NCBI RefSeq assembly: GCF_018100785.1
Contig: NZ_JAGJEC010000002.1
Coordinates: 248,001 to 312,000, forward strand
Source of the DNA: Maribacter sp. MMG018
GTDB taxonomy: Bacteria; Bacteroidota; Bacteroidia; Flavobacteriales; Flavobacteriaceae
DNA: 64,000 bases
Direction: 5' to 3'
Shown here: one piece after another, positions 1 to 64,000 of the stretch
Layout: each line of letters starts with the position of its first letter
Position numbering within the stretch: position 1 is the stretch's first letter
Made by a program: the position numbers and the translations under genes
Notes under the pieces: model-generated
Told to the model about the DNA's origin: nothing
The model's input: only the letters and a program-made list of their open reading frames with translations
The model's database searches: none

Positions 1-2
1 AA

Positions 3-1415
3 ACCTTTACCCCCACACCAGAAACTGTAGATGACCAAATCGAACAGTCCAAACAAGAGTTTTCTAAATTAAATTTTTATCAATCTATATCATATGCGAA
101 AAAGGCATTCGATGGTGCTGAAAGCATATCATATTCAAAAGGGAAAACGATCGCTTCCATCTACTTGGCGAAAGCTTTGATTGAGATTGGGGAGTACAAA
201 AAGGCTTTGTCTTTTATTTCAAAGGCAGAAAGAGAGGAATTCTTCAGTTCTTACATAAATATGCAAGTAGAATCGTATAGGCTAAAAGGTAGACTATACG
301 GTAGTCTAGACATGAATCTCTTGGCAGAGAAAGAGTTTAAGAAACAATTGTTGCATTCTAAAAAGATAAAAAATCAGAATCAACGGGGAATGTCCAGGTT
401 TTGGTCTTACCAAAATCTGGTACATATATATGATAAAACAAATAATAAGGACTCTTTGGATAAATACTTGGTTTTACAGGAAAACAGTGTTAATCGTTTA
501 AATGAGACCGCCAATTTTTACAGTATAAGTGCAACATACTGTCAGATTGCCAGAAATCTTATGAAAAACAGTAAGTTTCAAGAGGCAAAGAACTACTTGG
601 ATAGATCAAACGATATTCTTCATAAATACGACTCTAGTTATCTCTTTCAGCATTATGATTGCTATGCCACTTACGAGAAATTGACCGGCAACTTAAAAGA
701 AGCGGAGCGGTACTATGATTTGGCGTTACAAAATGCTTTGGAACTGAAAGATTTGGATGCCATTGTCGGTCAATACAAAAACATGTCCGATTTCTTCATA
801 AACGATATGAAAGATGTTAAAACAGGGAAAAAATACTTGCTGTTGTATCATAAGTATAATGATTCTCTAAAGACGATAAATTCAAACATACAGGACGATG
901 TGTACAATGAGATACTAAAAGAGAAATATGAGGTTTCTAGACAAGTAGGCGGAAGGTATGAATATGTTGTTTTGGGTGTACTGGTAATTGGTCTGGTGCC
1001 TATAGGGTTTATATATTATCGAAAAATAAAATATAAGCGTAAAATTAAGGTATTGGAAACCAAAATAGATGGTCATGATAAAACGGAGCAATCGAAAATA
1101 GAAGGTCAGAGGCATAAAGAACTAATGGCTGCGGCCAATGCCAATAGTCCCGATTTTCTGTTACTGTTTAAAGAACTTTATCCAGAGGTTGTAGTAGAGA
1201 TTAAGAAACGTAATAAAAACGTACTTAATTCCGATATTGTTTTTTTGGGTATGGCGCATTTAAATTTTTCTACCAAAGATTTGGCTAAAATATTAAACGT
1301 TACGGTACGGGCCATTCAGGTTCGTAAAAATAGACTTCGAAAAAAGTACAATATTCCTTCAGAGATAGACTTTAATCTATGGTATGGTGTAACAACTAAA
1401 AAGGAGATTGACTAA
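3..1415 (+). CDS. TPR-membrane-HTH regulator, 5' end outside window
   Basis: The reading frame is open from base 3, so the gene starts before the window; the first available start-like codon (TTG at 165) lies inside a TPR helix and is not the real start. The visible part is a series of TPR-like helical repeats, then one membrane segment (roughly bases 970-1030), a short basic/coiled stretch, and a C-terminal LuxR-type helix-turn-helix with the pattern STKDLAKILNVTVRAIQVRK followed by an RLRKKY recognition-helix end. Proteins of this layout are common in Bacteroidota and are thought to carry a periplasmic or outer sensory TPR part and a cytoplasmic DNA-binding tail. The target genes are unknown. 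The downstream adhesin is 523 bases away and may or may not be controlled by it. Confident on architecture, not on role. Confidence 0.8.
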   Translation, partial: TFTPTPETVDDQIEQSKQEFSKLNFYQSISYAKKAFDGAESISYSKGKTIASIYLAKALIEIGEYKKALSFISKAEREEFFSSYINMQVESYRLKGRLYGSLDMNLLAEKEFKKQLLHSKKIKNQNQRGMSRFWSYQNLVHIYDKTNNKDSLDKYLVLQENSVNRLNETANFYSISATYCQIARNLMKNSKFQEAKNYLDRSNDILHKYDSSYLFQHYDCYATYEKLTGNLKEAERYYDLALQNALELKDLDAIVGQYKNMSDFFINDMKDVKTGKKYLLLYHKYNDSLKTINSNIQDDVYNEILKEKYEVSRQVGGRYEYVVLGVLVIGLVPIGFIYYRKIKYKRKIKVLETKIDGHDKTEQSKIEGQRHKELMAAANANSPDFLLLFKELYPEVVVEIKKRNKNVLNSDIVFLGMAHLNFSTKDLAKILNVTVRAIQVRKNRLRKKYNIPSEIDFNLWYGVTTKKEID

Positions 1416-1938
1416 GAACAATCGAATAAATAGGGCTGGTTGTTATCTAGAGGATGTTATTGGTTAATGGCCATTTTGTTATGGGGTGGTTAAGGATTAA
1501 ATGAAGAGGCAACATTGTTGATGCTATATTTAGTTCATTACAGGCATATATTTCCATAATCGGTATATCATAAAGAATATCATGACCTTTCTTCCAAATT
1601 AATTATCTGTAGAATTACTTTTAAACAAAGGGTTGCTTTTTGAAAAGGCAGTAGAAAGTCCGGAGTATGATTTGTGTATATGGATCAATAGAAATTCCGG
1701 CTACCTTTTTTAGTGAGGTCATGAGACCCTATGGCTGATGGATTTGTCTTTGTTTTTCTTCATTTTATCTAAAAAATGCCAATGTTTCGCACATGTGAAA
1801 CATTTGTGATAGGTGCTTTTTGGGACATATGTTAATTTTTTAAAGATTTTTGTGAAAATTCTGTAAATATTTTTTTTACAAGTTTTGAAGATCCCACCAC
1901 CATTTTTTTTTGTCCCATTTAAACATAAACAATTTAGT
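1416..1938. other. Intergenic region, 523 bases
   Basis: No convincing gene on either strand. It holds an inverted repeat at 1781-1804 (listed separately). A GC-containing pair of arms around 1658-1705 (CCGGA near 1660, TTCCGG near 1697) is followed by a T-run at about 1707-1712; it could be a weak terminator for the upstream regulator, but the pairing is interrupted. The last 130 bases are very AT-rich and probably hold the adhesin promoter. No clear copy of the Bacteroidota TTG/TAnnTTTG promoter was identified. Confidence 0.4.
1781..1804. promoter_or_regulatory. Inverted repeat upstream of adhesin gene
   Basis: AATGTTTC (1781-1788) and GAAACATT (1797-1804) are perfect reverse complements around an 8-base centre that contains the self-complementary CACATGTG. 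It lies 134 bases upstream of the adhesin start. The symmetry suits a dimeric repressor or activator site, but no regulator can be assigned from sequence alone. Confidence 0.3.
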
Positions 1939-4900
1939 ATGATGAGAAAGTATTTTAAATGTATACTGTTCTTGGTTTTTGCCACATTTATAGGTTATGG
2001 GCAACAACCGTTTCAGTGTGATGGGTCCGCGTACCTTGTGTCTTCGCCCTCGGGAACCGTTCCCTCAACGATTTACGTGGTCGAGTCTACCAGTCCCAGT
2101 ACCGTTTTGGCTACCATTACCCCATCCATAGCGGATAGGTACAATGCCATAGGCTATAATTTTATGGATAATCTTATCTATGGAATCGTTAGTGGTGATG
2201 CAGCTTCCAATACCCCGGGAGATATGGTACAGATAGATGCCCTGGGAAATGTTGTAAACATGGGGGTGCCCACACCCGTTGCAGGACAAAGTGATGGCTT
2301 GGCTTCATGGACTGCCGACCCTAGTGTAAATGCCAATGGAGGTTACGTGAATATGGCCTCGGGCGTGGTGGGAAGCGATCATTTGTTCTATTGTCTTGCA
2401 AGTACCGATGATTCCAAAGCCTATCTGGTAACCGTTGATTTGGTTGCCATGACTTATACCACAAAACAACTGTCCCTTGGTGTAGCGTCCTTAGTGGCCG
2501 ACCTGGCATTTTCTTCGTATGACGGTATGCTCTATGGAACCGTGAGAGGAGAGCAAAAAATCGTAAAAATAGACCCGGATAATGGAAATCAATCCTATGT
2601 AAGCCTTCCGGCAGGTTCCCCTACATTATTGTATTCTGCCGGAGGCGCTTGGAACGATTCCCAAGGTAGGATCTATTTCTATTATAATAGTACCAATGAA
2701 ATAGAAAACAGATTGTTCAGATATGACCCAAGTATCAATGAACTTGTTGATATGGTCAAAGCTACCGCATATTCCACCTTCGATGCAACGGCATGTTATC
2801 CTACCTCCTTCGAAAAAGAAGTGGATGTGCCAGCTGAAGGGGTGCATGCGGGAGACATCGTAGATGTCGAATTTACTATTTACAATAATTTTCCTTCAAC
2901 ACAAATTTTTGACTTTGAGGACACACTTATTTCCTCAAACCTTAGTTGGGTGGCCAATTCCGTGACCCCCGCATCGCCTGGTGGTGGTACGGTTAACATT
3001 ACGGGGCAAACCCTGAATATAGATGGAATTTCAATTCCCCCCATCGCATCGACCAGTGGCGTGCCTTTTTCTTTTACCGTTTCCTTTAAAATTTCCGAGG
3101 AGGCGTCTCCGATTGAATGTTTTACCAATCAGGCCAGTATATCCAATGGTTCTACAACGGTAACGAGTGATGACCCGAATACCTTGGATTTAGGCGACCC
3201 TACAGAATTTTGTTTAACTCCATGTACCACTTGCAAGGCCGGGGACGATTCCGCTACTACACTAGTAGATGCCCCCGTTTTGATCGATATATTGGACAAC
3301 GATTCCAATATGGGAGATTTGGATGTGTCAAGCATAACCATTACAAGTGCCCCGTCAAATGGAACGCTAACCATCGATCCTGTAACCGGAGAGATAGAAT
3401 ATACTCCAAATGCAGGTTATACAGGTACGGATGAATTCACCTATTCGGTATGTACAACAGATACACCGGTATACTGTGATACGGCCACTGTTTCTATTGA
3501 TGTGCTCGCGGACACGGATGGCGATGGTATTTCTGATGACCAAGAGACCTTGGACGGTACCGATCCTTCAGACGATTGTGATTCGGTAGGCGGAACACCT
3601 TTGAGCACCAGCGACTGTGATAATGATGGAATCAGCAATGGCGATGAGGTGACTTTGGGAACTGACCCGAACGATCCCGATACGGACGGTGACGGTATAT
3701 CGGACGGACAGGAAGTGTCCGACGGCACCGCCCCCCTTGACGACTGTGATTCGGTAGGCGGAACACCTTTGAGTACTGGCGACTGCGATAGCGACGGTAT
3801 CTCTAATGGCGATGAGGTGACTTTGGGTACGGATCCCAACAACCCCGATACGGACGGCGACGGCATTTCCGACGGACAGGAAGTATCCGATGGTACTGTC
3901 CCCCTTGATGACTGTGATTCCATAGGCGGTACACCTCTAGCTACAAGCGACTGCGATGGCGACGGAATCACCAATGGCGATGAGGTAGCTTTGGGAACTG
4001 ACCCCAACAACCCCGATACGGACGGTGACGGTATATCGGACGGACAGGAAGTGTCCGACGGTACGGATCCTTTAAATTCTTGTGATTCGGTAGGCGGAAC
4101 ACCTTTGAGCACCAGCGACTGTGATAATGATGGAATCAGCAATGGCGATGAGGCTACCTTGGGAACCGATCCCAACGACCCCGATACGGACGGCGACGGT
4201 ATATCGGACGGACAGGAAGTGTCCGACGTTACGGATCCTTTAAACGATTGTGATTCGGTAGGCGGAACACCTTTGAGCACCAGCGACTGTGATAATGATG
4301 GAATCAGCAATGGCGATGAGGTAGCCTTGGGCACCGACCCCAACGATCCCGATACGGACGGTGACGGTATATCGGACGGACAGGAAGTGTCCGACGGTAC
4401 GGATCCTTTAAACGATTGTGATTCGGTAGGCGGAACACCTTTGAGCACCAGCGACTGTGATAATGATGGAATCAGCAATGGCGATGAGGCTACCTTGGGA
4501 ACCGATCCCAACGATCCGGATACGGACGGTGACGGTATATCGGACGGACAGGAAGTGTCCGACGGTACGGATCCTTTAAATTCTTGTGATTCGGTAGGCG
4601 GAACACCTTTGAGCACCAGCGACTGTGATAATGATGGATTGACCAACGAAGAGGAATTAATTTTGGGCACCGACCCTAATGACCCCGATACGGATGGTGA
4701 CGGTATCTCAGATGGTCAAGAAGTCTTGGACGGAACCGATCCCTTGGATGATTGCGACCATGTAGGTGGTACTTCGTTACCAGATAGCGATTGTGACGCA
4801 GACGGTCTGACCACCTCCCAGGAAGAGGCGATAGGGACCGATCCGGAGAATGCGGATACGGATGGGGACACCATTCCCGATGGTCAAGAATTGGAGGACG

Positions 4901-5286
4901 GCACCGATCCCCTGGATGCTTGCGATTCCATAAACGGAGTTCCTACTCCAGAATCTGACTGTAATGAAGAGGTCGACGAAATGGATATTTCGGTGACCAA
5001 CGAGATCATAACACCGGACAACGACGGGGTGAACGATTACTTCGAGATCGACAATATCGAGTCGTACCCGAACAACAAGGTGCTGATCTACAACCGTTGG
5101 GGCGTTTTGGTCTATGAGATGTCAGGTTACGACAACGGGCCCGGTTCCTTCAAGGGCGTCTCCAGCGGAAGGGCTACGATCCAGGCGGACTCTAAATTGC
5201 CAGTCGGGGTATACTTCTATATAATCAAATATGAAAACAAAGGGGAGGGTCTGAGCAAATCGGGCTACTTATACGTGAACAGATAA
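1939..5286 (+). CDS. Large T9SS-type surface adhesin with thrombospondin type 3 repeats
   Basis: 1115 aa if read from ATG 1939, which gives a good signal peptide (MMRKYFKCILFLVF.. ending near GYGQQ); an in-frame TTG at 1885 would add an implausible proline/phenylalanine leader. Order of regions: a propeller-like N-terminal part (about 24-300), a DUF11-like beta domain (300-450), a cadherin/Big-like domain with the LDNDSN..G pattern (455-525), acidic calcium-binding thrombospondin type 3 repeats with DTDGDGISDGQE (about 524-1012), and a gliding-motility-associated C-terminal domain (about 1015-1115; TPDNDGVNDYF, YNRWGVLVYE). That last domain marks export by the type IX system and surface anchoring. 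Followed 25 bases later by PorP/SprF and then a PorE-like gene, the usual partners of such adhesins. The ligand is unknown. Calcium binding is inferred from the repeat type. Confidence 0.88.
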   Translation: MMRKYFKCILFLVFATFIGYGQQPFQCDGSAYLVSSPSGTVPSTIYVVESTSPSTVLATITPSIADRYNAIGYNFMDNLIYGIVSGDAASNTPGDMVQIDALGNVVNMGVPTPVAGQSDGLASWTADPSVNANGGYVNMASGVVGSDHLFYCLASTDDSKAYLVTVDLVAMTYTTKQLSLGVASLVADLAFSSYDGMLYGTVRGEQKIVKIDPDNGNQSYVSLPAGSPTLLYSAGGAWNDSQGRIYFYYNSTNEIENRLFRYDPSINELVDMVKATAYSTFDATACYPTSFEKEVDVPAEGVHAGDIVDVEFTIYNNFPSTQIFDFEDTLISSNLSWVANSVTPASPGGGTVNITGQTLNIDGISIPPIASTSGVPFSFTVSFKISEEASPIECFTNQASISNGSTTVTSDDPNTLDLGDPTEFCLTPCTTCKAGDDSATTLVDAPVLIDILDNDSNMGDLDVSSITITSAPSNGTLTIDPVTGEIEYTPNAGYTGTDEFTYSVCTTDTPVYCDTATVSIDVLADTDGDGISDDQETLDGTDPSDDCDSVGGTPLSTSDCDNDGISNGDEVTLGTDPNDPDTDGDGISDGQEVSDGTAPLDDCDSVGGTPLSTGDCDSDGISNGDEVTLGTDPNNPDTDGDGISDGQEVSDGTVPLDDCDSIGGTPLATSDCDGDGITNGDEVALGTDPNNPDTDGDGISDGQEVSDGTDPLNSCDSVGGTPLSTSDCDNDGISNGDEATLGTDPNDPDTDGDGISDGQEVSDVTDPLNDCDSVGGTPLSTSDCDNDGISNGDEVALGTDPNDPDTDGDGISDGQEVSDGTDPLNDCDSVGGTPLSTSDCDNDGISNGDEATLGTDPNDPDTDGDGISDGQEVSDGTDPLNSCDSVGGTPLSTSDCDNDGLTNEEELILGTDPNDPDTDGDGISDGQEVLDGTDPLDDCDHVGGTSLPDSDCDADGLTTSQEEAIGTDPENADTDGDTIPDGQELEDGTDPLDACDSINGVPTPESDCNEEVDEMDISVTNEIITPDNDGVNDYFEIDNIESYPNNKVLIYNRWGVLVYEMSGYDNGPGSFKGVSSGRATIQADSKLPVGVYFYIIKYENKGEGLSKSGYLYVNR
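3580..4923 (+). repeat. Eight tandem 168-bp coding repeats
   Basis: Units begin at 3580, 3748, 3916, 4084, 4252, 4420, 4588 and 4756, exactly 168 bases (56 codons) apart. Each starts with a GATTCGGTAGGCGG-like sequence and encodes one DSVGGTPL..CD.DG..NGDE..LGTDP..DTDGDGISDGQE block. The four units from 4084 are almost identical at DNA level, while the first three and the last are more diverged. A partial unit precedes (3511-3579). This is expected to expand and contract by recombination. The long open frame on the opposite strand here is an artefact of the repeat composition. Confidence 0.95.
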
Positions 5287-5311
5287 TTTTCCCCGAAAAC
5301 AAACAATAAAG

Positions 5312-6244
5312 ATGAAAAAACTATTTATAGCTGTCCTGTCCATATTTTCCGGTCTTTTTTCGGTCGTTGGACAGCAAGATGCCCAATACACGCAGTACAT
5401 GTACAATACGATATCGGTGAACCCGGCCTATGCGGGCTCCCGTGGTGTTTTCAGCATAGCGGCGCTGCACCGTTCCCAATGGGTGGGTCTGGACGGGGCC
5501 CCGAGCACCCAGACACTGAACCTTCATACGCCGGTATCGAATTCGGTGGGTCTTGGGCTCTCGGTGGTGCACGACGAGATCGGCAACGGGACGAACCAGG
5601 ACACGTACATCGATGCGGCCTTTTCCTATACGGTGCATACCTCCGAGGAGGGCAAGCTCTCCTTCGGCCTGAAGGCCGGGGGCCATTTGTTCAACGTCGA
5701 TTTCTCGAAGTTGAGGAACTACGGGGCGGAGAGCAACCTTCCCAATATCGACAACAAGTTCTCTCCCAATATCGGGGCGGGCATCTATTACCATACGGAC
5801 CGTTACTATGCGGGGCTGTCGGTACCGAACTTTTTGGAAACGGAACATTTCGACACATCGGGTTCTGGCGGCAGCTCTTTTTTGGCCAAAGAGCGAATGA
5901 ACCTCTACTTCATCACGGGCTATGTGTTCGACCTGGATTACAGGACCAAGTTCAAGCCTGCCGCCCTGGTGAAGGCGGTAAAGGGGGCGCCCCTGCAAGT
6001 GGACCTTAGCGCGAGCTTTTTGTTCAACGAGAAGTTCTCGTTGGGTGCGGCCTATCGTTGGGACGCCGCCCTGAGCGGGCTGTTCGGGTTCCAGTTGAGC
6101 GATCAGTTGATGCTGGGGCTGGCCTATGACCGGGAGGTCACCGAGCTAGGGGGGGCAAGTTTCAACGACGGATCTTTCGAGATCATGCTGAGGTATGAAT
6201 TTTTGAACAAGTACAAACGAGTGATTACCCCGAGATTCTTTTAA
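5312..6244 (+). CDS. PorP/SprF family outer-membrane protein
   Basis: 310 aa with a signal peptide (MKKLFIAVLSIFSGLFSVVG) and the family start QDAQYTQYMYNTISVNPAYA, which is diagnostic of PorP/SprF. The rest alternates hydrophobic and polar beta-strands (LGLSVVHDEIG, AGLSVPNF, LGAAYRWD, LGLAYD), as in an outer-membrane barrel. Known family members help secrete or anchor T9SS cargo carrying the gliding-type C-terminal domain; SprF serves SprB in Flavobacterium. It lies 25 bases after such an adhesin and 15 bases before a PorE-like gene, so it is most likely the dedicated partner of the adhesin. The gene is notably GC-rich with many C-ending codons, unlike the PUL or signalling genes in this window. 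Confidence 0.93.
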   Translation: MKKLFIAVLSIFSGLFSVVGQQDAQYTQYMYNTISVNPAYAGSRGVFSIAALHRSQWVGLDGAPSTQTLNLHTPVSNSVGLGLSVVHDEIGNGTNQDTYIDAAFSYTVHTSEEGKLSFGLKAGGHLFNVDFSKLRNYGAESNLPNIDNKFSPNIGAGIYYHTDRYYAGLSVPNFLETEHFDTSGSGGSSFLAKERMNLYFITGYVFDLDYRTKFKPAALVKAVKGAPLQVDLSASFLFNEKFSLGAAYRWDAALSGLFGFQLSDQLMLGLAYDREVTELGGASFNDGSFEIMLRYEFLNKYKRVITPRFF

Positions 6245-6259
6245 ATACGATAAGACAAC

Positions 6260-8200
6260 ATGAAAAAAGCAAGATCTATTTTCTTTGGTTTGGCCGTAAT
6301 GGGCTGTATGGTGAACGCCCAGGAAAAAAAACTGGAAAAGGCCGAAACCAAGTTTTCCAACTTTGCCTATGCGCCTGCCATACAGTCCTATGAGGACCTG
6401 GTAGCGGAGGGTTACGGCGAAGAGCAAATATTCAAGAACCTGGGGAACGCGAATTATTATAACGCCAAGTACATAGAGGCATCTAAGTGGTACGGGAAAC
6501 TGTTCGAACTCGACAATGCGGATATCGACCCGGAATACATGTACCGCTATGCGCAGACCCTTAAGTCACTGGAAGAGTACGGTGCCTCCGATAGCTGGAT
6601 GAACAGGTTCAAAGAGGCCAAGGCCAATGACCGTCGCGCGGTACAGTTCGGGGAGAACCTGGACTATCTGGATCGGATAGAGGCGAATTCGGGCCGTTAC
6701 GAGATCGAGAATATCGGTCTGAATTCCAAGGTGTCCGATTTTGCCCCGTCTTTTTACGGACGGGACCTGGTCTTTTCAACGGCAAGGGACAGTGGGTCCA
6801 TATCGAAGAACATCCATAAATGGAACAACGGTTCGTTTCTGAACCTATATAAGGCCTCACGGGACGGGGAGGGGAATTTCCTCGAGGTGTCGCGGCTTTC
6901 CCGGAAGTTGAACAAGAAGACCCATGAGTCCTCGACGGCCTTTACCAAGGACGGGAAGACCATGTACTTTACGAGGAACAACTCCAACAACGGCAAGTTC
7001 TCGCGGGACGAGCAAGGAGTGAGCCGGTTAAAGATATACAGGGCCACGCGGGAGGACGGCGAATGGAAACATATCGAGGAGCTTCCCTTTAACGACGACA
7101 GTTACTCGGTGGCGCACCCGGCATTGGACAAGGACGAAAGCAAGCTGTATTTCGCCTCCGATATGCCGGGCACGGTAGGGGAGTCGGATATCTTTGTCGT
7201 GGACATCCATGCCGATGGAAGCTTCGGCACACCACGGAACCTGGGCTCCAAGATCAATACCGAGGCCAGGGAGACCTTCCCTTTTGTGACGGATTCGGGC
7301 GTGCTCTATTTTTCAAGTGACGGGCACCCTGGCCTGGGCGGGCTCGATGTTTTCGCCACCGATCTGAAGGAAGGGGAGTTCGGCAAGGTCGTGAACGTGG
7401 GCCGGCCGTTGAACGGGGAAGAGGACGATTTCTCCTATATAATCGACGAAGACACAAAGAAAGGTTTTTTCGCCTCCAACAGGGAGGGAGGACACGGGGA
7501 TGATGATATCTACGGCTTTACGGAGACCAGGCCCTTGGACCTCAAGTGCTATATCCTGATAGCCGGAACGGTCATCGATGAAGCGACAGGGGAACTGCTG
7601 GCCAATGCGTCCGTCAAGGTCTACGACGACCAAAACAATGTGGTCTCCACATCGGAGACCGATGCCGACGGGGCCTTTGGCATGCAAGGCGATTGCAGGG
7701 AAGCAAACTATAGGGTAGTGGCCTCAAAAAGTGATTACGACGATGGGGAGAAGGCTTTTGTGACCATAGGGTCAAAAGATGCCACGGGCATAGAGGTGGT
7801 CTTGGGCAGGACGGTAAAATCGGCCCCTGTGGGAACCGACCTGGTCAAGTATTTGGAGATAGAGCCTATCTATTTCGATTTCGACAAGTACTTTATCCGG
7901 GAGGATGCCAAGGTAAGTATCGAAAAGGTGCTGGCGTACCTGAGGGAATTCCCGAATGTAAAGGTAGAGGTACGTTCGCATACCGATTCCCGTGCCAACG
8001 ATGCGTACAATATAAGGTTGTCCCGTAACAGGGCGAAGGCCACTGCAGCGTATTTGACGGCCCATGGCATTGCCGAGGACAGAATTTCCTTCGAGGGCTA
8101 TGGGGAGACCCAGCTCACCAACAAGTGTAGCAACGGGGTGCCCTGTACCAAGGAACAGCACCAGATGAACAGACGATCGGAATTCATAGTGGTGGAATAG
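6260..8200 (+). CDS. PorE-like OmpA-family peptidoglycan-binding protein
   Basis: 646 aa with a signal peptide ending near CMVNAQ. Domain order: TPR repeats (about 30-115), PD40/WD40-like propeller blades (about 140-430; repeated YFASD..G..DIFVVD and YFSSDGHPGLGGLDVF patterns), a carboxypeptidase-regulatory-like beta domain (about 435-520; AGTVIDEATGELLANA), and an OmpA C-terminal domain (about 530-646) with RSHTDSRAND..NIRLSRNRA, which supplies the Asp and Arg that bind diaminopimelate. This four-domain order matches PorE of Porphyromonas gingivalis, a T9SS component linking the machinery to peptidoglycan. Whether this copy serves the core machinery or only the neighbouring adhesin cannot be told. 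Several paralogues are expected in such genomes. Same GC-rich codon use as the PorP/SprF gene. Confidence 0.88.
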   Translation: MKKARSIFFGLAVMGCMVNAQEKKLEKAETKFSNFAYAPAIQSYEDLVAEGYGEEQIFKNLGNANYYNAKYIEASKWYGKLFELDNADIDPEYMYRYAQTLKSLEEYGASDSWMNRFKEAKANDRRAVQFGENLDYLDRIEANSGRYEIENIGLNSKVSDFAPSFYGRDLVFSTARDSGSISKNIHKWNNGSFLNLYKASRDGEGNFLEVSRLSRKLNKKTHESSTAFTKDGKTMYFTRNNSNNGKFSRDEQGVSRLKIYRATREDGEWKHIEELPFNDDSYSVAHPALDKDESKLYFASDMPGTVGESDIFVVDIHADGSFGTPRNLGSKINTEARETFPFVTDSGVLYFSSDGHPGLGGLDVFATDLKEGEFGKVVNVGRPLNGEEDDFSYIIDEDTKKGFFASNREGGHGDDDIYGFTETRPLDLKCYILIAGTVIDEATGELLANASVKVYDDQNNVVSTSETDADGAFGMQGDCREANYRVVASKSDYDDGEKAFVTIGSKDATGIEVVLGRTVKSAPVGTDLVKYLEIEPIYFDFDKYFIREDAKVSIEKVLAYLREFPNVKVEVRSHTDSRANDAYNIRLSRNRAKATAAYLTAHGIAEDRISFEGYGETQLTNKCSNGVPCTKEQHQMNRRSEFIVVE

Positions 8201-8230
8201 TCCACTGTTACAAAGTTACAAATGGATATA

Positions 8231-8264
8231 AAAGGGGAGAAGCTCAGTTTCTTCCCTTTTTTTA
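8231..8264 (+). terminator. Rho-independent terminator of the T9SS module
   Basis: AAAAGGGGAGAA (8231-8242) pairs with TTCTTCCCTTTT (8250-8261), including one G-T pair, around a short loop. A run of seven T ends at 8264. It sits 31 bases after the stop of the PorE-like gene and closes the adhesin/PorP/PorE-like unit. Confidence 0.8.
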
Positions 8265-8450
8265 TACGATAGAACCTGTTATATATACCCATAATTGTAC
8301 AGAAGAGTCTTTTGAAGATAGATAACATACTCGGTTTTTGATATTCTCAGGTCTTAGATTCATATCTTGTTATACTTCATGTTCACATTGCTTCCTATGA
8401 TATAACTTCTACTTATCTTTATCCCCTTAAAGAGAAAAATAGGTGTTTAC

Positions 8451-11207
8451 ATGAGATTATTTTTCATCCTATTACTAACGGTACTCACTACATCTTTGCG
8501 GTTAAGTGCACAAAACCTTTTGCCGCCGATACATAATTATAAGATTTTTGAATATAGGGCCGACAGTAAAAACTGGGGGTTGTCTACCAATGAGGCTGGA
8601 GAATTATTCGCTGCCAACAATAGCGGATTGCTTCATTATAACGGAGAGAAATGGCACCTTTATAAACTTCCCGACAATACGACGATAAGGTCCGTTGCCC
8701 ATATCAACGACAGAATATATACGGGGTCTTATGAAGAGTTCGGTTATTGGGTGAAGAATACGTATGGTGTTCTTGAGTATACTTCGCTGACGCACTTAAT
8801 AAAAGATCACACCTTTACCAATGAAGAATTTTGGCAAATTATGCCCTATGGCGATGATGTGCTTTTTCGATCATTTAACGGCATATATCTTCTAAGGGAT
8901 AACGAAGTCAAGGTAATCGCTCCTGACTTTGTGATCAACTATATTTCTGGATATAGAGATAAGATTGTGGTCGCTGCCGGACATAACAGGCTTTACGAAC
9001 TTGTAGATGATAAGTTAGAGCCCTTGAAAGAGTATAAGCTGTTTTCCGATAAGATTATTGTTGGTATGGCCGAAATAGAAGAAGGCCTTTTGGTTGGTAC
9101 TAGGCGTAATGGTTGTTTTATCTTGAACGATAGAGGGGTAAGTCCTTTTAAAACCCTAATAGACGACCAATTAAGTCAACATCAACTCAATCAGATCTTG
9201 CCGATTTCGGAAAGTATGATTGCCTTCGGGACCATAAAGAACGGTATATATCTCTATGATAAGAATAAAAAAAGTAGTCAAAAGGTCAACCGTCAAGTGG
9301 GACTGCAGAACAATACAGTATTGTCAATGACTCAGTACCAAGACCAACTATGGGTGGGCTTGGACAATGGAATCGATAGGATACAACTCAACTATCCCTT
9401 AACCTATTATACCGATTATACGGGTGCCGTGGGTACGGTGTACGATCTGGCCGTTTATAAGAATATCCTATATATGGCGAGTAACACGGGCATGTATTAT
9501 TTTAAGGACGATGTGTTGCATTTTGTTGAAGGTTCACAAGGTCATGTGTGGGATTTGAATATTACGGACGGAGATCTTTTTTGCGGTCATAATACAGGAA
9601 CTTATAAAGTAGAAGAAAACACTTTTGAAAAGATATCGGATATTTCAGGGGGCTACCAGATCGTAAAGGTCCCCGAATCGGATGCTTCCTTTGTTCAGGG
9701 TACGTATATAGGTTTGTCCAAATACGAAAAGGACGATTCGGGCAATTGGGTCGTTACCCCGATTACGGGAATCAACAAACCGGCTAAATACCTTTGTTTC
9801 GAAGACGCCCATACACTCTGGGTAGCTCACCCTTATAAAGGGTTGTACCGCCTTGTACTCAACGATAGTTATGATCAGGTGGTAGATAAAATCGAATTTA
9901 CCAAAGAGAACATACCTACCAATTACAATGTTAAGGTCTTCAATATTAGAAATCAGATCGCGTTGGATATTGAAGGGGTGTGGCATAGGTATGATCCCAT
10001 TTTAAAAAAGATAAAACTGTTCGATGAGTTTCAGGCTTATAATCATAAGAATCTGGTGTACCATGATGATTCGTCTTTTTGGTTTATAGATAACGAAGGC
10101 GTCAAAAAAGTACTCTTTTCCGATTTAAAGGAGGTGAATTACATCTTGGACGATCTGCAACTGCAAAAACGATTGACCCCCGAAGCTGAAAAAATCGTTA
10201 AGCTAAACGATTCTACCTATTCCTTTACTTTAAATGATGGTTTTGGAAAACTGGATATATCCGAATTTCGCCATCATTTTGAGAATTTTGAACTACAGCA
10301 ACCCAAGCTGGTGTCTTTTAAGGCCAAGGGTAGCACGTATCCATTGGATAAAGATACTTTTGAAATTCCATACAAGTTGGCAAGTGACATTACGGTAAAT
10401 ATTGCATCGCCCGCCTTGCTGGATGCCACATATTACTATGATCTAAGCGGGCCCATAGATCAAGAGGCTTATTTGGAAAATGGTCAAATAAATTTTCAAA
10501 ATCTTCCCTATGGCAATTATGAGTTAAATGTTTTTAGTGTAGGTATAGACAATGAACGTTCCAAGGCCAACATCTTATTTTTTGAAATCGCACCACCATG
10601 GTATTTGTCCAAGGTGAGTTTCGTACTTTATATAGTGGCTTTTATTGTAGCACTATTTTTATTAAGAAGGTACAACAGATCAAAAATAGAGAAACGTCAT
10701 TTAGAGCTAAAAACCAAATTTATCAAGGACCAAGAAGAGCGGTTGGCAAAAAAGGAAAAAGAAAAACTTGAAAAGGAAATTAAGAAAAAACAAAAGGAAT
10801 TGGCCCGCATTACAATGAGTATGGCCGAGAAGAACAAGGTTATCTTAGAGTTAAAGGAAATGTTATTGGTAAATAAAAGCCAATTTACCAATCAAAAACG
10901 TTTTGGTTCGTTTATCAAAAAATTAGACAATTCTATTAATGATGATGAGGATTGGAAGCATTTTGAAGTTAACTTTAAAGAACTTCATGAGGACTTTTTC
11001 GAAAACCTGTTAAAAATGTATCCCAAATTAACACCTAAAGACCTAAAATTATGTGCTTATTTGAAAATGAACCTTACATCAAAAGAGATTGCGCCCTTAA
11101 TGGCGATTTCAAATAGGGGAGTGGAGATTCATAGATACCGACTTCGAAAAAAATTAGGAATCGACAGTTCTCAGAACCTTTCTAACTTTTTAATCAAATT
11201 TAACTAG
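8451..11207 (+). CDS. Propeller/Y_Y_Y membrane regulator with LuxR-type HTH
   Basis: 918 aa with a signal peptide (MRLFFILLLTVLTTSLRLSA). The N-terminal two thirds are two-component-type propeller repeats (GLLHYNGEKWHLY, LWVGLDNGIDRI), then a Y_Y_Y beta domain (about 640-712), one membrane helix (about 718-737), a charged coiled coil (about 746-806) and a C-terminal LuxR-type helix-turn-helix (about 857-918; LTSKEIAPLMAISNRGVEIH, RYRLRKKLGI). It has the outer half of a hybrid two-component sensor but no kinase, so signal transfer must be direct or through dimerisation. It lies immediately upstream of susC in the same direction, 234 bases away, and is the likely local activator of the PUL, sensing an oligosaccharide in the periplasm. 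ATG 8451 is the only start giving the signal peptide. Confidence 0.85.
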   Translation: MRLFFILLLTVLTTSLRLSAQNLLPPIHNYKIFEYRADSKNWGLSTNEAGELFAANNSGLLHYNGEKWHLYKLPDNTTIRSVAHINDRIYTGSYEEFGYWVKNTYGVLEYTSLTHLIKDHTFTNEEFWQIMPYGDDVLFRSFNGIYLLRDNEVKVIAPDFVINYISGYRDKIVVAAGHNRLYELVDDKLEPLKEYKLFSDKIIVGMAEIEEGLLVGTRRNGCFILNDRGVSPFKTLIDDQLSQHQLNQILPISESMIAFGTIKNGIYLYDKNKKSSQKVNRQVGLQNNTVLSMTQYQDQLWVGLDNGIDRIQLNYPLTYYTDYTGAVGTVYDLAVYKNILYMASNTGMYYFKDDVLHFVEGSQGHVWDLNITDGDLFCGHNTGTYKVEENTFEKISDISGGYQIVKVPESDASFVQGTYIGLSKYEKDDSGNWVVTPITGINKPAKYLCFEDAHTLWVAHPYKGLYRLVLNDSYDQVVDKIEFTKENIPTNYNVKVFNIRNQIALDIEGVWHRYDPILKKIKLFDEFQAYNHKNLVYHDDSSFWFIDNEGVKKVLFSDLKEVNYILDDLQLQKRLTPEAEKIVKLNDSTYSFTLNDGFGKLDISEFRHHFENFELQQPKLVSFKAKGSTYPLDKDTFEIPYKLASDITVNIASPALLDATYYYDLSGPIDQEAYLENGQINFQNLPYGNYELNVFSVGIDNERSKANILFFEIAPPWYLSKVSFVLYIVAFIVALFLLRRYNRSKIEKRHLELKTKFIKDQEERLAKKEKEKLEKEIKKKQKELARITMSMAEKNKVILELKEMLLVNKSQFTNQKRFGSFIKKLDNSINDDEDWKHFEVNFKELHEDFFENLLKMYPKLTPKDLKLCAYLKMNLTSKEIAPLMAISNRGVEIHRYRLRKKLGIDSSQNLSNFLIKFN

Positions 11208-11441
11208 CTTTTTTTACGATATTTTTAATGCCTTTCGATATTTATACATACATCATTACTACATCAATGTGTTAAAATTTAATATTCACTTAACATAGTA
11301 ACTACTGCAAACATCCTTTATATAGGACATTCGGGCAGATGTTGGGGTGATGTATTTTTTATGTACCTAGTTGACTCCGCTCCCTATACTGTAATTGGTA
11401 ATTTGGTAAAAATTAAAACTAATAATTAAACATTATTCAAA

Positions 11442-14400
11442 ATGAGGAATACAATATTGGCAATACTGCTTTTTTTGTTTCAAATAGCAAGTTATGCACA
11501 GGATGGTGTTACGGTAAGGGGGGGCGTGTACGATACCGGAGGGCAGCCCTTGCCAGGTGCCAGTGTGGTGGTTAAAGGAACTACTACGGGTACACAGACC
11601 GATTTTGACGGTAATTTTACCTTGTCAGGCATTCCGTCCGATGGCGTATTGTTGGTCAGTTATATAGGGTTTATGACCCAAGAAGTTCGTGTTGACGGAA
11701 GAACGTCGGTATCGGTAACTTTAGAAGAAGATACCCAAACGTTGGATGAAGTGGTTGTAGTGGGTTATGGTACCCAGAAAAAATCGGATTTGACCAGTGC
11801 CATAGTATCTGTTGATACAGAAAGTATGGAGAAAGTTCCGACCGGGCAATTAATGCAGGCGGTACAGGGTAAGGCTGCCGGTGTTCAGGTAAGTAGCCTT
11901 GGTTCTCCAGGTGAGGCACCTGAGATTATGATCAGGGGCGTAAACTCTGTATACGGTAATTCTACTCCATTGTTCGTTGTAGACGGGGTGTTCTTTGATA
12001 ACATCGATTTCTTGAATGCCAGTGAGATAGAGAGCATGTCCATTTTAAAGGACGCCTCCGCATCTGCCATTTATGGGGTAGAGGCTTCGAACGGGGTTAT
12101 CTTGATCAAGACCAAAGGGGGCAAGTTCAATAAAAACGCCACCATTACCTATTCTGGTTACACCGGGGTTCAAAAAGCACAGAATATACTTCAAATGGCG
12201 AACACCGAACAGTTTGTGAATTTCGCCTTGGAGTCCGGTTCGGAATCGGAAATAGCAAGTGTGCAGAGCGCCATGCAACGGTATGGGCGTAGTAGGATCA
12301 ACCCGAACGTACCCGATGTAAATACAGATTGGTACGATGAGATCTTAAGAACGGCAATGACCCAAAATCATGATATTTCCATTGATGGGGGGTCGGAAAA
12401 TATCGCCTATTCCGTTGGGGGCAATTTCTTTACCCAAGACGGTATTCTTGATATGAACAACAGCTATGAGCGTTTTAATTTAAGGACTAAATTGGATATT
12501 AAGGCGAACGATTGGCTCAAAGTAGGTGGTAGTATGGTCTATAGCAATGCCACAAAATACGACGATGAGGGTTCGGCGTGGTCATTGGCCTATTTTGCGG
12601 TACCTATTATGCCCGTATACGATGACTTGTTCACCGAGGCCGACCCGCTTCCTTATTCCGATGCCAGGGAACTGGGGTACAGAAGCAGTCAAAACCCGTT
12701 TCCTACGATGGACAACTCTGATCTTAAGAGCAATATACGTAGAACCGTGGCCAATTTTTATGCCGATTTTCAACTGGTTCCCGAAAAATTAAACTTTAAG
12801 ACCAGTCTATCCTATAATCATGCGGGTACCACAGGACGTAATGTCTACCTACCTTATTATGTTACCGATGATTATCAAAGAAGTGTAGAGCAATCTTCTA
12901 TTAACAGAAGTCAGGTAACGGACGAGTCTTATGTTTTTGATAATGTATTGACCTATCAGAATACGTTCAACGATCACGACCTTACCTTAATGGGAGGTAT
13001 GTCTTACCGAGATAATTATTATAGCTATTTTGGTACTACCGGTTATTTTGACCCAAGTGGATCTTTTGTTAGGGACAAAGAACAGACCTGGTATATTGCC
13101 AATACATCTACCGATAGTCAAACATCATATGACGGAGGTAGCCGATCTTACGGATTCTCCTATTTTGGTAGGGCGGCCTATAAATACAAGAACAGGTATT
13201 TGGCCTATGCCACGTATAGGGCTGAGGGTGCCAATAAATACGACGAAACCTATGTGCACTTGCCCGCCTTTGGTTTGGGTTGGGTTGTTTCCGAAGAATC
13301 TTTTATGGAAAATGTCGGCTTTATCGACTACCTTAAGTTAAGAGGTGGTTGGGGACGCTTGGCCAATGGTTCCGTACCTGCATCCGATGGTGGCGTGGGA
13401 TCAAGTACGGTACAGACCGTCTTTAACGATCAATACTATACCGGAACGCAGTTTGAAACCATCTCCGATGATATCAGCTGGGAGTATACCGAAGAGACCA
13501 ATATTGGTATTTCGGCCAAGTTCTTGGGCAACCGACTGTCTTTGGAAGCCGATTATTTTATTAAGGATACCAAAGACATGGTGATTCCCCTGTCGCCCCT
13601 TGTAGGTACCGAAGTGAGTTACCAAAATGTGGGTAGTGTTAGAAACCAAGGATTGGAATTGGCCGTAGGGTACAATGGAAAGATCGGTAAAGATTTTGGT
13701 TACTCCGTTAATGCCAATTTCAGTAAGATTAAAAACGAGGTTACCGACCTATACACCCAGCCATATATAGAAAGAGGTTCTGCGGAGTTCAGGCAGATGA
13801 TTACCGAAGGGCAATCTATAAATGTTTTCTACGGTTACGATATAGAGGGCGTTTACCAGACCCAAGCGGAGGTAGATGCGGACCCTGTGGCACAATCGGC
13901 CATTGCGGGTGGTACCAATATTGCTCCAGGATATTTTAAGTTTAGGGATGTTGACGGTAACGGTACATTGGATGCCGACGATAGGGTGTACCTTGGTGCT
14001 CCCGTACCGGATTATTTTTATGGAGGTAGCATTAACCTATACTATAAAAACTGGGATTTCTCTACTTCTTTCTACGGTCAAGGGGGCAATGTAATCTTAA
14101 ACAGGAACAGGGCCGAAGTCATTTGGACCACAGGAAGAAATATCGATGCCGAACTGGCTAAAAACCGTTGGACGGGCGAGGGATCTACCAATGCCTTCCC
14201 TTCCTCTGAGGGTTATAGACAATCTTGGAACCAAAAGCTTTCCGATTTCTTCTTACAGGATGGCGATTTCTTTAGGATCCAGAACATACAACTGGCCTAT
14301 ACCATCAAGAACGATAAGTTGCCCGAAATACGATTGTCGCTTACTGCGGATAGACCCTTCCTTTGGACCAAAGAGTACAATGGCTTTAATCCTGAAGTTG

Positions 14401-14474
14401 GCTTCGACGGTATAGATAGCCAAACCTATCCGATACCTTCTACGTATTCTTTCGGAATGAATATAAAATTATAA
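11442..14474 (+). CDS. susC: SusC-family TonB-dependent glycan transporter
   Basis: 1010 aa, normal length for SusC. Signal peptide ending at SYAQ, then a carboxypeptidase-regulatory-like N-terminal extension (about 22-105; GGQPLPGASVVVKGTT, TDFDGNFTLSG), the TonB-box region LDEVVVVGYGTQKKSDL, a plug domain (IMIRGVNSVYG, PLFVVDGVFF, IESMSILKDASASAIYG) and a long beta-barrel ending in FGMNIKL. It imports oligosaccharides across the outer membrane with SusD as lid. First structural gene of the PUL; susD follows 21 bases later. The 234-base leader after the regulator gene probably holds the inducible promoter, but no operator could be picked out. Confidence 0.97.
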   Translation: MRNTILAILLFLFQIASYAQDGVTVRGGVYDTGGQPLPGASVVVKGTTTGTQTDFDGNFTLSGIPSDGVLLVSYIGFMTQEVRVDGRTSVSVTLEEDTQTLDEVVVVGYGTQKKSDLTSAIVSVDTESMEKVPTGQLMQAVQGKAAGVQVSSLGSPGEAPEIMIRGVNSVYGNSTPLFVVDGVFFDNIDFLNASEIESMSILKDASASAIYGVEASNGVILIKTKGGKFNKNATITYSGYTGVQKAQNILQMANTEQFVNFALESGSESEIASVQSAMQRYGRSRINPNVPDVNTDWYDEILRTAMTQNHDISIDGGSENIAYSVGGNFFTQDGILDMNNSYERFNLRTKLDIKANDWLKVGGSMVYSNATKYDDEGSAWSLAYFAVPIMPVYDDLFTEADPLPYSDARELGYRSSQNPFPTMDNSDLKSNIRRTVANFYADFQLVPEKLNFKTSLSYNHAGTTGRNVYLPYYVTDDYQRSVEQSSINRSQVTDESYVFDNVLTYQNTFNDHDLTLMGGMSYRDNYYSYFGTTGYFDPSGSFVRDKEQTWYIANTSTDSQTSYDGGSRSYGFSYFGRAAYKYKNRYLAYATYRAEGANKYDETYVHLPAFGLGWVVSEESFMENVGFIDYLKLRGGWGRLANGSVPASDGGVGSSTVQTVFNDQYYTGTQFETISDDISWEYTEETNIGISAKFLGNRLSLEADYFIKDTKDMVIPLSPLVGTEVSYQNVGSVRNQGLELAVGYNGKIGKDFGYSVNANFSKIKNEVTDLYTQPYIERGSAEFRQMITEGQSINVFYGYDIEGVYQTQAEVDADPVAQSAIAGGTNIAPGYFKFRDVDGNGTLDADDRVYLGAPVPDYFYGGSINLYYKNWDFSTSFYGQGGNVILNRNRAEVIWTTGRNIDAELAKNRWTGEGSTNAFPSSEGYRQSWNQKLSDFFLQDGDFFRIQNIQLAYTIKNDKLPEIRLSLTADRPFLWTKEYNGFNPEVGFDGIDSQTYPIPSTYSFGMNIKL

Positions 14475-14495
14475 TCATAAAAAAATATCAGGGAA

Positions 14496-16028
14496 ATGAA
14501 ATCAACGATTTATATAAAAAGTTTACTTCTGGTTTGCGGTTTGTACTTGGCGGGCTGTGACAATAAGTTAGACGAAGACGCGGAACTTAGGTCGTATCAA
14601 AATGATATTGATTATTCCAGTACCGAAGGGGCCTATGGAGCGCTTGTAGGTGCATATGAAACTTTTCAAAGTGTTGGCTGGGAACAGATTCCGCTTATAG
14701 CCGTTAGGGGAGACGATGTTAATGCGGGCGGTCTGGGAGACCAACAGGGTTTTGCCGACACCGATAACTACACCTACGATAACAATTATTGGATGTACAA
14801 TTCACTTTGGGAAAACTGGTTCCAGGATGTGATGCAGATCACCTCCCAGATAGAGCAGTTGGAACTCTACAGGGAAGGCGGGGTCAATAGTAGTTTGGTC
14901 GACCAGTACATAGCCGAGGCCATGACCTTGAGAGGGTTTATAACCTTAGAGCTATCAAGGGTTTTTGGCGATGTCTATTTGATAGAAAGTACCGATCAGA
15001 CAAGTATCACGGTAGAATCGAAGGAATATTTGATGCAATGGATCTCTGATCAAATGGATGAGGCCATTCCCAACCTTGTGGATCTTCGCCCCAATCAAAG
15101 AACCGATATTCCTGGGGGTATGACCAAGTATACGGCATTGACAGTAAAGGCCATGGCCAATCTCGAATTAAAGAACTATCAGGCGGTCGCCGATGCTACT
15201 GGAGAAATCATTAACTCCGGAAAATTTGAACTTTATGACGATTTCTACCAATTGTTCAAAATTCCTGGAAAGTTGTGCAACGAGAACATTCTAGAGATCC
15301 AATATTCCGATTTTGGTCAATCTTCGGGTGAAAATGTCGCCCATTTGTTTGCATTTTACGGACCACAGGGGTGGACGCCAGCGGTACCCGAAGCCGGTGA
15401 GGGTTGGGGATTCTTTGAGCCCAGTACCAAATACATCAAGTTTATGTTAGATCGTGGCGAAACCACGCGATTGGAAACCAGTGTCTTGTTTACCGATAGG
15501 GGTATAGCCGATATTCAAACAGACACCGATTATGCCACCTTGCCCGATTTTGTATCCAACACCACTCGTGATGGCGACGTGATAAACGATTACTCTAGGG
15601 CCATGTTCGCCAGCGGAAAACACTATTTGCCGTCCGTTCAGTTAACCGAAGGTAGAACTGACTACGGTACCAATAAAAACTATACGGTCATCCGTTATGC
15701 CGAAGTGCTTTTAATGTATGCGGAAGCCTTGACAAGAGGTGCTTCGGGTTCGGCAGGTTCTGCAGATGATGCCGTGAACTTGGTCAGGACGCGTGCAGGA
15801 ATGCCTGCCTTGAGCGGAGTAACCAGTGATGACGTAATGGATGAGAAGTTTGCCGAGCTGGCCATGGAATGGGGTATACGATACTACGACATGATCCGAT
15901 TGGAAAAAACATCCGAATTAAGTTATGACGGAAGAACCTTTACCATGGAGAAGGCATACCTGCCTTACCCATTGGAACAATTGGATGTAAGTCCAATTCT
16001 AGACGAATACAATAACCAAAACAACTAG
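14496..16028 (+). CDS. susD: SusD-family surface glycan-binding lipoprotein
   Basis: 510 aa lipoprotein; lipobox LAGC with Cys21. SusD/RagB features: the N-terminal YSSTEGAYGALVGAYETF helix, an AEAMTLRGFITLELSRVFGD segment, and C-terminal NYTVIRYAEVLLMYAEAL followed by VNLVRTRAGMPAL and a LAMEWGIRYYDMIRLEK end. It forms the lid on SusC and binds the glycan. Placed directly after susC and 8 bases before the LamG lipoprotein gene, so translation is probably linked. Confidence 0.97.
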   Translation: MKSTIYIKSLLLVCGLYLAGCDNKLDEDAELRSYQNDIDYSSTEGAYGALVGAYETFQSVGWEQIPLIAVRGDDVNAGGLGDQQGFADTDNYTYDNNYWMYNSLWENWFQDVMQITSQIEQLELYREGGVNSSLVDQYIAEAMTLRGFITLELSRVFGDVYLIESTDQTSITVESKEYLMQWISDQMDEAIPNLVDLRPNQRTDIPGGMTKYTALTVKAMANLELKNYQAVADATGEIINSGKFELYDDFYQLFKIPGKLCNENILEIQYSDFGQSSGENVAHLFAFYGPQGWTPAVPEAGEGWGFFEPSTKYIKFMLDRGETTRLETSVLFTDRGIADIQTDTDYATLPDFVSNTTRDGDVINDYSRAMFASGKHYLPSVQLTEGRTDYGTNKNYTVIRYAEVLLMYAEALTRGASGSAGSADDAVNLVRTRAGMPALSGVTSDDVMDEKFAELAMEWGIRYYDMIRLEKTSELSYDGRTFTMEKAYLPYPLEQLDVSPILDEYNNQNN

Positions 16029-16036
16029 ACGATATC

Positions 16037-17752
16037 ATGAGAAATACTATAAAATCCTTATTGTTTGTTTTAGGGCTCTTGGTGGTCTCCTGTGATGATG
16101 GTATAGACCCATTGACGTACGTAGCGCCCGGAGAAGATGCCGAGGCTCCGCAGATTACCATAAATTCTCCTGCCGATGGGATGGAAATCAAGGTTTTTGA
16201 AGACGTGACTACCTTGGACGTAAGTCTAGAGGTAACCGACGATATCGAGATAAAGGACATCGTCGTATTATTGGATGGCAATGAAATAGCTTCGTTCAAT
16301 AGTTTTTTGGACTACAGAAGGGCCATTGAGGAATTTACCTATGACAGTCTTGGAGACGGTAGTCATACACTTACCGTAACCGCTACCGATCTTGACGGAA
16401 AAACATCGACTTCTTCAGTAGATTTTTCCAAAGCACCACCTTATACGCCATTGTTCGATGGGGAGTCTTTCTATATGGCCTTTGATGGCGATTATAGAGA
16501 TCAAATAGGCTTCGAATTGGCAACGGAAGTAGGTACACCCGGCTTCGAGAACCCCGGCCATGATGGAGTAGGGGCCTATTCAGGGGCAACGGATTCTTAT
16601 TTGACCTTTCCTTCAGAAGGTTTGTTGTCCAACGAGTTTAGTGCTTCGTTTTGGTATAAAGTTGACGCCGATCCGGATCGTGCAGGTATATTGGTCGTTG
16701 GTGACGATGCCGATGACCGTTTACAGGGTTTCCGCTTGTTCAGGGAAGCTAGTGGCGACGACCAACGGATTAAATTGAATGTTGGTACCGGAGCAGGTGA
16801 AAGCTGGAACGATGGGGATCTTATCGATCCATCTTCAGATGAATGGGTTCATATTACCATTACCATTTCCAGTACCAAAAACACCATATATTTTAATGGT
16901 GTAGAGGTAAATTCTTCCGATATGTCGGCTCCTATAGATTGGACGGGCTGTGAAGAGTTTACTATTGGTTCCGGTGGCCCTACCTACGATTATTGGGGGC
17001 ATGGAGCCGACAATAGTGCTATCGATGAACTTCGCTTCTATACCAAAGCACTATCTGCAGAGGAAGTGGTTACCATATACGGTGGAGAACTAGAGGAAGA
17101 ATATTTTGGTGCTACCTTGTATATGCCTTTTGATGGAGCCAATACCGATATGGTAAATGGTATAGATCCGACCCTTGTGGGTACTGCAAGTTTTGCAGGT
17201 GAGAGCAAGGTAGGTACAAATGCCTATGCAGGTGCTACCGATTCTTATCTTACCTTACCAATTACCGGGTTGTTCACCAATGAGTTCAGTGGGGCATTTT
17301 GGTACAAGGTAAATGCGGATGCCGATAGGGCGGGAATCTTGACCGTAGCTCCACCTATGATAGGTGCAGATAACGATCTTTCCGCTGGCTTTAGATTGTT
17401 CAGGGAAGGTGATGCCAACGAACAACGGATAAAACTTCATGTGGGTGCTGTTGAGGACAATGTTTGGAACGATGGAGATGTAATCGATGTTACCGCAGGA
17501 GAATGGGTACATATTGCGTTCACCGTTTCCGAAACCGAGACCAAGATCTATTTTAACGGTACGGCCGTGGCCAATGTTGGCGATATGACAGGTAAGACCA
17601 TGAACTGGGAAAATTGTTCCATTCTGTCAATAGGTTCCGGAGCTCCTAATTTTATAGGTTGGAGCCACTTATCGGATACTAGTTATATCGATGAGCTTTA
17701 TTTGTTCGATAGGGTTTTGACTGCCGATGAAATTCAGGATCTGATGGAATAA
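16037..17752 (+). CDS. SusE-position lipoprotein with two LamG-type lectin domains
   Basis: 571 aa. Lipoprotein signal with LVVSC, Cys19. Then an Ig-like domain (about 35-130; INSPADGMEIKVFEDV) and two concanavalin/LamG-like domains (about 145-340 and 355-570), which are clear internal duplicates: both contain AGATDSYLTLP-type, EFSGAFWYKV-type, AGILVV, GFRLFREG, QRIKLHVG, EWVHIAFTVS and IDELYLFDR-type segments. It occupies the place of SusE/SusF-like surface glycan-binding proteins after SusD. The function inferred is extra-cellular capture of the PUL substrate; ligand specificity cannot be read. A catalytic role is unlikely because no hydrolase motif is seen. Confidence 0.85.
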   Translation: MRNTIKSLLFVLGLLVVSCDDGIDPLTYVAPGEDAEAPQITINSPADGMEIKVFEDVTTLDVSLEVTDDIEIKDIVVLLDGNEIASFNSFLDYRRAIEEFTYDSLGDGSHTLTVTATDLDGKTSTSSVDFSKAPPYTPLFDGESFYMAFDGDYRDQIGFELATEVGTPGFENPGHDGVGAYSGATDSYLTFPSEGLLSNEFSASFWYKVDADPDRAGILVVGDDADDRLQGFRLFREASGDDQRIKLNVGTGAGESWNDGDLIDPSSDEWVHITITISSTKNTIYFNGVEVNSSDMSAPIDWTGCEEFTIGSGGPTYDYWGHGADNSAIDELRFYTKALSAEEVVTIYGGELEEEYFGATLYMPFDGANTDMVNGIDPTLVGTASFAGESKVGTNAYAGATDSYLTLPITGLFTNEFSGAFWYKVNADADRAGILTVAPPMIGADNDLSAGFRLFREGDANEQRIKLHVGAVEDNVWNDGDVIDVTAGEWVHIAFTVSETETKIYFNGTAVANVGDMTGKTMNWENCSILSIGSGAPNFIGWSHLSDTSYIDELYLFDRVLTADEIQDLME

Positions 17753-17810
17753 GGGGTCCTATTTATGAGTTTAAATTGAATTGTTTGAGTTAGTTAGTTT
17801 AATATATTTT

Positions 17811-19175
17811 ATGAGATTTATCTTCATTACAATGGTCGTTACAAGTTTGTTAGTTGGTTGTAACGGCCATTCTTCTAAAAAGAAAATGGCAACATCGGAA
17901 TCGAAGGCCGATACCTCGTACCTGTCCAATAACGAACAGTTGATGGATACGGTACAAAAACAGACCTTTGAGTACTTTTGGGAAGGGGCCGAACCGGTTT
18001 CGGGACTGGCACGCGAACGTATTCATTTAGACAATATTTATCCGGCCCATGATAAGGATATAATCACCATTGGCGGTTCCGGTTTCGGACTTATGGCCAT
18101 TCTGGTCGGGGTTGAACGTGGATTTATAACCCGGGAACAAGCTTTGGAGCGCTATGAAAAAGCGATTGGTTTTTTGGAAAAGGCAGACCGTTTTCACGGT
18201 GCCTGGCCCCATTGGTTGCTGCCTTCTGGAAAAGTGACGCCCTTTAGTGCCAAGGACGATGGGGGAGACCTGGTTGAAACGGCCTTTTTGGTTCAGGGCA
18301 TGCTCACCGTTAAGGAGTATTTTAAAGATGGAAACGAGCGAGAAAAAGCACTGGCCGACAAGATTCAGAAACTTTGGGAAGAGGTGGAATGGGACTGGTA
18401 TACCCAAGGGGGACAGAACGTCCTGTATTGGCATTGGTCGCCCAATCATGGCTGGGACATGAACTTTCCCGTCGGAGGCTATAACGAGGCCTTGATAATG
18501 TACATATTGGCAGCGGCATCTCCCACACATCCTATCAAGAAAGAGGTGTACGAGCAAGGTTGGGCAAGAAACGGGGCGATCAAAAAAGACACTGTTTTTT
18601 ATGGCCTGCCTACCATACTTGATCATTACGAGCACGACGCCTCGCCCGTGGGGCCCATGTTCTGGGCGCATTATTCGTACCTTGGCCTGGATCCCAACGG
18701 ACTTGTAGATCAATATGGGGATTATGAAAAACTAAATGTAAACCACGCCTTGATACAGTATAAATATGCAGTGGATAATCCCAATGGTTACAAAGGTTAT
18801 GGTGAAAATTGTTGGGGGTTGACCTCTAGCTATTCCATAGATGGCTATGCCGGACATAGGCCCGATAACGATTTAAGTGTTATTTCACCTACCGCAGCGC
18901 TTTCATCTATGCCGTATACGCCCAAGGAAAGTATGCAGTTCTTAAAGTATATGTATAAGGAACAAGATTCCTTGATCGGTAAATACGGACCTTACGATGC
19001 TTTTAGTCTAGAGAAAAAATGGTCTCTGCCCCGATATCTGGCCATAGACCAAGGCCCCATTCCCGTGATGATAGAGAATTACAGAACGGGTATGTTCTGG
19101 AAGCTCTTTATGAAAAACGAGGAAGTCAAAACCGGATTGCAAAAGTTAGGGTTCAATTCTCCTTATTTAAACTAG
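17811..19175 (+). CDS. GH144-like (glycoamylase-like domain) lipoprotein, copy A
   Basis: 454 aa from ATG 17811, giving a lipobox SLLVGC with Cys17; an upstream TTG at 17781 would add ten residues ahead of the signal and is unlikely. The body is the glycoamylase-like alpha/alpha barrel family (PF10091-type): GGSGFGLMAILVGVERGFI, HGAWPHW (about 129-135), DDGGDLVETAF (149-159), WDWYTQG, YWHWSPNHGW, MFWAHYSYLGLDPNGL, NCWGLTSSYS and a terminal IENYRTGMFWKLFM. Characterised relatives are GH144 beta-1,2-glucanases (endo type in Chitinophaga, sophorose-releasing exo type in Parabacteroides). Followed one base later by a paralogue. Substrate is inferred; other activities in this fold family are possible. 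Confidence 0.82.
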   Translation: MRFIFITMVVTSLLVGCNGHSSKKKMATSESKADTSYLSNNEQLMDTVQKQTFEYFWEGAEPVSGLARERIHLDNIYPAHDKDIITIGGSGFGLMAILVGVERGFITREQALERYEKAIGFLEKADRFHGAWPHWLLPSGKVTPFSAKDDGGDLVETAFLVQGMLTVKEYFKDGNEREKALADKIQKLWEEVEWDWYTQGGQNVLYWHWSPNHGWDMNFPVGGYNEALIMYILAAASPTHPIKKEVYEQGWARNGAIKKDTVFYGLPTILDHYEHDASPVGPMFWAHYSYLGLDPNGLVDQYGDYEKLNVNHALIQYKYAVDNPNGYKGYGENCWGLTSSYSIDGYAGHRPDNDLSVISPTAALSSMPYTPKESMQFLKYMYKEQDSLIGKYGPYDAFSLEKKWSLPRYLAIDQGPIPVMIENYRTGMFWKLFMKNEEVKTGLQKLGFNSPYLN

Positions 19176-19176
19176 A

Positions 19177-20556
19177 ATGGTAAAGACCAAGATTTATATA
19201 TTTTTAATGGGCGCACTATTGTGGTCGTGTTCGGGAGGCGATGATTATACCTATGTTCCTTCGGAATTACCGGGAGAATCGGAGGAGACCGTTGATGATG
19301 AACCGGAAATTACCGATGAGGAATTGTTAGACCTCACGCAAGAAACTACCTTCAAGTACTTTTGGGACTATGCGGAGGCCAATTCTGGAGGTGCCAGGGA
19401 ACGCTACCACCCTGATGACACTTCAAATAGTGCCAACGTAGTAACTACAGGAGGCACTGGATTCGGATTAATGGCCCTTCTCGTAGGTATCGAAAGAGGA
19501 TTTATTTCTAGGGATGAAGGTGTAGGGCGATTGGAAAAAATACTGACTTTTTTAGAATCGGCCGATCGTTTTCACGGGGCATGGCCCCATTGGATCGATG
19601 GCGCATCTGGTGACGTAATTCCTTTTAGTACAGAGGATGATGGGGGCGACTTGGTAGAAACTGCTTTTCTGGCCCAAGGGCTCATTTGCGTAAAGGAATA
19701 TTTTAAAGAAGGTTCGGATACCGAAAAAGCTTTGGCCGAAAAGGCCGATACCCTTTGGAAAGGGGTCGAGTGGGATTGGTATACCCAAGGTGACAATGCG
19801 CTTTACTGGCATTGGAGTCCGAACTATGGTTTTAACATAAACCTGAAGCTCTCGGGTTATAACGAGGTGTTGATCGCTTATATAATGGCGGCCGCTTCCC
19901 CCGATTACGGGATAGATAAAGATGTATACACCGCCGGGTGGGCAGGTAATGGGGGTATTTTGTCTTCCAATACGGCCTATGGCTACCCGCTTTTGGTTAA
20001 ACATAATGGAGCCGAAAACTACGGGGGACCCTTGTTCTGGGCACATTATTCGTACTTGGGACTTGATCCGAACGGACTTTCGGATGAGTACGTAAATTAC
20101 TGGGATGTCAATGTAAACCATTCCAAGATCAATTATGGGTATTGTGTGGAGAATCCGAAGAACTTTGAAAGTTATGGAGAGGATTGTTGGGGCTTAACGG
20201 CCAGCTATTCCAGAAATTCGGATGGTAGTATGGGTTATGCCGCCCATCATCCGGAAAACGATCTTGGGGTTATATCCCCAACGGCGGCCATTAGTTCAAT
20301 GCCCTACACCCCAGAGGAATCTTTGGCCGCTTTGCGATATTTTTATAAAAACGAAGATAAACTGTTGGGGCCTGCCGGATTTTACGATGCCTTTAGTCCG
20401 GAGTATGACTTTTGGGTAGCCGAAGCTTATTTGGCCATCGACCAAGGTCCGCAGATTATAATGATTGAAAATTATAGGACAGGGTTGCTATGGAATTTGT
20501 TCATGCAAAACGAGGATGTACAAGTAGGCCTAAATTTACTTAATTTTAGCTATTGA
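19177..20556 (+). CDS. GH144-like (glycoamylase-like domain) lipoprotein, copy B
   Basis: 459 aa; lipobox LLWSC with Cys18, followed by an acidic linker (about 19-50) that copy A lacks. Same motif series as copy A: GGTGFGLMALLVGIERGFI, RFHGAWPHW, EDDGGDLVETAFLAQG, WDWYTQG, YWHWSPNYG, LFWAHYSYLGLDPNGL, DCWGLTASYS, IENYRTGLLWNLFM. The two genes are one base apart and clearly arose by tandem duplication, but they differ in the loop between DRFHGAWPHW and the DDGGDLVE motif and at many other positions, which suggests different cleavage modes or chain-length preference. Probably acts at the outer surface or in the periplasm on the same beta-glucan. Two bases separate its stop from the esterase start. 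Confidence 0.82.
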   Translation: MVKTKIYIFLMGALLWSCSGGDDYTYVPSELPGESEETVDDEPEITDEELLDLTQETTFKYFWDYAEANSGGARERYHPDDTSNSANVVTTGGTGFGLMALLVGIERGFISRDEGVGRLEKILTFLESADRFHGAWPHWIDGASGDVIPFSTEDDGGDLVETAFLAQGLICVKEYFKEGSDTEKALAEKADTLWKGVEWDWYTQGDNALYWHWSPNYGFNINLKLSGYNEVLIAYIMAAASPDYGIDKDVYTAGWAGNGGILSSNTAYGYPLLVKHNGAENYGGPLFWAHYSYLGLDPNGLSDEYVNYWDVNVNHSKINYGYCVENPKNFESYGEDCWGLTASYSRNSDGSMGYAAHHPENDLGVISPTAAISSMPYTPEESLAALRYFYKNEDKLLGPAGFYDAFSPEYDFWVAEAYLAIDQGPQIIMIENYRTGLLWNLFMQNEDVQVGLNLLNFSY

Positions 20557-20558
20557 TT

Positions 20559-21350
20559 ATGGTACGTAAATATATTTTTTCTTGTCTTTTATTTTTAGGG
20601 GCGCTGCTGATGGGCCAAGCTCAGGACACTTCCTTGTTTAAAAAGGAAAAATGGATCAAAAACGGGGACACACTATTATATAGGGTATTATATCCCGAAA
20701 ATTTTGACAAAAACGTGTCTTACCCTTTGGTGTTCTTTTTGCATGGGGCAGGTGAAAGGGGCAATGACAACGAAAAGCAACTGACCCACGGTAGTACCTT
20801 GTTTACCGATGGGGAAAACCGGACAGATTATCCGGCCATTGTGGTGATGCCACAATGCCCCCAAGACGATTACTGGGCCCAGGTAAACGTAGATCGAAGC
20901 AATTATCCCATTCAACTGGATTTTCAATTCGAAAAAGGACCGACCAAGGCCATGGGGCTGGTCATGTCCTTATTGGAAGAGTTCCAACAAAAAAAATACG
21001 TCAACAACCATCAGGTTTATGTAATGGGCCTGTCCATGGGAGGCATGGGAACCTATGAACTGTTGGCTAGAAAACCCCATACCTTCGCGGCTGCCATTCC
21101 CATTTGTGGGGCCGGAGACCCAAAACAGGTAAATAAGTACGCCTTAAATACCCCTATATGGGCCTTTCATGGTGCCCATGATAATGTGGTCGATCCATTG
21201 CACTCTTTTGAAATGGTCACGGCATTGTTAAAAGAAGGCGCCTTTCCTAGGTTCACGCTTTATGATCATGCGAACCATAACAGTTGGGATCCCGCTTTTG
21301 CGGAACCGGATTTGCTATCATGGCTCTTTTCACATCAACTTAAAAAATAA
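20559..21350 (+). CDS. Secreted alpha/beta-hydrolase esterase of the PUL
   Basis: 263 aa from ATG 20559 with a signal peptide ending near LLMGQAQ; a TTG at 20553 overlaps the previous stop and is less likely. Alpha/beta-hydrolase fold: oxyanion segment VFFLHGAGERG, nucleophile elbow GLSMGG (Ser159), then HGAHDNVVDP carrying the acid and NHNSWD carrying the base histidine. Closest in layout to the phospholipase/carboxylesterase and feruloyl-esterase-like (CE1-type) secreted hydrolases that are frequent in PULs. Likely removes an ester substituent (acetyl, succinyl or other) so that the glycosidases can act. The actual acyl group is not visible from sequence. Confidence 0.8.
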   Translation: MVRKYIFSCLLFLGALLMGQAQDTSLFKKEKWIKNGDTLLYRVLYPENFDKNVSYPLVFFLHGAGERGNDNEKQLTHGSTLFTDGENRTDYPAIVVMPQCPQDDYWAQVNVDRSNYPIQLDFQFEKGPTKAMGLVMSLLEEFQQKKYVNNHQVYVMGLSMGGMGTYELLARKPHTFAAAIPICGAGDPKQVNKYALNTPIWAFHGAHDNVVDPLHSFEMVTALLKEGAFPRFTLYDHANHNSWDPAFAEPDLLSWLFSHQLKK

Positions 21351-21449
21351 AAAAACAACAATTTAGACGGGATGTAAATACTTAAAGGGAAACCTTTGAT
21401 AATGGGTGTACCTATCTTGTTTTTAAATACTTATAATAGAATTAATCAT

Positions 21450-23732
21450 ATGAAAAACAGAATATCGATACCTTGTTTGGCCGTAATACTTTTATGTTTG
21501 GTCACAACAAGATCAATGGCGCAACAGAGGGTTCCCTTTGTAGAAGACCTCTTGCAGAAAATGACTTTGGAGGAAAAAATAGGTCAATTGAATTTGCCGG
21601 GCGCCGGGGACGTGGTTACCGGACAGGCCCAAAACTCCGATATAGCCAAGAAGATAGAAGAAGGCAAGGTAGGGGGGCTATTGAACCTGACTTCAGTGGA
21701 GAAAATTAGGGAGGTCCAAAAAATAGCGGTCGAAAAAAGCCGTTTAAAAATTCCCTTGTTGTTTGGTCTGGATGTTATCCATGGCTACAAAACAACTTTT
21801 CCCATTCCTTTGGGACTCTCCACTTCTTGGGATATGCCCCTCATAGAAAAAACGGCCCGCATAGCGGCACAAGAGGCCAGTGCAGATGGTATCAACTGGA
21901 CTTTTTCGCCCATGGTGGATATTTCCAGAGATCCGCGTTGGGGAAGGGTATCCGAAGGAAACGGTGAAGACCCCTATCTGGGGAGTGAAATCGCAAAGGC
22001 CATGGTACGTGGATACCAGGGCGATGACCTTACCAAGAACAACACCATTATGGCCTGTGTGAAGCATTTTGCCCTTTATGGGGCTTCCGAGGCCGGGCGT
22101 GACTATAATACCGTAGATATGAGCCGCATACGTATGTATAATGAGTACCTACCACCTTACAAGGCTGCTATTGATGCCGGTGTGACAACCGTAATGGCTT
22201 CCTTCAACGAAATTGACGGAATTCCCGCTACGGGAAACAAATGGTTACTGACCGATTTGCTGAGAAAGCAATGGGGTTTCGAAGGCTTTGTGGTCACCGA
22301 CTATACGGGCATCAATGAAATGGTGGCACACGGTATGGGCGATTTGCAGACCAGCTCGGCCTTGGCCCTAAATGCGGGGGTAGATATGGATATGGTCGGG
22401 GAAGGCCTTTTGAACACCCTTCCCAAATCACTGGAAGAAGGTAAGGTAACGATGGAACAGATCGATAATGCCGTTCGAAGGATCTTAAAGGCCAAATATG
22501 ATCTAGGGCTCTTTGATGATCCTTATAAATATTGTGAGGTAAAAAGAGCGGCAAAAGAAGTTTACACGAAAGAAAACAGGGATTTTGCTAGGGAGGTCGC
22601 TACGCAATCCATGGTATTGCTAAAGAACGAAAACCAATTGCTGCCCTTAAAAAGAACCGGTACCATTGCCCTTGTAGGACCTTTGGCCAATACCAGCGAG
22701 AACATGGCCGGTACATGGAGTGTATCTACCGATCAGAGTAAATCTATCGCTTTGTTGGAGGGAATAAAGGAAGTGGCCGGGAAAAAAGTGAACATTACCT
22801 ATGCCAAGGGAAGTAACCTGACCTACGATCCCGAACTGGAAGCAAAGGCGACGATGTTCGGAAAAAGTCTTAACAGGGATCAAAGGTCCGATGCCGAGTT
22901 GCTAAAAGAGGCCTTGGAGGTAGCGGAGAATGCCGATGTAATCGTGGCGGCACTTGGCGAAGCGGCAGAATTTAGTGGGGAGAGCAGCAGTCGAACGAAT
23001 ATTGAAATACCACAAGTGCAAAAAGACTTGCTGAACGCCCTGTTAAAAACAGGAAAACCAGTGGTCTTGGTGCTGTTTACCGGTAGACCCTTGGTTTTGA
23101 AGGAAGAAAGTAAAACGGTTCCAGCGATACTTAATGTGTGGTTTCCGGGAAGCGAGGCCGGTCTGGCCATTTCTGATGTACTTTTTGGGGATGTGAACCC
23201 ATCGGGGAAATTGACCGCGACATTTCCCCAAAACGTAGGGCAGGTACCCATTTTCTACAACCATAAGAATACGGGACGTCCGTTAAAGAACAAAGAAGGG
23301 AAATTTGAAAAGTTCACTTCCAATTATATCGATGAACGAAACGAGCCGGTATATCCTTTCGGTTACGGACTTAGCTATACAACGTTCAAATATGAAAACC
23401 TGCAACTAAGTTCCGGTACCATACACGAAAACGATACGTTGACGGTAAGTGTCGACGTAACCAACACAGGCGATTACGATGGCAAGGAAGTGGTACAGTT
23501 GTACGTTCGCGACCTTGTGGGCTCGGTTACCAGACCGGTAAGGGAGTTGAAAGGCTTTCAAAAAGTGGCCTTGAAAAAGGGAGAAACCAAGACGGTAAGT
23601 TTCAACCTGACCGTTGAGGACCTCAAGTTTTACAATTATGATCTCGACTTTGTCGCTGAACCCGGGGAGTTCGAGGTCTTTGTAGGGGGAGATTCCAACA
23701 CGGAACTAAAGGAAACCTTTATCCTTCAATAG
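21450..23732 (+). CDS. GH3 beta-glucosidase (BglX-like)
   Basis: 760 aa from ATG 21450, giving a signal peptide ending near RSMAQ; the in-frame TTG at 21396 would add a non-signal leader. Family GH3 features in order: MTLEEKIGQL, the N-terminal barrel with GLDVIHG, SPMVDISRDPRWGR.SEG, CVKHFALYG, the nucleophile motif FVVTDYTG (Asp about 284), the C-terminal domain with MVLLKNE and LGEAAEFSGESSSR, the tail VYPFGYGLSYTTF, and a fibronectin-III-like end. BglX-type enzymes remove glucose from beta-gluco-oligosaccharides in the periplasm. A Bacteroides GH3 of this kind (BT_3567) is a known beta-1,2-glucosidase, so in this PUL it likely finishes breakdown of sophoro-oligosaccharides. Linkage specificity is inference. 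Confidence 0.93.
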   Translation: MKNRISIPCLAVILLCLVTTRSMAQQRVPFVEDLLQKMTLEEKIGQLNLPGAGDVVTGQAQNSDIAKKIEEGKVGGLLNLTSVEKIREVQKIAVEKSRLKIPLLFGLDVIHGYKTTFPIPLGLSTSWDMPLIEKTARIAAQEASADGINWTFSPMVDISRDPRWGRVSEGNGEDPYLGSEIAKAMVRGYQGDDLTKNNTIMACVKHFALYGASEAGRDYNTVDMSRIRMYNEYLPPYKAAIDAGVTTVMASFNEIDGIPATGNKWLLTDLLRKQWGFEGFVVTDYTGINEMVAHGMGDLQTSSALALNAGVDMDMVGEGLLNTLPKSLEEGKVTMEQIDNAVRRILKAKYDLGLFDDPYKYCEVKRAAKEVYTKENRDFAREVATQSMVLLKNENQLLPLKRTGTIALVGPLANTSENMAGTWSVSTDQSKSIALLEGIKEVAGKKVNITYAKGSNLTYDPELEAKATMFGKSLNRDQRSDAELLKEALEVAENADVIVAALGEAAEFSGESSSRTNIEIPQVQKDLLNALLKTGKPVVLVLFTGRPLVLKEESKTVPAILNVWFPGSEAGLAISDVLFGDVNPSGKLTATFPQNVGQVPIFYNHKNTGRPLKNKEGKFEKFTSNYIDERNEPVYPFGYGLSYTTFKYENLQLSSGTIHENDTLTVSVDVTNTGDYDGKEVVQLYVRDLVGSVTRPVRELKGFQKVALKKGETKTVSFNLTVEDLKFYNYDLDFVAEPGEFEVFVGGDSNTELKETFILQ

Positions 23733-23765
23733 AAGATAAAATTAACGTATCAATTAAGAAATGGC

Positions 23766-25397
23766 ATGACATACAGAGGAGTACTGGTATTGATTTTTGC
23801 AACTAGTATGTTATTTTCCTGTAATACGGAAAAAGCTTCTGGGACAGTTGAAAAGAAAAGGCCCAATATTATCTTTATAATGTCCGACGACCATGCTTCG
23901 CAGGCGATTAGTGCCTACGGGCACCCCATTGGTCAATTGGCACCTACGCCCAATATAGATCGGTTGGCGACCAATGGGGCCTTGTTTCGCCATAATTTCG
24001 TTACCAATTCTATTTGTGGCCCCAGCAGAGCTGTAATTCTAACGGGAAAACATAGCCATATCAACGGATTTAGGCAAAATGGGGATCATTTTGACGGTAA
24101 TCAACCTACCTTGCCCAAACTATTGAGAAAAGCGGGCTATCAAACCGCTATTGTTGGCAAGTGGCATTTACACGGATATCCCCAAGGTTTTGATCAATGG
24201 AAAATTATTGTCGATCAGGGCAATTATTACAACCCCGACTTTATCGAGAATGGCGATACCATCCGCATCGAAGGGTACGCTACGGATATCATTACCCATG
24301 ATGCCCTAGATTGGTTGCAGCACAAAAGAAACGACTCTGTGCCCTTCTTTTTAATGGTACACCACAAGGCCCCGCACCGCAACTGGATGCCAGCCTTGCG
24401 CCATGTCAAAAAGTACGACTCCGTGCAGTTTCCCTTGCCCGGGTCCTATTTCCCGACCTTTAAGAACCAACGGGCGGCGGAAGAACAATTGCAGACCATT
24501 TATGATGATATGTACGAAGGGCATGATCTTAAGATGACCAAGGAATATGGCAGTACCGAATTGGCCCATAACCCTTGGACCACCGATTTTGAGAGAATGA
24601 CCCCCGAACAGCGCAAGCAATGGGATGCCGCTTATTTGCCAAAGAACAACGCTTTTCATAAGGCCAACTTGTCGGGCAAAGAACTGGCCGAATGGAAAGG
24701 GCAACGCTATTTGCATGATTACATGGCCACCATTGCGGCGGTAGACGAAGGTGTAGGCAGTATTTTGGATTATTTGGAAGAAAGTGGTCTGGATGAAAAT
24801 ACCTTGGTGGTCTATACTTCCGATCAAGGATTTTACTTGGGAGAAAAAGGGTGGTTCGACAAACGTTTTATGTACGAAGAATCCTTTAGTTCCCCATTGT
24901 TGATGCAGTTGCCCGGAACCATAGCGCCCGGGACGGAGATTAATGCCATGGTGCAGAATCTGGATTTTGCCCAAACCTTCCTCGATTTTGCCGGTTTAAA
25001 CGGTTTAGGGAAAAACATGCAGGGAGAATCCTTTAAGGGACTGTTGGATGGTAGTATGGACGAAGCTGATTTTAGGGATGTTGTTTATTATCACTATTAC
25101 GATTACCCGGCCTTTCACATGGTCAAAAAACATTACGGTATTCGCACAAAGCGCTATAAACTGATGCATTTTTATGATGACATAGATACTTGGGAACTCT
25201 ACGACCTGAAAAGGGATCCGCAAGAGCTTCACAATGTGTATTCGGATAGTGGATATAGGGACATTGTGGCGAACCTGCACCAAAAGCTGGATTCTGTACA
25301 AAAGGTTTACAAAATAACGAAAAAGGAGTATGAAAAGGCTTCCCAAGAAGACGTCCATAAAGCCTATAAACAATTTAAACGGTTAAGGGGGAAATAG
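23766..25397 (+). CDS. S1-family sulfatase lipoprotein
   Basis: 543 aa; lipobox MLFSC with Cys19. Metal-binding start NIIFIMSDDHAS (Asp41, Asp42), then the activation motif CGPSR with Cys84, which an anaerobic or FGE-type maturase converts to formylglycine, and TGKHSHINGFR and GKWHLHG. The middle contains YTSDQGFYLGEKGWFDKRFMYEES and the C-terminus RTKRYKLMHFYDD.DTWELYDL..DP, both typical of the S1 sulfatases found in marine PULs. It removes a sulfate ester, probably from a polysaccharide. Last gene of the PUL, 33 bases after the GH3 gene. Its presence is unexpected for a plain beta-1,2-glucan and suggests a sulfated natural substrate or a recent addition. Confidence 0.92.
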   Translation: MTYRGVLVLIFATSMLFSCNTEKASGTVEKKRPNIIFIMSDDHASQAISAYGHPIGQLAPTPNIDRLATNGALFRHNFVTNSICGPSRAVILTGKHSHINGFRQNGDHFDGNQPTLPKLLRKAGYQTAIVGKWHLHGYPQGFDQWKIIVDQGNYYNPDFIENGDTIRIEGYATDIITHDALDWLQHKRNDSVPFFLMVHHKAPHRNWMPALRHVKKYDSVQFPLPGSYFPTFKNQRAAEEQLQTIYDDMYEGHDLKMTKEYGSTELAHNPWTTDFERMTPEQRKQWDAAYLPKNNAFHKANLSGKELAEWKGQRYLHDYMATIAAVDEGVGSILDYLEESGLDENTLVVYTSDQGFYLGEKGWFDKRFMYEESFSSPLLMQLPGTIAPGTEINAMVQNLDFAQTFLDFAGLNGLGKNMQGESFKGLLDGSMDEADFRDVVYYHYYDYPAFHMVKKHYGIRTKRYKLMHFYDDIDTWELYDLKRDPQELHNVYSDSGYRDIVANLHQKLDSVQKVYKITKKEYEKASQEDVHKAYKQFKRLRGK

Positions 25398-25412
25398 GCA
25401 AGAGCCTATTCG

Positions 25413-25556
25413 TTATTGTATTTCGGTGTTATCCCCTTTAATTATTTCGAAAGTTTTAATGACTTTATCGTCCTGCAGTATAAAAAGCTCGTATTTTCCT
25501 TCTTTGAGATGGTCTATGCTCAAATAAATTTTATTTTCTCCTGTTTTGTGTTTCAT
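25413..25556 (-). CDS. Small ORF or relic with a secreted-protein-like C-terminus
   Basis: A 47-codon frame from ATG 25556 to TAA 25413 encodes a product with the pattern KIYLSIDHLKEGKYELFILQ and then DDKVIKTFEIIKGD. The frame stays open upstream of the ATG to about 25620 (HSSSSFQGTFILLPYY), then meets a stop. The L..L..G.Y.L.I....V..TFEI pattern resembles the end of small secreted beta-sandwich proteins (DUF3244-like or T9SS C-terminal regions). Without a signal peptide it is either a decayed gene whose 5' part was lost or a short real gene. It lies in the 271-base gap between the converging sulfatase and sensor genes, in the place where small DUF3244-type genes are sometimes found next to hybrid sensors. 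Confidence 0.35.
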   Translation of the reverse strand: MKHKTGENKIYLSIDHLKEGKYELFILQDDKVIKTFEIIKGDNTEIQ

Positions 25557-25668
25557 GGTTTTGGGGTAGTAAGGTAGGAGGATAAAGGTACCTTGAAACG
25601 AAGAAGAGGAATGGTAAGTATGTTTTTAATTGTATAATATATGTTTCCCTAGGTAGAGAGAGTATATG

Positions 25669-28600
25669 CTATGATTGTTTTGATATATACTCATTGGGTG
25701 TACAGCCCTCGGCTTCTTTAAAACACTTGGTAAAATAAGAAGGGGTATTGAAGCCCACTTGATAACCGATTTCAGAAATGGTAGCATCAGATTCTTTTAA
25801 GAGTTTTTTTGCCAGATTAATACGTTGCACCCTTACAAACTCTGAAGTAGACATACCGCTAATGGCATTCAGTTTTTTGTGCAGCTGGGAACGGCTCATA
25901 AGCATGAGTTTAGCGAACTTTTCACTTGTAAACTCTGTAGAGGTAATATGGTTGTCCAAAACATTTTGAAGTCGTTTTAAAAATGCAGCTTCCGTTTTGG
26001 TAGGAACAAGGCCCGGATCTATCTTAAAGGTTTTTGAATAGTGTTTTTGAAGTCGAGTTCTATTTTCTAAAAGTTTCTCTACCCTTACCTTTAATATATT
26101 GGGGTTAAAGGGTTTGGTAATATAGGCATCGGCCCCTGTTCTAAATCCTGTTAATTCGCTTTCTTCGTTTGCTTTTGCGGTAAGCAATACAACGGGGATA
26201 TGGCTGGTGAATTCATTATTTTTTATGCCATGGCAAAGTTCAATACCATTTTTAATCGGCATTATTAAATCGCTTATGATCAGGTCGGGGCAATATTGTA
26301 ATGCCATTTCCAGTCCATCCTTTCCGTTCTGTGCTTTTATTACCTTGTAATCGTTCTTAAAAATTGAAGAAATATATTTTAGCACATCTTTATCGTCTTC
26401 TACCAATAGTAACGTTGCTTTTTTGCCAAGATCTGGTTTTACGGGGGTGTTATCGGGGATGCTACTTTTAGGCCGATTATCCGCTTCCCCTTTATTTAGC
26501 TCCAATTCGGGTTGAGCTACTGGTAAGGTAAGAGTAAACTGAATTTTATCTTCCCCGATACTATTTGCTATAATACTCCCATTTGACAAGGATACCAATT
26601 CCCTGACCAGGGCAAGCCCCACACCAACACCATCGGCGTCTTTATTATTTCGATAAAAACGTTTGAAAAGTTTACCAAGGTCTTCTATCTCCATTCCATC
26701 CGTATGGTTTATGATAGAAAATATAAGATTGCCCTGTGCTTTTTTTGCATTTACCCACACCTCACTATTTTTTGGAGCATATTTTATGGCATTGGACAAA
26801 AGGTTGGAAATAACTTTTTCTATTACATCCTTATCGAACCAAACATGCCCGAGTTTTTTTAGATCGTAATTGATCTTTATATTTTTTTCGCGGGCGACAT
26901 ATGTGTAAGCTTCTACCAGTTGTATTAATATTCCCCTAAGGTCTCCTTTGGTTACCTTTAGCTTTAGATGGCCAGAATCTATCATCGATAGGTCTAACAT
27001 TTGGTTTACCAGTCCTAATAGCCTTTGGGCATTGTCTTTTATGAGTGACAATTCCTTTTTGTCATCCGAAGAAAGGCCTTTCCTCTCCAATTGATGTTCT
27101 ATAGGGCCTGCGATGAGGGTAAGGGGCGTTCTAATTTCGTGCGAAATATCGGTGTACAGTTTAGTCTTTAATTCGTCCGTCTTTTGAATTTTATCTTTCT
27201 CTATTTCTACAAAGTAAAATTTATGCCCTAACCCCAATGAAAATACGATCATTTCTAAAAACACGGCCATTTGGCTGATGTTGAAGCTGTAAAAACCAAA
27301 GAAGTTATTGGCTTCGGCACCTCCCGAAAAAGCATTTCTAGAACCATAGTAAACCCCTACCATAGATAAGCCGATAAGAAATATATTGCCTAACAAAATA
27401 TAATATCTTAAGGGGGATTTTACGATAATATAAGCCCTTATAACGGCGTATATGCCATATAAATGCAAGGGTAATAGAATAAGGTTTAAATGGTCTCTTA
27501 CCAATGCTATGTTGTTGGAGATCATTAAATATAAAAATGAAACAATGGCCAATATATACGTGGTAATCGCAAACCATTTAAGCTCTTTTGAAAATATAGG
27601 ATTGTACGATTTTATTTCAGCGAAGGAATTAACGAACATGATGAAAATTCCGGATACCAAAAAGATAATGGGGGTCAATAAACTATAAATGGTGTTACTG
27701 TCCTTTACGAATAAACCTGTTTGTAACTCTAAATCTATACGGAGAAAAAAATAAGCGGCGAAAAGTAGTATATAGGAACCATAGAGGATATAGTCCGATT
27801 TTCTTAATCTAAAGTATAGTAAGAGCATAAATACCCCGATTGCAATAAAGCACCCCTGTAATATAAAGGTAGCAAACACGGCCGGAGCCATATTGGTAAA
27901 ATGCCACGGTTGTTCTATCTCAAAATCGTATGTGGCGGGATAATCGCCCCAAATACCATCATAATTACTGGATAGTACTTCAAAAGTATACTTGCCCGGA
28001 GGTAAATTGGTATAACGAATTTGGTTGTTGTTGCCGGCAGAAATCCAATCGTTATCGTTGCCTATCAATCTGTATTTATATTGATTTAGCTTTGGTTGTG
28101 AGAATTGTAAAGAAGAAAAGGTAAAAGTAATGGTGTTTTGGGTGTGTTTTAAAGGAATCTTTTCAGAAAGACTACGTGTAGCATTAAAAACCTTAACATT
28201 GGTTATTATCGTTTTAGGTTTATATGGATTCGTTTTTAATTGATTCGGATTAAACCAATTGATACCCTCTAGGCCTCCAAAATAAAGAGTGCCGTCCGCT
28301 CCTTTGAAATAGGCGCCTGTGTTGAATTCGTAGGATTGTAACCCGTCATAATTTTCATAGTTTTCTACGATAGGTTTCCCATTTTTCAACGCAAATTTTG
28401 AAATACCCTTATTAGAGCTCAACCAAAGATTATGCTGATCGTCGGGTAAAATGCCGTATATAACATTATTGGCGAGTCCATTTTCGGTAGTAAACCGTAG
28501 AATAGAATCATTGATGGTATTATAGGCTATAAGTCCGTTTCCGTTCGTGCCGATCCAGAGTGTTTCGTTTTGGTAATAAAGCGATTTTATTTTATCGGGA

Positions 28601-30189
28601 ATGGCTTTAATCTGTGTTATTTTGTTGGAGGTTATATCTAGGTTAAAAAGACCGTTATGTTCGGTACCTATCCAAATATGTCTATCTCTGCCATATGTTA
28701 TGGTCCGTATATTGTTTGTGGGAAGTAATGAATTGTCACTATTATATTGGGCCTCTATTCCCTTTTGTTTATCATAGAGTACCAGTCCATGATTTCTGGT
28801 ACACAACCAAATTTTGTTGTTTGGTGCTTTTAAGATTTTCCAAATGGTAAAGTCTTCGGTTTCTTCAATGGAGGATAGATTACCATTTACATCCATCTTT
28901 TGAAGACCATAGTCTTGGTGGCCGATCCATAAAAAATTGTTATCATGGTACAAAGACATAATTCGGTCTCCCAACAAATTGGAGCCTTTTGCATCTATCG
29001 TGGATGATTCGTTGCTTTCCAAATTAATTTTGGTCAACCCTTTTCCCGATGTTCCGATCCATATGTTTCCGTTTTCTGCTACGATAGATCGGGTAACATC
29101 TACATGAACATCTTCTGGTAACTGTTTATTCGTAAGAGTATTGAATTTCGATAAATATTCGTCGTAATAGCTAAGTCCACCTCCGTCGGTTCCTAGCCAA
29201 ATAGTTCCGGTAGCATCTTGAAACAGGGATAATATGTCGTTGTAATGAATAGCATAAGGGTTGTTTTTATTAGCCATGAAATGACTAATTTTTTCATTAT
29301 TATGGTCGATGACATATAGGCCTTGACCATAGGTTGCGACCCATAGTCTATCTTTACTGTCTGATAGTACGTCTTGAATTACAAAATTAGTGTGGAATCT
29401 TTGGTTGTTGAAACCTTTGAACTGTTCAAAAGATTCGGTACTGGAAGAGTATACAAACAACCCTTTGCCGTAACTGCCAATATATAGTTTATCGGCTATT
29501 TGGGTAAAAGAGCTGAAATTGGTGTCCGGCAGCTCTTGAACCACATCTAATGCATGGTTCTTTGGGTTTAACTTAAAAATTCCTCCCGAGGCGGCAATCC
29601 AGATATCATTTTTATGCTCTATTAAGTCATAAATTTTTAGATTCTGGTAGGGCTTTTCCAATATCTGAACGGTATCTTTTGTGTCATGGGCTATTTTGTA
29701 AATACCATTTTCAAAAGTGGCTATATATAGGTTATTGTAAGAATCTTCATATATAACACTGGCGTTATTTATAGAATTTACGTTTTTAAATTCGTCTTTT
29801 GTTCTATCATAATATTTCAAGACCCCGGGGTAGGTAATGGCCCATAAATTATTTGTTTTATCGGTAAATACTTTACCTAACCTACTATAGGTTGGTCTGG
29901 TAACATCTTCGAACTGCTCTTTGATAATATTAAATTGCCTTCCATCATATCTATTCAATCCATCTTGCGTAGCGAACCATAAAAAACCTGTTGTGTCTTG
30001 TGCAATGCTTACTACACTATTTTGTGACAGGCCATCGTTAACAGTAAGATTATTAAAGGAAAAACCGTTAAAGCTACTGGAAGATTCTTGGGTGTAAGAG
30101 GTCGCATAATATCCAAAACAAAAGATAAAGAATATTAAGGTACAAGGGGTATCAAAAACACGATCACTATACTGATGAAATATTCGCAA
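25669..30189 (-). CDS. Hybrid two-component sensor with additional 7TM block
   Basis: 1506 aa. Order: signal sequence, propeller repeats (about 45-680; FLWFATQDGLNRYDG, IWIGTDGGGLSYY), Y_Y_Y domain (690-760), a block of about seven hydrophobic helices (763-985) resembling 7TMR-DISM, histidine kinase (H-box DISHEIRTPLTLIAGP, His near 1020; ATPase about 1130-1245), receiver (1256-1372, LLLVEDD, Asp near 1308 in IISDLIMP), and AraC-type HTH (about 1401-1506; EIGYQVGFNTPSYFTKCF). Standard hybrid sensors of PULs have only one or two membrane helices here, so the 7TM block is unusual. It should sense an oligosaccharide and directly regulate the PUL. The start is a TTG: an in-frame stop lies just upstream and no ATG precedes the signal segment. 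Confidence 0.88.
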   Translation of the reverse strand: MRIFHQYSDRVFDTPCTLIFFIFCFGYYATSYTQESSSSFNGFSFNNLTVNDGLSQNSVVSIAQDTTGFLWFATQDGLNRYDGRQFNIIKEQFEDVTRPTYSRLGKVFTDKTNNLWAITYPGVLKYYDRTKDEFKNVNSINNASVIYEDSYNNLYIATFENGIYKIAHDTKDTVQILEKPYQNLKIYDLIEHKNDIWIAASGGIFKLNPKNHALDVVQELPDTNFSSFTQIADKLYIGSYGKGLFVYSSSTESFEQFKGFNNQRFHTNFVIQDVLSDSKDRLWVATYGQGLYVIDHNNEKISHFMANKNNPYAIHYNDILSLFQDATGTIWLGTDGGGLSYYDEYLSKFNTLTNKQLPEDVHVDVTRSIVAENGNIWIGTSGKGLTKINLESNESSTIDAKGSNLLGDRIMSLYHDNNFLWIGHQDYGLQKMDVNGNLSSIEETEDFTIWKILKAPNNKIWLCTRNHGLVLYDKQKGIEAQYNSDNSLLPTNNIRTITYGRDRHIWIGTEHNGLFNLDITSNKITQIKAIPDKIKSLYYQNETLWIGTNGNGLIAYNTINDSILRFTTENGLANNVIYGILPDDQHNLWLSSNKGISKFALKNGKPIVENYENYDGLQSYEFNTGAYFKGADGTLYFGGLEGINWFNPNQLKTNPYKPKTIITNVKVFNATRSLSEKIPLKHTQNTITFTFSSLQFSQPKLNQYKYRLIGNDNDWISAGNNNQIRYTNLPPGKYTFEVLSSNYDGIWGDYPATYDFEIEQPWHFTNMAPAVFATFILQGCFIAIGVFMLLLYFRLRKSDYILYGSYILLFAAYFFLRIDLELQTGLFVKDSNTIYSLLTPIIFLVSGIFIMFVNSFAEIKSYNPIFSKELKWFAITTYILAIVSFLYLMISNNIALVRDHLNLILLPLHLYGIYAVIRAYIIVKSPLRYYILLGNIFLIGLSMVGVYYGSRNAFSGGAEANNFFGFYSFNISQMAVFLEMIVFSLGLGHKFYFVEIEKDKIQKTDELKTKLYTDISHEIRTPLTLIAGPIEHQLERKGLSSDDKKELSLIKDNAQRLLGLVNQMLDLSMIDSGHLKLKVTKGDLRGILIQLVEAYTYVAREKNIKINYDLKKLGHVWFDKDVIEKVISNLLSNAIKYAPKNSEVWVNAKKAQGNLIFSIINHTDGMEIEDLGKLFKRFYRNNKDADGVGVGLALVRELVSLSNGSIIANSIGEDKIQFTLTLPVAQPELELNKGEADNRPKSSIPDNTPVKPDLGKKATLLLVEDDKDVLKYISSIFKNDYKVIKAQNGKDGLEMALQYCPDLIISDLIMPIKNGIELCHGIKNNEFTSHIPVVLLTAKANEESELTGFRTGADAYITKPFNPNILKVRVEKLLENRTRLQKHYSKTFKIDPGLVPTKTEAAFLKRLQNVLDNHITSTEFTSEKFAKLMLMSRSQLHKKLNAISGMSTSEFVRVQRINLAKKLLKESDATISEIGYQVGFNTPSYFTKCFKEAEGCTPNEYISKQS

Positions 30190-30533
30190 TGCCTTTATTG
30201 GTTAGTAAATTGTTATTACAAGATAGTCCTTTTCTGGATTTTAAAAATAACTACTGGTTGAAATTTAAATAGTTACGTCAAATGGTTAGGCAATAATACT
30301 TACTGATAATTTAACTGTTCTAACACAAAGAATGGGGAGAAAAAAGAGTAACGCCCTTAAAACTGTTTTTTTTAATAAAAACATAAAAATCTTGGCTTGA
30401 CCATTGCGGGGTACAAGTTGTCTTTTAAAACACAAACTTCTTCAGAAGTTTGTGTTACCTATTAGTAATATAAATAGTTCTTTTTTGCTTTTTTGCACAG
30501 TATTTTATTAAATTGTTGCTATTAATATATACT
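30190..30533. other. Divergent intergenic region, 344 bases
   Basis: Lies between the divergently transcribed hybrid sensor and nickel-transporter genes and should hold both promoters. The only clear structure is the perfect inverted repeat at 30429-30456, listed separately. A TTGACC at 30396 followed about 15 bases later by TACAAGTTG is promoter-like but does not match the Bacteroidota consensus exactly. No gene is seen in it. Confidence 0.4.
30429..30456. promoter_or_regulatory. Perfect 13-bp inverted repeat upstream of nickel-transporter gene
   Basis: AACACAAACTTCT (30429-30441) and AGAAGTTTGTGTT (30444-30456) are perfect reverse complements with a 2-base centre. It is 78 bases upstream of the transporter ATG. 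Both flanking genes point away, so it cannot be their terminator. It may be a dimeric operator (for instance for metal-responsive control) or an RNA hairpin in the leader of the transporter mRNA. Confidence 0.45.
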
Positions 30534-31238
30534 ATGATCAACTTTCCTTTGTTTGCCGGTGTTGCGGCTGCCGTACTGCATGTGGTTTCAGGTCCGGACC
30601 ACTTGGCCGCAGTAACGCCACTGGCCATTGAAACCCGACGAAAAGTATGGAAAATAGGTCTGTTTTGGGGTTTTGGACATTTAGTTGGAATGCTCCTCAT
30701 AGGACTTCTTTTTCTGGCCTTTAAAGAGTACATTCCTATCGAAAAAATATCGGAACACAGCGAACAATTGGTCGGGGTAGTGCTGATCGCCATTGGGTTA
30801 TGGGCTCTGTTCAGTCTTTTTTACAAGGCCAAAGGGCACAAACACCCCCATGTACACGATGGGGACGAGCCCTATATCCATGTACACGAACATGATCATG
30901 ACACCAATAAACTCGAACATTCCCATTCCCACGATAAAAAGGTAAAACAAAATGTCTGGTCTTCTTTTGGTATCGGTGTGCTGCACGGACTTGCCGGAGT
31001 GGCGCATTTTATACTTCTTCTTCCGGTATTGGGATTCGAAAGTCAAGTAGACAGTCTTCAATACATCGCTGGCTTTGGTATCGGAACGGTGTTGGCCATG
31101 ACCGTCTATACCTTTCTGTTGGGAAAAGTGTCCGGTTATGCCAAGGGCCAGAGCAAATCACTTTTTAAGGCGGTACGACTTTCGGGCGGACTCTTCGCCA
31201 TTTTCGTAGGGGTGTATTGGTTGTATTTGGGCCTCTAA
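30534..31238 (+). CDS. NicO/UreH-like nickel transporter
   Basis: 234 aa from ATG 30534; a TTG at 30513 is a poorer start. Multi-spanning membrane protein of the NicO/UreH-like group: first helix with VLHVVSGPDHLAAV (the HxxxGPDH metal signature), a second copy GIGVLHGLAGVAHFILLLPV, and a histidine-rich cytoplasmic-type loop between (about 100-135; HKHPHVHDGD, HVHEHDHD) that can gather metal. It converges on the hydrogenase cluster, and the two terminal genes overlap by a few bases at their 3' ends. The obvious role is supply of Ni2+ for the [NiFe] site. Cobalt or another metal cannot be ruled out, and related proteins are sometimes labelled sulfite-exporter-like. Confidence 0.82.
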   Translation: MINFPLFAGVAAAVLHVVSGPDHLAAVTPLAIETRRKVWKIGLFWGFGHLVGMLLIGLLFLAFKEYIPIEKISEHSEQLVGVVLIAIGLWALFSLFYKAKGHKHPHVHDGDEPYIHVHEHDHDTNKLEHSHSHDKKVKQNVWSSFGIGVLHGLAGVAHFILLLPVLGFESQVDSLQYIAGFGIGTVLAMTVYTFLLGKVSGYAKGQSKSLFKAVRLSGGLFAIFVGVYWLYLGL

Positions 31239-32329
31239 AATTTTAGATCGGTAATCACCAGGCGGTGGTTGCCCGTATCGGCAATAATCAGCTTGTTCCC
31301 TTGGGTAGAGATGGAAAAGGGCCAGTAGAGCGAGCTTGAGGTGCCGTGTAGGGTTTCCTTGTTTTCACTTCCCGTCTTAAAATCGCGCTTTCCGATGACG
31401 GCCGTGGCCTCGGCATTGTTATCTTTTGGAAGGGTTTCGAACCATAATATCCTACTGTTCCCAGTATCGTTTACCAAAAGTCCGTCCTTATAAAAACAGG
31501 CATCGTAGGTCCAGTTTAAGGATTTTGAACTGGGGAAGAGGCCAAATTGGTTCTGTCCGCAGGCATCAAAATTCGCTTGACCAACGATTACATCGGCCGG
31601 TTTTGAAAAGGCATCTTCCGCATTGTTCCATATCAGGTTTCTGTAGAATTGCGTATCGGCGACGACCATTTGGTTGTTGGCGTTCACTTTCACCGAATAA
31701 GGCCAAATGGGCTCGTGGTTTTCGTAATCGCGGGTCGTAAAATCGGGTTTCCCGATAACCTTGTCGGCCGCTTTATAATTGGTTTTGGGGATGTCTTCAT
31801 AAAAAAGGATCCTGCGGTTTCCGGTATCGGCGATCCATAGGTGGCTTCCATCCGAAAAAACCCCGTAGGGCCAATTAAGGGTCTGTGCAGAAGGGGTGTT
31901 CCCTATACCCTTGACATTGGGTTGGTTGGAACGAAAATCGGGTTGGCCCACGACTACATCCGCCGCCTGCCCATTTTTTGTAGGTAGGGTATGCCAGATC
32001 AGCACCCGATGGTTCCATGCATCGCCGACGATCAATACACGGCCGTCGCTCCAAATACCGGAAGGGTAGTGCAAGGTGCTTTCAGATACAAGACCCCCCG
32101 AATTTCTTCCGGTTTCCGAAATGTTCGATTGCCCTAAGACGATATCGGGTTCCTGATATTCCGATGTGGGCAACTGCTTCCAAATAAACACGCGATTTCT
32201 GCCCGTATCGGAAACAAAAAGATGGTTGTTGGCCACAAAAACCCCTCTTGGAGCCAAAAAGGGTGTTTGTTCCGAACCTTTAAAAATATACGAGTTGGTA
32301 ACGTTCGGACCTAAAGTTTCAAAATTCAT
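31235..32329 (-). CDS. NHL-repeat protein of hydrogenase cluster
   Basis: 364 aa from ATG 32329; a GTG at 32398 would add 23 polar residues and overlap hypE, so the ATG is preferred. The protein is almost entirely NHL-type beta-propeller blades, each with a pattern like LFVSDTGRNRVFIW and ending ADVVVGQPDF, DKVIGKPDF, ADVIVGQANF or ATAVIGKRDF. About six blades. No signal peptide, so it is expected in the cytoplasm, unlike most NHL proteins of this phylum. It is the last gene of the hyp operon, 43 bases after hypE. Function unknown; a scaffold or interaction partner of the hydrogenase or its maturation machinery is an inference from position only. Confidence 0.75.
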   Translation of the reverse strand: MNFETLGPNVTNSYIFKGSEQTPFLAPRGVFVANNHLFVSDTGRNRVFIWKQLPTSEYQEPDIVLGQSNISETGRNSGGLVSESTLHYPSGIWSDGRVLIVGDAWNHRVLIWHTLPTKNGQAADVVVGQPDFRSNQPNVKGIGNTPSAQTLNWPYGVFSDGSHLWIADTGNRRILFYEDIPKTNYKAADKVIGKPDFTTRDYENHEPIWPYSVKVNANNQMVVADTQFYRNLIWNNAEDAFSKPADVIVGQANFDACGQNQFGLFPSSKSLNWTYDACFYKDGLLVNDTGNSRILWFETLPKDNNAEATAVIGKRDFKTGSENKETLHGTSSSLYWPFSISTQGNKLIIADTGNHRLVITDLKF

Positions 32330-32372
32330 AAGTATGGTTTGATGGGTATCGGAGCTCTTTTGTGTTCTTTGT

Positions 32373-33434
32373 TTAGCAGATTCTTGGTAATTGTTCACCG
32401 GGCAACATGCTGATTACCCGTTTACCGCCTATACCGCTTTCCATAATCACTTGTTTGGGGTGTTCGCCGACTACGCTTCCGATGATCTGTGCATCCTTGC
32501 CCTTTTCATCTTGCCGCAATCGTTCCAAAACGGCATCTGCCGATGCTTCCGATACAAAGGCGATAAAAAGTCCCTCGTTGGCGACGTACAGTGGGTCGAG
32601 GCCCAAGAGTTCGCAGGCGCTTGCCACTTGGTCGTCGATAGGGAGGTCTTTTTGAAAGAGGTCGATCCCTATTTCCGACGATTGGGCTATTTCCTTTAGC
32701 ACCGTTGCCACACCGCCACGTGTGGGGTCGGTCAATAGGTGAATGTCGGCCCCGTAAGCATCGATCAGTTCGATAATCGTATGGTTGAGGTTGGTGGTGT
32801 CACTTTTTATTTCGGAATCGAATTCCAGTCCTTCACGTACCGACATTATGGCCATTCCGTGCGAGGCGATATTACCGCTGATAATAATTTTATCGCCCAC
32901 CGCTATATTTTGGGTGCTGATATGGGCCTTTGGATGTATCGGACCCACCCCGGATGTGTTGATGAATATTTTATCACCCTTTCCCTTTTCCACCACCTTG
33001 GTGTCACCGGTTACAATTTGGACCCCGGCTTTTTTACAAGCAAATTTGATGGCGACCAAAATATCCCAAAACTCCTTTACGGGCAGGCCTTCCTCGATAA
33101 TAAAGCTCAAGGATAGGTATTTCGGGGTAGCCCCGCACATGGCCAGGTCGTTCACCGTTCCGTTTACCGCAAGTTCACCGATGTTCCCACCCGGAAAAAA
33201 GATGGGTGACACTAGAAAACTGTCGGTAGAAAAGGCGGTCTTTCCATTTAGTTCCAAAAAGGCACCATCGTGTCTTTCGTCTAAAATATCGTTGCTGAGC
33301 AGGTCAAAGACCCCGCTGTCCAATAATTTGTTGGTAAGTACTCCTCCGCTCCCGTGCCCAAGGGTAATGACGTCGAAGTCCAGTTTGGGCATGGGGCATT
33401 GCAGTTGCATGCGTATTTTATTATTTTCTGACAT
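32373..33434 (-). CDS. hypE: Hydrogenase maturation protein HypE
   Basis: 353 aa. PurM-like ATPase that dehydrates the carbamoyl group on its C-terminal cysteine to form the cyanide ligands of the [NiFe] site. Visible features: ITLGHGSGG near the start, FSTDSFLVSPIFFPGGNIG, NDLAMCGA, IVTGDTKVVEKG, LTDPTRGGVA and the required C-terminal PRIC. Works with HypF, which supplies the carbamoyl group, and the HypC-HypD complex. Starts 9 bases after hypD. Confidence 0.98.
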   Translation of the reverse strand: MSENNKIRMQLQCPMPKLDFDVITLGHGSGGVLTNKLLDSGVFDLLSNDILDERHDGAFLELNGKTAFSTDSFLVSPIFFPGGNIGELAVNGTVNDLAMCGATPKYLSLSFIIEEGLPVKEFWDILVAIKFACKKAGVQIVTGDTKVVEKGKGDKIFINTSGVGPIHPKAHISTQNIAVGDKIIISGNIASHGMAIMSVREGLEFDSEIKSDTTNLNHTIIELIDAYGADIHLLTDPTRGGVATVLKEIAQSSEIGIDLFQKDLPIDDQVASACELLGLDPLYVANEGLFIAFVSEASADAVLERLRQDEKGKDAQIIGSVVGEHPKQVIMESGIGGKRVISMLPGEQLPRIC

Positions 33435-33443
33435 AAAATTTGA

Positions 33444-34538
33444 TTAAGCTTCCACCATTCCGGAAAAGTGATAGTATGCGGCGCAGGCCCCTTCGCTACT
33501 CACCATGGGGGCGCCTAAGGGATTGGTCGGTTTACATGTTTTTCCAAATTGGGAGCACTCAAAAGGTTTTTTGATGCCCTTCATTATCTGTCCTGAAATG
33601 CACAAGGGGTTTTCTGGAGCTTCCGATATACTAACGTTGTACTTTTTTGTTGCATCATACTCTACATACTTTTCCCGCACAGCATAACCGCTATCTGGAA
33701 TCTCACCGATACCACGCCACATTTGATTTCGCACTTCGAATACTTCATTGATGATTTTTTGTGCTTCGGGGTTTCCTTCCTCCCTAACAATACGGGCGTA
33801 TTGGTTTTCAACTTCCGACTTGCTCTGTTCCAACTGGCGGATGACCATCAATATACCTTGAAGCACATCCAAAGGTTCAAAACCGGTTACGACAATAGGA
33901 ACCTTATATTCGGCAGATAACGGATGGTATTCTGTGTTGCCCATGATGGTACAGACATGGCCTGCGGCCAAAAATCCATCGATCTTGCTTTCTTCATCGT
34001 CTATTACCGCTTTTATTGCAGGTGGTACCAATACATGCGATGCCAATATAGAATAGTTTTTTACTCCTCTACGGTGGGCATGCACAACCGATAGCGCATT
34101 GGCCGGAGCTGTAGTTTCAAACCCTACGGCAAAGAAGACCACTTCCTTGTCGGGGTTGTCTTCCGCAATTTTAACGGCCTCCAAAGGTGAATATAAGATG
34201 CGAACATCGGCACCTTCTGCCTTGGCTTCTAGAAGGCTTTTTTCGGAACCGGGTACGCGGAGCATATCGCCAAAAGAGCACAGAACGACTCCTTTTTCCA
34301 TAGCAAGATAAATGGCCTTGTCTATAAGGTTTAAGGGAGTAACACAAACCGGACAACCGGGCCCGTGGATCATAGTGACCTTATCGGGCAACATTTCAAT
34401 AATGCCGTTTTTTACAAGACTGTGGGTCTGTCCCCCACAAACTTCCATAATGGACCAAGGTCGGGAAACGGTTCTTTTTATTTCCTCCAAATACTTTTTC
34501 GCCAACGCGGGGTCGCGGTATTCTGACATGTATTTCAT
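33444..34538 (-). CDS. hypD: Hydrogenase maturation protein HypD
   Basis: 364 aa, normal length. Iron-sulfur scaffold on which Fe(CN)2CO is assembled together with HypC. Family motifs: [63 protein letters not shown] and the C-terminal cysteine region with [21 protein letters not shown] and EGACAAYY that holds the 4Fe-4S cluster. Six bases after hypC. Confidence 0.98.
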
Positions 34539-34544
34539 AGTTCG

Positions 34545-34823
34545 CTATTTATCGGTTTTGGGTAAGTATTCGTCCACATCTTCCAAATCGCCCAATTCCC
34601 CTATTTCTTCGAGGTATTTGAACGTTTTTTGTGCTTCTTCCTCATCTACTTTGCTAATGGCGACACCCACGTGCACCAATACATAATCACCTACGTCGGC
34701 ATCGGGCAGCATCTCTAGACTGGCCTCTTTGGTAATGCCGCCAAAAGATACCTTGGCCATACGCACCATACCGTCATATTGGGATTCGATACTCTTTATT
34801 TTTCCTGGAATTGCTAAGCACAT
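34545..34823 (-). CDS. hypC: Hydrogenase maturation chaperone HypC
   Basis: 92 aa. Begins MCLAIPGKI with the essential Cys2 and carries the conserved histidine in YVLVHVGVAISKVDEEEA. It moves the Fe(CN)2CO group from HypD to the large subunit precursor. The C-terminal tail (GELGDLEDVDEYLP) is longer and more acidic than in many HypC proteins. Three bases follow hypF. Confidence 0.97.
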   Translation of the reverse strand: MCLAIPGKIKSIESQYDGMVRMAKVSFGGITKEASLEMLPDADVGDYVLVHVGVAISKVDEEEAQKTFKYLEEIGELGDLEDVDEYLPKTDK

Positions 34824-34826
34824 ATT

Positions 34827-37088
34827 TCAATTTTTTAGATAGTGATGATAGCATAATTGTCCGAACGAAATGTTCTCGTCGTTACTAGACAATATACGAT
34901 TAAATTTTAACTTGAAGCCTTGTGTTTTCGATAGTTTCAACAGTTTTTCGACCAATACCGAATTCTGGAAAACACCCCCGCTACAGGCTATGGTTTCGCA
35001 ATGGTTTTCCTTTGCCGTCTTTACGATCGATAGGGCCAGGGTGTGGATAAAACTGTGCGCTATCCGCGATGTGGGAATGTCGTCCTTTTTTGCTTTTAGA
35101 ATGTTGGCCATTAGGCTTTTTGTGGGGATGTTTTGATATGGGATTCCAGCCAGAAAATCAATAGGGGTATCGCCATTACCATCTCGGGCCGTGTTTTCTA
35201 AAAGCATGGCGGCCTCTCCTTCGTAGGAAGTCGTGTCTCCCATATCTAAAAGTGAGGCAACGGCATCGAACAAGCGGCCTACGGAAGAGGTTTTTAGGGT
35301 GTTTTTTTCCAACATCTTGTTATAGATCTTCCATTCCGTGTCCGAAAATTTTTGTCGTACCGTTTCCCTTTCGGTTTTGGGAAGCATACAGAGCAATGAC
35401 AAACGGGGTTCCTTGGCCATTTTATCGGCAGCGATCCAATCTACATATTCAAAATGGGCAAGGCGTTCCATTTTGTGGTCTTTATACATGAAAAACTCAC
35501 CGCCCCAGATGGCACCATCATCGCCCAGGCCGGTGCCGTCCCAAATGGCCCCCATTATTCTTTCTTTGGAAGCGAAGAGTTCATGTTCTCCCAAGACACT
35601 GGCGAAATGGGCCTTGTGGTGTTGCACGGTCCGTAGTTCGGCCTTCCATTCGTTGGCCCATTCCCTCCCCAGAATACTGCTTTGGTATTGGGGGTGGGCA
35701 TCGATCAAAACAAGCTCGGGCCTTGTATCAAAAAGGGCCATGTGTTGTGCAATGCTTTTTTGATAGCGTTGTGAAACGTCATAACTGTCGAGGTTTCCGA
35801 AATAGGGACTCACATAGGTATGGGTATTGGGAACAAAAGCAAAGGTGCTTTTTAGGTGGGCGCCCATGGCGAGCACCTTCTTATTTTCTGAAAACGGGGC
35901 GTTCAAATAATTGGGGGCGAGCCCACGGGAACGACGTAAGGTAATTCGCTGTTCACCTGCAAAACGAACAACCGAATCGTCCTGCGGAAAGGTGATGTTT
36001 AAATTGTGGTGTACGAAATAATCGGCTACCTCCGCTAATTTCTTTACGGCATCGGCGGCTTCGGAAATGATCGGGGAACCGTGAATGTTTCCGCTCGTGG
36101 CGATAATGGGGATTTTCAAGGCGTCCATCAAAAGCGTAAGCAGGGCCGAAGAGGGCAACATGACGCCCAATTGGTGTAGTTTGGGGGCGATGCTTTCCCG
36201 TTCCAGATCGGCGATACCTTTCTTGGGGTCAAGAATAACAATGGGCCCGGCCGAAGCGGTAAGTGCCTTTTCCTCCTCGGCACCTAGTTTAAAGTCCTTT
36301 TTTATTTTTTCAAGGGACGGATAGAGTAGGGCAAAGGGTTTGGTGGGACGTTGTTTTTTCTCCCTTAACCGGGCTATGGCCGTTTTGTCATTGGCATTGC
36401 AACAAAGCAAATAGCCGTTCGTGTTTTTAAGGGCTACGATGTTTCCCGAAAGAATAAAGCCCGAAATTTTTTTTATGATCTCAAGGGTATCGGTAGCTAT
36501 GGAAGTTCCGTCTGAAGTGGTTAGGTTCAATTGAATACCACATTCCCTGCAGCTATTGGTCTGCGAATGAAAACGTCGATCGTTGGGATCGGTGTACTCC
36601 GTTTTACATTGGGTACACATGTGAAAATCGGATAGGGAGGTGTTGATCCTTTCAAAGGGAAACTTCGTGGTTACCGCATACCGGGGCCCGCACTGGGTAC
36701 AAGTGGTAAAGGCATAACCGTATCGGCGGTCGGCCGTATTCCTGATCTCAGATTTACAGGATTCGCAAATGACAAAATCGGGCGTTAAGGGAATGTTGAT
36801 CTGCTTTTGGGCCTGAGAAGGAAGGATCTTAAAATCGTCATAGGAACGAAAAGAAATCTCGGAAATGGAATGGGATTGGATAACCGAAATTTTCGGAGCC
36901 TTTTTTATAATAGCATTTAAAAATTCCGTTGCCTTTTCTTCCTCCGAATTTACATGGACCAATACACCGTCCCCATTGTTGCAAACCATGCCTTTTAATC
37001 GATATTGATACGCCAAACCATAGACAAAAGGGCGAAATCCAACTCCTTGTACCTGCCCTGAAATAATAATCTGAAAAGTTTTCGCCAT
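34827..37088 (-). CDS. hypF: Carbamoyltransferase HypF
   Basis: 753 aa from ATG 37088; a GTG 21 bases upstream is possible but would fall in a palindromic repeat. Domain order as expected: acylphosphatase (QGVGFRPFVYGLA), zinc-finger pairs CESCKSEI/CTQCGP and CTQCKTEY/CRECG, a YrdC-like domain (PFALLYPSLEKIKKDF, IIATSGN.HGSPI), and the Kae1-like carbamoyltransferase domain (HHKAHFASVLGEH, WDGTGLGDDGAIWGGEF, ACSGGVFQNSVLVEKL). It makes the thiocarboxamide on HypE from carbamoyl phosphate. Between hypB and hypC, within one operon. Confidence 0.97.
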   Translation of the reverse strand: MAKTFQIIISGQVQGVGFRPFVYGLAYQYRLKGMVCNNGDGVLVHVNSEEEKATEFLNAIIKKAPKISVIQSHSISEISFRSYDDFKILPSQAQKQINIPLTPDFVICESCKSEIRNTADRRYGYAFTTCTQCGPRYAVTTKFPFERINTSLSDFHMCTQCKTEYTDPNDRRFHSQTNSCRECGIQLNLTTSDGTSIATDTLEIIKKISGFILSGNIVALKNTNGYLLCCNANDKTAIARLREKKQRPTKPFALLYPSLEKIKKDFKLGAEEEKALTASAGPIVILDPKKGIADLERESIAPKLHQLGVMLPSSALLTLLMDALKIPIIATSGNIHGSPIISEAADAVKKLAEVADYFVHHNLNITFPQDDSVVRFAGEQRITLRRSRGLAPNYLNAPFSENKKVLAMGAHLKSTFAFVPNTHTYVSPYFGNLDSYDVSQRYQKSIAQHMALFDTRPELVLIDAHPQYQSSILGREWANEWKAELRTVQHHKAHFASVLGEHELFASKERIMGAIWDGTGLGDDGAIWGGEFFMYKDHKMERLAHFEYVDWIAADKMAKEPRLSLLCMLPKTERETVRQKFSDTEWKIYNKMLEKNTLKTSSVGRLFDAVASLLDMGDTTSYEGEAAMLLENTARDGNGDTPIDFLAGIPYQNIPTKSLMANILKAKKDDIPTSRIAHSFIHTLALSIVKTAKENHCETIACSGGVFQNSVLVEKLLKLSKTQGFKLKFNRILSSNDENISFGQLCYHHYLKN

Positions 37089-37100
37089 GCTTTCATATAT

Positions 37101-37134
37101 AGACCTCACTTGTCTTAAAAGACCTGTGAGGTCC
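37101..37134. repeat. Palindromic GACCTCAC..GTGAGGTC element, copy 1
   Basis: AGACCTCACTTGTCT (37101-37115) and AGACCTGTGAGGTCC (37120-37134) form an imperfect inverted repeat with a 4-base loop. It lies in the 58-base gap between hypB and hypF. The sequence matches the element at 40784-40816, so this is a dispersed REP-like intergenic palindrome rather than a gene-specific site. It could form a hairpin in the polycistronic mRNA. Confidence 0.8.
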
Positions 37135-37146
37135 TTTTACCAAGAC

Positions 37147-37842
37147 CTATCCTTTCTTTTGTTTAACTTTTTCCAATAACCAATCGCACCATTGGTCGAT
37201 ACCCTCATCGGTAATGGAGGATATCTGCAATACTTCTATTTCATGGTTCACTTCACGGGCATCTTTGGTAACGGCTTCTACCGAAAAAGGAACATAGGGC
37301 AACAGGTCGGCCTTTGAAACCAACATCATATCACTGGTCAAGAACATTTTTGGGTATTTTTTCGGTTTGTCGTCCCCTTCGGTGGTCGCCATTAGGGTAA
37401 CGCGGTAGTCCTCACCCAAGTCAAAGGAAGAGGGACAGACCAAATTGCCCACATTTTCAATAAACAATAAATCAATGTTTTCCAAGTCGAATTGGTCCAG
37501 TACCTGGTGCACCATTTGCGCTTCCAAATGGCAAATGCCCCCGGTTACGATCTGTAGGGCCTGAATACCCGTTTCACGGATGCGTTCGGCATCCCGTTCG
37601 GTTTCGAGGTCACCGACCATAACGGCAATGTTTATTTTGTCTTTCAACCTTTCTGCCGTTTTTTGCATAAGGGTCGTTTTACCGCTTCCTGCCGAAGAGG
37701 TAATGTTGATTAAAAGAGTGCCGGTCTTGGTCATTTCCTTTTTTATACTGTCGGCCACAAAATCATTGGCCTTTAGCAAATGGATGTTCGTGTTTTCACA
37801 TTGCACGGTGCCCCGTGCCGCTTTCGTTGATTTGTCTACCAT
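37147..37842 (-). CDS. hypB: Nickel-insertion GTPase HypB
   Basis: 231 aa. P-loop GTPase with ITSSAGSGKTTLMQK (Walker A), VMVGDLETERDAERI, the metal-site motif GICHLEAQMV with Cys and His, FIENVGNLVCP, and SKADLLPYVPF as base-specificity motif. It delivers nickel with HypA to the hydrogenase large subunit precursor. No long histidine-rich N-terminus, so it does not appear to store nickel itself. Gap of 64 bases to hypA. Confidence 0.97.
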   Translation of the reverse strand: MVDKSTKAARGTVQCENTNIHLLKANDFVADSIKKEMTKTGTLLINITSSAGSGKTTLMQKTAERLKDKINIAVMVGDLETERDAERIRETGIQALQIVTGGICHLEAQMVHQVLDQFDLENIDLLFIENVGNLVCPSSFDLGEDYRVTLMATTEGDDKPKKYPKMFLTSDMMLVSKADLLPYVPFSVEAVTKDAREVNHEIEVLQISSITDEGIDQWCDWLLEKVKQKKG

Positions 37843-37906
37843 TTTCTTTTTTTTAGATGACCTTCAAGGTCGTAATTCGTTTTTTATAATCGTTTGACCG
37901 ATGCGT

Positions 37907-38254
37907 TCAGTCTTCAAATTCTACTTTGTGTATCAGCATTTCCTCACCTTGGATCACATTTTTGCTGGGCCGGTCACAGTTTTCACAGATAAACCGATAG
38001 TTCTGTACATCGGTAACGTGGTTACATACCTCGCACTGGATTTTTAAAGGGGTAGATTCTATATGCAGTTGCACATGGTGGTACCCCGGATTGGTGAGGT
38101 GATAGGCGCTATAGGCATTGTGCAACAAACGCGGCTCAATGTTCGATAAGATGCCTACCTTTAAATGAATAGCCTTCATTTTGTCCAACTTTTCCCTTTC
38201 GAACTCCTGTTCGAGGGTACGCATAATGCTATTTACAATTGATGTTTCGTGCAT
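37907..38254 (-). CDS. hypA: Nickel metallochaperone HypA
   Basis: 115 aa. Begins MHETSIVNSI with the nickel-ligand His2, and has the zinc site CEVC...CENC in the C-terminal half. It passes nickel to the large subunit with HypB. The start overlaps the stop of the TPR gene by one base (TAATG-type junction), so it is translationally coupled to it. Confidence 0.97.
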   Translation of the reverse strand: MHETSIVNSIMRTLEQEFEREKLDKMKAIHLKVGILSNIEPRLLHNAYSAYHLTNPGYHHVQLHIESTPLKIQCEVCNHVTDVQNYRFICENCDRPSKNVIQGEEMLIHKVEFED

Positions 38255-39735
38255 TAAATTAAACTTTTTACTTTTTCCAATTCCTCTAAATGCTGATCGG
38301 CCTGGGCAATCAGGTTTTTGTCGTCGACCAAGGTTTTTATCTCTTCGGCCTTAGCCTTCATTTCTTCGTATTTTTTCAGTTCTTCGGAACTGTTTTCGTT
38401 GTGCGTAAGCCAGCCTAGTTCCAATTGGTTCAATAGGGTGAGGGCCCGCTCGAACGGATAGTCACTGGCCGTTCGTATTTCTAGGGCTTCGTTAAACAGT
38501 CCCGCTGCCTTCTCTAGATTGTCATGGATTTTCGCTGGAGGAAAATGCATCAGGGCCGTGGCATAATTGTGGCTGGCCATGGCATTTTCATAAGGATATT
38601 TTTCTTTGGTATAGAAGGCCAGTACCTCTTTGAAGGAGGAAGCACAAAAGGCCGTCCACATGGGTTTTTCTTCTGATGATACGGGAATTTCCGAATAGAT
38701 AAGGGCCAAATTATGGTGTACATCGGCAAATTTTTTCGGATGTGTGTCCCGTTTAAAGACCTTTAAGACATCTTGGAAGGCATTGATGGCCGCTTTGTAA
38801 TACTGCGGATTTCCATTCTTTGACCAAGTGTACAAAAGAATGGCTTTTTTGTACATGGCTTCTCCCAAGAATTCGGGAATATCTTCCTTTCTAAAATATT
38901 GGATCGCCCTATTGATCAATTCCTTTGATGCGATGAAATCTTTCTTGAAGTTCGCGATTTCGGCGGCATCGACCAGTAACATACCTGCCTGTACTCCCAA
39001 GCCTTTTTCTTCGTAATAGGCAATGCAGCCCAATTGCAGCTCATGCACCTCATTTAATTTTTCGGGGTCGTAGGGCACCTGTAACTGGGCCATTAGAATA
39101 CCGGCCAAATGACTGTTCATGGCATTCTTGGCATCGTCGGAAACGGCTATCTTAAGTTGTTCTTCGGCCAATTGTTCGGCCTCTTGTAATTCTCCCGAAT
39201 CCAATAACAAATTCAGGTAGTGCTTTGCGGTAAATACCCTGACCTCGTCGTTTTCGGCCTTTGACAGGGCTTCGGTGAATCCTTTTTTAAGCTCGGCATG
39301 CCCCGGGGAGGGCGCTACGGCACCGTAATAGTTGATAATGGCGCTGTTATGGGCCGAGGTATTATAGCAGAAATCGATCATATTGTGCGAAATCTCATAG
39401 CCGAACTGTAAATGGGTCGCGATAAGAAGGTGGTGGTACAGGGGCGATTTTTCCGAAACAAATTCAAAGGCCTTTTGATGGTTCCCCAATTTATAAAAAA
39501 CCAAGGCAAGCAAATTTTTTGGGGTAAACGGAATCTTGGGAAACACATAGGGCGGTTCCAAATCATACCAGTCCAAGGGAACGGAGATGGTATCGACATC
39601 CACTGTCAATGTTTTTATATCCCGTATGCCTTCGGGGTCTTCGGTTACCGTAACCAGCTCATCCAATCGGTCTACGGTCGCAATTGCATCATTTGCTTTC
39701 TGCAAGGCATTAGTTGTCGTTAATATCGTAAGCAT
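38254..39735 (-). CDS. TPR protein of hydrogenase operon
   Basis: 493 aa, no signal peptide and no membrane helix. Mostly helical, with TPR-like pairs (NLLALVFYKLGNHQKAFEFV, HYLNLLLDSGELQEAEQLAE, LALIYSEI..EEKPMWTAFCASSFKEVLAFY, AAGLFNEALEIRTASDYPF), and a distinct first 70 residues. Its start overlaps the 85-aa gene and its stop overlaps hypA, so it is firmly inside the operon between the structural and hyp genes. Role unknown: an assembly factor or docking protein for the hydrogenase is plausible. I could not match it to a named family. Confidence 0.75.
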   Translation of the reverse strand: MLTILTTTNALQKANDAIATVDRLDELVTVTEDPEGIRDIKTLTVDVDTISVPLDWYDLEPPYVFPKIPFTPKNLLALVFYKLGNHQKAFEFVSEKSPLYHHLLIATHLQFGYEISHNMIDFCYNTSAHNSAIINYYGAVAPSPGHAELKKGFTEALSKAENDEVRVFTAKHYLNLLLDSGELQEAEQLAEEQLKIAVSDDAKNAMNSHLAGILMAQLQVPYDPEKLNEVHELQLGCIAYYEEKGLGVQAGMLLVDAAEIANFKKDFIASKELINRAIQYFRKEDIPEFLGEAMYKKAILLYTWSKNGNPQYYKAAINAFQDVLKVFKRDTHPKKFADVHHNLALIYSEIPVSSEEKPMWTAFCASSFKEVLAFYTKEKYPYENAMASHNYATALMHFPPAKIHDNLEKAAGLFNEALEIRTASDYPFERALTLLNQLELGWLTHNENSSEELKKYEEMKAKAEEIKTLVDDKNLIAQADQHLEELEKVKSLI

Positions 39736-39967
39736 CTTTATCTACTTTTTGTGTGCCACGCGGGTCTTTGGCCGCTGTTAACATCATGTTTCTGCCATAT
39801 ATCTCGGCCAGACGTTCTGTTCTGTAATCCCCCATGGTCTGAACCAATACTTGTTTGGGGTCTTTGGTGTTGATGAAAATGAGCGAAACTTCCCAACGGC
39901 CTTTTACCGGGGTAACTTTGTATTGTACCTCGGCATCCATTAGCCAATTGTTGTTTTTTTTCGTCAT
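39710..39967 (-). CDS. Small unknown protein of hydrogenase operon (85 aa)
   Basis: 85 aa, cytoplasmic, charged. Contains a WEVSLIFINTKDPKQVLVQT strand-rich segment and a helical ERLAEIYGRNMM segment. Overlaps the 106-aa gene upstream by 4 bases (ATGA-type) and the TPR gene downstream by 26 bases. The tight overlaps support it as a real gene. No family recognised. It could be an accessory subunit specific to this hydrogenase type. Confidence 0.7.
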   Translation of the reverse strand: MTKKNNNWLMDAEVQYKVTPVKGRWEVSLIFINTKDPKQVLVQTMGDYRTERLAEIYGRNMMLTAAKDPRGTQKVDKDAYDINDN

Positions 39968-40284
39968 GTAATGGCCACCTTTATTAATTGGGTCTTTTCA
40001 ATAATCTCATAATCCAATTCCCTATCACTCATATCCAAATCGTTGTCTATCAATAATTCACGTACGGCAAGGGTCTTATCACCCTTTAAGTTACGCGATT
40101 TTAATAGAAACTGCGTGGGTTTATACATTTTTACGAACCATTGGCTTGTGACCGGCGTAATCAAAATATGACCTTGTTCCTCTACATAGGTCACATAAGC
40201 GTACAAGCTTTCCCCGAAAATGGGGGCTATCAATTCATGGTCTAGGTAAATATGGGATGTTTTTAGGCTGATTTTTGAACTCAC
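39964..40284 (-). CDS. Small unknown protein of hydrogenase operon (106 aa)
   Basis: 106 aa starting with GTG in a GTGA overlap with the protease stop. Beta-rich first half (HILITPVTSQWFVKMY) and an acidic second half (IDNDLDMSDRELDYEIIEK). No cysteines, signal peptide or membrane segment. No family recognised. Position directly after the large-subunit protease suggests a part in late assembly or in electron transfer contacts, but the sequence does not show which. Confidence 0.7.
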   Translation of the reverse strand: MSSKISLKTSHIYLDHELIAPIFGESLYAYVTYVEEQGHILITPVTSQWFVKMYKPTQFLLKSRNLKGDKTLAVRELLIDNDLDMSDRELDYEIIEKTQLIKVAIT

Positions 40285-40760
40285 GTGGGTATCGATAGCT
40301 TTAGGTCTTCCAAAATATGTTGTACAATTTTGTCCCCAGCGTCTTTCACTTCATCGCTAAGGTCTACCTCTAGCTTGGTATTTTCAATGGCCACGAGATA
40401 TACTTGGATATCCTCTGGATATTCATCGCGAAGTATTTTTTTGGTATAGGATAAGGCCTGGTCCCATTTCATGCCATGTAAAAAAACCATAGGATCGTCT
40501 TGCGGAGCCTTCATCACCTCTTCCGCGGGTACCTTGAACAAGGTGCCTACAGGCTCGTTACTGTTTAAAACCGCATCGACCAAAATGATTTTATCGTGTC
40601 CCTTGAGGCCAAAGAGTACCTCAAAGGCAGCGGTGCCCATGTCAAAAATACTGATATCTTCCGTTTGGGGGAGTTTTTCGCGTAGTTGTTCAATAACGTA
40701 AATGCCTACTGCATCATCGCTTCGTACCGGATTACCAAACCCCATTATTGCCGTCTTCAT
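40281..40760 (-). CDS. hupD: Hydrogenase maturation protease (M52, HyaD/HupD-like)
   Basis: 159 aa. Family start MGFGNPVRSDDAVGIYV with the nickel-ligand acidic residue, then FDMGTAAFEVLFGL and IILVDAVLNS, and a histidine in VFLHGMKWDQAL. It removes the C-terminal extension of the large subunit once nickel is in place. The neighbouring large subunit has just such a 15-residue tail. Separated from the large subunit gene by an 82-base gap holding a palindromic repeat. Confidence 0.95.
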   Translation of the reverse strand: MKTAIMGFGNPVRSDDAVGIYVIEQLREKLPQTEDISIFDMGTAAFEVLFGLKGHDKIILVDAVLNSNEPVGTLFKVPAEEVMKAPQDDPMVFLHGMKWDQALSYTKKILRDEYPEDIQVYLVAIENTKLEVDLSDEVKDAGDKIVQHILEDLKLSIPT

Positions 40761-40783
40761 GTGCTTTCTTGTTTTAGATATAA

Positions 40784-40816
40784 AGACCTCACAGGTCTTA
40801 GAGATCTGTGAGGTCT
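40784..40816. repeat. Palindromic GACCTCAC..GTGAGGTC element, copy 2
   Basis: AGACCTCACAGGTCT (40784-40798) and AGATCTGTGAGGTCT (40802-40816) form an inverted repeat with one mismatch and a 3-base loop. Placed between the hydrogenase large subunit and its protease. Same element as at 37101-37134. A hairpin here could protect or separate the structural-gene part of the mRNA from the maturation part. Confidence 0.85.
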
Positions 40817-40842
40817 AAGGTAATCATTATCGAAATCTGTAA

Positions 40843-42435
40843 TTATAGTTTAAATCGAGATAATTCAACGCCACTATGTGCATCATGGGCATGTACGGTA
40901 CATACCAGGCACGAATCGAAGGAACGCGCCACAATACCTACTTCCACGGGATCTGACGGATCTTCTATCTCGGTACCCATTAGGGCGGTTTCTATAGGCC
41001 CCGGGTTATCGTTGGCATCTTGCGGACCTACGTTCCATGTGGTCGGTGCCATTACCTGATAGTTTTTGATCACACCATTTTCGATTTCGATCCAGTGTGC
41101 GAGGGCACCACGTGCCGCCTCGGTAGCACCGAAACCTTTACCGTCTTTCTCAACGGGTTTAACGTAGAATTCACCATCCAAATCGATCTCGGACAACCAT
41201 TTCTCTATGAAGGTATAGATTCTTGGTGCCTCATGTACCCTTGCCAATACCCTGGTAAATACACTGGGTCCCAGTTTTTTGATAATATCGCCGAACAAAG
41301 GATCTTGAATCTGATGGTCTTTGTTGGCCGGGTTGGCGTTCATGATGGCACGGGCCAATGGTCCGGCTTCGGCGGCATGGCCGTCGTAACGTGGCGATTT
41401 GGCCCAGCTGTACTGATTGTCAAAATCGGTTTCGTGCAAGGTTTGCGACTTCATGGGCGTTGGTAGGGGCTCGTCCCAAGGGTGGAGTCCGTCTTTTTGA
41501 TTATCGTACCATGAGTGCTTCACGTGCTCGCTGATCTTCATGTGGTCGAATACATGATAGTTTTCCCCGTCGAAGAATCCGCTCGACGAAATTAAGGCGT
41601 CGTTTCTACCTTCGATAGTCGGGTTATTGTACATGTCTTTATGCAAGTAGGTTCCCGTTGCCAAGAACTTACCGACCCCCTGTCCGAATTTGTCCAATCC
41701 GAATTCGATTCCTGCACGTATCAATAGCCCAAGGTCGCTATTTCTCTGCGATTCGTTTTCTTCGACCCACGCCAACATATCGTCCCAGGTCTTGATTTCC
41801 ATGTAACGTTCAATGGAACAACCCAACCAAATGGGTTCTAGCCAATCATTTTTGAACTGGGCGAGAATGGCATGTGCCCTAGTGATATCCTTTAAGGTAG
41901 GGGCACACATGACACCACCTGGTACCATATAGCTCGAGTGCGGCCATTGGCCACCGAACAAAGCGTATATCTGAACGGGCAGTCCACTGGCGGTCAACCC
42001 AATTTGAAAGGTTTCGCCGACGTAGGCGGACCAGCGTTTCACTACTTCCTTATATAAAGGTTTATCTGCATATTTTTTATTCGCCAAATCGGTCGCAAAG
42101 ATGGCGTAGAACCATCTTGGGATACTTTGAAGGGTTTCCGAAGCCTGGCCGATGGCCCTTAACAAAAGGGCATTGGGCGTTAACTTGGTACCCCATGCGG
42201 TATCGAGAGCCGAAGAGGCACAATAGAGGTGAGACCCTCCGCAGATTCCACAGATTCTAGGCGTAACCACGAGACCCGATTGAGGGTCCTTGCCCGCCAT
42301 TATTTTTTCAAAGCCCCTGAACATTGCCGCTTGTGTATGGGCACGGGTAACCTTGCCGTTGTCGATATAGACCTTTACGTCCAAATCGCCCTCAACGCGG
42401 CCAACAGGAGATATATTTAATTCTTTAACTGACAT
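40843..42435 (-). CDS. hucL: [NiFe]-hydrogenase large subunit, group 2a (Huc-type)
   Basis: 530 aa. Nickel-iron site ligands are in RICGICGGSHLYCA (Cys62, Cys65) and DSCLVCTVHAHD (Cys509, Cys512), with a histidine at 515 after which the last 15 residues should be cut off by the M52 protease. Glu15 lies in PVGRVEGDLD. The wording of both motifs and the overall length fit group 2a uptake hydrogenases, as in mycobacterial Huc, which oxidise H2 down to atmospheric levels in air. With the small subunit it forms a soluble or peripheral complex on the cytoplasmic side. Oxygen tolerance and affinity are inference from the group. Confidence 0.94.
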   Translation of the reverse strand: MSVKELNISPVGRVEGDLDVKVYIDNGKVTRAHTQAAMFRGFEKIMAGKDPQSGLVVTPRICGICGGSHLYCASSALDTAWGTKLTPNALLLRAIGQASETLQSIPRWFYAIFATDLANKKYADKPLYKEVVKRWSAYVGETFQIGLTASGLPVQIYALFGGQWPHSSYMVPGGVMCAPTLKDITRAHAILAQFKNDWLEPIWLGCSIERYMEIKTWDDMLAWVEENESQRNSDLGLLIRAGIEFGLDKFGQGVGKFLATGTYLHKDMYNNPTIEGRNDALISSSGFFDGENYHVFDHMKISEHVKHSWYDNQKDGLHPWDEPLPTPMKSQTLHETDFDNQYSWAKSPRYDGHAAEAGPLARAIMNANPANKDHQIQDPLFGDIIKKLGPSVFTRVLARVHEAPRIYTFIEKWLSEIDLDGEFYVKPVEKDGKGFGATEAARGALAHWIEIENGVIKNYQVMAPTTWNVGPQDANDNPGPIETALMGTEIEDPSDPVEVGIVARSFDSCLVCTVHAHDAHSGVELSRFKL

Positions 42436-42456
42436 TTTAGATTCTTTAAGGTTCGG

Positions 42457-43416
42457 TTATTTTGAAGTTTCCTGTACTCTCTTGTTCGAAGGCATGATCT
42501 TTTGGAAACCTGCCTCCATATAATAGGCTAGTTTAGTTCTTCCTTCAGGAACCTCTTTTGGAAACGTGCCCATATATTTCATGGTTTTCATAACGCTTCC
42601 CTTTTTGAGGTCGTGGTGTGGGAAACCGGGTTCGGTACAACCAAGGCAAGGATGATTGGCCCTTGTCTTACTAGACTGTCTGTTCCACAAAATGTTGTTA
42701 CAGCTCGCCCTGGTCATTGGTCCTCTACAACCAACCTCATAGAATAGGCATCCGCCACGCCTACCAAAGCCACCATCTACTTTTTGTGCAAAGTTGACCA
42801 CATTGGTACAACCCGTTTGTACAAAATCGGTAAAGAAGGTCTTTGGCCTATGGTAATCGTCGATTTGAACATCACCGATCCTTCCTACGGCGATGGCCAC
42901 AAGAATTTGTGTGATCCAATCGGGGTGGGCCGGACAACCGGGAATATTAATTACCGGTAAGCCTCCTTTTGATACATAGTCGGCCCCTAGGAAACCACCT
43001 TTGTTTTTCTTATGGAATTGCAATCCGGTAGACTCACTGGGGTTCGGAGGAACCGCAGGTATACCTCCCCATGTTGCGCAATCGCCGATAGCGACGACAT
43101 AACCTGCAACTTCAGAGAGTTCTTTGATCCAGTCCATCATCGGACGGTCGGCGAAATAGTTCATTGTACCCGTGTTGTTCGGGCCTTGGATCAATGAACC
43201 TTCGTAAACAAGGATGTCCATCTGCACCTTACCGGCGAGAATATCCTTTAATAGGTCTTGAACTTGGTCCCCAATCTGTAAACCAGTTGTGGGGTGCCAT
43301 AAAATGTTGAGGCCGAAGTCGGTGATGAGCTCCACCACCGTGGGTTCCTCGGCATTCAAAAAGGACATCGTGTTGCCACTGCATGCGCCTCCTTGCAACC
43401 ATAATACATTTGCCAT
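42457..43416 (-). CDS. hucS: [NiFe]-hydrogenase small subunit, group 2a (Huc-type)
   Basis: 319 aa from ATG 43416; a start at 43476 would add 20 residues with no signal character. Begins MANVLWLQGGACSGNTMSFL, with no twin-arginine signal, so it is cytoplasmic. Iron-sulfur ligands are visible in ACSGNT, GDCATWGG, PGCPAHPDW, QTGCTN, GGCLFYEVGCRGPM, ASCNNILWNRQSSK and HPCLGCTEPGFP. The usual CxxC of the proximal cluster is CSGN here, which fits the [3Fe-4S] clusters reported for Huc rather than a standard [4Fe-4S]. First gene of the operon, 21 bases before the large subunit. No HucM-like or cytochrome b gene follows inside the window. Confidence 0.94.
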   Translation of the reverse strand: MANVLWLQGGACSGNTMSFLNAEEPTVVELITDFGLNILWHPTTGLQIGDQVQDLLKDILAGKVQMDILVYEGSLIQGPNNTGTMNYFADRPMMDWIKELSEVAGYVVAIGDCATWGGIPAVPPNPSESTGLQFHKKNKGGFLGADYVSKGGLPVINIPGCPAHPDWITQILVAIAVGRIGDVQIDDYHRPKTFFTDFVQTGCTNVVNFAQKVDGGFGRRGGCLFYEVGCRGPMTRASCNNILWNRQSSKTRANHPCLGCTEPGFPHHDLKKGSVMKTMKYMGTFPKEVPEGRTKLAYYMEAGFQKIMPSNKRVQETSK

Positions 43417-44023
43417 ATTCTTATGAGATATTTGGTTTGGAAGCATTAAAGTATAAATATGACACTTATTTAGCAAAAAAAATAAATTATTCGCATTAAT
43501 TTGGAATTATTCTAGATAAAATGAAATGTTGTTTTGTTGCTGCTAAATGGGATTGAAAGAAAAGTTAATGGGGCAGATATAAATCGTTATGGCAATACTT
43601 ATTTAAGAATCGCTCTGCAGGGATGCTGTTGTGTATGCTTCTTATTGTCAGTTTATTACATTCTATTGGAGTGAACTTTGTCTTAGGGCGAGATGAAGCG
43701 TATCTAATCTTTAAAAGATACTTTGGTTTTGAAGATTTACAATGTAATGTTCGCCCATATTTCAATTAACTATCAAATTGTGATATCGAGTTTAATTGTA
43801 TAAACGTATTTTAATAAAACCCTTAACTTGGCATGGCACATTTAGAATGTGGGTGTTTTTTTATGATTTGATGTAGAATAAATTAAAAAATTAGTTTAGT
43901 GGCAACTGGTGAAACCAGCTACTATAAATAATTCGAAGGAGACCTAGCGCTATTTTGTCGAGAGCTGTCGAACAGCTGAATTAAAGTAGAATATAACCAA
44001 GAAACAAGGGAAAAAAGAAATAC
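43417..44023. other. Divergent intergenic region, 607 bases
   Basis: Separates the leftward hydrogenase operon from the rightward uronate genes and should hold both promoters. CACATT TAG AATGTG (43837-43851) followed by GGTGTTTTTTTA reads as a rightward terminator although no gene lies before it; a short RNA could end there. Two small inverted repeats sit before the reductase: CTGGT/ACCAG (43906-43918) and AGCTGT/ACAGCT (43963-43977). A 66-codon frame on the minus strand (43565-43765) has no recognisable features and is not called. Confidence 0.4.
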
Positions 44024-44842
44024 ATGAACGAATTACTGTCTTTAAAAAATAAAAATTATGCCTTGTCGGGAGGTACTGGAACCTTAGGTGGTTCAATAGC
44101 AGAATACTTGGTGCAGAATGGTGCAAAAGTATTATTGTTGGGTAGATCCATGGATAAACTGGAAAAGAAACAAACCGAACTAAATAACATTGTTGCCGAT
44201 AGCACCTTCATTTTTAAGGTCGATGTCATGGATGAACAAGCATTAGTGGCCTTACGAGAAGAAATAAAGAAAGAGTTTACGCATTTAGATGGGCTTGTAA
44301 ATCTTGCAGGAGGCAATATACCCGGAGCAACTTTAAAACCGGATCAGACCATTAGGGATATTGCCTTGGCGGATACACGAAAGGTGGTGGACATAAACTT
44401 ATTCGGTACCGTAATGCCAACAATAATATTGAGTGAAATTATGGTGGCACAAGGTTATGGTTCAATAATCAATATTTCTTCAATGGCTGCCAAACAAAGT
44501 ATTTCTAGGGTCTTGGGATATTCAATGGCAAAAGGGGCTATAGATATTTTTACCAAGTGGATGGCCAATGAACTCGCCTCTAAGCACGGTGATAAAATTA
44601 GGGTAAATGCCATAGCTCCCGGATTTTTTATAGGAAACCAGAATAAACGATTATTAACAAATGAAGATGGTTCGTATACCGAAAGGGGCAATAGCATTAT
44701 AAAAAATACGCCCATGGGACGTTTTGGAGATGCATCGGAACTCAATGGTATGGTTCATTATCTGTTGAGCGATGCCGCCAGTTTTGTTACCGGCAGTGTT
44801 TTTGATGTTGATGGGGGATTCAGTTCGTTCTCAGGTGTATAG
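44024..44842 (+). CDS. SDR-family fructuronate (mannonate) oxidoreductase
   Basis: 272 aa short-chain dehydrogenase. NAD(P)-binding GGTGTLGG (16-23), NLAGG, catalytic ISSM (Ser152/153) and YSMAK (Tyr166, Lys170), and the end FVTGSVFDVDGGFSSFSGV. The two longer stretches DADTRK-like and FFIGNQNKRLLTNEDGSYTE are typical of the Bacteroidota SDR enzymes that replace UxuB in converting D-fructuronate to D-mannonate. The next gene is mannonate dehydratase, 159 bases on, which supports this reading. Not homologous to classical UxuB. Confidence 0.85.
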   Translation: MNELLSLKNKNYALSGGTGTLGGSIAEYLVQNGAKVLLLGRSMDKLEKKQTELNNIVADSTFIFKVDVMDEQALVALREEIKKEFTHLDGLVNLAGGNIPGATLKPDQTIRDIALADTRKVVDINLFGTVMPTIILSEIMVAQGYGSIINISSMAAKQSISRVLGYSMAKGAIDIFTKWMANELASKHGDKIRVNAIAPGFFIGNQNKRLLTNEDGSYTERGNSIIKNTPMGRFGDASELNGMVHYLLSDAASFVTGSVFDVDGGFSSFSGV

Positions 44843-45001
44843 ATAATTAGATATTACAAGAAGCATTACATTCATACATTTTGTTATGTCAATGGCAAGA
44901 AGAAATATAAGGGTATTTCTTTTTTTTATAAAGAAAACTTTTATTTCTTGAGAAAATATTGAAAATCTATTTTTGAAATTAATTATTTGATAGTATAATA
45001 C

Positions 45002-46198
45002 ATGGATTACTTAAAGAAAACCTTTCGATGGTTTGGTCCAGAATTTGGGGTTGCCCTTTCTGACATAAAGCAATTGGGGGTAGAGGGAATAGTGGCCGCG
45101 TGCCAAGAAGTTCCTCTTGGGGAAGTTTGGCCCTCGGAGACGATCGCCGCACTTAAATCAAAGATTGAGGCTTATGATATGGAATGGTCTGTAGTAGAGA
45201 GTGTTAATATTCATACAGCTATCAAATATGGGCTTCCGGAAAGAGACCGTTACATTGCCAATTATATACAGACTTTAAAGAATCTTGCGGAAAACGGTAT
45301 TTATAATGTGTGCTATAATTTTATGCAGCTAATAGATTGGACCCGTACAGATTTAGATTTTATATTGCCTACAGGGGCGTCTGCCCTGCGGTACAGCCCT
45401 ATCTCGGCGGCGGCCTTCGATTTGTTTATTCTAAAGCGCCAAAATGCGAAAGAGTCCTATACGGAACAAGAATATACAGAAGCAAAATCTTATTTTGAAG
45501 GCCTTACCGACGCGCAAAAAAAGAAATTGGAGCAAGCTATTTTAGCCGGTATGCCCGGTTCTAGAAAATTGATAGCATTAGAAGATTTCAAAGCCAATCA
45601 TGCGACTGTTTTAAAGATCAGCAAAGAACAACTTCAAGAAAATTTGTCATATTTCTTGAACGCTATAATACCCGAAGCGGAAAAAATAGGGGTGCGAATG
45701 GCCGTTCATCCGGACGACCCTCCTTTTTCGGTCTTTGGGGTTCCAAGAATAGTTTCAAACTATGAGGAAATTAAGTTTTTGTTGGAGTGTTGTCCGTCAC
45801 CCAGTAATGGGCTAACGTTCTGCTCAGGGTCTTTAGGGGCCTCTGCCAGTAACGATTTGGTAAAGATAATCGAGGATTTTGGAGATAAGATCCACTTTAT
45901 ACATTTAAGAAATGTTGCCCGATCGGAAGATGGAAGTTTTTATGAAGCGGAACATCTTTCGGGATCTGTGCCCATGGATAAAGTAATGAAGGCTATTGTT
46001 GAGCAACAGCATAAAAGATACGAAAGTGGAAACGGAATCGTCCGCATACCCATGAGACCAGACCACGGCCATGTATTATTGGATGATAAGAAACGTCAAA
46101 ACGAATTTTATTCAGGGTACTCTTTAATTGGTAGAGCCATGGGCTTGGCACAGATTTCCGGATTGGAAATGGGGGTCAGGCAAGGTTTAAATATATAG
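45002..46198 (+). CDS. uxuA: Mannonate dehydratase UxuA
   Basis: 398 aa TIM-barrel metalloenzyme that turns D-mannonate into 2-keto-3-deoxygluconate. Family motifs: MDYLKKTFRWFGP, ESVNIHTAIKYG, YNVCYNFMQLIDWTRTDL, MAVHPDDPPFSVFGVPRIV, GLTFCSGSLGA, FIHLRNVARSEDGSFYEA, MRPDHGHVLLDD and IGRAMGLAQISGLEMG. Length is normal for the family. Acts after the SDR reductase in glucuronate/galacturonate-type uronate catabolism. A strong hairpin follows. Confidence 0.97.
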   Translation: MDYLKKTFRWFGPEFGVALSDIKQLGVEGIVAACQEVPLGEVWPSETIAALKSKIEAYDMEWSVVESVNIHTAIKYGLPERDRYIANYIQTLKNLAENGIYNVCYNFMQLIDWTRTDLDFILPTGASALRYSPISAAAFDLFILKRQNAKESYTEQEYTEAKSYFEGLTDAQKKKLEQAILAGMPGSRKLIALEDFKANHATVLKISKEQLQENLSYFLNAIIPEAEKIGVRMAVHPDDPPFSVFGVPRIVSNYEEIKFLLECCPSPSNGLTFCSGSLGASASNDLVKIIEDFGDKIHFIHLRNVARSEDGSFYEAEHLSGSVPMDKVMKAIVEQQHKRYESGNGIVRIPMRPDHGHVLLDDKKRQNEFYSGYSLIGRAMGLAQISGLEMGVRQGLNI

Positions 46199-46213
46199 AT
46201 CATTTATATTGAT

Positions 46214-46257
46214 TGTTCCATTTGAATTTTCTTGCTAAAGAAAATTCAAATGGAACA
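46214..46257 (+). terminator. Long perfect hairpin after uxuA
   Basis: TGTTCCATTTGAATTTTCTT (46214-46233) and its exact reverse complement (46238-46257) form a 20-base-pair stem with the loop GCTA. It starts 16 bases after the uxuA stop. There is no U-run after it, but the length and position suit a terminator or an mRNA 3'-end stabiliser. Confidence 0.75.
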
Positions 46258-46372
46258 TAAAGACCGTTTATGAGAGGCTTTTAGACCTATTTTTGTTTGT
46301 TTTTTTGAATATGAACAAACTTTTCTCCTTTATTTGTTAGTTTCCTTTATTATATAAAATTGTTATTGCTAT

Positions 46373-48607
46373 ATGCGCTTAAAGTTCATTTTGACCTTCG
46401 TAATAATTTCTATGTTGTTTTCATGTCAAACTTCTTACAAAGAGACCGAGGTTTCATTGAAACCTTATAAGATAGAAGATGGTTTTGAACTTGAGGTTAT
46501 TGCTGCCGAACCACTTTTAAAAGCTCCCGTAGCTATCGACTTTGATGGAAAAGGTAGGGTTTGGGTGGCTCAAATGCCAGGTTATATGAGCGATATTCAA
46601 GGTTCAGAGGAAGACTTACCGCTCGGTAGTATTCGTATTCTAGAAGATTTGGATCATGATGGCGTTGCCGATCACACAAAGATATTTCTGGATAGTCTTG
46701 TTATGCCAAGAGCCTTGGCCCATGTTTACGGAGGTTTGCTGTATGCCGAGCCACCAAACCTATGGTTTGTGGAAATAGAGGACGACAAGCCCCAAAAGCG
46801 TGTTTTGGTAGACTCTTTGTACGCAGTGGATGGTAATCCAGAACATCAGCCCAATGGTTTAGAATTGAATATAGATAATTGGATCTACAATGCTAAATCT
46901 AATTTTAGATATAGAAGAAAAAATGGTGTTTGGCAAAAAGAGCCCACTACTTTTAGGGGACAATGGGGTATATCGCATGATAATTTTGGAAGGTTGTACT
47001 ACAACGATAATTCTAGGGTGTTGCTAGGTGATTATGTATTGCCCAATACCTTGATAGATAACAAGTATTTTACCCCAAAGAGAAGTGTAGATAAGTTGTT
47101 GACACCAGATCAACGTGTTTATCCTTTACATGCGACTTCTGTAAATCGGGGGTATGCCAAAGGGGTATTGAACGCCGATAGTATTTTGGTGGCAGCAACA
47201 GCCGCCTGTGGCCCCTTGGTTTATAGAGGAGGTAGCTTTTCCTCTGGCTATGATCAAAATGTGTTTATATGTTTGCCCGAGGCCAATCTGATCAAACGTA
47301 CCCTTTTGACCTTTACAGGAGACTCTACCATTGCGAAGCACGCATGGCAGGGAAAGGAATTTTTGGCTTCTACAGATGAAGGTTTTCGCCCGGTATATTT
47401 AAAAAATGGCCCCGATGGTAGTATGTTCATTGTAGATATGCATCGGGGCATGATCGGTCACCATGCCTATATGAGCCCCTATTTAAAGGTAAAGACCGAG
47501 CAAGAGCGTTTAGATACCATTATAGATTTTGGAAGAATTCTTAAGGTGAAACAAGAAGGTATGAAAGGGAATGCCGTTCCTGATTTTGATACCTTGAACG
47601 GGTTGGAACTGGTTTCTCTCTTATCGGATAAAAATGGATGGGTACGTGACCGTGCGCAACACTATTTGGTATTTAAAGAACTAAGGGATCAGATGAATGT
47701 CGTTAAAGAAATGGCCCTAAATTCTAAGAACCCCTTGGCACAGATACATGCCTTGTACGTATTGGAAGGTTGGGGTGCACTTACGTTTGACTTTTTAACG
47801 GATTTGATGAAAGATACCAATTCTGAAGTTGTAGCCCATGCCATAGTTCTTTCGAAGCCTTTTGTGTCAGAAAAAAACAAAGAAAAGGCACTGTCGACGT
47901 TCGATGCCTTATTGCAAAGAAACAATCTTGAAATAGATCTTTATTTAGGGAGTGTTATAGGAAGTTGGATAAAATTGGAAGAGCAAGAGTTTATACCATT
48001 TATGATGCGAATATTAAAAAGAAGGGAAGACAATAGTACGGTTATAGAATCTGTTATCAGTGGTCTGGGAGGTGTTGAAACCAGAATTTCAGAAAATAAG
48101 GCCATCATGGATACATTGAAGCATACGCAGTTTGTGAACGGATTGGTCAGAAGTACTTTTGATAGAAGAAAAGGGAAAATGAACGCTATCTACACCAGAA
48201 AGTTTTTGGGTGAGGACAGACGCACCAGTGGCGCCAAAATGTTTTTCCAGATTTGTGCTTCTTGCCACGGGGCAAACGGCCAAGGTATCGAAGGGCTCGC
48301 TCCCCCGTTGATGAATTCTGAACATGTAAAAAATACAGAGCGTTTGGCACTTATTATATTACATGGTCTAGACGGACCCGTACATGTTAACGGAGAAGAA
48401 TATAATATTAATTTGGCCATGCCGGGGCTAATAAGAAACGAAACTATTTCTGATAAGGACATTGCGGATATCATATCATATGTGACCAATGCTTTTTCTG
48501 ATCGGCCAAAAACATTGGGTACAGATCGTATAAAAGAACTGAGAGACATAAAATCTTCATCCGGTAAAGAGTTTACCGAAGCAGAATTGATAGAGCTCAC
48601 CCATTAG
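46373..48607 (+). CDS. Propeller/HEAT/cytochrome c lipoprotein dehydrogenase
   Basis: 744 aa. Lipobox MLFSC with Cys18. N-terminal sorbosone/glucose-dehydrogenase-like propeller (about 30-380; FEVIAAEPLL-like start, VWVAQMPGYM, HQPNGLELNIDNWIYNAKS, FIVDMHRGMIGHH), a helical HEAT-like middle (about 410-590) and a C-terminal cytochrome c with ICASCHGANGQG (Cys628, Cys631, His632) and distal methionine near 683 in AMPG. Such membrane-bound dehydrogenases are found in Bacteroidota and planctomycetes and are thought to oxidise sugars in the periplasm. It follows uxuA by 174 bases in the same direction, so an uronate- or sugar-related substrate is possible. No PQQ evidence can be read directly. Confidence 0.8.
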   Translation: MRLKFILTFVIISMLFSCQTSYKETEVSLKPYKIEDGFELEVIAAEPLLKAPVAIDFDGKGRVWVAQMPGYMSDIQGSEEDLPLGSIRILEDLDHDGVADHTKIFLDSLVMPRALAHVYGGLLYAEPPNLWFVEIEDDKPQKRVLVDSLYAVDGNPEHQPNGLELNIDNWIYNAKSNFRYRRKNGVWQKEPTTFRGQWGISHDNFGRLYYNDNSRVLLGDYVLPNTLIDNKYFTPKRSVDKLLTPDQRVYPLHATSVNRGYAKGVLNADSILVAATAACGPLVYRGGSFSSGYDQNVFICLPEANLIKRTLLTFTGDSTIAKHAWQGKEFLASTDEGFRPVYLKNGPDGSMFIVDMHRGMIGHHAYMSPYLKVKTEQERLDTIIDFGRILKVKQEGMKGNAVPDFDTLNGLELVSLLSDKNGWVRDRAQHYLVFKELRDQMNVVKEMALNSKNPLAQIHALYVLEGWGALTFDFLTDLMKDTNSEVVAHAIVLSKPFVSEKNKEKALSTFDALLQRNNLEIDLYLGSVIGSWIKLEEQEFIPFMMRILKRREDNSTVIESVISGLGGVETRISENKAIMDTLKHTQFVNGLVRSTFDRRKGKMNAIYTRKFLGEDRRTSGAKMFFQICASCHGANGQGIEGLAPPLMNSEHVKNTERLALIILHGLDGPVHVNGEEYNINLAMPGLIRNETISDKDIADIISYVTNAFSDRPKTLGTDRIKELRDIKSSSGKEFTEAELIELTH

Positions 48608-48690
48608 GGGCCTAATTGTATTATGGCCATTGGTTATAAATGGGCATAGAAGATGTACAGAAGACGTTTTGTTTACCGAAAGTGGTTTAC

Positions 48691-48725
48691 CGTCTATCGA
48701 CACTTTTGCGTTATTCGTCTACAGC
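48691..48725 (+). promoter_or_regulatory. CGTCTA repeats upstream of the signalling operon
   Basis: CGTCTATCG (48691-48699) and ATTCGTCTACAGC (48713-48725) are spaced 25 bases apart and end 60 bases before the receiver gene. The second copy is almost identical to ATTCGTCTATAGC at 60033-60045 before the polysaccharide genes. Direct repeats of this size suit LytTR-type regulators, one of which is encoded at 54690. The binding protein is inferred. Confidence 0.4.
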
Positions 48726-48784
48726 TAACTTTTATTGTCTTAACTTTATAAGACTTTTGTTCCTTAAATTTAAAAACGCTTCTT

Positions 48785-49186
48785 ATGAACATATTGCTTA
48801 TTGAAGATGATAGTATAGAAATTATGAAATTGGAAAGAACCGTTTCTAAATTGGAGGTAAAGCATAAGATTACCAAAGCAAAGAATGGGGAAGAAGCATT
48901 GGAATATTTAAAATCGGATAGTAGGTTGCCCGACATTATTTTACTGGACCTGAATATGCCACGAATGAGCGGGATAGAATTTCTTTCGATTCTCAAGACA
49001 GACGAAGCATTTAAATACCTGCCTACTATTATTCTTACAACTTCTGAAAATAGGGCAGATTTACTGGAATGTTACAAAGCCGGAATAGCTGGATACATTA
49101 TAAAGCCTTTAAAATATGAGGATTACGAATCTAAAATTAAAAAGGTTTTGGCTTATTGGGATGTAAATGAACTGGTCAAAGCCTAA
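48785..49186 (+). CDS. Single-domain response regulator (CheY-like)
   Basis: 133 aa, receiver domain only. Acidic pocket IEDD near the start, phospho-acceptor Asp55 in ILLDLNMP, and the IILTTS and YIIKPL motifs. No output domain. It precedes the H-NOX gene by 77 bases in the same direction and may belong to the same operon; in a phosphorelay such a protein can carry phosphate between kinase and HPt. Direct target unknown. Confidence 0.9.
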   Translation: MNILLIEDDSIEIMKLERTVSKLEVKHKITKAKNGEEALEYLKSDSRLPDIILLDLNMPRMSGIEFLSILKTDEAFKYLPTIILTTSENRADLLECYKAGIAGYIIKPLKYEDYESKIKKVLAYWDVNELVKA

Positions 49187-49263
49187 CATAAAATAGTGAT
49201 TCACAACAAAAAACGAAATTTCTGTATTACTTTTCTTACTTTTAGTATGTTATTGAAAAAAGT

Positions 49264-49806
49264 ATGAAAGGAATAGTATTTACAGAATTTTTAGAAATGG
49301 TCGAGGCCAAATTTGGTTTAGAGACTGTTGACAATATCATCGAAAAGTCGAATTTACCTTCTCAGGGAATCTATACATCTATTGCTTCGTATGATTTTAA
49401 TGAAATGGTAAGCCTCATTACCCAATTAAGTGAAGAGGTAGGGCTTGCACCTGGAGACTTGATCTATGCCTTTGGGCTTTATCTTTTTTCGGGTCTAAGT
49501 AAATCGCATCCAGAGGTGATACAGAATTATAAAACGCCCTTAGGGCTTTTATATTCTATTGAAGACCACATACATGTACATGTGAAAAAGTTATATCCAG
49601 ATGCAGAATTGCCCACATTTAAAATACTGGAAAAGACAGATACTTCCCTTTCCATGGTCTATACTTCCTCTAGGGGACTTTACCGATTGGCACACGGTCT
49701 AATAGAAAAGACTTTCGAACACTTTAACGGCAAGGCGGAAATTACATACGAACTATTGAAGGAAGATGGCACCGAGGTAAAATTTGATATCGTTCAGTAT
49801 GGATAG
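49264..49806 (+). CDS. H-NOX haem/NO sensor protein
   Basis: 180 aa, the standard length for a stand-alone H-NOX. Haem ligand His102 in EDHIHVHVKKLYPDAELP and the propionate-binding YxSxR motif at Tyr133, Ser135, Arg137 (YTSSRGL). Starts MKGIVFTEFLEMVEAKFG, typical of the family. Such proteins bind nitric oxide and control a partner kinase. The next gene is a histidine kinase whose start overlaps the H-NOX stop by 8 bases, so the two are translated together. Confidence 0.95.
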   Translation: MKGIVFTEFLEMVEAKFGLETVDNIIEKSNLPSQGIYTSIASYDFNEMVSLITQLSEEVGLAPGDLIYAFGLYLFSGLSKSHPEVIQNYKTPLGLLYSIEDHIHVHVKKLYPDAELPTFKILEKTDTSLSMVYTSSRGLYRLAHGLIEKTFEHFNGKAEITYELLKEDGTEVKFDIVQYG

Positions 49807-52156
49807 TAAAGAAGTGATCCTCTTAAAAAAGGCGCTTGAAAGACAAAAAAAAGCCCGTCAACAAGCAGAAAGAATATTAGAGGAGAAATCAAATGAGCTA
49901 TATGATGTTACCCTTCATTTAAGGGAGGCCAATAATAGGCTGGAAAACCTTTTAAATGAAAAGACTTCAGAATTGGACGGTGTATTCATAAATATCATTG
50001 ATCCTTATGTAGTCATGGATCTTAATTTTGATATAATAAACATGAATTCATCCGCAAAAGAATTTCTGCAGGTGGATCATACCGAACAACGCGTAAACCT
50101 TTCAAGATTCATACATTCCGATTTTACGGATTATACCAGAGAGTCTGTGAACTCTATGATGAAGGTAGGTATTCTAAAAAACTACCGTGCCAAGATCAAC
50201 ATCAATCAAAATATCGTAAAATGGGTACAGATAAATGCCAGTCTTATCTATGATAAACAAAGAAATCCGATAGGTGCACAAGGTGTTATAAGGGATATAA
50301 CCCAAGAGATGGAAGTAAAAAAATTACTCTCCGATCAAAAAAAGCAACTTAACCTTATTATAGAAAACTCACCTTTGGGTATTGTTCTATCGTCTAATGG
50401 ATATATCGTTAAGGCCAATAATGCCTTTGTGAAAATGTTGGGTTATTCGGAAAATGAACTTAAAGATCTTTCCATTGAGAAAATTTCACGGCCCGATGAC
50501 CCTGATGAATTTAATTACCACATTAAGCAAATGTATGCCGGTAAGTTGAACAAATTTACCTCGATCAACAAAATCATAAGAAAGAACGGTAGTCCAATTT
50601 TAGCTAAAATGATGTTGAATGTCATTGCCGATGACAAGGATTCGCTAGATTATCAATTGGCAATTATAGAGGATATATCAAAAGAACACGAAGCCGAAAG
50701 AAAGCTCAAAGATTCAGAAAACAGGTTGTCAACATTGATTTCTAATTTACATACAGGTGTTCTGCTGGAAGATGAGGACCGTACAGTAGCATTGACCAAT
50801 CAAAGGTTTTGTAATATATTTTTAGTGCCCACAACACCCGAGCAATTAAAGGGTATGGATTATAGCCGATTTGCGGACCAGAATAAATTTCATTTTAAAG
50901 AACCAGAAGCGTTTGTAGAGCGAATAGAACAAATTTTGCGCGATAAAAAGGCGGTGTTGTCGGATGAACTTGAAATGGCCGATGGTAGGGTACTGGAAAG
51001 GGATTATATACCAATATACAGCGAAGGCATCTATAAAGGGCACTTATGGGCTTATAATGATGTTACCATCAGTAAAAAGCATAAGAAGAACCTTGAGGTT
51101 CAAAGAGAGAAGTATAGCAGTATTATAGCCAATATGAACCTTGGCCTTGTTGAAGTGGACAATGAAGACATTATACAAATGGTCAATCAGAGTTTTTGTC
51201 ATATGTGCGGTTATGAAGAACATGAACTTTTAGGTAAAAGGGCATGTGACGTTATCAGCATTAAAAATGATGAAATAATAAGGGAAAAGAATAAAAAGAG
51301 ATTGAACGGAGAATCCGATTCGTATGAGGTAGAGGTCATTACCAAAAAAGGAGATATAAGACATTGGCTTTTGAGCGGGGCACCGCGTTATAATGAGTCT
51401 GGTGCGGTAATTGGGTCCATAGGAATACATTTGGACATAACGAACCAAAAAAACTTAGAGTTGCAAAAAGAGAAATTACTTGGGGAATTGGAACTTAGTA
51501 ACCAAGGTTTACAAGAATACGCCCATATTGTTTCTCATGATTTAAAGTCGCCTTTACGAAGTATCAGTGCCCTAGCTACTTGGTTGAGCGATGATTATAA
51601 AGATGTGCTTGACGAAGGTGGCAAGCAAAACCTAGAGCTCATGCAAGAAAAAGTAGCTTCTATGGATAAACTGATACATGGCATATTGGAATATTCTACG
51701 GCGAACAGTGCCGAGCTCGACAATGCCAATGTAGACCTGAACAGTGTGGTGACAGAGATAGAAGAGGTTATCTATATACCCGATCATGTTCAGTTATCCG
51801 TTCCAAGAGAATTGCCCACGATTGTAGCGGATAGGACCAAAATGCACCAGCTTTTTCAAAATATCATAGGTAATGCGGTCGTGCATATAGAAAAAGACAA
51901 GGGGTTGGTAGAGGTATTATGGGAAGAAGAAGTGAATTTTTGGCATTTCACGATCAAGGACAACGGGGTAGGTATTCCAAAAAAATACCACCAAAAGATA
52001 TTCGATATATTTCAATCTATAGGAGAAAATGAGAGATCAACAGGTATCGGACTTTCTATAGTCAAAAAAATTATAGACCGTTATGGGGGCCGTGTATGGG
52101 TAGATAGCGAAGAAGGTGCGGGAACCGAGTTCCATTTTACGATCAAAAAAAATTGA
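49799..52156 (+). CDS. Multi-PAS histidine kinase paired with H-NOX
   Basis: 785 aa from ATG 49799; a TTG at 49784 lies inside the H-NOX gene. No membrane segment. Coiled-coil start (about 5-60), about four PAS domains (60-170, 180-300, 305-420, 430-550), dimerisation domain with H-box SHDLKSPLRSISAL (His580) and ATPase domain (NIIGNAV, DNGVGIP, TGIGLSIVKKI). Layout matches cytoplasmic kinases governed by H-NOX proteins. The HATPase is complete; no receiver domain is attached, so phosphate must go to a separate protein, probably the HPt/LytTR pair downstream. Gap of 18 bases to the FIST gene. Confidence 0.93.
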   Translation: MDSKEVILLKKALERQKKARQQAERILEEKSNELYDVTLHLREANNRLENLLNEKTSELDGVFINIIDPYVVMDLNFDIINMNSSAKEFLQVDHTEQRVNLSRFIHSDFTDYTRESVNSMMKVGILKNYRAKININQNIVKWVQINASLIYDKQRNPIGAQGVIRDITQEMEVKKLLSDQKKQLNLIIENSPLGIVLSSNGYIVKANNAFVKMLGYSENELKDLSIEKISRPDDPDEFNYHIKQMYAGKLNKFTSINKIIRKNGSPILAKMMLNVIADDKDSLDYQLAIIEDISKEHEAERKLKDSENRLSTLISNLHTGVLLEDEDRTVALTNQRFCNIFLVPTTPEQLKGMDYSRFADQNKFHFKEPEAFVERIEQILRDKKAVLSDELEMADGRVLERDYIPIYSEGIYKGHLWAYNDVTISKKHKKNLEVQREKYSSIIANMNLGLVEVDNEDIIQMVNQSFCHMCGYEEHELLGKRACDVISIKNDEIIREKNKKRLNGESDSYEVEVITKKGDIRHWLLSGAPRYNESGAVIGSIGIHLDITNQKNLELQKEKLLGELELSNQGLQEYAHIVSHDLKSPLRSISALATWLSDDYKDVLDEGGKQNLELMQEKVASMDKLIHGILEYSTANSAELDNANVDLNSVVTEIEEVIYIPDHVQLSVPRELPTIVADRTKMHQLFQNIIGNAVVHIEKDKGLVEVLWEEEVNFWHFTIKDNGVGIPKKYHQKIFDIFQSIGENERSTGIGLSIVKKIIDRYGGRVWVDSEEGAGTEFHFTIKKN

Positions 52157-52174
52157 GCAATCAAAAAGCGACAA

Positions 52175-53308
52175 ATGAGAGTAGTCCAGGCAATTAAAAA
52201 AACAGATAAGCCTTTTGTATTTATAGGTAGTGTAACGGAACTTAATAATCCGTTGGTGTTGGTCTTTGGAAATAGATATGCCCTAGAAAGCCCAACGATC
52301 TATGAAGAGGTACGAGAATTGTTTCCTACCGGACATATTGTATTTGGTACCACTTCGGGTGAGATCATAGACGAAATGGTTATGGAGGGAACTACCATAA
52401 TAAATGCTATAGAGTTTGAAAGGAGTGAATTTCTGATAAAAAGGAAAAATGTGGGAGATTATGATCACGATGATTGTTTGCTCGGAGAAAGTTTAATAAA
52501 AGAGTTTCCGGAAGAAAACCTAAGACATCTTTTTGTTATTTCGGAGGGGAGTACCGTGAATGGCAGTGCGCTTATAAACGGTTTGGAAAAAAATAAAAAA
52601 ACAAGTATTGGTCTTTCGGGGGGATTATGTGGAGATGATGATCGTTTTGAAAGAACACTGGTTTCCTATAATGAAAATCCGAAAGAAGGTGAAATTGTGG
52701 CCATTGGGTTTTATGGAAAAAGTTTAGAGGTAACGAGTGCCAACTATGGTGGTTGGACACCTTTTGGCCCAGAAAGGATCATTACCAAATCACAGGACAA
52801 TATTTTATACGAATTGGACGGTAAACCGGCTTTGGACCTATATAAAAATTATCTGGGAGAAAAGGCCTGTGAACTGCCAAAGTCTGCCTTACTATACCCG
52901 TTGAGCGTAAAAACTTCGGATAGTGCCGAACCAATAGTCCGTACTATATTGAACATAGACGATAAAGAAAATGCCATGATCTTGGCAGGTGATGTACCGG
53001 AAGGGGCAAAGGTTCAGCTAATGATGTCATCGGTAGATGATATTGCCAATGGGGCATACCAAGCGGCCCAGTTGGCCATGGAACGTAGAAATAACGAACC
53101 CGAATTTGCACTTTTGGTAAGTTGTATTGGCCGAAAACTGGTAATGGACCAAAGAACGGAAGAAGAAATAGAAGAGGTGAGATCTGTGGTAGGGGAGAAC
53201 ACGTTTATAGGAGGGTTTTATTCGTATGGGGAAATGGCCCCGTTTACGGAGAAAAATGCCTGTAAACTGCATAACCAGACAATGACTTTAACTTTATTTA
53301 GCGAATAA
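52175..53308 (+). CDS. FIST-domain (NosP-type) sensor protein
   Basis: 377 aa soluble FIST_N/FIST_C protein. FIST_N region: PLVLVFGNRYALE, HIVFGTTSGEIID, GLSGGLCGDDDRFERT and VAIGFYGKSLEV; FIST_C region: ELDGKPALDLYKNYLG, ALLVSCIGRKLVMDQRTEEE, FIGGFYSYGEMAPF. FIST proteins of the NosP group bind haem and nitric oxide and govern a co-encoded kinase. Here the stop overlaps the start of a histidine kinase gene by one base, as in NosP-kinase pairs. Haem binding is inferred from the family; other FIST proteins sense small molecules, so the ligand is not certain. Confidence 0.9.
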   Translation: MRVVQAIKKTDKPFVFIGSVTELNNPLVLVFGNRYALESPTIYEEVRELFPTGHIVFGTTSGEIIDEMVMEGTTIINAIEFERSEFLIKRKNVGDYDHDDCLLGESLIKEFPEENLRHLFVISEGSTVNGSALINGLEKNKKTSIGLSGGLCGDDDRFERTLVSYNENPKEGEIVAIGFYGKSLEVTSANYGGWTPFGPERIITKSQDNILYELDGKPALDLYKNYLGEKACELPKSALLYPLSVKTSDSAEPIVRTILNIDDKENAMILAGDVPEGAKVQLMMSSVDDIANGAYQAAQLAMERRNNEPEFALLVSCIGRKLVMDQRTEEEIEEVRSVVGENTFIGGFYSYGEMAPFTEKNACKLHNQTMTLTLFSE

Positions 53309-54372
53309 TGCATTCATTGTTAAGAAGACAATTAAAAAAATACCTTTCGGCAGACGTACAGTCTTTACCGGAAATCGAAGCTTTTTTAAAAGCGGTGGAA
53401 AAATCATATGAAAATTATGACGAGAAACTGGCTATGCTACATAGGGCAACCTCTATAAGCTCTGATGAGCTTTATGAAGCCAATAAACAATTGGAAAGTG
53501 AATTCGCCAGACAAAAAAACATTTTAACTTCACTAGAAAATGCGATTGGTAGTTTGACGGATAATCTGAAGGAAGAACAACCTTTCGGACAAAATATGAT
53601 TGATGAGTTCAATGCCGAACATCTAGCGGATTATATAAGTAATTTGGCTTTTCAGGTTGCACAAATGAACGAGGAAAAAGATAGGTTCTTAAAAAGTTTG
53701 GAAGAACAGAACCAAGCCTTGAACAGTTACGCACAAATGGTTTCACATGACCTAAAATCCCCTATCAGAAATATAAATGCCCTGATGAGCTGGATTATGG
53801 AGGACGAAAAAGACAAGTTTTCAGATTCAAGTAAAGAAAATTGCTCTTTGGTTTCTAAAAACCTGGAGAAAATGGATAAATTAATTTCTGGAATACTGAA
53901 TCATGCGACTCTAGGCAAAACCGAAGAGCAAAGAGTTGGTTTTGAACTAAAGGATGCTCTAAAAGAGATAGTACGAACAATATATGTGCCCGACAATGTT
54001 AAAATTGTACTAGCCGACAATCTTCCTAAAATGGTTTTTGAGAGAGCCCGTTTAGAGCAATTGTTCATGAATTTACTTACCAATGCCATATCTGCCACAG
54101 AAAAAAAGGAGCAGGGGTTGATAGAGATAGGATACGAACCAGATGATCTTTATTGGAAATTTATAGTTTCCGATAACGGTAAGGGCATTCCAGAACAATA
54201 TCAAGAAAGTATTTTTGAAATGTTCAAGAAGTTGGAAAATGAAGGTAACGGAACAGGAATAGGACTTGCTCTGGTAAAAAAAATAGTAGACCTGTATGAT
54301 GGCTGTATACGTTTAAAATCGGAAGAAGGCATAGGAACTATTTTTTATATCACGTTAAAAAAAGAATTATGA
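53308..54372 (+). CDS. Histidine kinase paired with FIST protein
   Basis: 354 aa cytoplasmic kinase. N-terminal helical part (about 1-135) with no PAS domain, then H-box SHDLKSPIRNINALMSW (His147) and an ATPase domain (LLTNAISATE, DNGKGIPEQY, TGIGLALVKKIV). The core is strikingly similar to that of the H-NOX-linked kinase (HDLKSP, then matching spacing to YVPDNV and the ATPase motifs), pointing to duplication within the operon. Stop overlaps the HPt start by 4 bases (ATGA). Confidence 0.93.
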   Translation: MHSLLRRQLKKYLSADVQSLPEIEAFLKAVEKSYENYDEKLAMLHRATSISSDELYEANKQLESEFARQKNILTSLENAIGSLTDNLKEEQPFGQNMIDEFNAEHLADYISNLAFQVAQMNEEKDRFLKSLEEQNQALNSYAQMVSHDLKSPIRNINALMSWIMEDEKDKFSDSSKENCSLVSKNLEKMDKLISGILNHATLGKTEEQRVGFELKDALKEIVRTIYVPDNVKIVLADNLPKMVFERARLEQLFMNLLTNAISATEKKEQGLIEIGYEPDDLYWKFIVSDNGKGIPEQYQESIFEMFKKLENEGNGTGIGLALVKKIVDLYDGCIRLKSEEGIGTIFYITLKKEL

Positions 54373-54689
54373 TAGAACAACCCAACCTTAAATATGTGGA
54401 TGATCTAGCAGGTGACGACGTTGCTTTTAGGCAGCAGTTCATCACTATTTTAAAAGAAGAGTTTCCTAAGGAAAGGGAAACATACATAGATCATGTAGAG
54501 AATAAAAGGACAAAAGAAACTGCGGCAATCGTTCATAAATTAAAGCATAAATTCAATATCTTGGGAATGGAAGAAGCTTATAGACTTGCCGTTACATATG
54601 AAAAGGAGCTTTTAGAGGGGCAAATAACTGCGGATGCCAAATTTAAAATGATATTGGACACCATTGCGGGGTATATTAAAAACATATAA
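54369..54689 (+). CDS. HPt phosphotransfer protein
   Basis: 106 aa, all helical. Phospho-histidine region IVHKLKHKFNILGM with His56, preceded by FRQQFITILKEEFP. Stand-alone HPt proteins pass phosphate between receiver domains. Here it lies between the second kinase (4-base overlap) and the LytTR regulator (no gap), which suggests it collects signal from one or both kinases for the regulator. Confidence 0.9.
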   Translation: MIEQPNLKYVDDLAGDDVAFRQQFITILKEEFPKERETYIDHVENKRTKETAAIVHKLKHKFNILGMEEAYRLAVTYEKELLEGQITADAKFKMILDTIAGYIKNI

Positions 54690-55400
54690 ATGAACTGTAT
54701 TGTTATAGACGACGAAGCAATGGCCAGGGCCATAATCACCAAATTATGTGGTACCGTTCAAGATTTGGATGTTATAGAGGAATTTGACAATGCTATCGAT
54801 GCGATCAAATTTTTAAACCAGCGGAGTGTTGATGTGGTCTATTTGGACATTCATATGCCCGGTTTTACGGGAGTAGATTTTGTACAGACCTTAAAGAATC
54901 CGCCCAAAATAGTTTTGACCACCTCAGACACCGATTTTGCCATTGAAGCCTATGAGTATGAGTGTATTGTAGATTATTTGGTAAAGCCGGTAACGCAAGA
55001 GCGTTTTGAAAAAAGTTTTCAGAAGGTAAAAAATGCCATAGTACAAAAACCAAAAGTAAACGGTAGTGAGAGTCAAGAAACCGATTTAGAGGGAGACCTC
55101 TACATAAATATAGATCGGCGATTGATAAAACTAAAGTTTAATGAGATATTGGTGATAGAGGCAAAGGGCGATTACATTGGGGTAAAAACGGAGAAAGAGG
55201 AATATCGCGTACATACGACCCTAAAAAAGATAAAAGAAAAATTGCCCGAAAAACTGTTTCTTCAAATACACAGATCATTTATCATAAACTTCACTAAAAT
55301 AATAGATATAGAAGATAATAGTGTATTGATAGAGAAAAATGTAATTCCTATCAGTAGATCTAATAGGCCAGAACTTATGAGAAGGTTAAACCTTTTATGA
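54690..55400 (+). CDS. LytTR-family response regulator
   Basis: 236 aa. Receiver domain with IDDEA and phospho-acceptor Asp53 in VYLDIHMPG, linker about 120-135, then a LytTR DNA-binding domain (RRLIKLKFNEILVIEAKGDY, RVHTTLKKIKEKLPEKLFLQ, IHRSFIINFTKI, IPISRSNRPELMRRL). It starts directly after the HPt stop and ends the operon. Its likely sites are the CGTCTA repeats before 48785 and 60142. An unusual point is that LytTR regulators are normally served by LytS-type kinases, whereas here the kinases are H-NOX/FIST-linked HisKA types with an HPt. Confidence 0.94.
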   Translation: MNCIVIDDEAMARAIITKLCGTVQDLDVIEEFDNAIDAIKFLNQRSVDVVYLDIHMPGFTGVDFVQTLKNPPKIVLTTSDTDFAIEAYEYECIVDYLVKPVTQERFEKSFQKVKNAIVQKPKVNGSESQETDLEGDLYINIDRRLIKLKFNEILVIEAKGDYIGVKTEKEEYRVHTTLKKIKEKLPEKLFLQIHRSFIINFTKIIDIEDNSVLIEKNVIPISRSNRPELMRRLNLL

Positions 55401-55509
55401 TCATAAGATCAATAAAAAAGCGAGCGTTTGTAAAGATTTTAAAATATGACCAAAGCATCGTTTGTTAACAGTGATTATTTTAACGGTTATATAAAAAAAT
55501 GATGTATTG

Positions 55510-55920
55510 TTACGTTACATTATAAGCTTTGGTAAATATGCCGGCTAATTTTTTTCTATCTATAGGTTTTATCATGTAGTCGGTTAATTCCTCGTACTCT
55601 GCCGCTTTTTTTATATCACTTTCCCTTACCGAAGAACTGACTATATAAATATTTATCTGTTGTTCTATTTTTGATTTTAGTTTTTTGAACTCTGCCAGAA
55701 AACCCCAACCATCTAAAAAAGGCATATTAATGTCCAGAAAAATTACTTTGGGGAGCGTTTTTTTTTCTTTGGTACATTTACTTACAAATTCTACAGCTTG
55801 TTCCCCGTCAGTAAAGGAATTGACTTCAATGTCCTGCGTCATTTCCTTTATCGTTTTTTCCATAAGATAAAGGTACAGTTCGTCATCGTCAACCAATAAT
55901 ACGTTAGATTTTTTATCCAT
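55510..55920 (-). CDS. Single-domain response regulator paired with sensor kinase
   Basis: 136 aa receiver domain only: LLVDDDE, phospho-acceptor Asp63 in IFLDINMP, IYIVSSSVRES and YMIKPID. It follows the Cache-type kinase with a 2-base gap on the same strand and is very probably its phosphate acceptor. No output domain is visible. It converges with the LytTR gene. Confidence 0.92.
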   Translation of the reverse strand: MDKKSNVLLVDDDELYLYLMEKTIKEMTQDIEVNSFTDGEQAVEFVSKCTKEKKTLPKVIFLDINMPFLDGWGFLAEFKKLKSKIEQQINIYIVSSSVRESDIKKAAEYEELTDYMIKPIDRKKLAGIFTKAYNVT

Positions 55921-55922
55921 AA

Positions 55923-57710
55923 TTAAAATGTTATTTCAAATGTTGTGCCTACGTTCTCTTTACTTTTTATGGTGATTTTCGCATCTAGTGCCTCTAATTG
56001 TGATTTAACAAGAAACAACCCCATTCCCTTGCCCGAAATATTTCTATGAAACCGTTTATAGAGCTTAAAGAGGTTATCTCCGTGTTTTTCCAGGTCAATA
56101 CCTATACCATTGTCCGAAACGGATAAGACTTTGTTTTTATTTTCATAACGGGTTTCGAACAGTATATAAGAATATATATTTTCTCTTCTGTATTTAATGG
56201 CATTGGACATTAAGTTGTGAATGACGCTTCTTAGATAAAATTTAGAGAAGTCAACCTGTTGCCAAGCGTCCGATTTTATAATTACCTCAAAACTGTCGTT
56301 GTCTAATAGCGTCTCGGTAAAGTCTTTCTTAACCTCTTCTATTAGGTCGATAATGTTTACATCATCGATCTTAATTTCTCTATTGTCCAAGATGGTCACA
56401 TAATCGCTTATATCTTCGGTAAGATTGATAATACTCTTGGTAACTTGACCCAACTTAGGTAAAAGCATGGTGACATTTTGCGGCTCTTTTTCATTGTTGA
56501 TCATGTCCATTACAGTGGCCATGCTGGTTACAGGGGCCCTGAGGTTGTGAGAAACTAGATAATTGAACTCGCTTAACTGTTCGTTACGTATTTCTAAGCG
56601 GTGGTTCATATCGGTTATAAATTGGTTGTTTTTCAGTAACTTATCCCGGTTTTTGGTCAAAAGCTCGTTTTTTTCTTCCAATTCTTTATAAAAGAGCTCT
56701 TTTTGAACCCTATTTTTTTGAAGCATATAGGAAAGGGAGGCCAATAGAATAATTGCAAAAAAATTAAACAATCCCAATCCTTCGTATATGGGCAGCAAAC
56801 TAGCCTTTATCATTGAGGGGGAAGCCTCTTGGGCCAATTTCCAGTTCGTGGGGCTCACTACTTTGAGAGGAGCTCCCGAAAGGGTGTTATAACCCGAATC
56901 TATTTTATGTAGATTAACCTGTTGTATGGTCCAAATATGGTTGTTTTTAAAATAAGTGGTATCATGTTTTATTGCGTCCGGAACGGAGGTGTAAAGGTCC
57001 TCTAAAGAGGTGTTTCTTTCTAAAAATTCATATGGAAGATCCTCTTGGTATTTAGAAGAGGTGATAATTCTTTTATTGTTGTCCAATAGAAAAATATTGT
57101 TGTCCGAAGCCCTTAATTTAAGATAGTCAAGAATTCTCTTCATCTTAAAATTAATGACCACGATTCCCATTTTTTTTCCCGTTTTGTCATAAATGGGGCT
57201 TACGGCCCTGATGACGGGTTTATGGGGTTTTTCAATTTCCCCGTTTTCACGGTTTAGACTTATTTGCGAAAGGTATGTTTGACCGTGTTCCAATGCAAGT
57301 CCGTTCTTAACATATTCACGTTCAATTTTGTTTTGAAGCGGTCTTAGTTTTACAGAGTTAACTTTTGTTCGTTCTGCACGAAAAAATTCATTTCCCTCAA
57401 GATCTAAAAAACGGAATTGGTCATAATCCGTAATTCCCCTAATAATCTCTAAATAGGGGCTCATAAAAGAAACATGTTCTTTTAAGGGGTCAAAGTTTAT
57501 GGGGTACTTTAGTGTAGACCAATATTGGGTATTGTTAACAAATGAATAAAACTGGTCTTCTAGATATTTTTTTTTGATAGAGGTGTCCTTTCTTTGATAA
57601 TCGGACAGAAGTTCGATTTTTTCTTTTTTTTGGGACAGAAAAAGATACAGAGAGAGTATTAATACTGGAATATATAAATAGGCGAAAATTTTAAAAACTC
57701 TTTTCCTCAT
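55923..57710 (-). CDS. Membrane histidine kinase with periplasmic Cache-type sensor
   Basis: 595 aa. Membrane helix (about 8-26), large periplasmic domain (about 30-325) of double-Cache type (FRFLDLEGNEFFRAERTK, VIRAVSPIYDKTGKKMGIVV, IFLLDNNKRIITSSKY), second membrane helix (about 326-346), coiled coil, H-box FNYLVSHNLRAPVTSM, and ATPase domain (NLMSNAIKYR, DNGIGIDLEK, GKGMGLFLVKSQ). It senses a small molecule in the periplasm and signals to the receiver protein downstream. Located between the NO-type phosphorelay and the polysaccharide genes. Confidence 0.93.
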   Translation of the reverse strand: MRKRVFKIFAYLYIPVLILSLYLFLSQKKEKIELLSDYQRKDTSIKKKYLEDQFYSFVNNTQYWSTLKYPINFDPLKEHVSFMSPYLEIIRGITDYDQFRFLDLEGNEFFRAERTKVNSVKLRPLQNKIEREYVKNGLALEHGQTYLSQISLNRENGEIEKPHKPVIRAVSPIYDKTGKKMGIVVINFKMKRILDYLKLRASDNNIFLLDNNKRIITSSKYQEDLPYEFLERNTSLEDLYTSVPDAIKHDTTYFKNNHIWTIQQVNLHKIDSGYNTLSGAPLKVVSPTNWKLAQEASPSMIKASLLPIYEGLGLFNFFAIILLASLSYMLQKNRVQKELFYKELEEKNELLTKNRDKLLKNNQFITDMNHRLEIRNEQLSEFNYLVSHNLRAPVTSMATVMDMINNEKEPQNVTMLLPKLGQVTKSIINLTEDISDYVTILDNREIKIDDVNIIDLIEEVKKDFTETLLDNDSFEVIIKSDAWQQVDFSKFYLRSVIHNLMSNAIKYRRENIYSYILFETRYENKNKVLSVSDNGIGIDLEKHGDNLFKLYKRFHRNISGKGMGLFLVKSQLEALDAKITIKSKENVGTTFEITF

Positions 57711-57859
57711 AAAAAACCCCGTTAGAGTCTTATCACTATATAGTTATTATATGGGGGAAGAGATTATAAGTGAATACTTTCAATAAAGTTAATGATTATT
57801 CTTACATGATTTTATGTTGGCTAAATTTTTTTTAAGGTTTTTTTAAGATTTTATGTTAT

Positions 57860-59914
57860 TTATCTAGCCAGCTTTTTTGAAAAAATAGGTTTGTTCATAA
57901 AAAGCCATTTTATCTTAAAGCCAATTTCGGTAAACTCAAATCCGGCCGCAGTGGCAGAGGCAATATTGCTATACTTTCCATAAATTCGAGTATTTAGGCG
58001 TTTTGTTATTTGGTGCTGTATAGCGGCCTCGGCTCTAAAAATATTGGTGTTATCGTCTTTTTCTACTTGCTGAAAACCAGTAGCGGCACTGGCCATGTAA
58101 GTAGTTTTTTCTGAAATTTCTCCCCTAATGTCAACAAATAGCTCAAAGGCTTGGTATTGTTCTGGGCTAAAATAAATGGTAGGTAATTGCTCTTTAAATG
58201 TAATGTATTGGTAGTTGACTCCCATTTTTAAGGCTGGTTTTCGAAATAAAGAGTAATACAATGAGGTAAATAATAAGTTTCGAATATTGCTGTCACTCTG
58301 TTGTGTATGAATAAGTTGGGAATACCAACCAAGGTTTATGTTGGTTCCTAGGTTGTAGTTGATCCCATAGTGGTTTTGAACGATTTCACGTTCAATAAGG
58401 TCGGCATTAAAATTTTGTACTTCTCGTTGGTATCCCAAAGTAAGGTTTTGCAATTTAAAGGGTTGCAGCATTAATTTGGTATCTATTACCGGTTGAGTGT
58501 AAGCGTCATCCATAAATCTGGAATTATTGAAACCTAGTACTGTTTTTATGGTGGTTTTTGGAAGAATTTTATAGATCAATCCTGCCAGAACGACATGAGA
58601 ATTTGCCTTGTGTTCTGTAACGGTATTTTTTGTGGTACGATAAAAATAAGAAACGGTAGTTCTAAACTTTGATGAAAAAGGCAATTCGACGGTAGTATTT
58701 GTATAAAATGCAACATTATTGCCATTGTCAAACGTATAGGCCGCATGTTCCTCTATGCTAGGCGTATGCATTAAATCTAATTTTTCGATAAAACCTATGG
58801 CATCTTTTTGATTTTTATAAAAGGAAAGGGTCTTATGGGCCATTTCATATGCGGGCATTACATGATCGGCGGCAAATAGGGCATTTGCCTTGCCCAAGTT
58901 GCCATCAAAAGAAGTACTATCGTTGACCAATATTCTATCATAACTCTCGATGCTGTTTTTAGGCGAACCGGTATAAAGGCCTAACGTAGCTTTTAGGGCC
59001 AAAACCCAATTGGTGTTGGGGTATACCTTTTCAAGGCTGTCTATCTGTTTTTTGGCGGTTATAAATTTTCGGTTCCAGATCAATGCCTGTACATAACGAT
59101 CATAGGTGCGTTGGGTAAGTATGGTATCGTTAAAAAACGATACCATAGATTTGGCACGTAGAGCGGTTTTAAGGGCCTCTTTATCTTTTTCGTTTATATG
59201 CGAAGCCAAAGAGATACCGTTTAATGCGGTAACAGAATCTTTTGGGGTAGTGGCGTACCTCTTGTATATTTCAGTGGCACGCTCGGTGTTTTTGGTAATA
59301 AGATATAGGTTGGCCAAATTTAAAAGCGCATCCTTGTCTTCTGGAAAATCTAGAAAGATCGTGTTTAATATGGTTTCTCCTTCCTCATAATTTTGATCGT
59401 TCACAAATTCATTGGCGTAGCCCAATCGCATATACTTTCGAGAAACCTTCGCACTTTTGTTATCTGGTTGTAGGGCAAGCGCTTTTTCTATCCAATGTAG
59501 TGCAGATTCATATTCTTTTAAATTACTTAATGTGTTTGCATACCCCAGTAAGGCCCCAAATTTATCGGGGTTTTCGGTGACCAATTCTTGGTACAGAGGC
59601 TTCGCCCTATCGTATTCTTTTGCCCACAAAAAAGACTCATTATAATTGATCTGTATTTCAAAATCTTTTGGGTATTCGTCTAAAAGCTCTTTAAATAAGG
59701 TCGTCGCTTGTTGGGGTTCTCCACTTAAACCAACAGCTCTGGCATAACACAAACGGGCGGTCTTATTATTGGGGGCACTTTTTAAATAAGTTTCAAAAAA
59801 TGCTTCCGCTTCTTGAAAGTTACCTTTTTCCAACATTTCAAAACCTTGTGACATATCGGATTGTGCCCTCAATAAGGTAGTGAAAGCCAAAAAAAGAAAA
59901 AGAAATTTCCGCAT
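57860..59914 (-). CDS. TPR/outer-membrane barrel protein, exopolysaccharide exporter-like
   Basis: 684 aa. Signal peptide MRKFLFLFLAFTTLLRA. Nine or so TPR repeats (about 20-350; GNFQEAEAFFETYLKSAPNN, YDRAKPLYQELVTENPDKFG, EEGETILNTIFLDFPEDKDA), then an outer-membrane beta-barrel (about 390-684; VAFYTNTTVELPFSSKFRTT, INLGWYSQLIH, LKMGVNYQYITF) ending FMNKPIFSKKLAR. TPR-scaffold plus barrel is the layout of PgaA, PelB and BcsC, which export polysaccharides, and of YaiO-type proteins. Divergent from a flippase gene with a 227-base shared promoter region, and near glycosyltransferases. Export role is inference. Confidence 0.82.
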   Translation of the reverse strand: MRKFLFLFLAFTTLLRAQSDMSQGFEMLEKGNFQEAEAFFETYLKSAPNNKTARLCYARAVGLSGEPQQATTLFKELLDEYPKDFEIQINYNESFLWAKEYDRAKPLYQELVTENPDKFGALLGYANTLSNLKEYESALHWIEKALALQPDNKSAKVSRKYMRLGYANEFVNDQNYEEGETILNTIFLDFPEDKDALLNLANLYLITKNTERATEIYKRYATTPKDSVTALNGISLASHINEKDKEALKTALRAKSMVSFFNDTILTQRTYDRYVQALIWNRKFITAKKQIDSLEKVYPNTNWVLALKATLGLYTGSPKNSIESYDRILVNDSTSFDGNLGKANALFAADHVMPAYEMAHKTLSFYKNQKDAIGFIEKLDLMHTPSIEEHAAYTFDNGNNVAFYTNTTVELPFSSKFRTTVSYFYRTTKNTVTEHKANSHVVLAGLIYKILPKTTIKTVLGFNNSRFMDDAYTQPVIDTKLMLQPFKLQNLTLGYQREVQNFNADLIEREIVQNHYGINYNLGTNINLGWYSQLIHTQQSDSNIRNLLFTSLYYSLFRKPALKMGVNYQYITFKEQLPTIYFSPEQYQAFELFVDIRGEISEKTTYMASAATGFQQVEKDDNTNIFRAEAAIQHQITKRLNTRIYGKYSNIASATAAGFEFTEIGFKIKWLFMNKPIFSKKLAR

Positions 59915-60032
59915 TATACAAAAGTAAGATTAGTACTACAAGTGTCTAACGTTCATTATGTTGTTTTATTAGAACTATTGGACTTTATAAAGGTAAAGTA
60001 GCCTCTATATTCTCGGAAGTACGATAAACGCC

Positions 60033-60070
60033 ATTCGTCTATAGCAACTTGTATTCTATCCACTGTAGAC
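60033..60070. promoter_or_regulatory. CGTCTA motif in the divergent polysaccharide promoter region
   Basis: ATTCGTCTATAGC (60033-60045) followed by AACTTGTATT aligns with ATTCGTCTACAGC and AACTTTTATT at 48713-48736, with one gap. GTCTATAG and CTGTAGAC (60063-60070) also form an inverted pair. It lies 97 bases before the flippase ATG. A common regulator, probably LytTR-type, is inferred. Confidence 0.4.
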
Positions 60071-60141
60071 AAATAAAAGCATCTTTCAACGAGATATTTG
60101 TCTTATAAAATGTAAAGGATCAACACTATATTTTTCTTCTT

Positions 60142-61380
60142 ATGACTGCAATTAGATTAGCTTTTGAAAAAATTTCTCCAGAACGTTTGTTCATGGTTAG
60201 TGTACTTTTGGTAAATGGGGGCAACTACGTTTATAACTTGTTGCTGGGTAGAATACTTGGCCCGGCCGCATTCTCTGAGGCTGCCTTATTAATAACCCTA
60301 TTATTGGTATTGTCTTTTTTAGGAATGACATTTCAACTGGCGACGGCAAAATTCTCGGTATTGTTTTCGAACACTGACTGGGAGGCCTTTCAACAATTAA
60401 TGTATAGGTATGCACTTGCCTTTGGTGTAGTTATAGGGGTGTTACTTTTTGTATTTGCCGAAAACCTACAACAGATATTTCATACAGAGTCGAATGTATT
60501 GTTTAAAACCTTCGCAATAGGGGTGCCGCTCTACTTTTTTATGTCGGTGAATAGGGGTAAGTACCAAGGGGCGCAAGATTTTAAAAACCTTTCTGTAACC
60601 TATCAGGCAGAAATGTGGAGTCGGTTGGCCATTACGCTTTTGTTACTTTTGTTTGTACCCTTACAACCTGCTTTTTCGATATCGTTAGGTATTGCAGTCT
60701 CTTTTTTATTCGGTTTGGTACCTGCCAATTTTAATTTGGCGACCCTAGCAAAAAAAATTACCCTACCCAAGGCTCATAAAAAGAAGGTATGGAGTTTTTT
60801 AATTCTTACCGCTTGTTATGAACTTACACAGATTGTAATAAATAACAGTGATATACTTTTGGTAAAACATTATTTTGATGCCGCTGATGCCGGTCTATAT
60901 TCGTCGTTGGCCTTGATCGGTAGAGTGGTCTACTTTGTAGCATGGATGTTTGTAATGTTGCTACTACCTACCGTGGTACAAAAACAAAAGGATGGTGAAG
61001 CCACGGCCCCGATTCTTATAAAATATATAAGTTATATTGGAACCCTGTCTTTATCGATAGTATTGTGCTGCGCAATTTTTCCCAAATTTATTGTGCAAAT
61101 AATGTTTGGTGAAGCATACCTTTCAATGGCCCCGCTCTTATGGCAATATGCCTTGGCAACCTCTTTGTATGCGGTCTCCAATATATTCGCTTATTATTTT
61201 TTATCCTTGGATAAATACATTCCGGTTATAATATCGGGACTACTTGGGTGTACACAAGTAATATTGATCATGTTTTTTCATAACAGCCTATTTATCGTAG
61301 TACAAGTTCAGATTATTGCCATGGTTGCCCTATTGGTGGTACAACTACTGTACTTTATGCACCATCAAATTATGAATTAA
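60142..61380 (+). CDS. MOP-superfamily polysaccharide flippase
   Basis: 412 aa, about 12 membrane helices with no long soluble part. Features of Wzx/MATE-like polysaccharide transporters: LGRILGPAAFSEAALLITLL near the start, SVNRGKYQGAQDF, ITACYELTQIVINNSDILLVKHYFDAADAGLY and FFLSLDKYIPVIISG. It would move a lipid-linked or nascent polysaccharide across the inner membrane. Shares a divergent control region with the TPR/barrel exporter gene. PelG-like membership is possible but not shown. Confidence 0.85.
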   Translation: MTAIRLAFEKISPERLFMVSVLLVNGGNYVYNLLLGRILGPAAFSEAALLITLLLVLSFLGMTFQLATAKFSVLFSNTDWEAFQQLMYRYALAFGVVIGVLLFVFAENLQQIFHTESNVLFKTFAIGVPLYFFMSVNRGKYQGAQDFKNLSVTYQAEMWSRLAITLLLLLFVPLQPAFSISLGIAVSFLFGLVPANFNLATLAKKITLPKAHKKKVWSFLILTACYELTQIVINNSDILLVKHYFDAADAGLYSSLALIGRVVYFVAWMFVMLLLPTVVQKQKDGEATAPILIKYISYIGTLSLSIVLCCAIFPKFIVQIMFGEAYLSMAPLLWQYALATSLYAVSNIFAYYFLSLDKYIPVIISGLLGCTQVILIMFFHNSLFIVVQVQIIAMVALLVVQLLYFMHHQIMN

Positions 61381-61615
61381 CCGACAGTGGTCTTAAGGCC
61401 AAAATGTCTGGCCAGCGAATATTCCCCAATGTTGAGGCGGGTATTTTCCATTTAGGTATACCTAATAGAACAAAATGAACAGATCCTTTATCTAACCAAA
61501 CCTCCCGCTCATCTACGGTAAATAGTCATCTGTCTGCCACGACCCCTGAGCATATTGATATAACCGGATATTTGTATAGAAGATTTAATAAACAATCAAA
61601 CTTAAAATTAAACAA

Positions 61616-62842
61616 ATGAGACTAGCAATTGTAACGGCATACCCACCAAGTAAAGTAACGCTAACAGAGTATGGCTATCATTTGGTAAAGCATTTTAGGC
61701 TACAAAAGGAAGTAACGGAGATTATTTTGATTACCGATAGAACCGAAGGAGCTAAAGATGTTGATTTTGAAGAAGATGGGTGTAAGGTTACGGTGAAAGA
61801 ATGTTGGGCTTTTAATAATTATACGAACCTTATAAAAATAAATAAGGTAATCTCGGACACAAAACCCGATGCTGTATTCTTTAATCTTCAATTTTTAAAA
61901 TTCGGAGATAAAAAAATACCTGCGGCCCTTGGTTTAATGTTACCTTTTATTTGCAAATTAAAAGGTATACCTACCATTTCGTTATTGCATAATATTCTAG
62001 AGCAGGTAGACTTGGAAAATGCAGGCTTTACCTCTAATAAGGTATTGCAAAAGGCCTATAATTTTATAGGAAGTACATTGACCAAATTTGTTTTGGCTTC
62101 AGATATTGTGGCGGTTACGATCAGTAAATACAAGGGGATTCTTGAGAAAAAATACAAGTCTAAAAATGTCGCTTTGGTACCTCATGGTGCTTTTGAAATA
62201 CCGCCAGAGCCCAATTATGAACTAAAAAAAGGTCCGAAACAGGTAATGGCATTTGGTAAGTTCGGCACTTATAAAAAGGTGGAAATTATGATCGAGGCGG
62301 TTGAGTTGATAAGGCAGCGCACCAATGAGGATATTGAAATTGTAATAGCCGGTACCGACAGCCCCAATACCCCGGGGTATTTAGATACCATGAAAAAGAA
62401 ATATGCCCATGTAGGTCAATTACGTTTTACAGGGTATGTTGCAGAGGAGGATGTTCCGGTAATTTTTGGGGATAGTACCGTGGTGGTATTCCCGTATACC
62501 TCTACAACTGGTAGTTCTGGTGTATTGCACCAGGCGGGCAGCTATGGTAAGGCCGTTGCCTTGCCCGATATGGGTGACCTTGGTATTTTGGTAAAGGAAG
62601 AAGGCTACAGGGGAGAATTTTTTGAGCCGGAAAATACAGCATCTTTGGCAGATGCTATTGAGAATATATTAATGAACGATGCTTATAGGGTGCAGCTGGG
62701 CAGAACCAATTACAAAGCAGCATGTTCACTGCCCATGTCAGATATTACCCAAATGTATGTGGATTATTTTAGGGCGCTACAAATGACAAAATCGCCAGGA
62801 TTTAATATAGATATTGTCAAAAAAGAAAAAGAACTGGTCTAG
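61616..62842 (+). CDS. GT4-family glycosyltransferase
   Basis: 408 aa cytoplasmic GT-B glycosyltransferase. Start RLAIVTAYPPSKVTLTEYG, N-terminal Rossmann domain, hinge around SKYKGILEKKYKSKNVALVPHGAFE, then the donor-binding domain VMAFGKFGTYKKVEIMIEA, IVIAGTDSPNTPGYLD, FTGYVAEEDVPVIFGDSTVVVFPYTST..GSSGVLHQA and GEFFEPENTASLADAIENIL. The E-like catalytic region SSGVLHQAGSYGKAV is typical of the family. Donor sugar unknown. 235 bases follow the flippase gene; that gap contains a weak TCATCTACGG copy (61509-61518) of the shared motif. Confidence 0.92.
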   Translation: MRLAIVTAYPPSKVTLTEYGYHLVKHFRLQKEVTEIILITDRTEGAKDVDFEEDGCKVTVKECWAFNNYTNLIKINKVISDTKPDAVFFNLQFLKFGDKKIPAALGLMLPFICKLKGIPTISLLHNILEQVDLENAGFTSNKVLQKAYNFIGSTLTKFVLASDIVAVTISKYKGILEKKYKSKNVALVPHGAFEIPPEPNYELKKGPKQVMAFGKFGTYKKVEIMIEAVELIRQRTNEDIEIVIAGTDSPNTPGYLDTMKKKYAHVGQLRFTGYVAEEDVPVIFGDSTVVVFPYTSTTGSSGVLHQAGSYGKAVALPDMGDLGILVKEEGYRGEFFEPENTASLADAIENILMNDAYRVQLGRTNYKAACSLPMSDITQMYVDYFRALQMTKSPGFNIDIVKKEKELV

Positions 62843-62866
62843 AAAGTATTAATTGGTGGTGTTATT

Positions 62867-62903
62867 AGAAAAGGGGGTAGTATGTTTTACTATCCTCTTT
62901 TCT
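62867..62903 (+). terminator. Hairpin terminator after GT4 gene
   Basis: AGAAAAGGGGGTAGTA (62867-62882) and TACTATCCTCTTTTCT (62888-62903) pair in a 16-bp stem with two G-T pairs and a 5-base loop. It starts 25 bases after the GT4 stop and separates it from the receiver-GT2 gene. Confidence 0.7.
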
Positions 62904-63028
62904 GATTGTAAATCAAATAGTTGCGAATATGATAATTTATGTGTGATTCTATCGAATAAGTCCTTCTTCTTACAATATATAGAAATATTCACGTTATGTG
63001 TAGGTTAATTCTTACTTAAATTTGAAAC

Positions 63029-64000
63029 ATGAAAATTCTAGCCATTGATGACCAACAGTTGATACTCTTATCTGTTGAAAAACGACTCAAAGAATTAGGG
63101 TATACTGTGATGACCGCCGAAACAGGTCAGAAGGGTATGGAATTATTCGATTCGTTTAATCCAGATCTTGTTCTTGTAGATATAAATATGACGGATATGT
63201 CCGGCTTAGAGGTGGTAAGGTACATAAAGTCAGAAGGAAAAAACAAGGTACAGGTAATGGTGATGTCCGGCAATACCGAAGAAAATATAATTATAGACGG
63301 CTTTACCTTGGGTATCGACGATTATATGAAGAAGCCAGTTAGTTTAGATGAAATGGCGGCCCGTATAAAAAGACTTATCGGAGTGCCAAAGGCTAATAAC
63401 AATGTAGAAACGGCGCCAGGTGCCAGAATGTTACAAAAGAACTGTGTAGGGGTTGTTATTCCGTGTTACAACGAAGAAGAACGTTTACTAAGTCTCCAGT
63501 TTAAGGATTTTGCCCATAAAAATCTCGGATATCACCTCTGTTTTGTAAATGATGGTAGTACCGATAATACCTTAGAGGTATTAAAGAAACTACAAGACGG
63601 AAGTGAAAGTAATATCAGTATTTATGACTGTGCCAAAAATGGAGGTAAGGCAGAGGCCGTACGCCAAGGAATGCTATTCTTGGAAAAAGATCCACAATTA
63701 GATTATATAGGTTTCTTGGATGCTGACCTATCTACCGATTTTAGGGATTTTGATGATTTGGTAGAAACATTGGACCAATCAAGTTTTAAAATTGTTAGTG
63801 GGTCTAGAATGAGTAGGATGGGGGCTAATATTACAAAAGAATCTGCCCGTAAGATCATTAGCATGACCATTAATCTTATTATTAGAACCATTTTAAGAAT
63901 GCCTTTTAACGATACACAGTGCGGGGCCAAAGTAATGGACCGTTCCGTTGTTCCCCTACTTTTTAGTAAACCCTTTATTACCAAATGGTTGTTCGATGTA
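63029..64000 (+). CDS. Receiver-GT2 glycosyltransferase fusion, 3' end outside window
   Basis: 324 codons are visible and the frame is open at the window edge, so the gene continues. Residues 1-115 are a receiver domain: IDDQQ at the N-terminus, phospho-acceptor Asp51 in LVDINMTDMSG, VMVMSGN and the conserved lysine of YMKKPVS near 102. After a 20-residue linker (about 118-137) comes a polyprenol-phosphate-type family 2 glycosyltransferase: VVIPCYNEEERL (142-153), VNDGSTDNT (173-181), KNGGKAEAVRQGM, the metal-binding FLDADLSTDF (229-238), VSGSRM and QCGAKVM. The fusion means sugar transfer is probably switched by phosphorylation. Not adjacent to any kinase gene in the window. Confidence 0.88.
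   Translation, partial: MKILAIDDQQLILLSVEKRLKELGYTVMTAETGQKGMELFDSFNPDLVLVDINMTDMSGLEVVRYIKSEGKNKVQVMVMSGNTEENIIIDGFTLGIDDYMKKPVSLDEMAARIKRLIGVPKANNNVETAPGARMLQKNCVGVVIPCYNEEERLLSLQFKDFAHKNLGYHLCFVNDGSTDNTLEVLKKLQDGSESNISIYDCAKNGGKAEAVRQGMLFLEKDPQLDYIGFLDADLSTDFRDFDDLVETLDQSSFKIVSGSRMSRMGANITKESARKIISMTINLIIRTILRMPFNDTQCGAKVMDRSVVPLLFSKPFITKWLFDV

Follow-up and report, generated by a model that had tools for sequence, protein, structure and literature searches.

How two sensor/kinase pairs of the nitric oxide (NO) type could report to a single transcriptional output is the question raised by a gene cluster in Maribacter sp. MMG018. Within the 64-kb window, the whole stretch of DNA that was analyzed, seven genes follow one another on the + strand. 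RR1, a single-domain receiver (48785-49186; Pfam Response_reg, 80.8 bits), is followed by an H-NOX sensor (49264-49806; Pfam HNOB, 134 bits with a cut-off of 25.5, E 5.6e-39) and by HK1, a soluble, non-hybrid, PAS-containing histidine kinase (49799-52156; Pfam PAS, HisKA and HATPase_c). Next come a FIST/FIST_C protein, a NosP relative proposed as a second sensor (52175-53308; Pfam FIST 142 and FIST_C 119 bits), and HK2, a soluble paralogue of HK1 without a recognized sensor domain (53308-54372; HATPase_c, with HisKA below its cut-off). An HPt phosphotransfer protein (54369-54689; Pfam, 20.3 bits, below the cut-off of 24.6) and a REC-LytTR transcription regulator (54690-55400; REC 62.2 and LytTR 70.7 bits with cut-offs of 30.2 and 22.6, LytTR E 1.3e-19) complete the set. 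The initial annotation had joined both sensor/kinase pairs to one HPt-LytTR output and had described the genes from 49264 onward as overlapping or 0-18 bases apart; all of these parts are found in one conserved unit, and the gaps are -8, +18, -1, -4 and 0 nt. The first value uses the ATG of HK1 at 49799, which gives an 8-nt overlap with the H-NOX stop, rather than the mechanical ORF start at TTG 49784. RR1, little stressed in that annotation, belongs to the unit as well and lies 77 nt before H-NOX. Scans of the window for sigma-70 promoters (31 vs 24.1 in shuffles, sd 5.0) and terminators (7 vs 4.5, sd 2.3) were close to shuffled sequence and were left unused.

The unit is conserved across Flavobacteriaceae loci, as the gene-order search suggested earlier now finds. 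Of 199 family genomes, 78 have H-NOX (77 of the 198 genera sampled), and it lies mostly within this operon, with FIST-HK2 present or absent. Among 81 family loci drawn with H-NOX, a set that includes the window and some loci cut by contig ends, HK1 is found beside it in 80, RR1 in 78, HPt in 71, LytTR in 69, and FIST and HK2 in 41 each, an association that is not chance. All seven genes occur in order in 71 of 80 named loci drawn with a FIST query, a sample biased toward FIST loci and containing near-duplicates.

Natural gain, loss and swap events separate the sensor parts of this unit from its chassis. H-NOX and FIST-HK2 are absent from some loci, H-NOX is sometimes replaced, and five loci (L233, L234, L237, L250 and L251) hold a minimal RR1-HK-HPt-LytTR operon with neither H-NOX nor FIST. 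The chassis is RR1, a kinase, HPt and LytTR, and the sensors are exchangeable; since the minimal operon consists of the parts of a His-Asp-His-Asp relay, it supports a relay model. The unit can also be split, with RR1 beside sensor kinases (L039, L106) and the genome's HPt-LytTR in a second locus (L250, L251) that carries its own RR1 and kinase. One locus, L107, holds RR1-HNOX-HK1 in a genome (G167) absent from those listed with an HPt match, so RR1 can accompany H-NOX without this HPt; conversely, 8 of 20 regions around strong HPt relatives (L242-L249) have HPt without any other unit gene. Genome G002 carries an orphan FIST-HK2 pair with no receiver, HPt or LytTR adjoining, and its sole close LytTR orthologue sits in its H-NOX operon. 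LytTR has one clear orthologue in each of eight genomes searched. We also considered whether every FIST gene of the family is part of this system, and rejected this on comparing 20 fetched FIST regions: only L133 and L134 carry an operon-type FIST and kinase, the others having different kinases or none.

The two kinases are each other's closest relatives in the window's genome. The HK2 core has 31 matches there; after itself HK1 is the best at 192 bits, and the next scores 92. In a tree that took in 20 of the genome's 29 other kinase matches, HK1, HK2 and their orthologues form a clade (starred in the tree) apart from those 20. A SHDLK-type His box is matched by 76 of 80 HK1 and 40 of 41 HK2 proteins. 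Among the 22 kinases of the genome placed in the tree, HK1 and HK2 alone have R, A and L in common at His+7, His+11 and His+12, positions that we take to set partner choice. Common descent alone could explain these shared residues. A NahK-type origin for HK2, arriving together with FIST, is rejected on the tree and on a score of 75.9 bits on the NCBIfam NahK/ErcS profile NF041832 (cut-off 400), and HK2 has no hybrid receiver. The FIST gene and its kinase had been read as a NosP/NahK-type pair; in the tree HK2 is instead a duplicate of the kinase already in the operon. As closest paralogues, HK1 and HK2 probably both phosphorylate RR1.

How would the kinases reach LytTR? Neither HK1 nor HK2 has a receiver domain by Pfam, and an HPt normally receives its phosphate from a receiver Asp; direct transfer from either kinase to the HPt, as proposed in the initial annotation, is therefore unlikely. 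The conserved RR1 is, as judged from its residues, the probable missing step, with D8, D55 and K107 in 78/78 relatives and D9 in 74/78. The HPt protein keeps His56 in 71/71 relatives, and its predicted structure (mean pLDDT 95.1) has HPt domains as its best PDB matches (3myf and BarA 3iqt, with TMq of 0.75 and 0.68; Foldseek E values of 0.02-0.07, none reaching 0.001), consistent with a helical bundle bearing a phospho-His, though its Pfam score is below the cut-off. The LytTR regulator has a complete receiver (D7 in 68/69; D8, D53, T78 and K99 in 69/69). The part list of a Spo0-type relay is thus present with its phospho-sites intact: kinase, separate receiver, phosphotransferase and DNA-binding receiver. 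We infer an order of phosphotransfer from the kinases to RR1 Asp55, from there to HPt His56 and on to LytTR Asp53. The same complete LytTR receiver is what would be expected of parallel two-component systems sharing one transcript, in which HK1 and HK2 would phosphorylate LytTR directly while RR1 and HPt act as a phosphate sink or side branch tuning it. Kinases commonly phosphorylate LytTR regulators directly, and RR1 and LytTR could dock on the same kinase type, but the retention of RR1 and HPt is about as strict as that of LytTR (78, 71 and 69 of 81) and extends to the minimal four-gene operon, and HPt lies directly 5' of LytTR in most loci; we regard direct phosphorylation as unlikely.

On the input side, H-NOX retains the proximal haem His104 in 79 of 81 relatives, and Y133, S135 and R137, which we take to form the YxSxR haem-propionate motif, in 80, 80 and 75. 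Its best PDB relatives are 6bde (E 4.6e-59) and 6bdd (E 3e-58), the latter the solved flavobacterial structure from Kordia algicida; the words kinase and operon are absent from a paper on that protein. The window's H-NOX has Leu142 at the position expected for the O2-stabilizing Tyr (presumably Tyr140 in Thermoanaerobacter H-NOX numbering), which fits NO selectivity without establishing it, and NO would be the ligand. A quite different division of labor would make the PAS domains of HK1 the main sensors and H-NOX and FIST minor modulators of a relay that responds mainly to redox, light or metabolism. The chassis does occur without H-NOX or FIST, and across most loci the length of HK1 ranges between about 400 and 950 aa; that H-NOX is found in 77 of 91 chassis loci (a count that takes in cut contigs and loci added by hand), with its haem His nearly always kept, leaves this division improbable. 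The FIST protein has the FIST plus FIST_C architecture of NosP (Pfam) but scores only 62.8 bits on the NCBIfam NosP equivalog NF041558 (cut-off 450), so what had been called a NosP-type sensor is a NosP relative outside the equivalog. Among PDB entries, its predicted fold (pLDDT 91.1) is closest to FBXO22, a FIST-domain protein (8ua3, E 9.6e-11); searching solved structures by sequence turned up no FIST relative with an E of 1 or less, and the fold search alone found one. Across 41 operon and 18 non-operon or divergent FIST proteins no residue could be named as haem ligand: His366 is in 39/41 of the former and also in most of the latter, and Cys152 is in 38/41 and 0/18. The second input may differ from NO, with FIST sensing labile haem, another small molecule or, via Cys152, redox, and the relay integrating this with the NO signal. 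The wide miss of the equivalog cut-off and the private Cys152 speak for such an input, as does CdpA, a Vibrio cholerae FIST protein that reportedly responds to haem (PMC8846402). Against it, FIST proteins beside kinases reportedly bind haem or NO and set the kinase (PMC12570481 and PMC11237717), and sharing an operon with H-NOX points to a signal of a related kind; we hold a non-NO input to be a serious possibility, short of even odds.

What the relay might regulate is suggested by a direct repeat, CCATTCGTCTACA, with an exact 21-bp period, found upstream of RR1 and of neighboring exopolysaccharide and adhesin genes. Copies of its unit, CCATTCRYCKACA, are spaced by 21 bp and typically precede the start codon by 70-100 bp. 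The predicted LytTR operator upstream of RR1 (48687-48733, + strand; 34.3 bits on a 47-bp matrix) is the best match in the window; five shuffled windows, each scanned on a single strand, score -1.8 at best. Of 148 distinct loci in which RR1 has 250 bp or more of upstream sequence, 120 score at least 15 bits and 133 at least 5 bits, counts that are partly circular because the matrix was trained on part of these regions; only matches elsewhere are independent. In 3.67 Mb there are 287 hits of at least 15 bits; six matrices with permuted columns give 0 each, and the matrix in reverse gives 1. Away from RR1 lie 126 of the 287, counted without de-duplication (near copies make up 19 of 221 loci), and 0 of these 126 fall inside called ORFs. 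A genome-wide pattern search of 14 genomes, most of them picked for the good sites known in them, returned 34 matches, of which 31 are no more than 25 kb away from H-NOX; reversing the pattern gave 0. With as many as three mismatches allowed, the strict pattern matches neither G072 nor the window's own genome, the latter because the window site has four mismatches.

The site also tracks the regulator, being present in 128/137 loci with an adjacent LytTR gene vs 3/8 without (Fisher p 1.9e-4). In L053 and L066, sensors and HPt are kept, LytTR is gone from the operon and persists elsewhere, and the site is gone too. LytTR is present with no site before RR1 in L250 and L251, the site is kept with no LytTR found downstream in L039, L050 and L132, and the orphan FIST gene of L134 has no site. 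AlgR, the LytTR regulator of alginate, binds the core site CCGTTCGTC (PMC4064291), one base from CCATTCGTC. LytTR is the likely reader of the motif, and would activate the genes behind it.

Proposed targets lie close by. A TPR plus BcsC-type outer-membrane protein (57860-59914, - strand; Pfam TPR and BCSC_C) has homologues adjoining the unit in 59 of 165 loci by neighbor clustering, near-duplicate loci included. Between it and a divergent polysaccharide flippase gene (60142-61380, + strand; Pfam Polysacc_synt_3) lies a weaker predicted operator (60028-60074, + strand), the second match of the window at 8.4 bits; across named Maribacter loci, 7/9 regions upstream of the flippase score 5.9-22.7 bits, and the other two are clear misses. 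A degenerate predicted operator (61502-61548, + strand), the third match at 3.5 bits, precedes a glycosyltransferase gene (61616-62842, + strand; Pfam Glycos_transf_1), whose upstream region scores 14.1-30.7 bits in 8/8 regions found among 10 named Maribacter loci. The window's own polysaccharide-gene sites are weak. A fusion of a receiver with a family 2 glycosyltransferase (63029-64000, running past the window end, + strand) is a possible target, its Response_reg and Glycos_transf_2 domains being the Pfam assignments at L253:5530-6666. The output domain of the relay in the operon is LytTR and not GGDEF, EAL or HD-GYP, and a domain search detected GGDEF in 0 of the 14 genomes, with 8 of 14 controls positive.

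The reading that we favor, with a probability of roughly 0.65, is a branched phosphorelay of four steps, in which two exchangeable inputs of the gas-sensor type lead to a single transcriptional output. H-NOX, through haem and NO, would set the activity of HK1, and the FIST protein that of HK2, a duplicated copy of the HK1 core. Both kinases would charge RR1, and the phosphate would pass through HPt to LytTR, which would then bind the spaced repeats and drive its own operon, in positive feedback, together with neighboring exopolysaccharide export and synthesis and secreted adhesin genes. NO could in this way switch matrix production by transcription in bacteria without detected GGDEF. The weakest points of this reading are the ligand and haem of FIST and the sign of the NO effect; by analogy with Shewanella and Vibrio H-NOX/kinase pairs, NO would decrease phosphorylation as well as matrix expression. 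That the two sensors tell apart NO levels or redox states is a guess. We give even chances to a fuller version: a c-di-GMP-free NO-to-biofilm circuit of exchangeable sensor/kinase cassettes on a fixed RR1-HPt-LytTR relay, its regulon essentially the operon itself and the exopolysaccharide/adhesin locus next to it, under AlgR-like repeats exactly two helical turns apart, in which the private Cys152 would make the FIST input a signal other than that of H-NOX (haem or redox state) and the relay would combine two cues.

Several known systems share parts of this design. In the Bacillus Spo0 phosphorelay, several kinases feed one single-domain receiver, one phosphotransferase and one DNA-binding receiver; the phosphotransferase type and outputs differ from those here, and the Flavobacteriaceae inputs are gas-sensor-type proteins. 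H-NOX and NosP reportedly act jointly on one network in Shewanella oneidensis, as Nisbett is said to have described in 2019. As with Shewanella H-NOX/HnoK and NosP, an H-NOX and a FIST-type sensor would act here on one signaling network, but the Shewanella output consists of c-di-GMP enzymes (HnoB, HnoD), whereas the Flavobacteriaceae unit has RR1-HPt-LytTR transcription in one operon and no GGDEF found. The HnoX-HnoK-HnoB set is described in PMC8846402. Vibrio cholerae NosP-VpsS and Vibrio H-NOX-HqsK likewise run from sensors through kinases to one phosphotransfer protein, LuxU, and the regulator LuxO; according to the sections seen of PMC6769237 and PMC8738867, however, those kinases are hybrid and joined to quorum sensing, unlike the separate receiver and the LytTR at polysaccharide genes found here. 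Legionella pneumophila Hnox2-Lpg2458-Lpg2457 is likewise a single operon for H-NOX, a kinase and a single-domain receiver of the CheY type; the available text of PMC8738867 and PMC11237717 states its downstream step to be unknown and mentions no HPt or LytTR, both of which the Flavobacteriaceae unit has. Pseudomonas aeruginosa AlgZ-AlgR resembles it in its LytTR regulator, exopolysaccharide and near-identical core site, but the AlgR sites described in PMC4064291 are dispersed over promoters, whereas those here are tandem at exactly 21 bp, with an H-NOX/FIST relay as input.

The novelty claimed in the initial annotation survives in part. Joint action of H-NOX and NosP on one network had reportedly been described in Shewanella, and FIST genes within five genes of H-NOX had been noted for H-NOX group 1 (PMC8738867, in the portion available), a group that includes Cellulophaga and Runella and has no conserved zinc Cys site (PMC8738867 and PMC7108781, likewise). 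The parts seen of these two surveys describe no operon architecture, relay, output or target, and the RR1-HPt-LytTR architecture and its DNA target were not found in the open-access literature searched, as far as its text could be seen. Bacterial NO signaling has been worked out mainly in Proteobacteria, mostly ending in c-di-GMP. If true, the model proposed here would give marine Flavobacteriaceae a route from NO to biofilm without the c-di-GMP messenger. It proposes a complete wiring from sensor to promoter, with a predicted DNA site defined well enough to be tried in gel shifts and reporter assays, and NO control of matrix production in Bacteroidota would become directly testable.

Seven genes lie in line on the + strand at 48785-55400 and were identified by profile search as a single-domain receiver (RR1), H-NOX, a soluble PAS kinase (HK1), a FIST/FIST_C protein, a second soluble kinase (HK2), HPt and a REC-LytTR regulator. 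From H-NOX onward, the genes in the window overlap or are separated by gaps of at most 18 nt, bearing out the initial annotation, which had described two sensor/kinase pairs followed by HPt and LytTR in one tightly packed set. The H-NOX and FIST matches in the genome are those of this unit, with no others found in a genome search. H-NOX retains the haem His and the YxSxR motif; among solved structures it is closest to 6bde and 6bdd, the latter being the Kordia algicida H-NOX according to PMC7356049. By analogy with the family, its ligand is likely NO. The FIST protein has a FIST fold in its predicted structure and matches the NosP model at E 3e-17, yet its 62.8 bits fall short of the model's cut-off of 450. 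Its Cys152 sits in a GGLCGDD stretch and is kept in 38/41 operon FIST proteins, a non-Cys residue standing there in the 18 other FIST proteins compared; it may be a redox site or a ligand of haem. The HPt scores under its Pfam cut-off. Structure prediction gave a helical bundle of high confidence, with HPt domains as its top solved matches in Foldseek (E 0.02-0.07, none at E 0.001 or better), and His56 of the HPt is kept in 71/71 relatives.

The gene order, too, proved to be conserved across relatives. H-NOX is present in 78/199 Flavobacteriaceae genomes, and we read 81 loci, 80 fetched around H-NOX plus the window. Within the span examined, 30/81 have exactly RR1-HNOX-HK1-FIST-HK2-HPt-LytTR and 24/81 exactly RR1-HNOX-HK1-HPt-LytTR, the rest being variants or cut contigs; RR1 adjoins H-NOX in 78/81. 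With operon FIST proteins as query against a named collection, which biases the count towards FIST loci and includes near-duplicates, all seven genes were in order in 71/80 loci among the matches listed. Genera among these loci include Maribacter, Zobellia, Cellulophaga, Allomuricauda, Flagellimonas, Aquimarina, Winogradskyella and Flavobacterium; a Lutibacter locus (L207) has the same genes in a different order. The Maribacter sedimenticola locus L153 matches in sequence locus L044 of G075, a genome from the genus of the window, Maribacter. A sample of the phylum gave H-NOX in 27/395 genomes, and 20 such places were fetched, 13 outside the family and 7 further ones within it. Outside Flavobacteriaceae, the full unit occurs in 1/13 loci (L116, from another family of the class). 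The same-family loci carry the unit up to HK2 in 6/7 (the exception is L132), with HPt and LytTR next in line in five of those six and both on the other strand in L131. One Saccharicrinis aurantiacus locus (L225), from a genus that we take to lie outside Flavobacteriaceae, has an HK1-type kinase, an operon-type FIST gene and HK2, with no receiver, HPt, LytTR or H-NOX adjoining.

The two kinases are closely related. Against its whole own genome, the HK2 core gave 31 matches, the best after itself being HK1 (192 bits, 42 percent) and the next reaching 92 bits. A quick tree that took in 20 of the 29 other own-genome kinase matches and nine kinases from other FIST loci placed HK1s, HK2s and third kinases in one starred clade (98 percent). 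HK1 and HK2 of the window both carry R, A and L at His+7, +11 and +12, which we take to be partner-setting positions, and this combination occurs in 0/20 other own-genome kinases compared. Around an orphan FIST-HK2 pair (L134, genome G002), receiver, HPt and LytTR genes are all missing.

Profile search found no receiver domain in either HK1 or HK2 of the window, so the HPt needs a separate receiver. The initial proposal that both sensors feed one HPt holds insofar as the unit has a single HPt, but the kinases would reach it by way of RR1, in which the phospho-acceptor residues are present. Where units are split (L039, L106), RR1 stays with the sensor kinases, and the HPt-LytTR of those genomes is found at a second locus (L250, L251), complete with its own RR1 and kinase. 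LytTR is gone from the operon in two genomes (L053, L066), each with a single clear orthologue elsewhere, 74-75 percent identical; one clear orthologue was found in each of 8/8 genomes searched (at least 302 bits, versus at most 169 for the next match). The receiver-less kinases, the phospho-residues and position of RR1, the split units and the retained LytTR together support a path in which phosphate would pass from HK1 and HK2 to RR1, then to HPt and on to LytTR, an order of transfer that we infer. In L078 (genome G135), the order is HNOX-HK-RR1-REC/HPt-LytTR, the HPt bearing an additional N-terminal segment, receiver-like by eye only. L107 in genome G167 counts against a strict RR1-HPt link, because RR1-HNOX-HK1 stands there and G167 is not among the genomes listed with an HPt match. 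HPt paralogues also exist outside the relay, since 8/20 regions fetched around strong HPt relatives (L242-L249) carry HPt without any other unit gene.

Sensor content varies over a tree of RR1, HPt and LytTR from 91 loci, a non-random set drawn by H-NOX or HPt with L178, L196 and L207 added by hand. Of these loci, 44 hold H-NOX together with FIST, 33 only H-NOX, 2 only FIST and 12 neither sensor; some of the last 12 are cut contigs (L235, L236, L240). Parsimony counted 12 changes in H-NOX and 20 in FIST, but the number of events is uncertain, since the branches with good support require far fewer (5 for the both-sensor group). Clear cases of an RR1-HK-HPt-LytTR operon with neither sensor are L233, L234, L237, L250 and L251. 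In the Flavobacterium-type loci L126-L131, a quick tree, which also warns of long branches, places H-NOX among those of other families (99 percent SH-aLRT), and the remaining operon genes are of the usual kind; from these sequences, an H-NOX of a different lineage seems to have taken the place of the original one, with the relay genes unchanged. A third kinase, of HK2 type, lies between HK2 and HPt in L127, L128 and L178, where three kinases may feed one relay. The variable presence of H-NOX and FIST, the apparent H-NOX swap and the extra kinases therefore indicate that sensors and kinases are exchangeable and RR1-HPt-LytTR is constant. In a separate FIST gene family (L135-L148), most members precede kinases of a different type (core about 80-100 bits), with no H-NOX or relay genes adjoining.

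Upstream of RR1, a tandem CRYCNAYA was found in 74/167 regions, duplicates included, with a spacing of exactly 21 bp in every case in a search that allowed 19-23. The other strand of these regions held none, and shuffled regions averaged 0.06 (50 shuffles). The half-site consensus is close to CCATTCGTCTACACTTAA; the AlgR core site, as given in PMC4064291, is CCGTTCGTC. A 47-bp matrix of this predicted LytTR operator produced 287 matches of at least 15 bits in 201 loci (3.67 Mb), compared with 0 for each of six column-permuted matrices and 1 for the reversed matrix. RR1 accounts for 161/287, in 138 loci. The remaining 126, away from RR1 and outside the matrix training set, include none inside called ORFs. 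Assigned to the nearest gene, with labels set by similarity to one representative each, 82/126 precede genes labelled DUF4114 secreted protein, glycosyltransferase, TPR/BcsC, flippase, STAS or REC-glycosyltransferase, 2 are near operon-type genes (an HK1core-type gene, HPt) and 42 lie out of reach of any labelled gene, a few of them sitting, by eye, before sugar-nucleotide dehydrogenase-like or chain-length-type proteins. Median distances from site centre to ORF start are 92 bp for RR1, 78 for DUF4114, 91 for STAS, 88 for glycosyltransferase, 128 for the TPR protein and 342 for the flippase (two groups). A strict pattern run on 14 whole genomes, mostly picked for good sites in hand and so telling where sites lie rather than how common they are, gave 34 matches in 12 genomes, 31/34 within 25 kb of an H-NOX gene; read backwards it gave 0, and it had no match in the own genome or in genome G072. 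The site goes with an adjacent LytTR gene (128/137 vs 3/8, p 1.9e-4), exceptions being LytTR with no site at RR1 (L250, L251) and a site with no LytTR downstream (L039, L050, L132).

The best predicted operator of the window (34.3 bits) lies before RR1 at 48687-48733. Weak ones follow at 60028-60074 (8.4 bits), where the TPR/BcsC-protein and flippase genes diverge, and at 61502-61548 (3.5 bits), before a glycosyltransferase; both stand 91-92 bp away, just as the stronger sites do in most other Maribacter. A fourth match (2.3 bits) falls inside the REC-glycosyltransferase gene, and five shuffled windows, each scanned on one strand, scored -1.8 bits at best. In other Maribacter, the flippase site reaches 5.9-22.7 bits in 7/9, with two clear misses, and the glycosyltransferase site 14.1-30.7 bits in 8/8 found among 10 loci. 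Past the operon come an opposite-strand receiver and kinase (55510-57710), TPR/BcsC, flippase, glycosyltransferase and a receiver-glycosyltransferase fusion. The first two, a single-domain response regulator (55510-55920, - strand) and a membrane kinase whose sensor is Cache-like (55923-57710, - strand), converge on the relay operon; the regulator has a counterpart in place in 10/10 named Maribacter loci (L153-L162) and the kinase in 9/10, L158 being a shorter stretch of sequence. Neighbours of the unit across 165 loci, near-duplicates included and domains read on representatives, are TPR/BcsC in 59, DUF4114 in 50, STAS in 40 and flippase in 29. The fusion joins a receiver domain to a family 2 glycosyltransferase at 63029-64000 and continues to about 64168 (5530-6669 of L253, the own-genome region reaching past the window end). 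The relay might phosphorylate it directly, giving a second, post-translational output. An apparent second copy, judged by N-terminal sequence only, lies in the same polysaccharide locus (L253:15331-16485). As for c-di-GMP synthesis, GGDEF was found in 0/14 genomes and in 8/14 control genomes.

Taken as a whole, a two-input relay to a LytTR-driven operon and polysaccharide genes is the reading we favour, with a probability of roughly 0.65, lowered from 0.66 because of L107 and the HPt genes standing alone. H-NOX/kinase pairs, FIST/kinase pairs, Spo0-like relays and AlgR-like polysaccharide control are each already known. The initial annotation had known of no description of LytTR as the output of such a relay, and in the open-access literature searched we found no description of an RR1-HPt-LytTR relay under H-NOX and FIST, of its operator or of its polysaccharide regulon; the pairing of the sensors reportedly has a precedent in the convergence of H-NOX and NosP in Shewanella. 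A survey also noted FIST genes near H-NOX genes (PMC8738867). If our reading is right, the relay would close the gap from gas sensor to promoter across a whole bacterial family, in a form that is directly testable.
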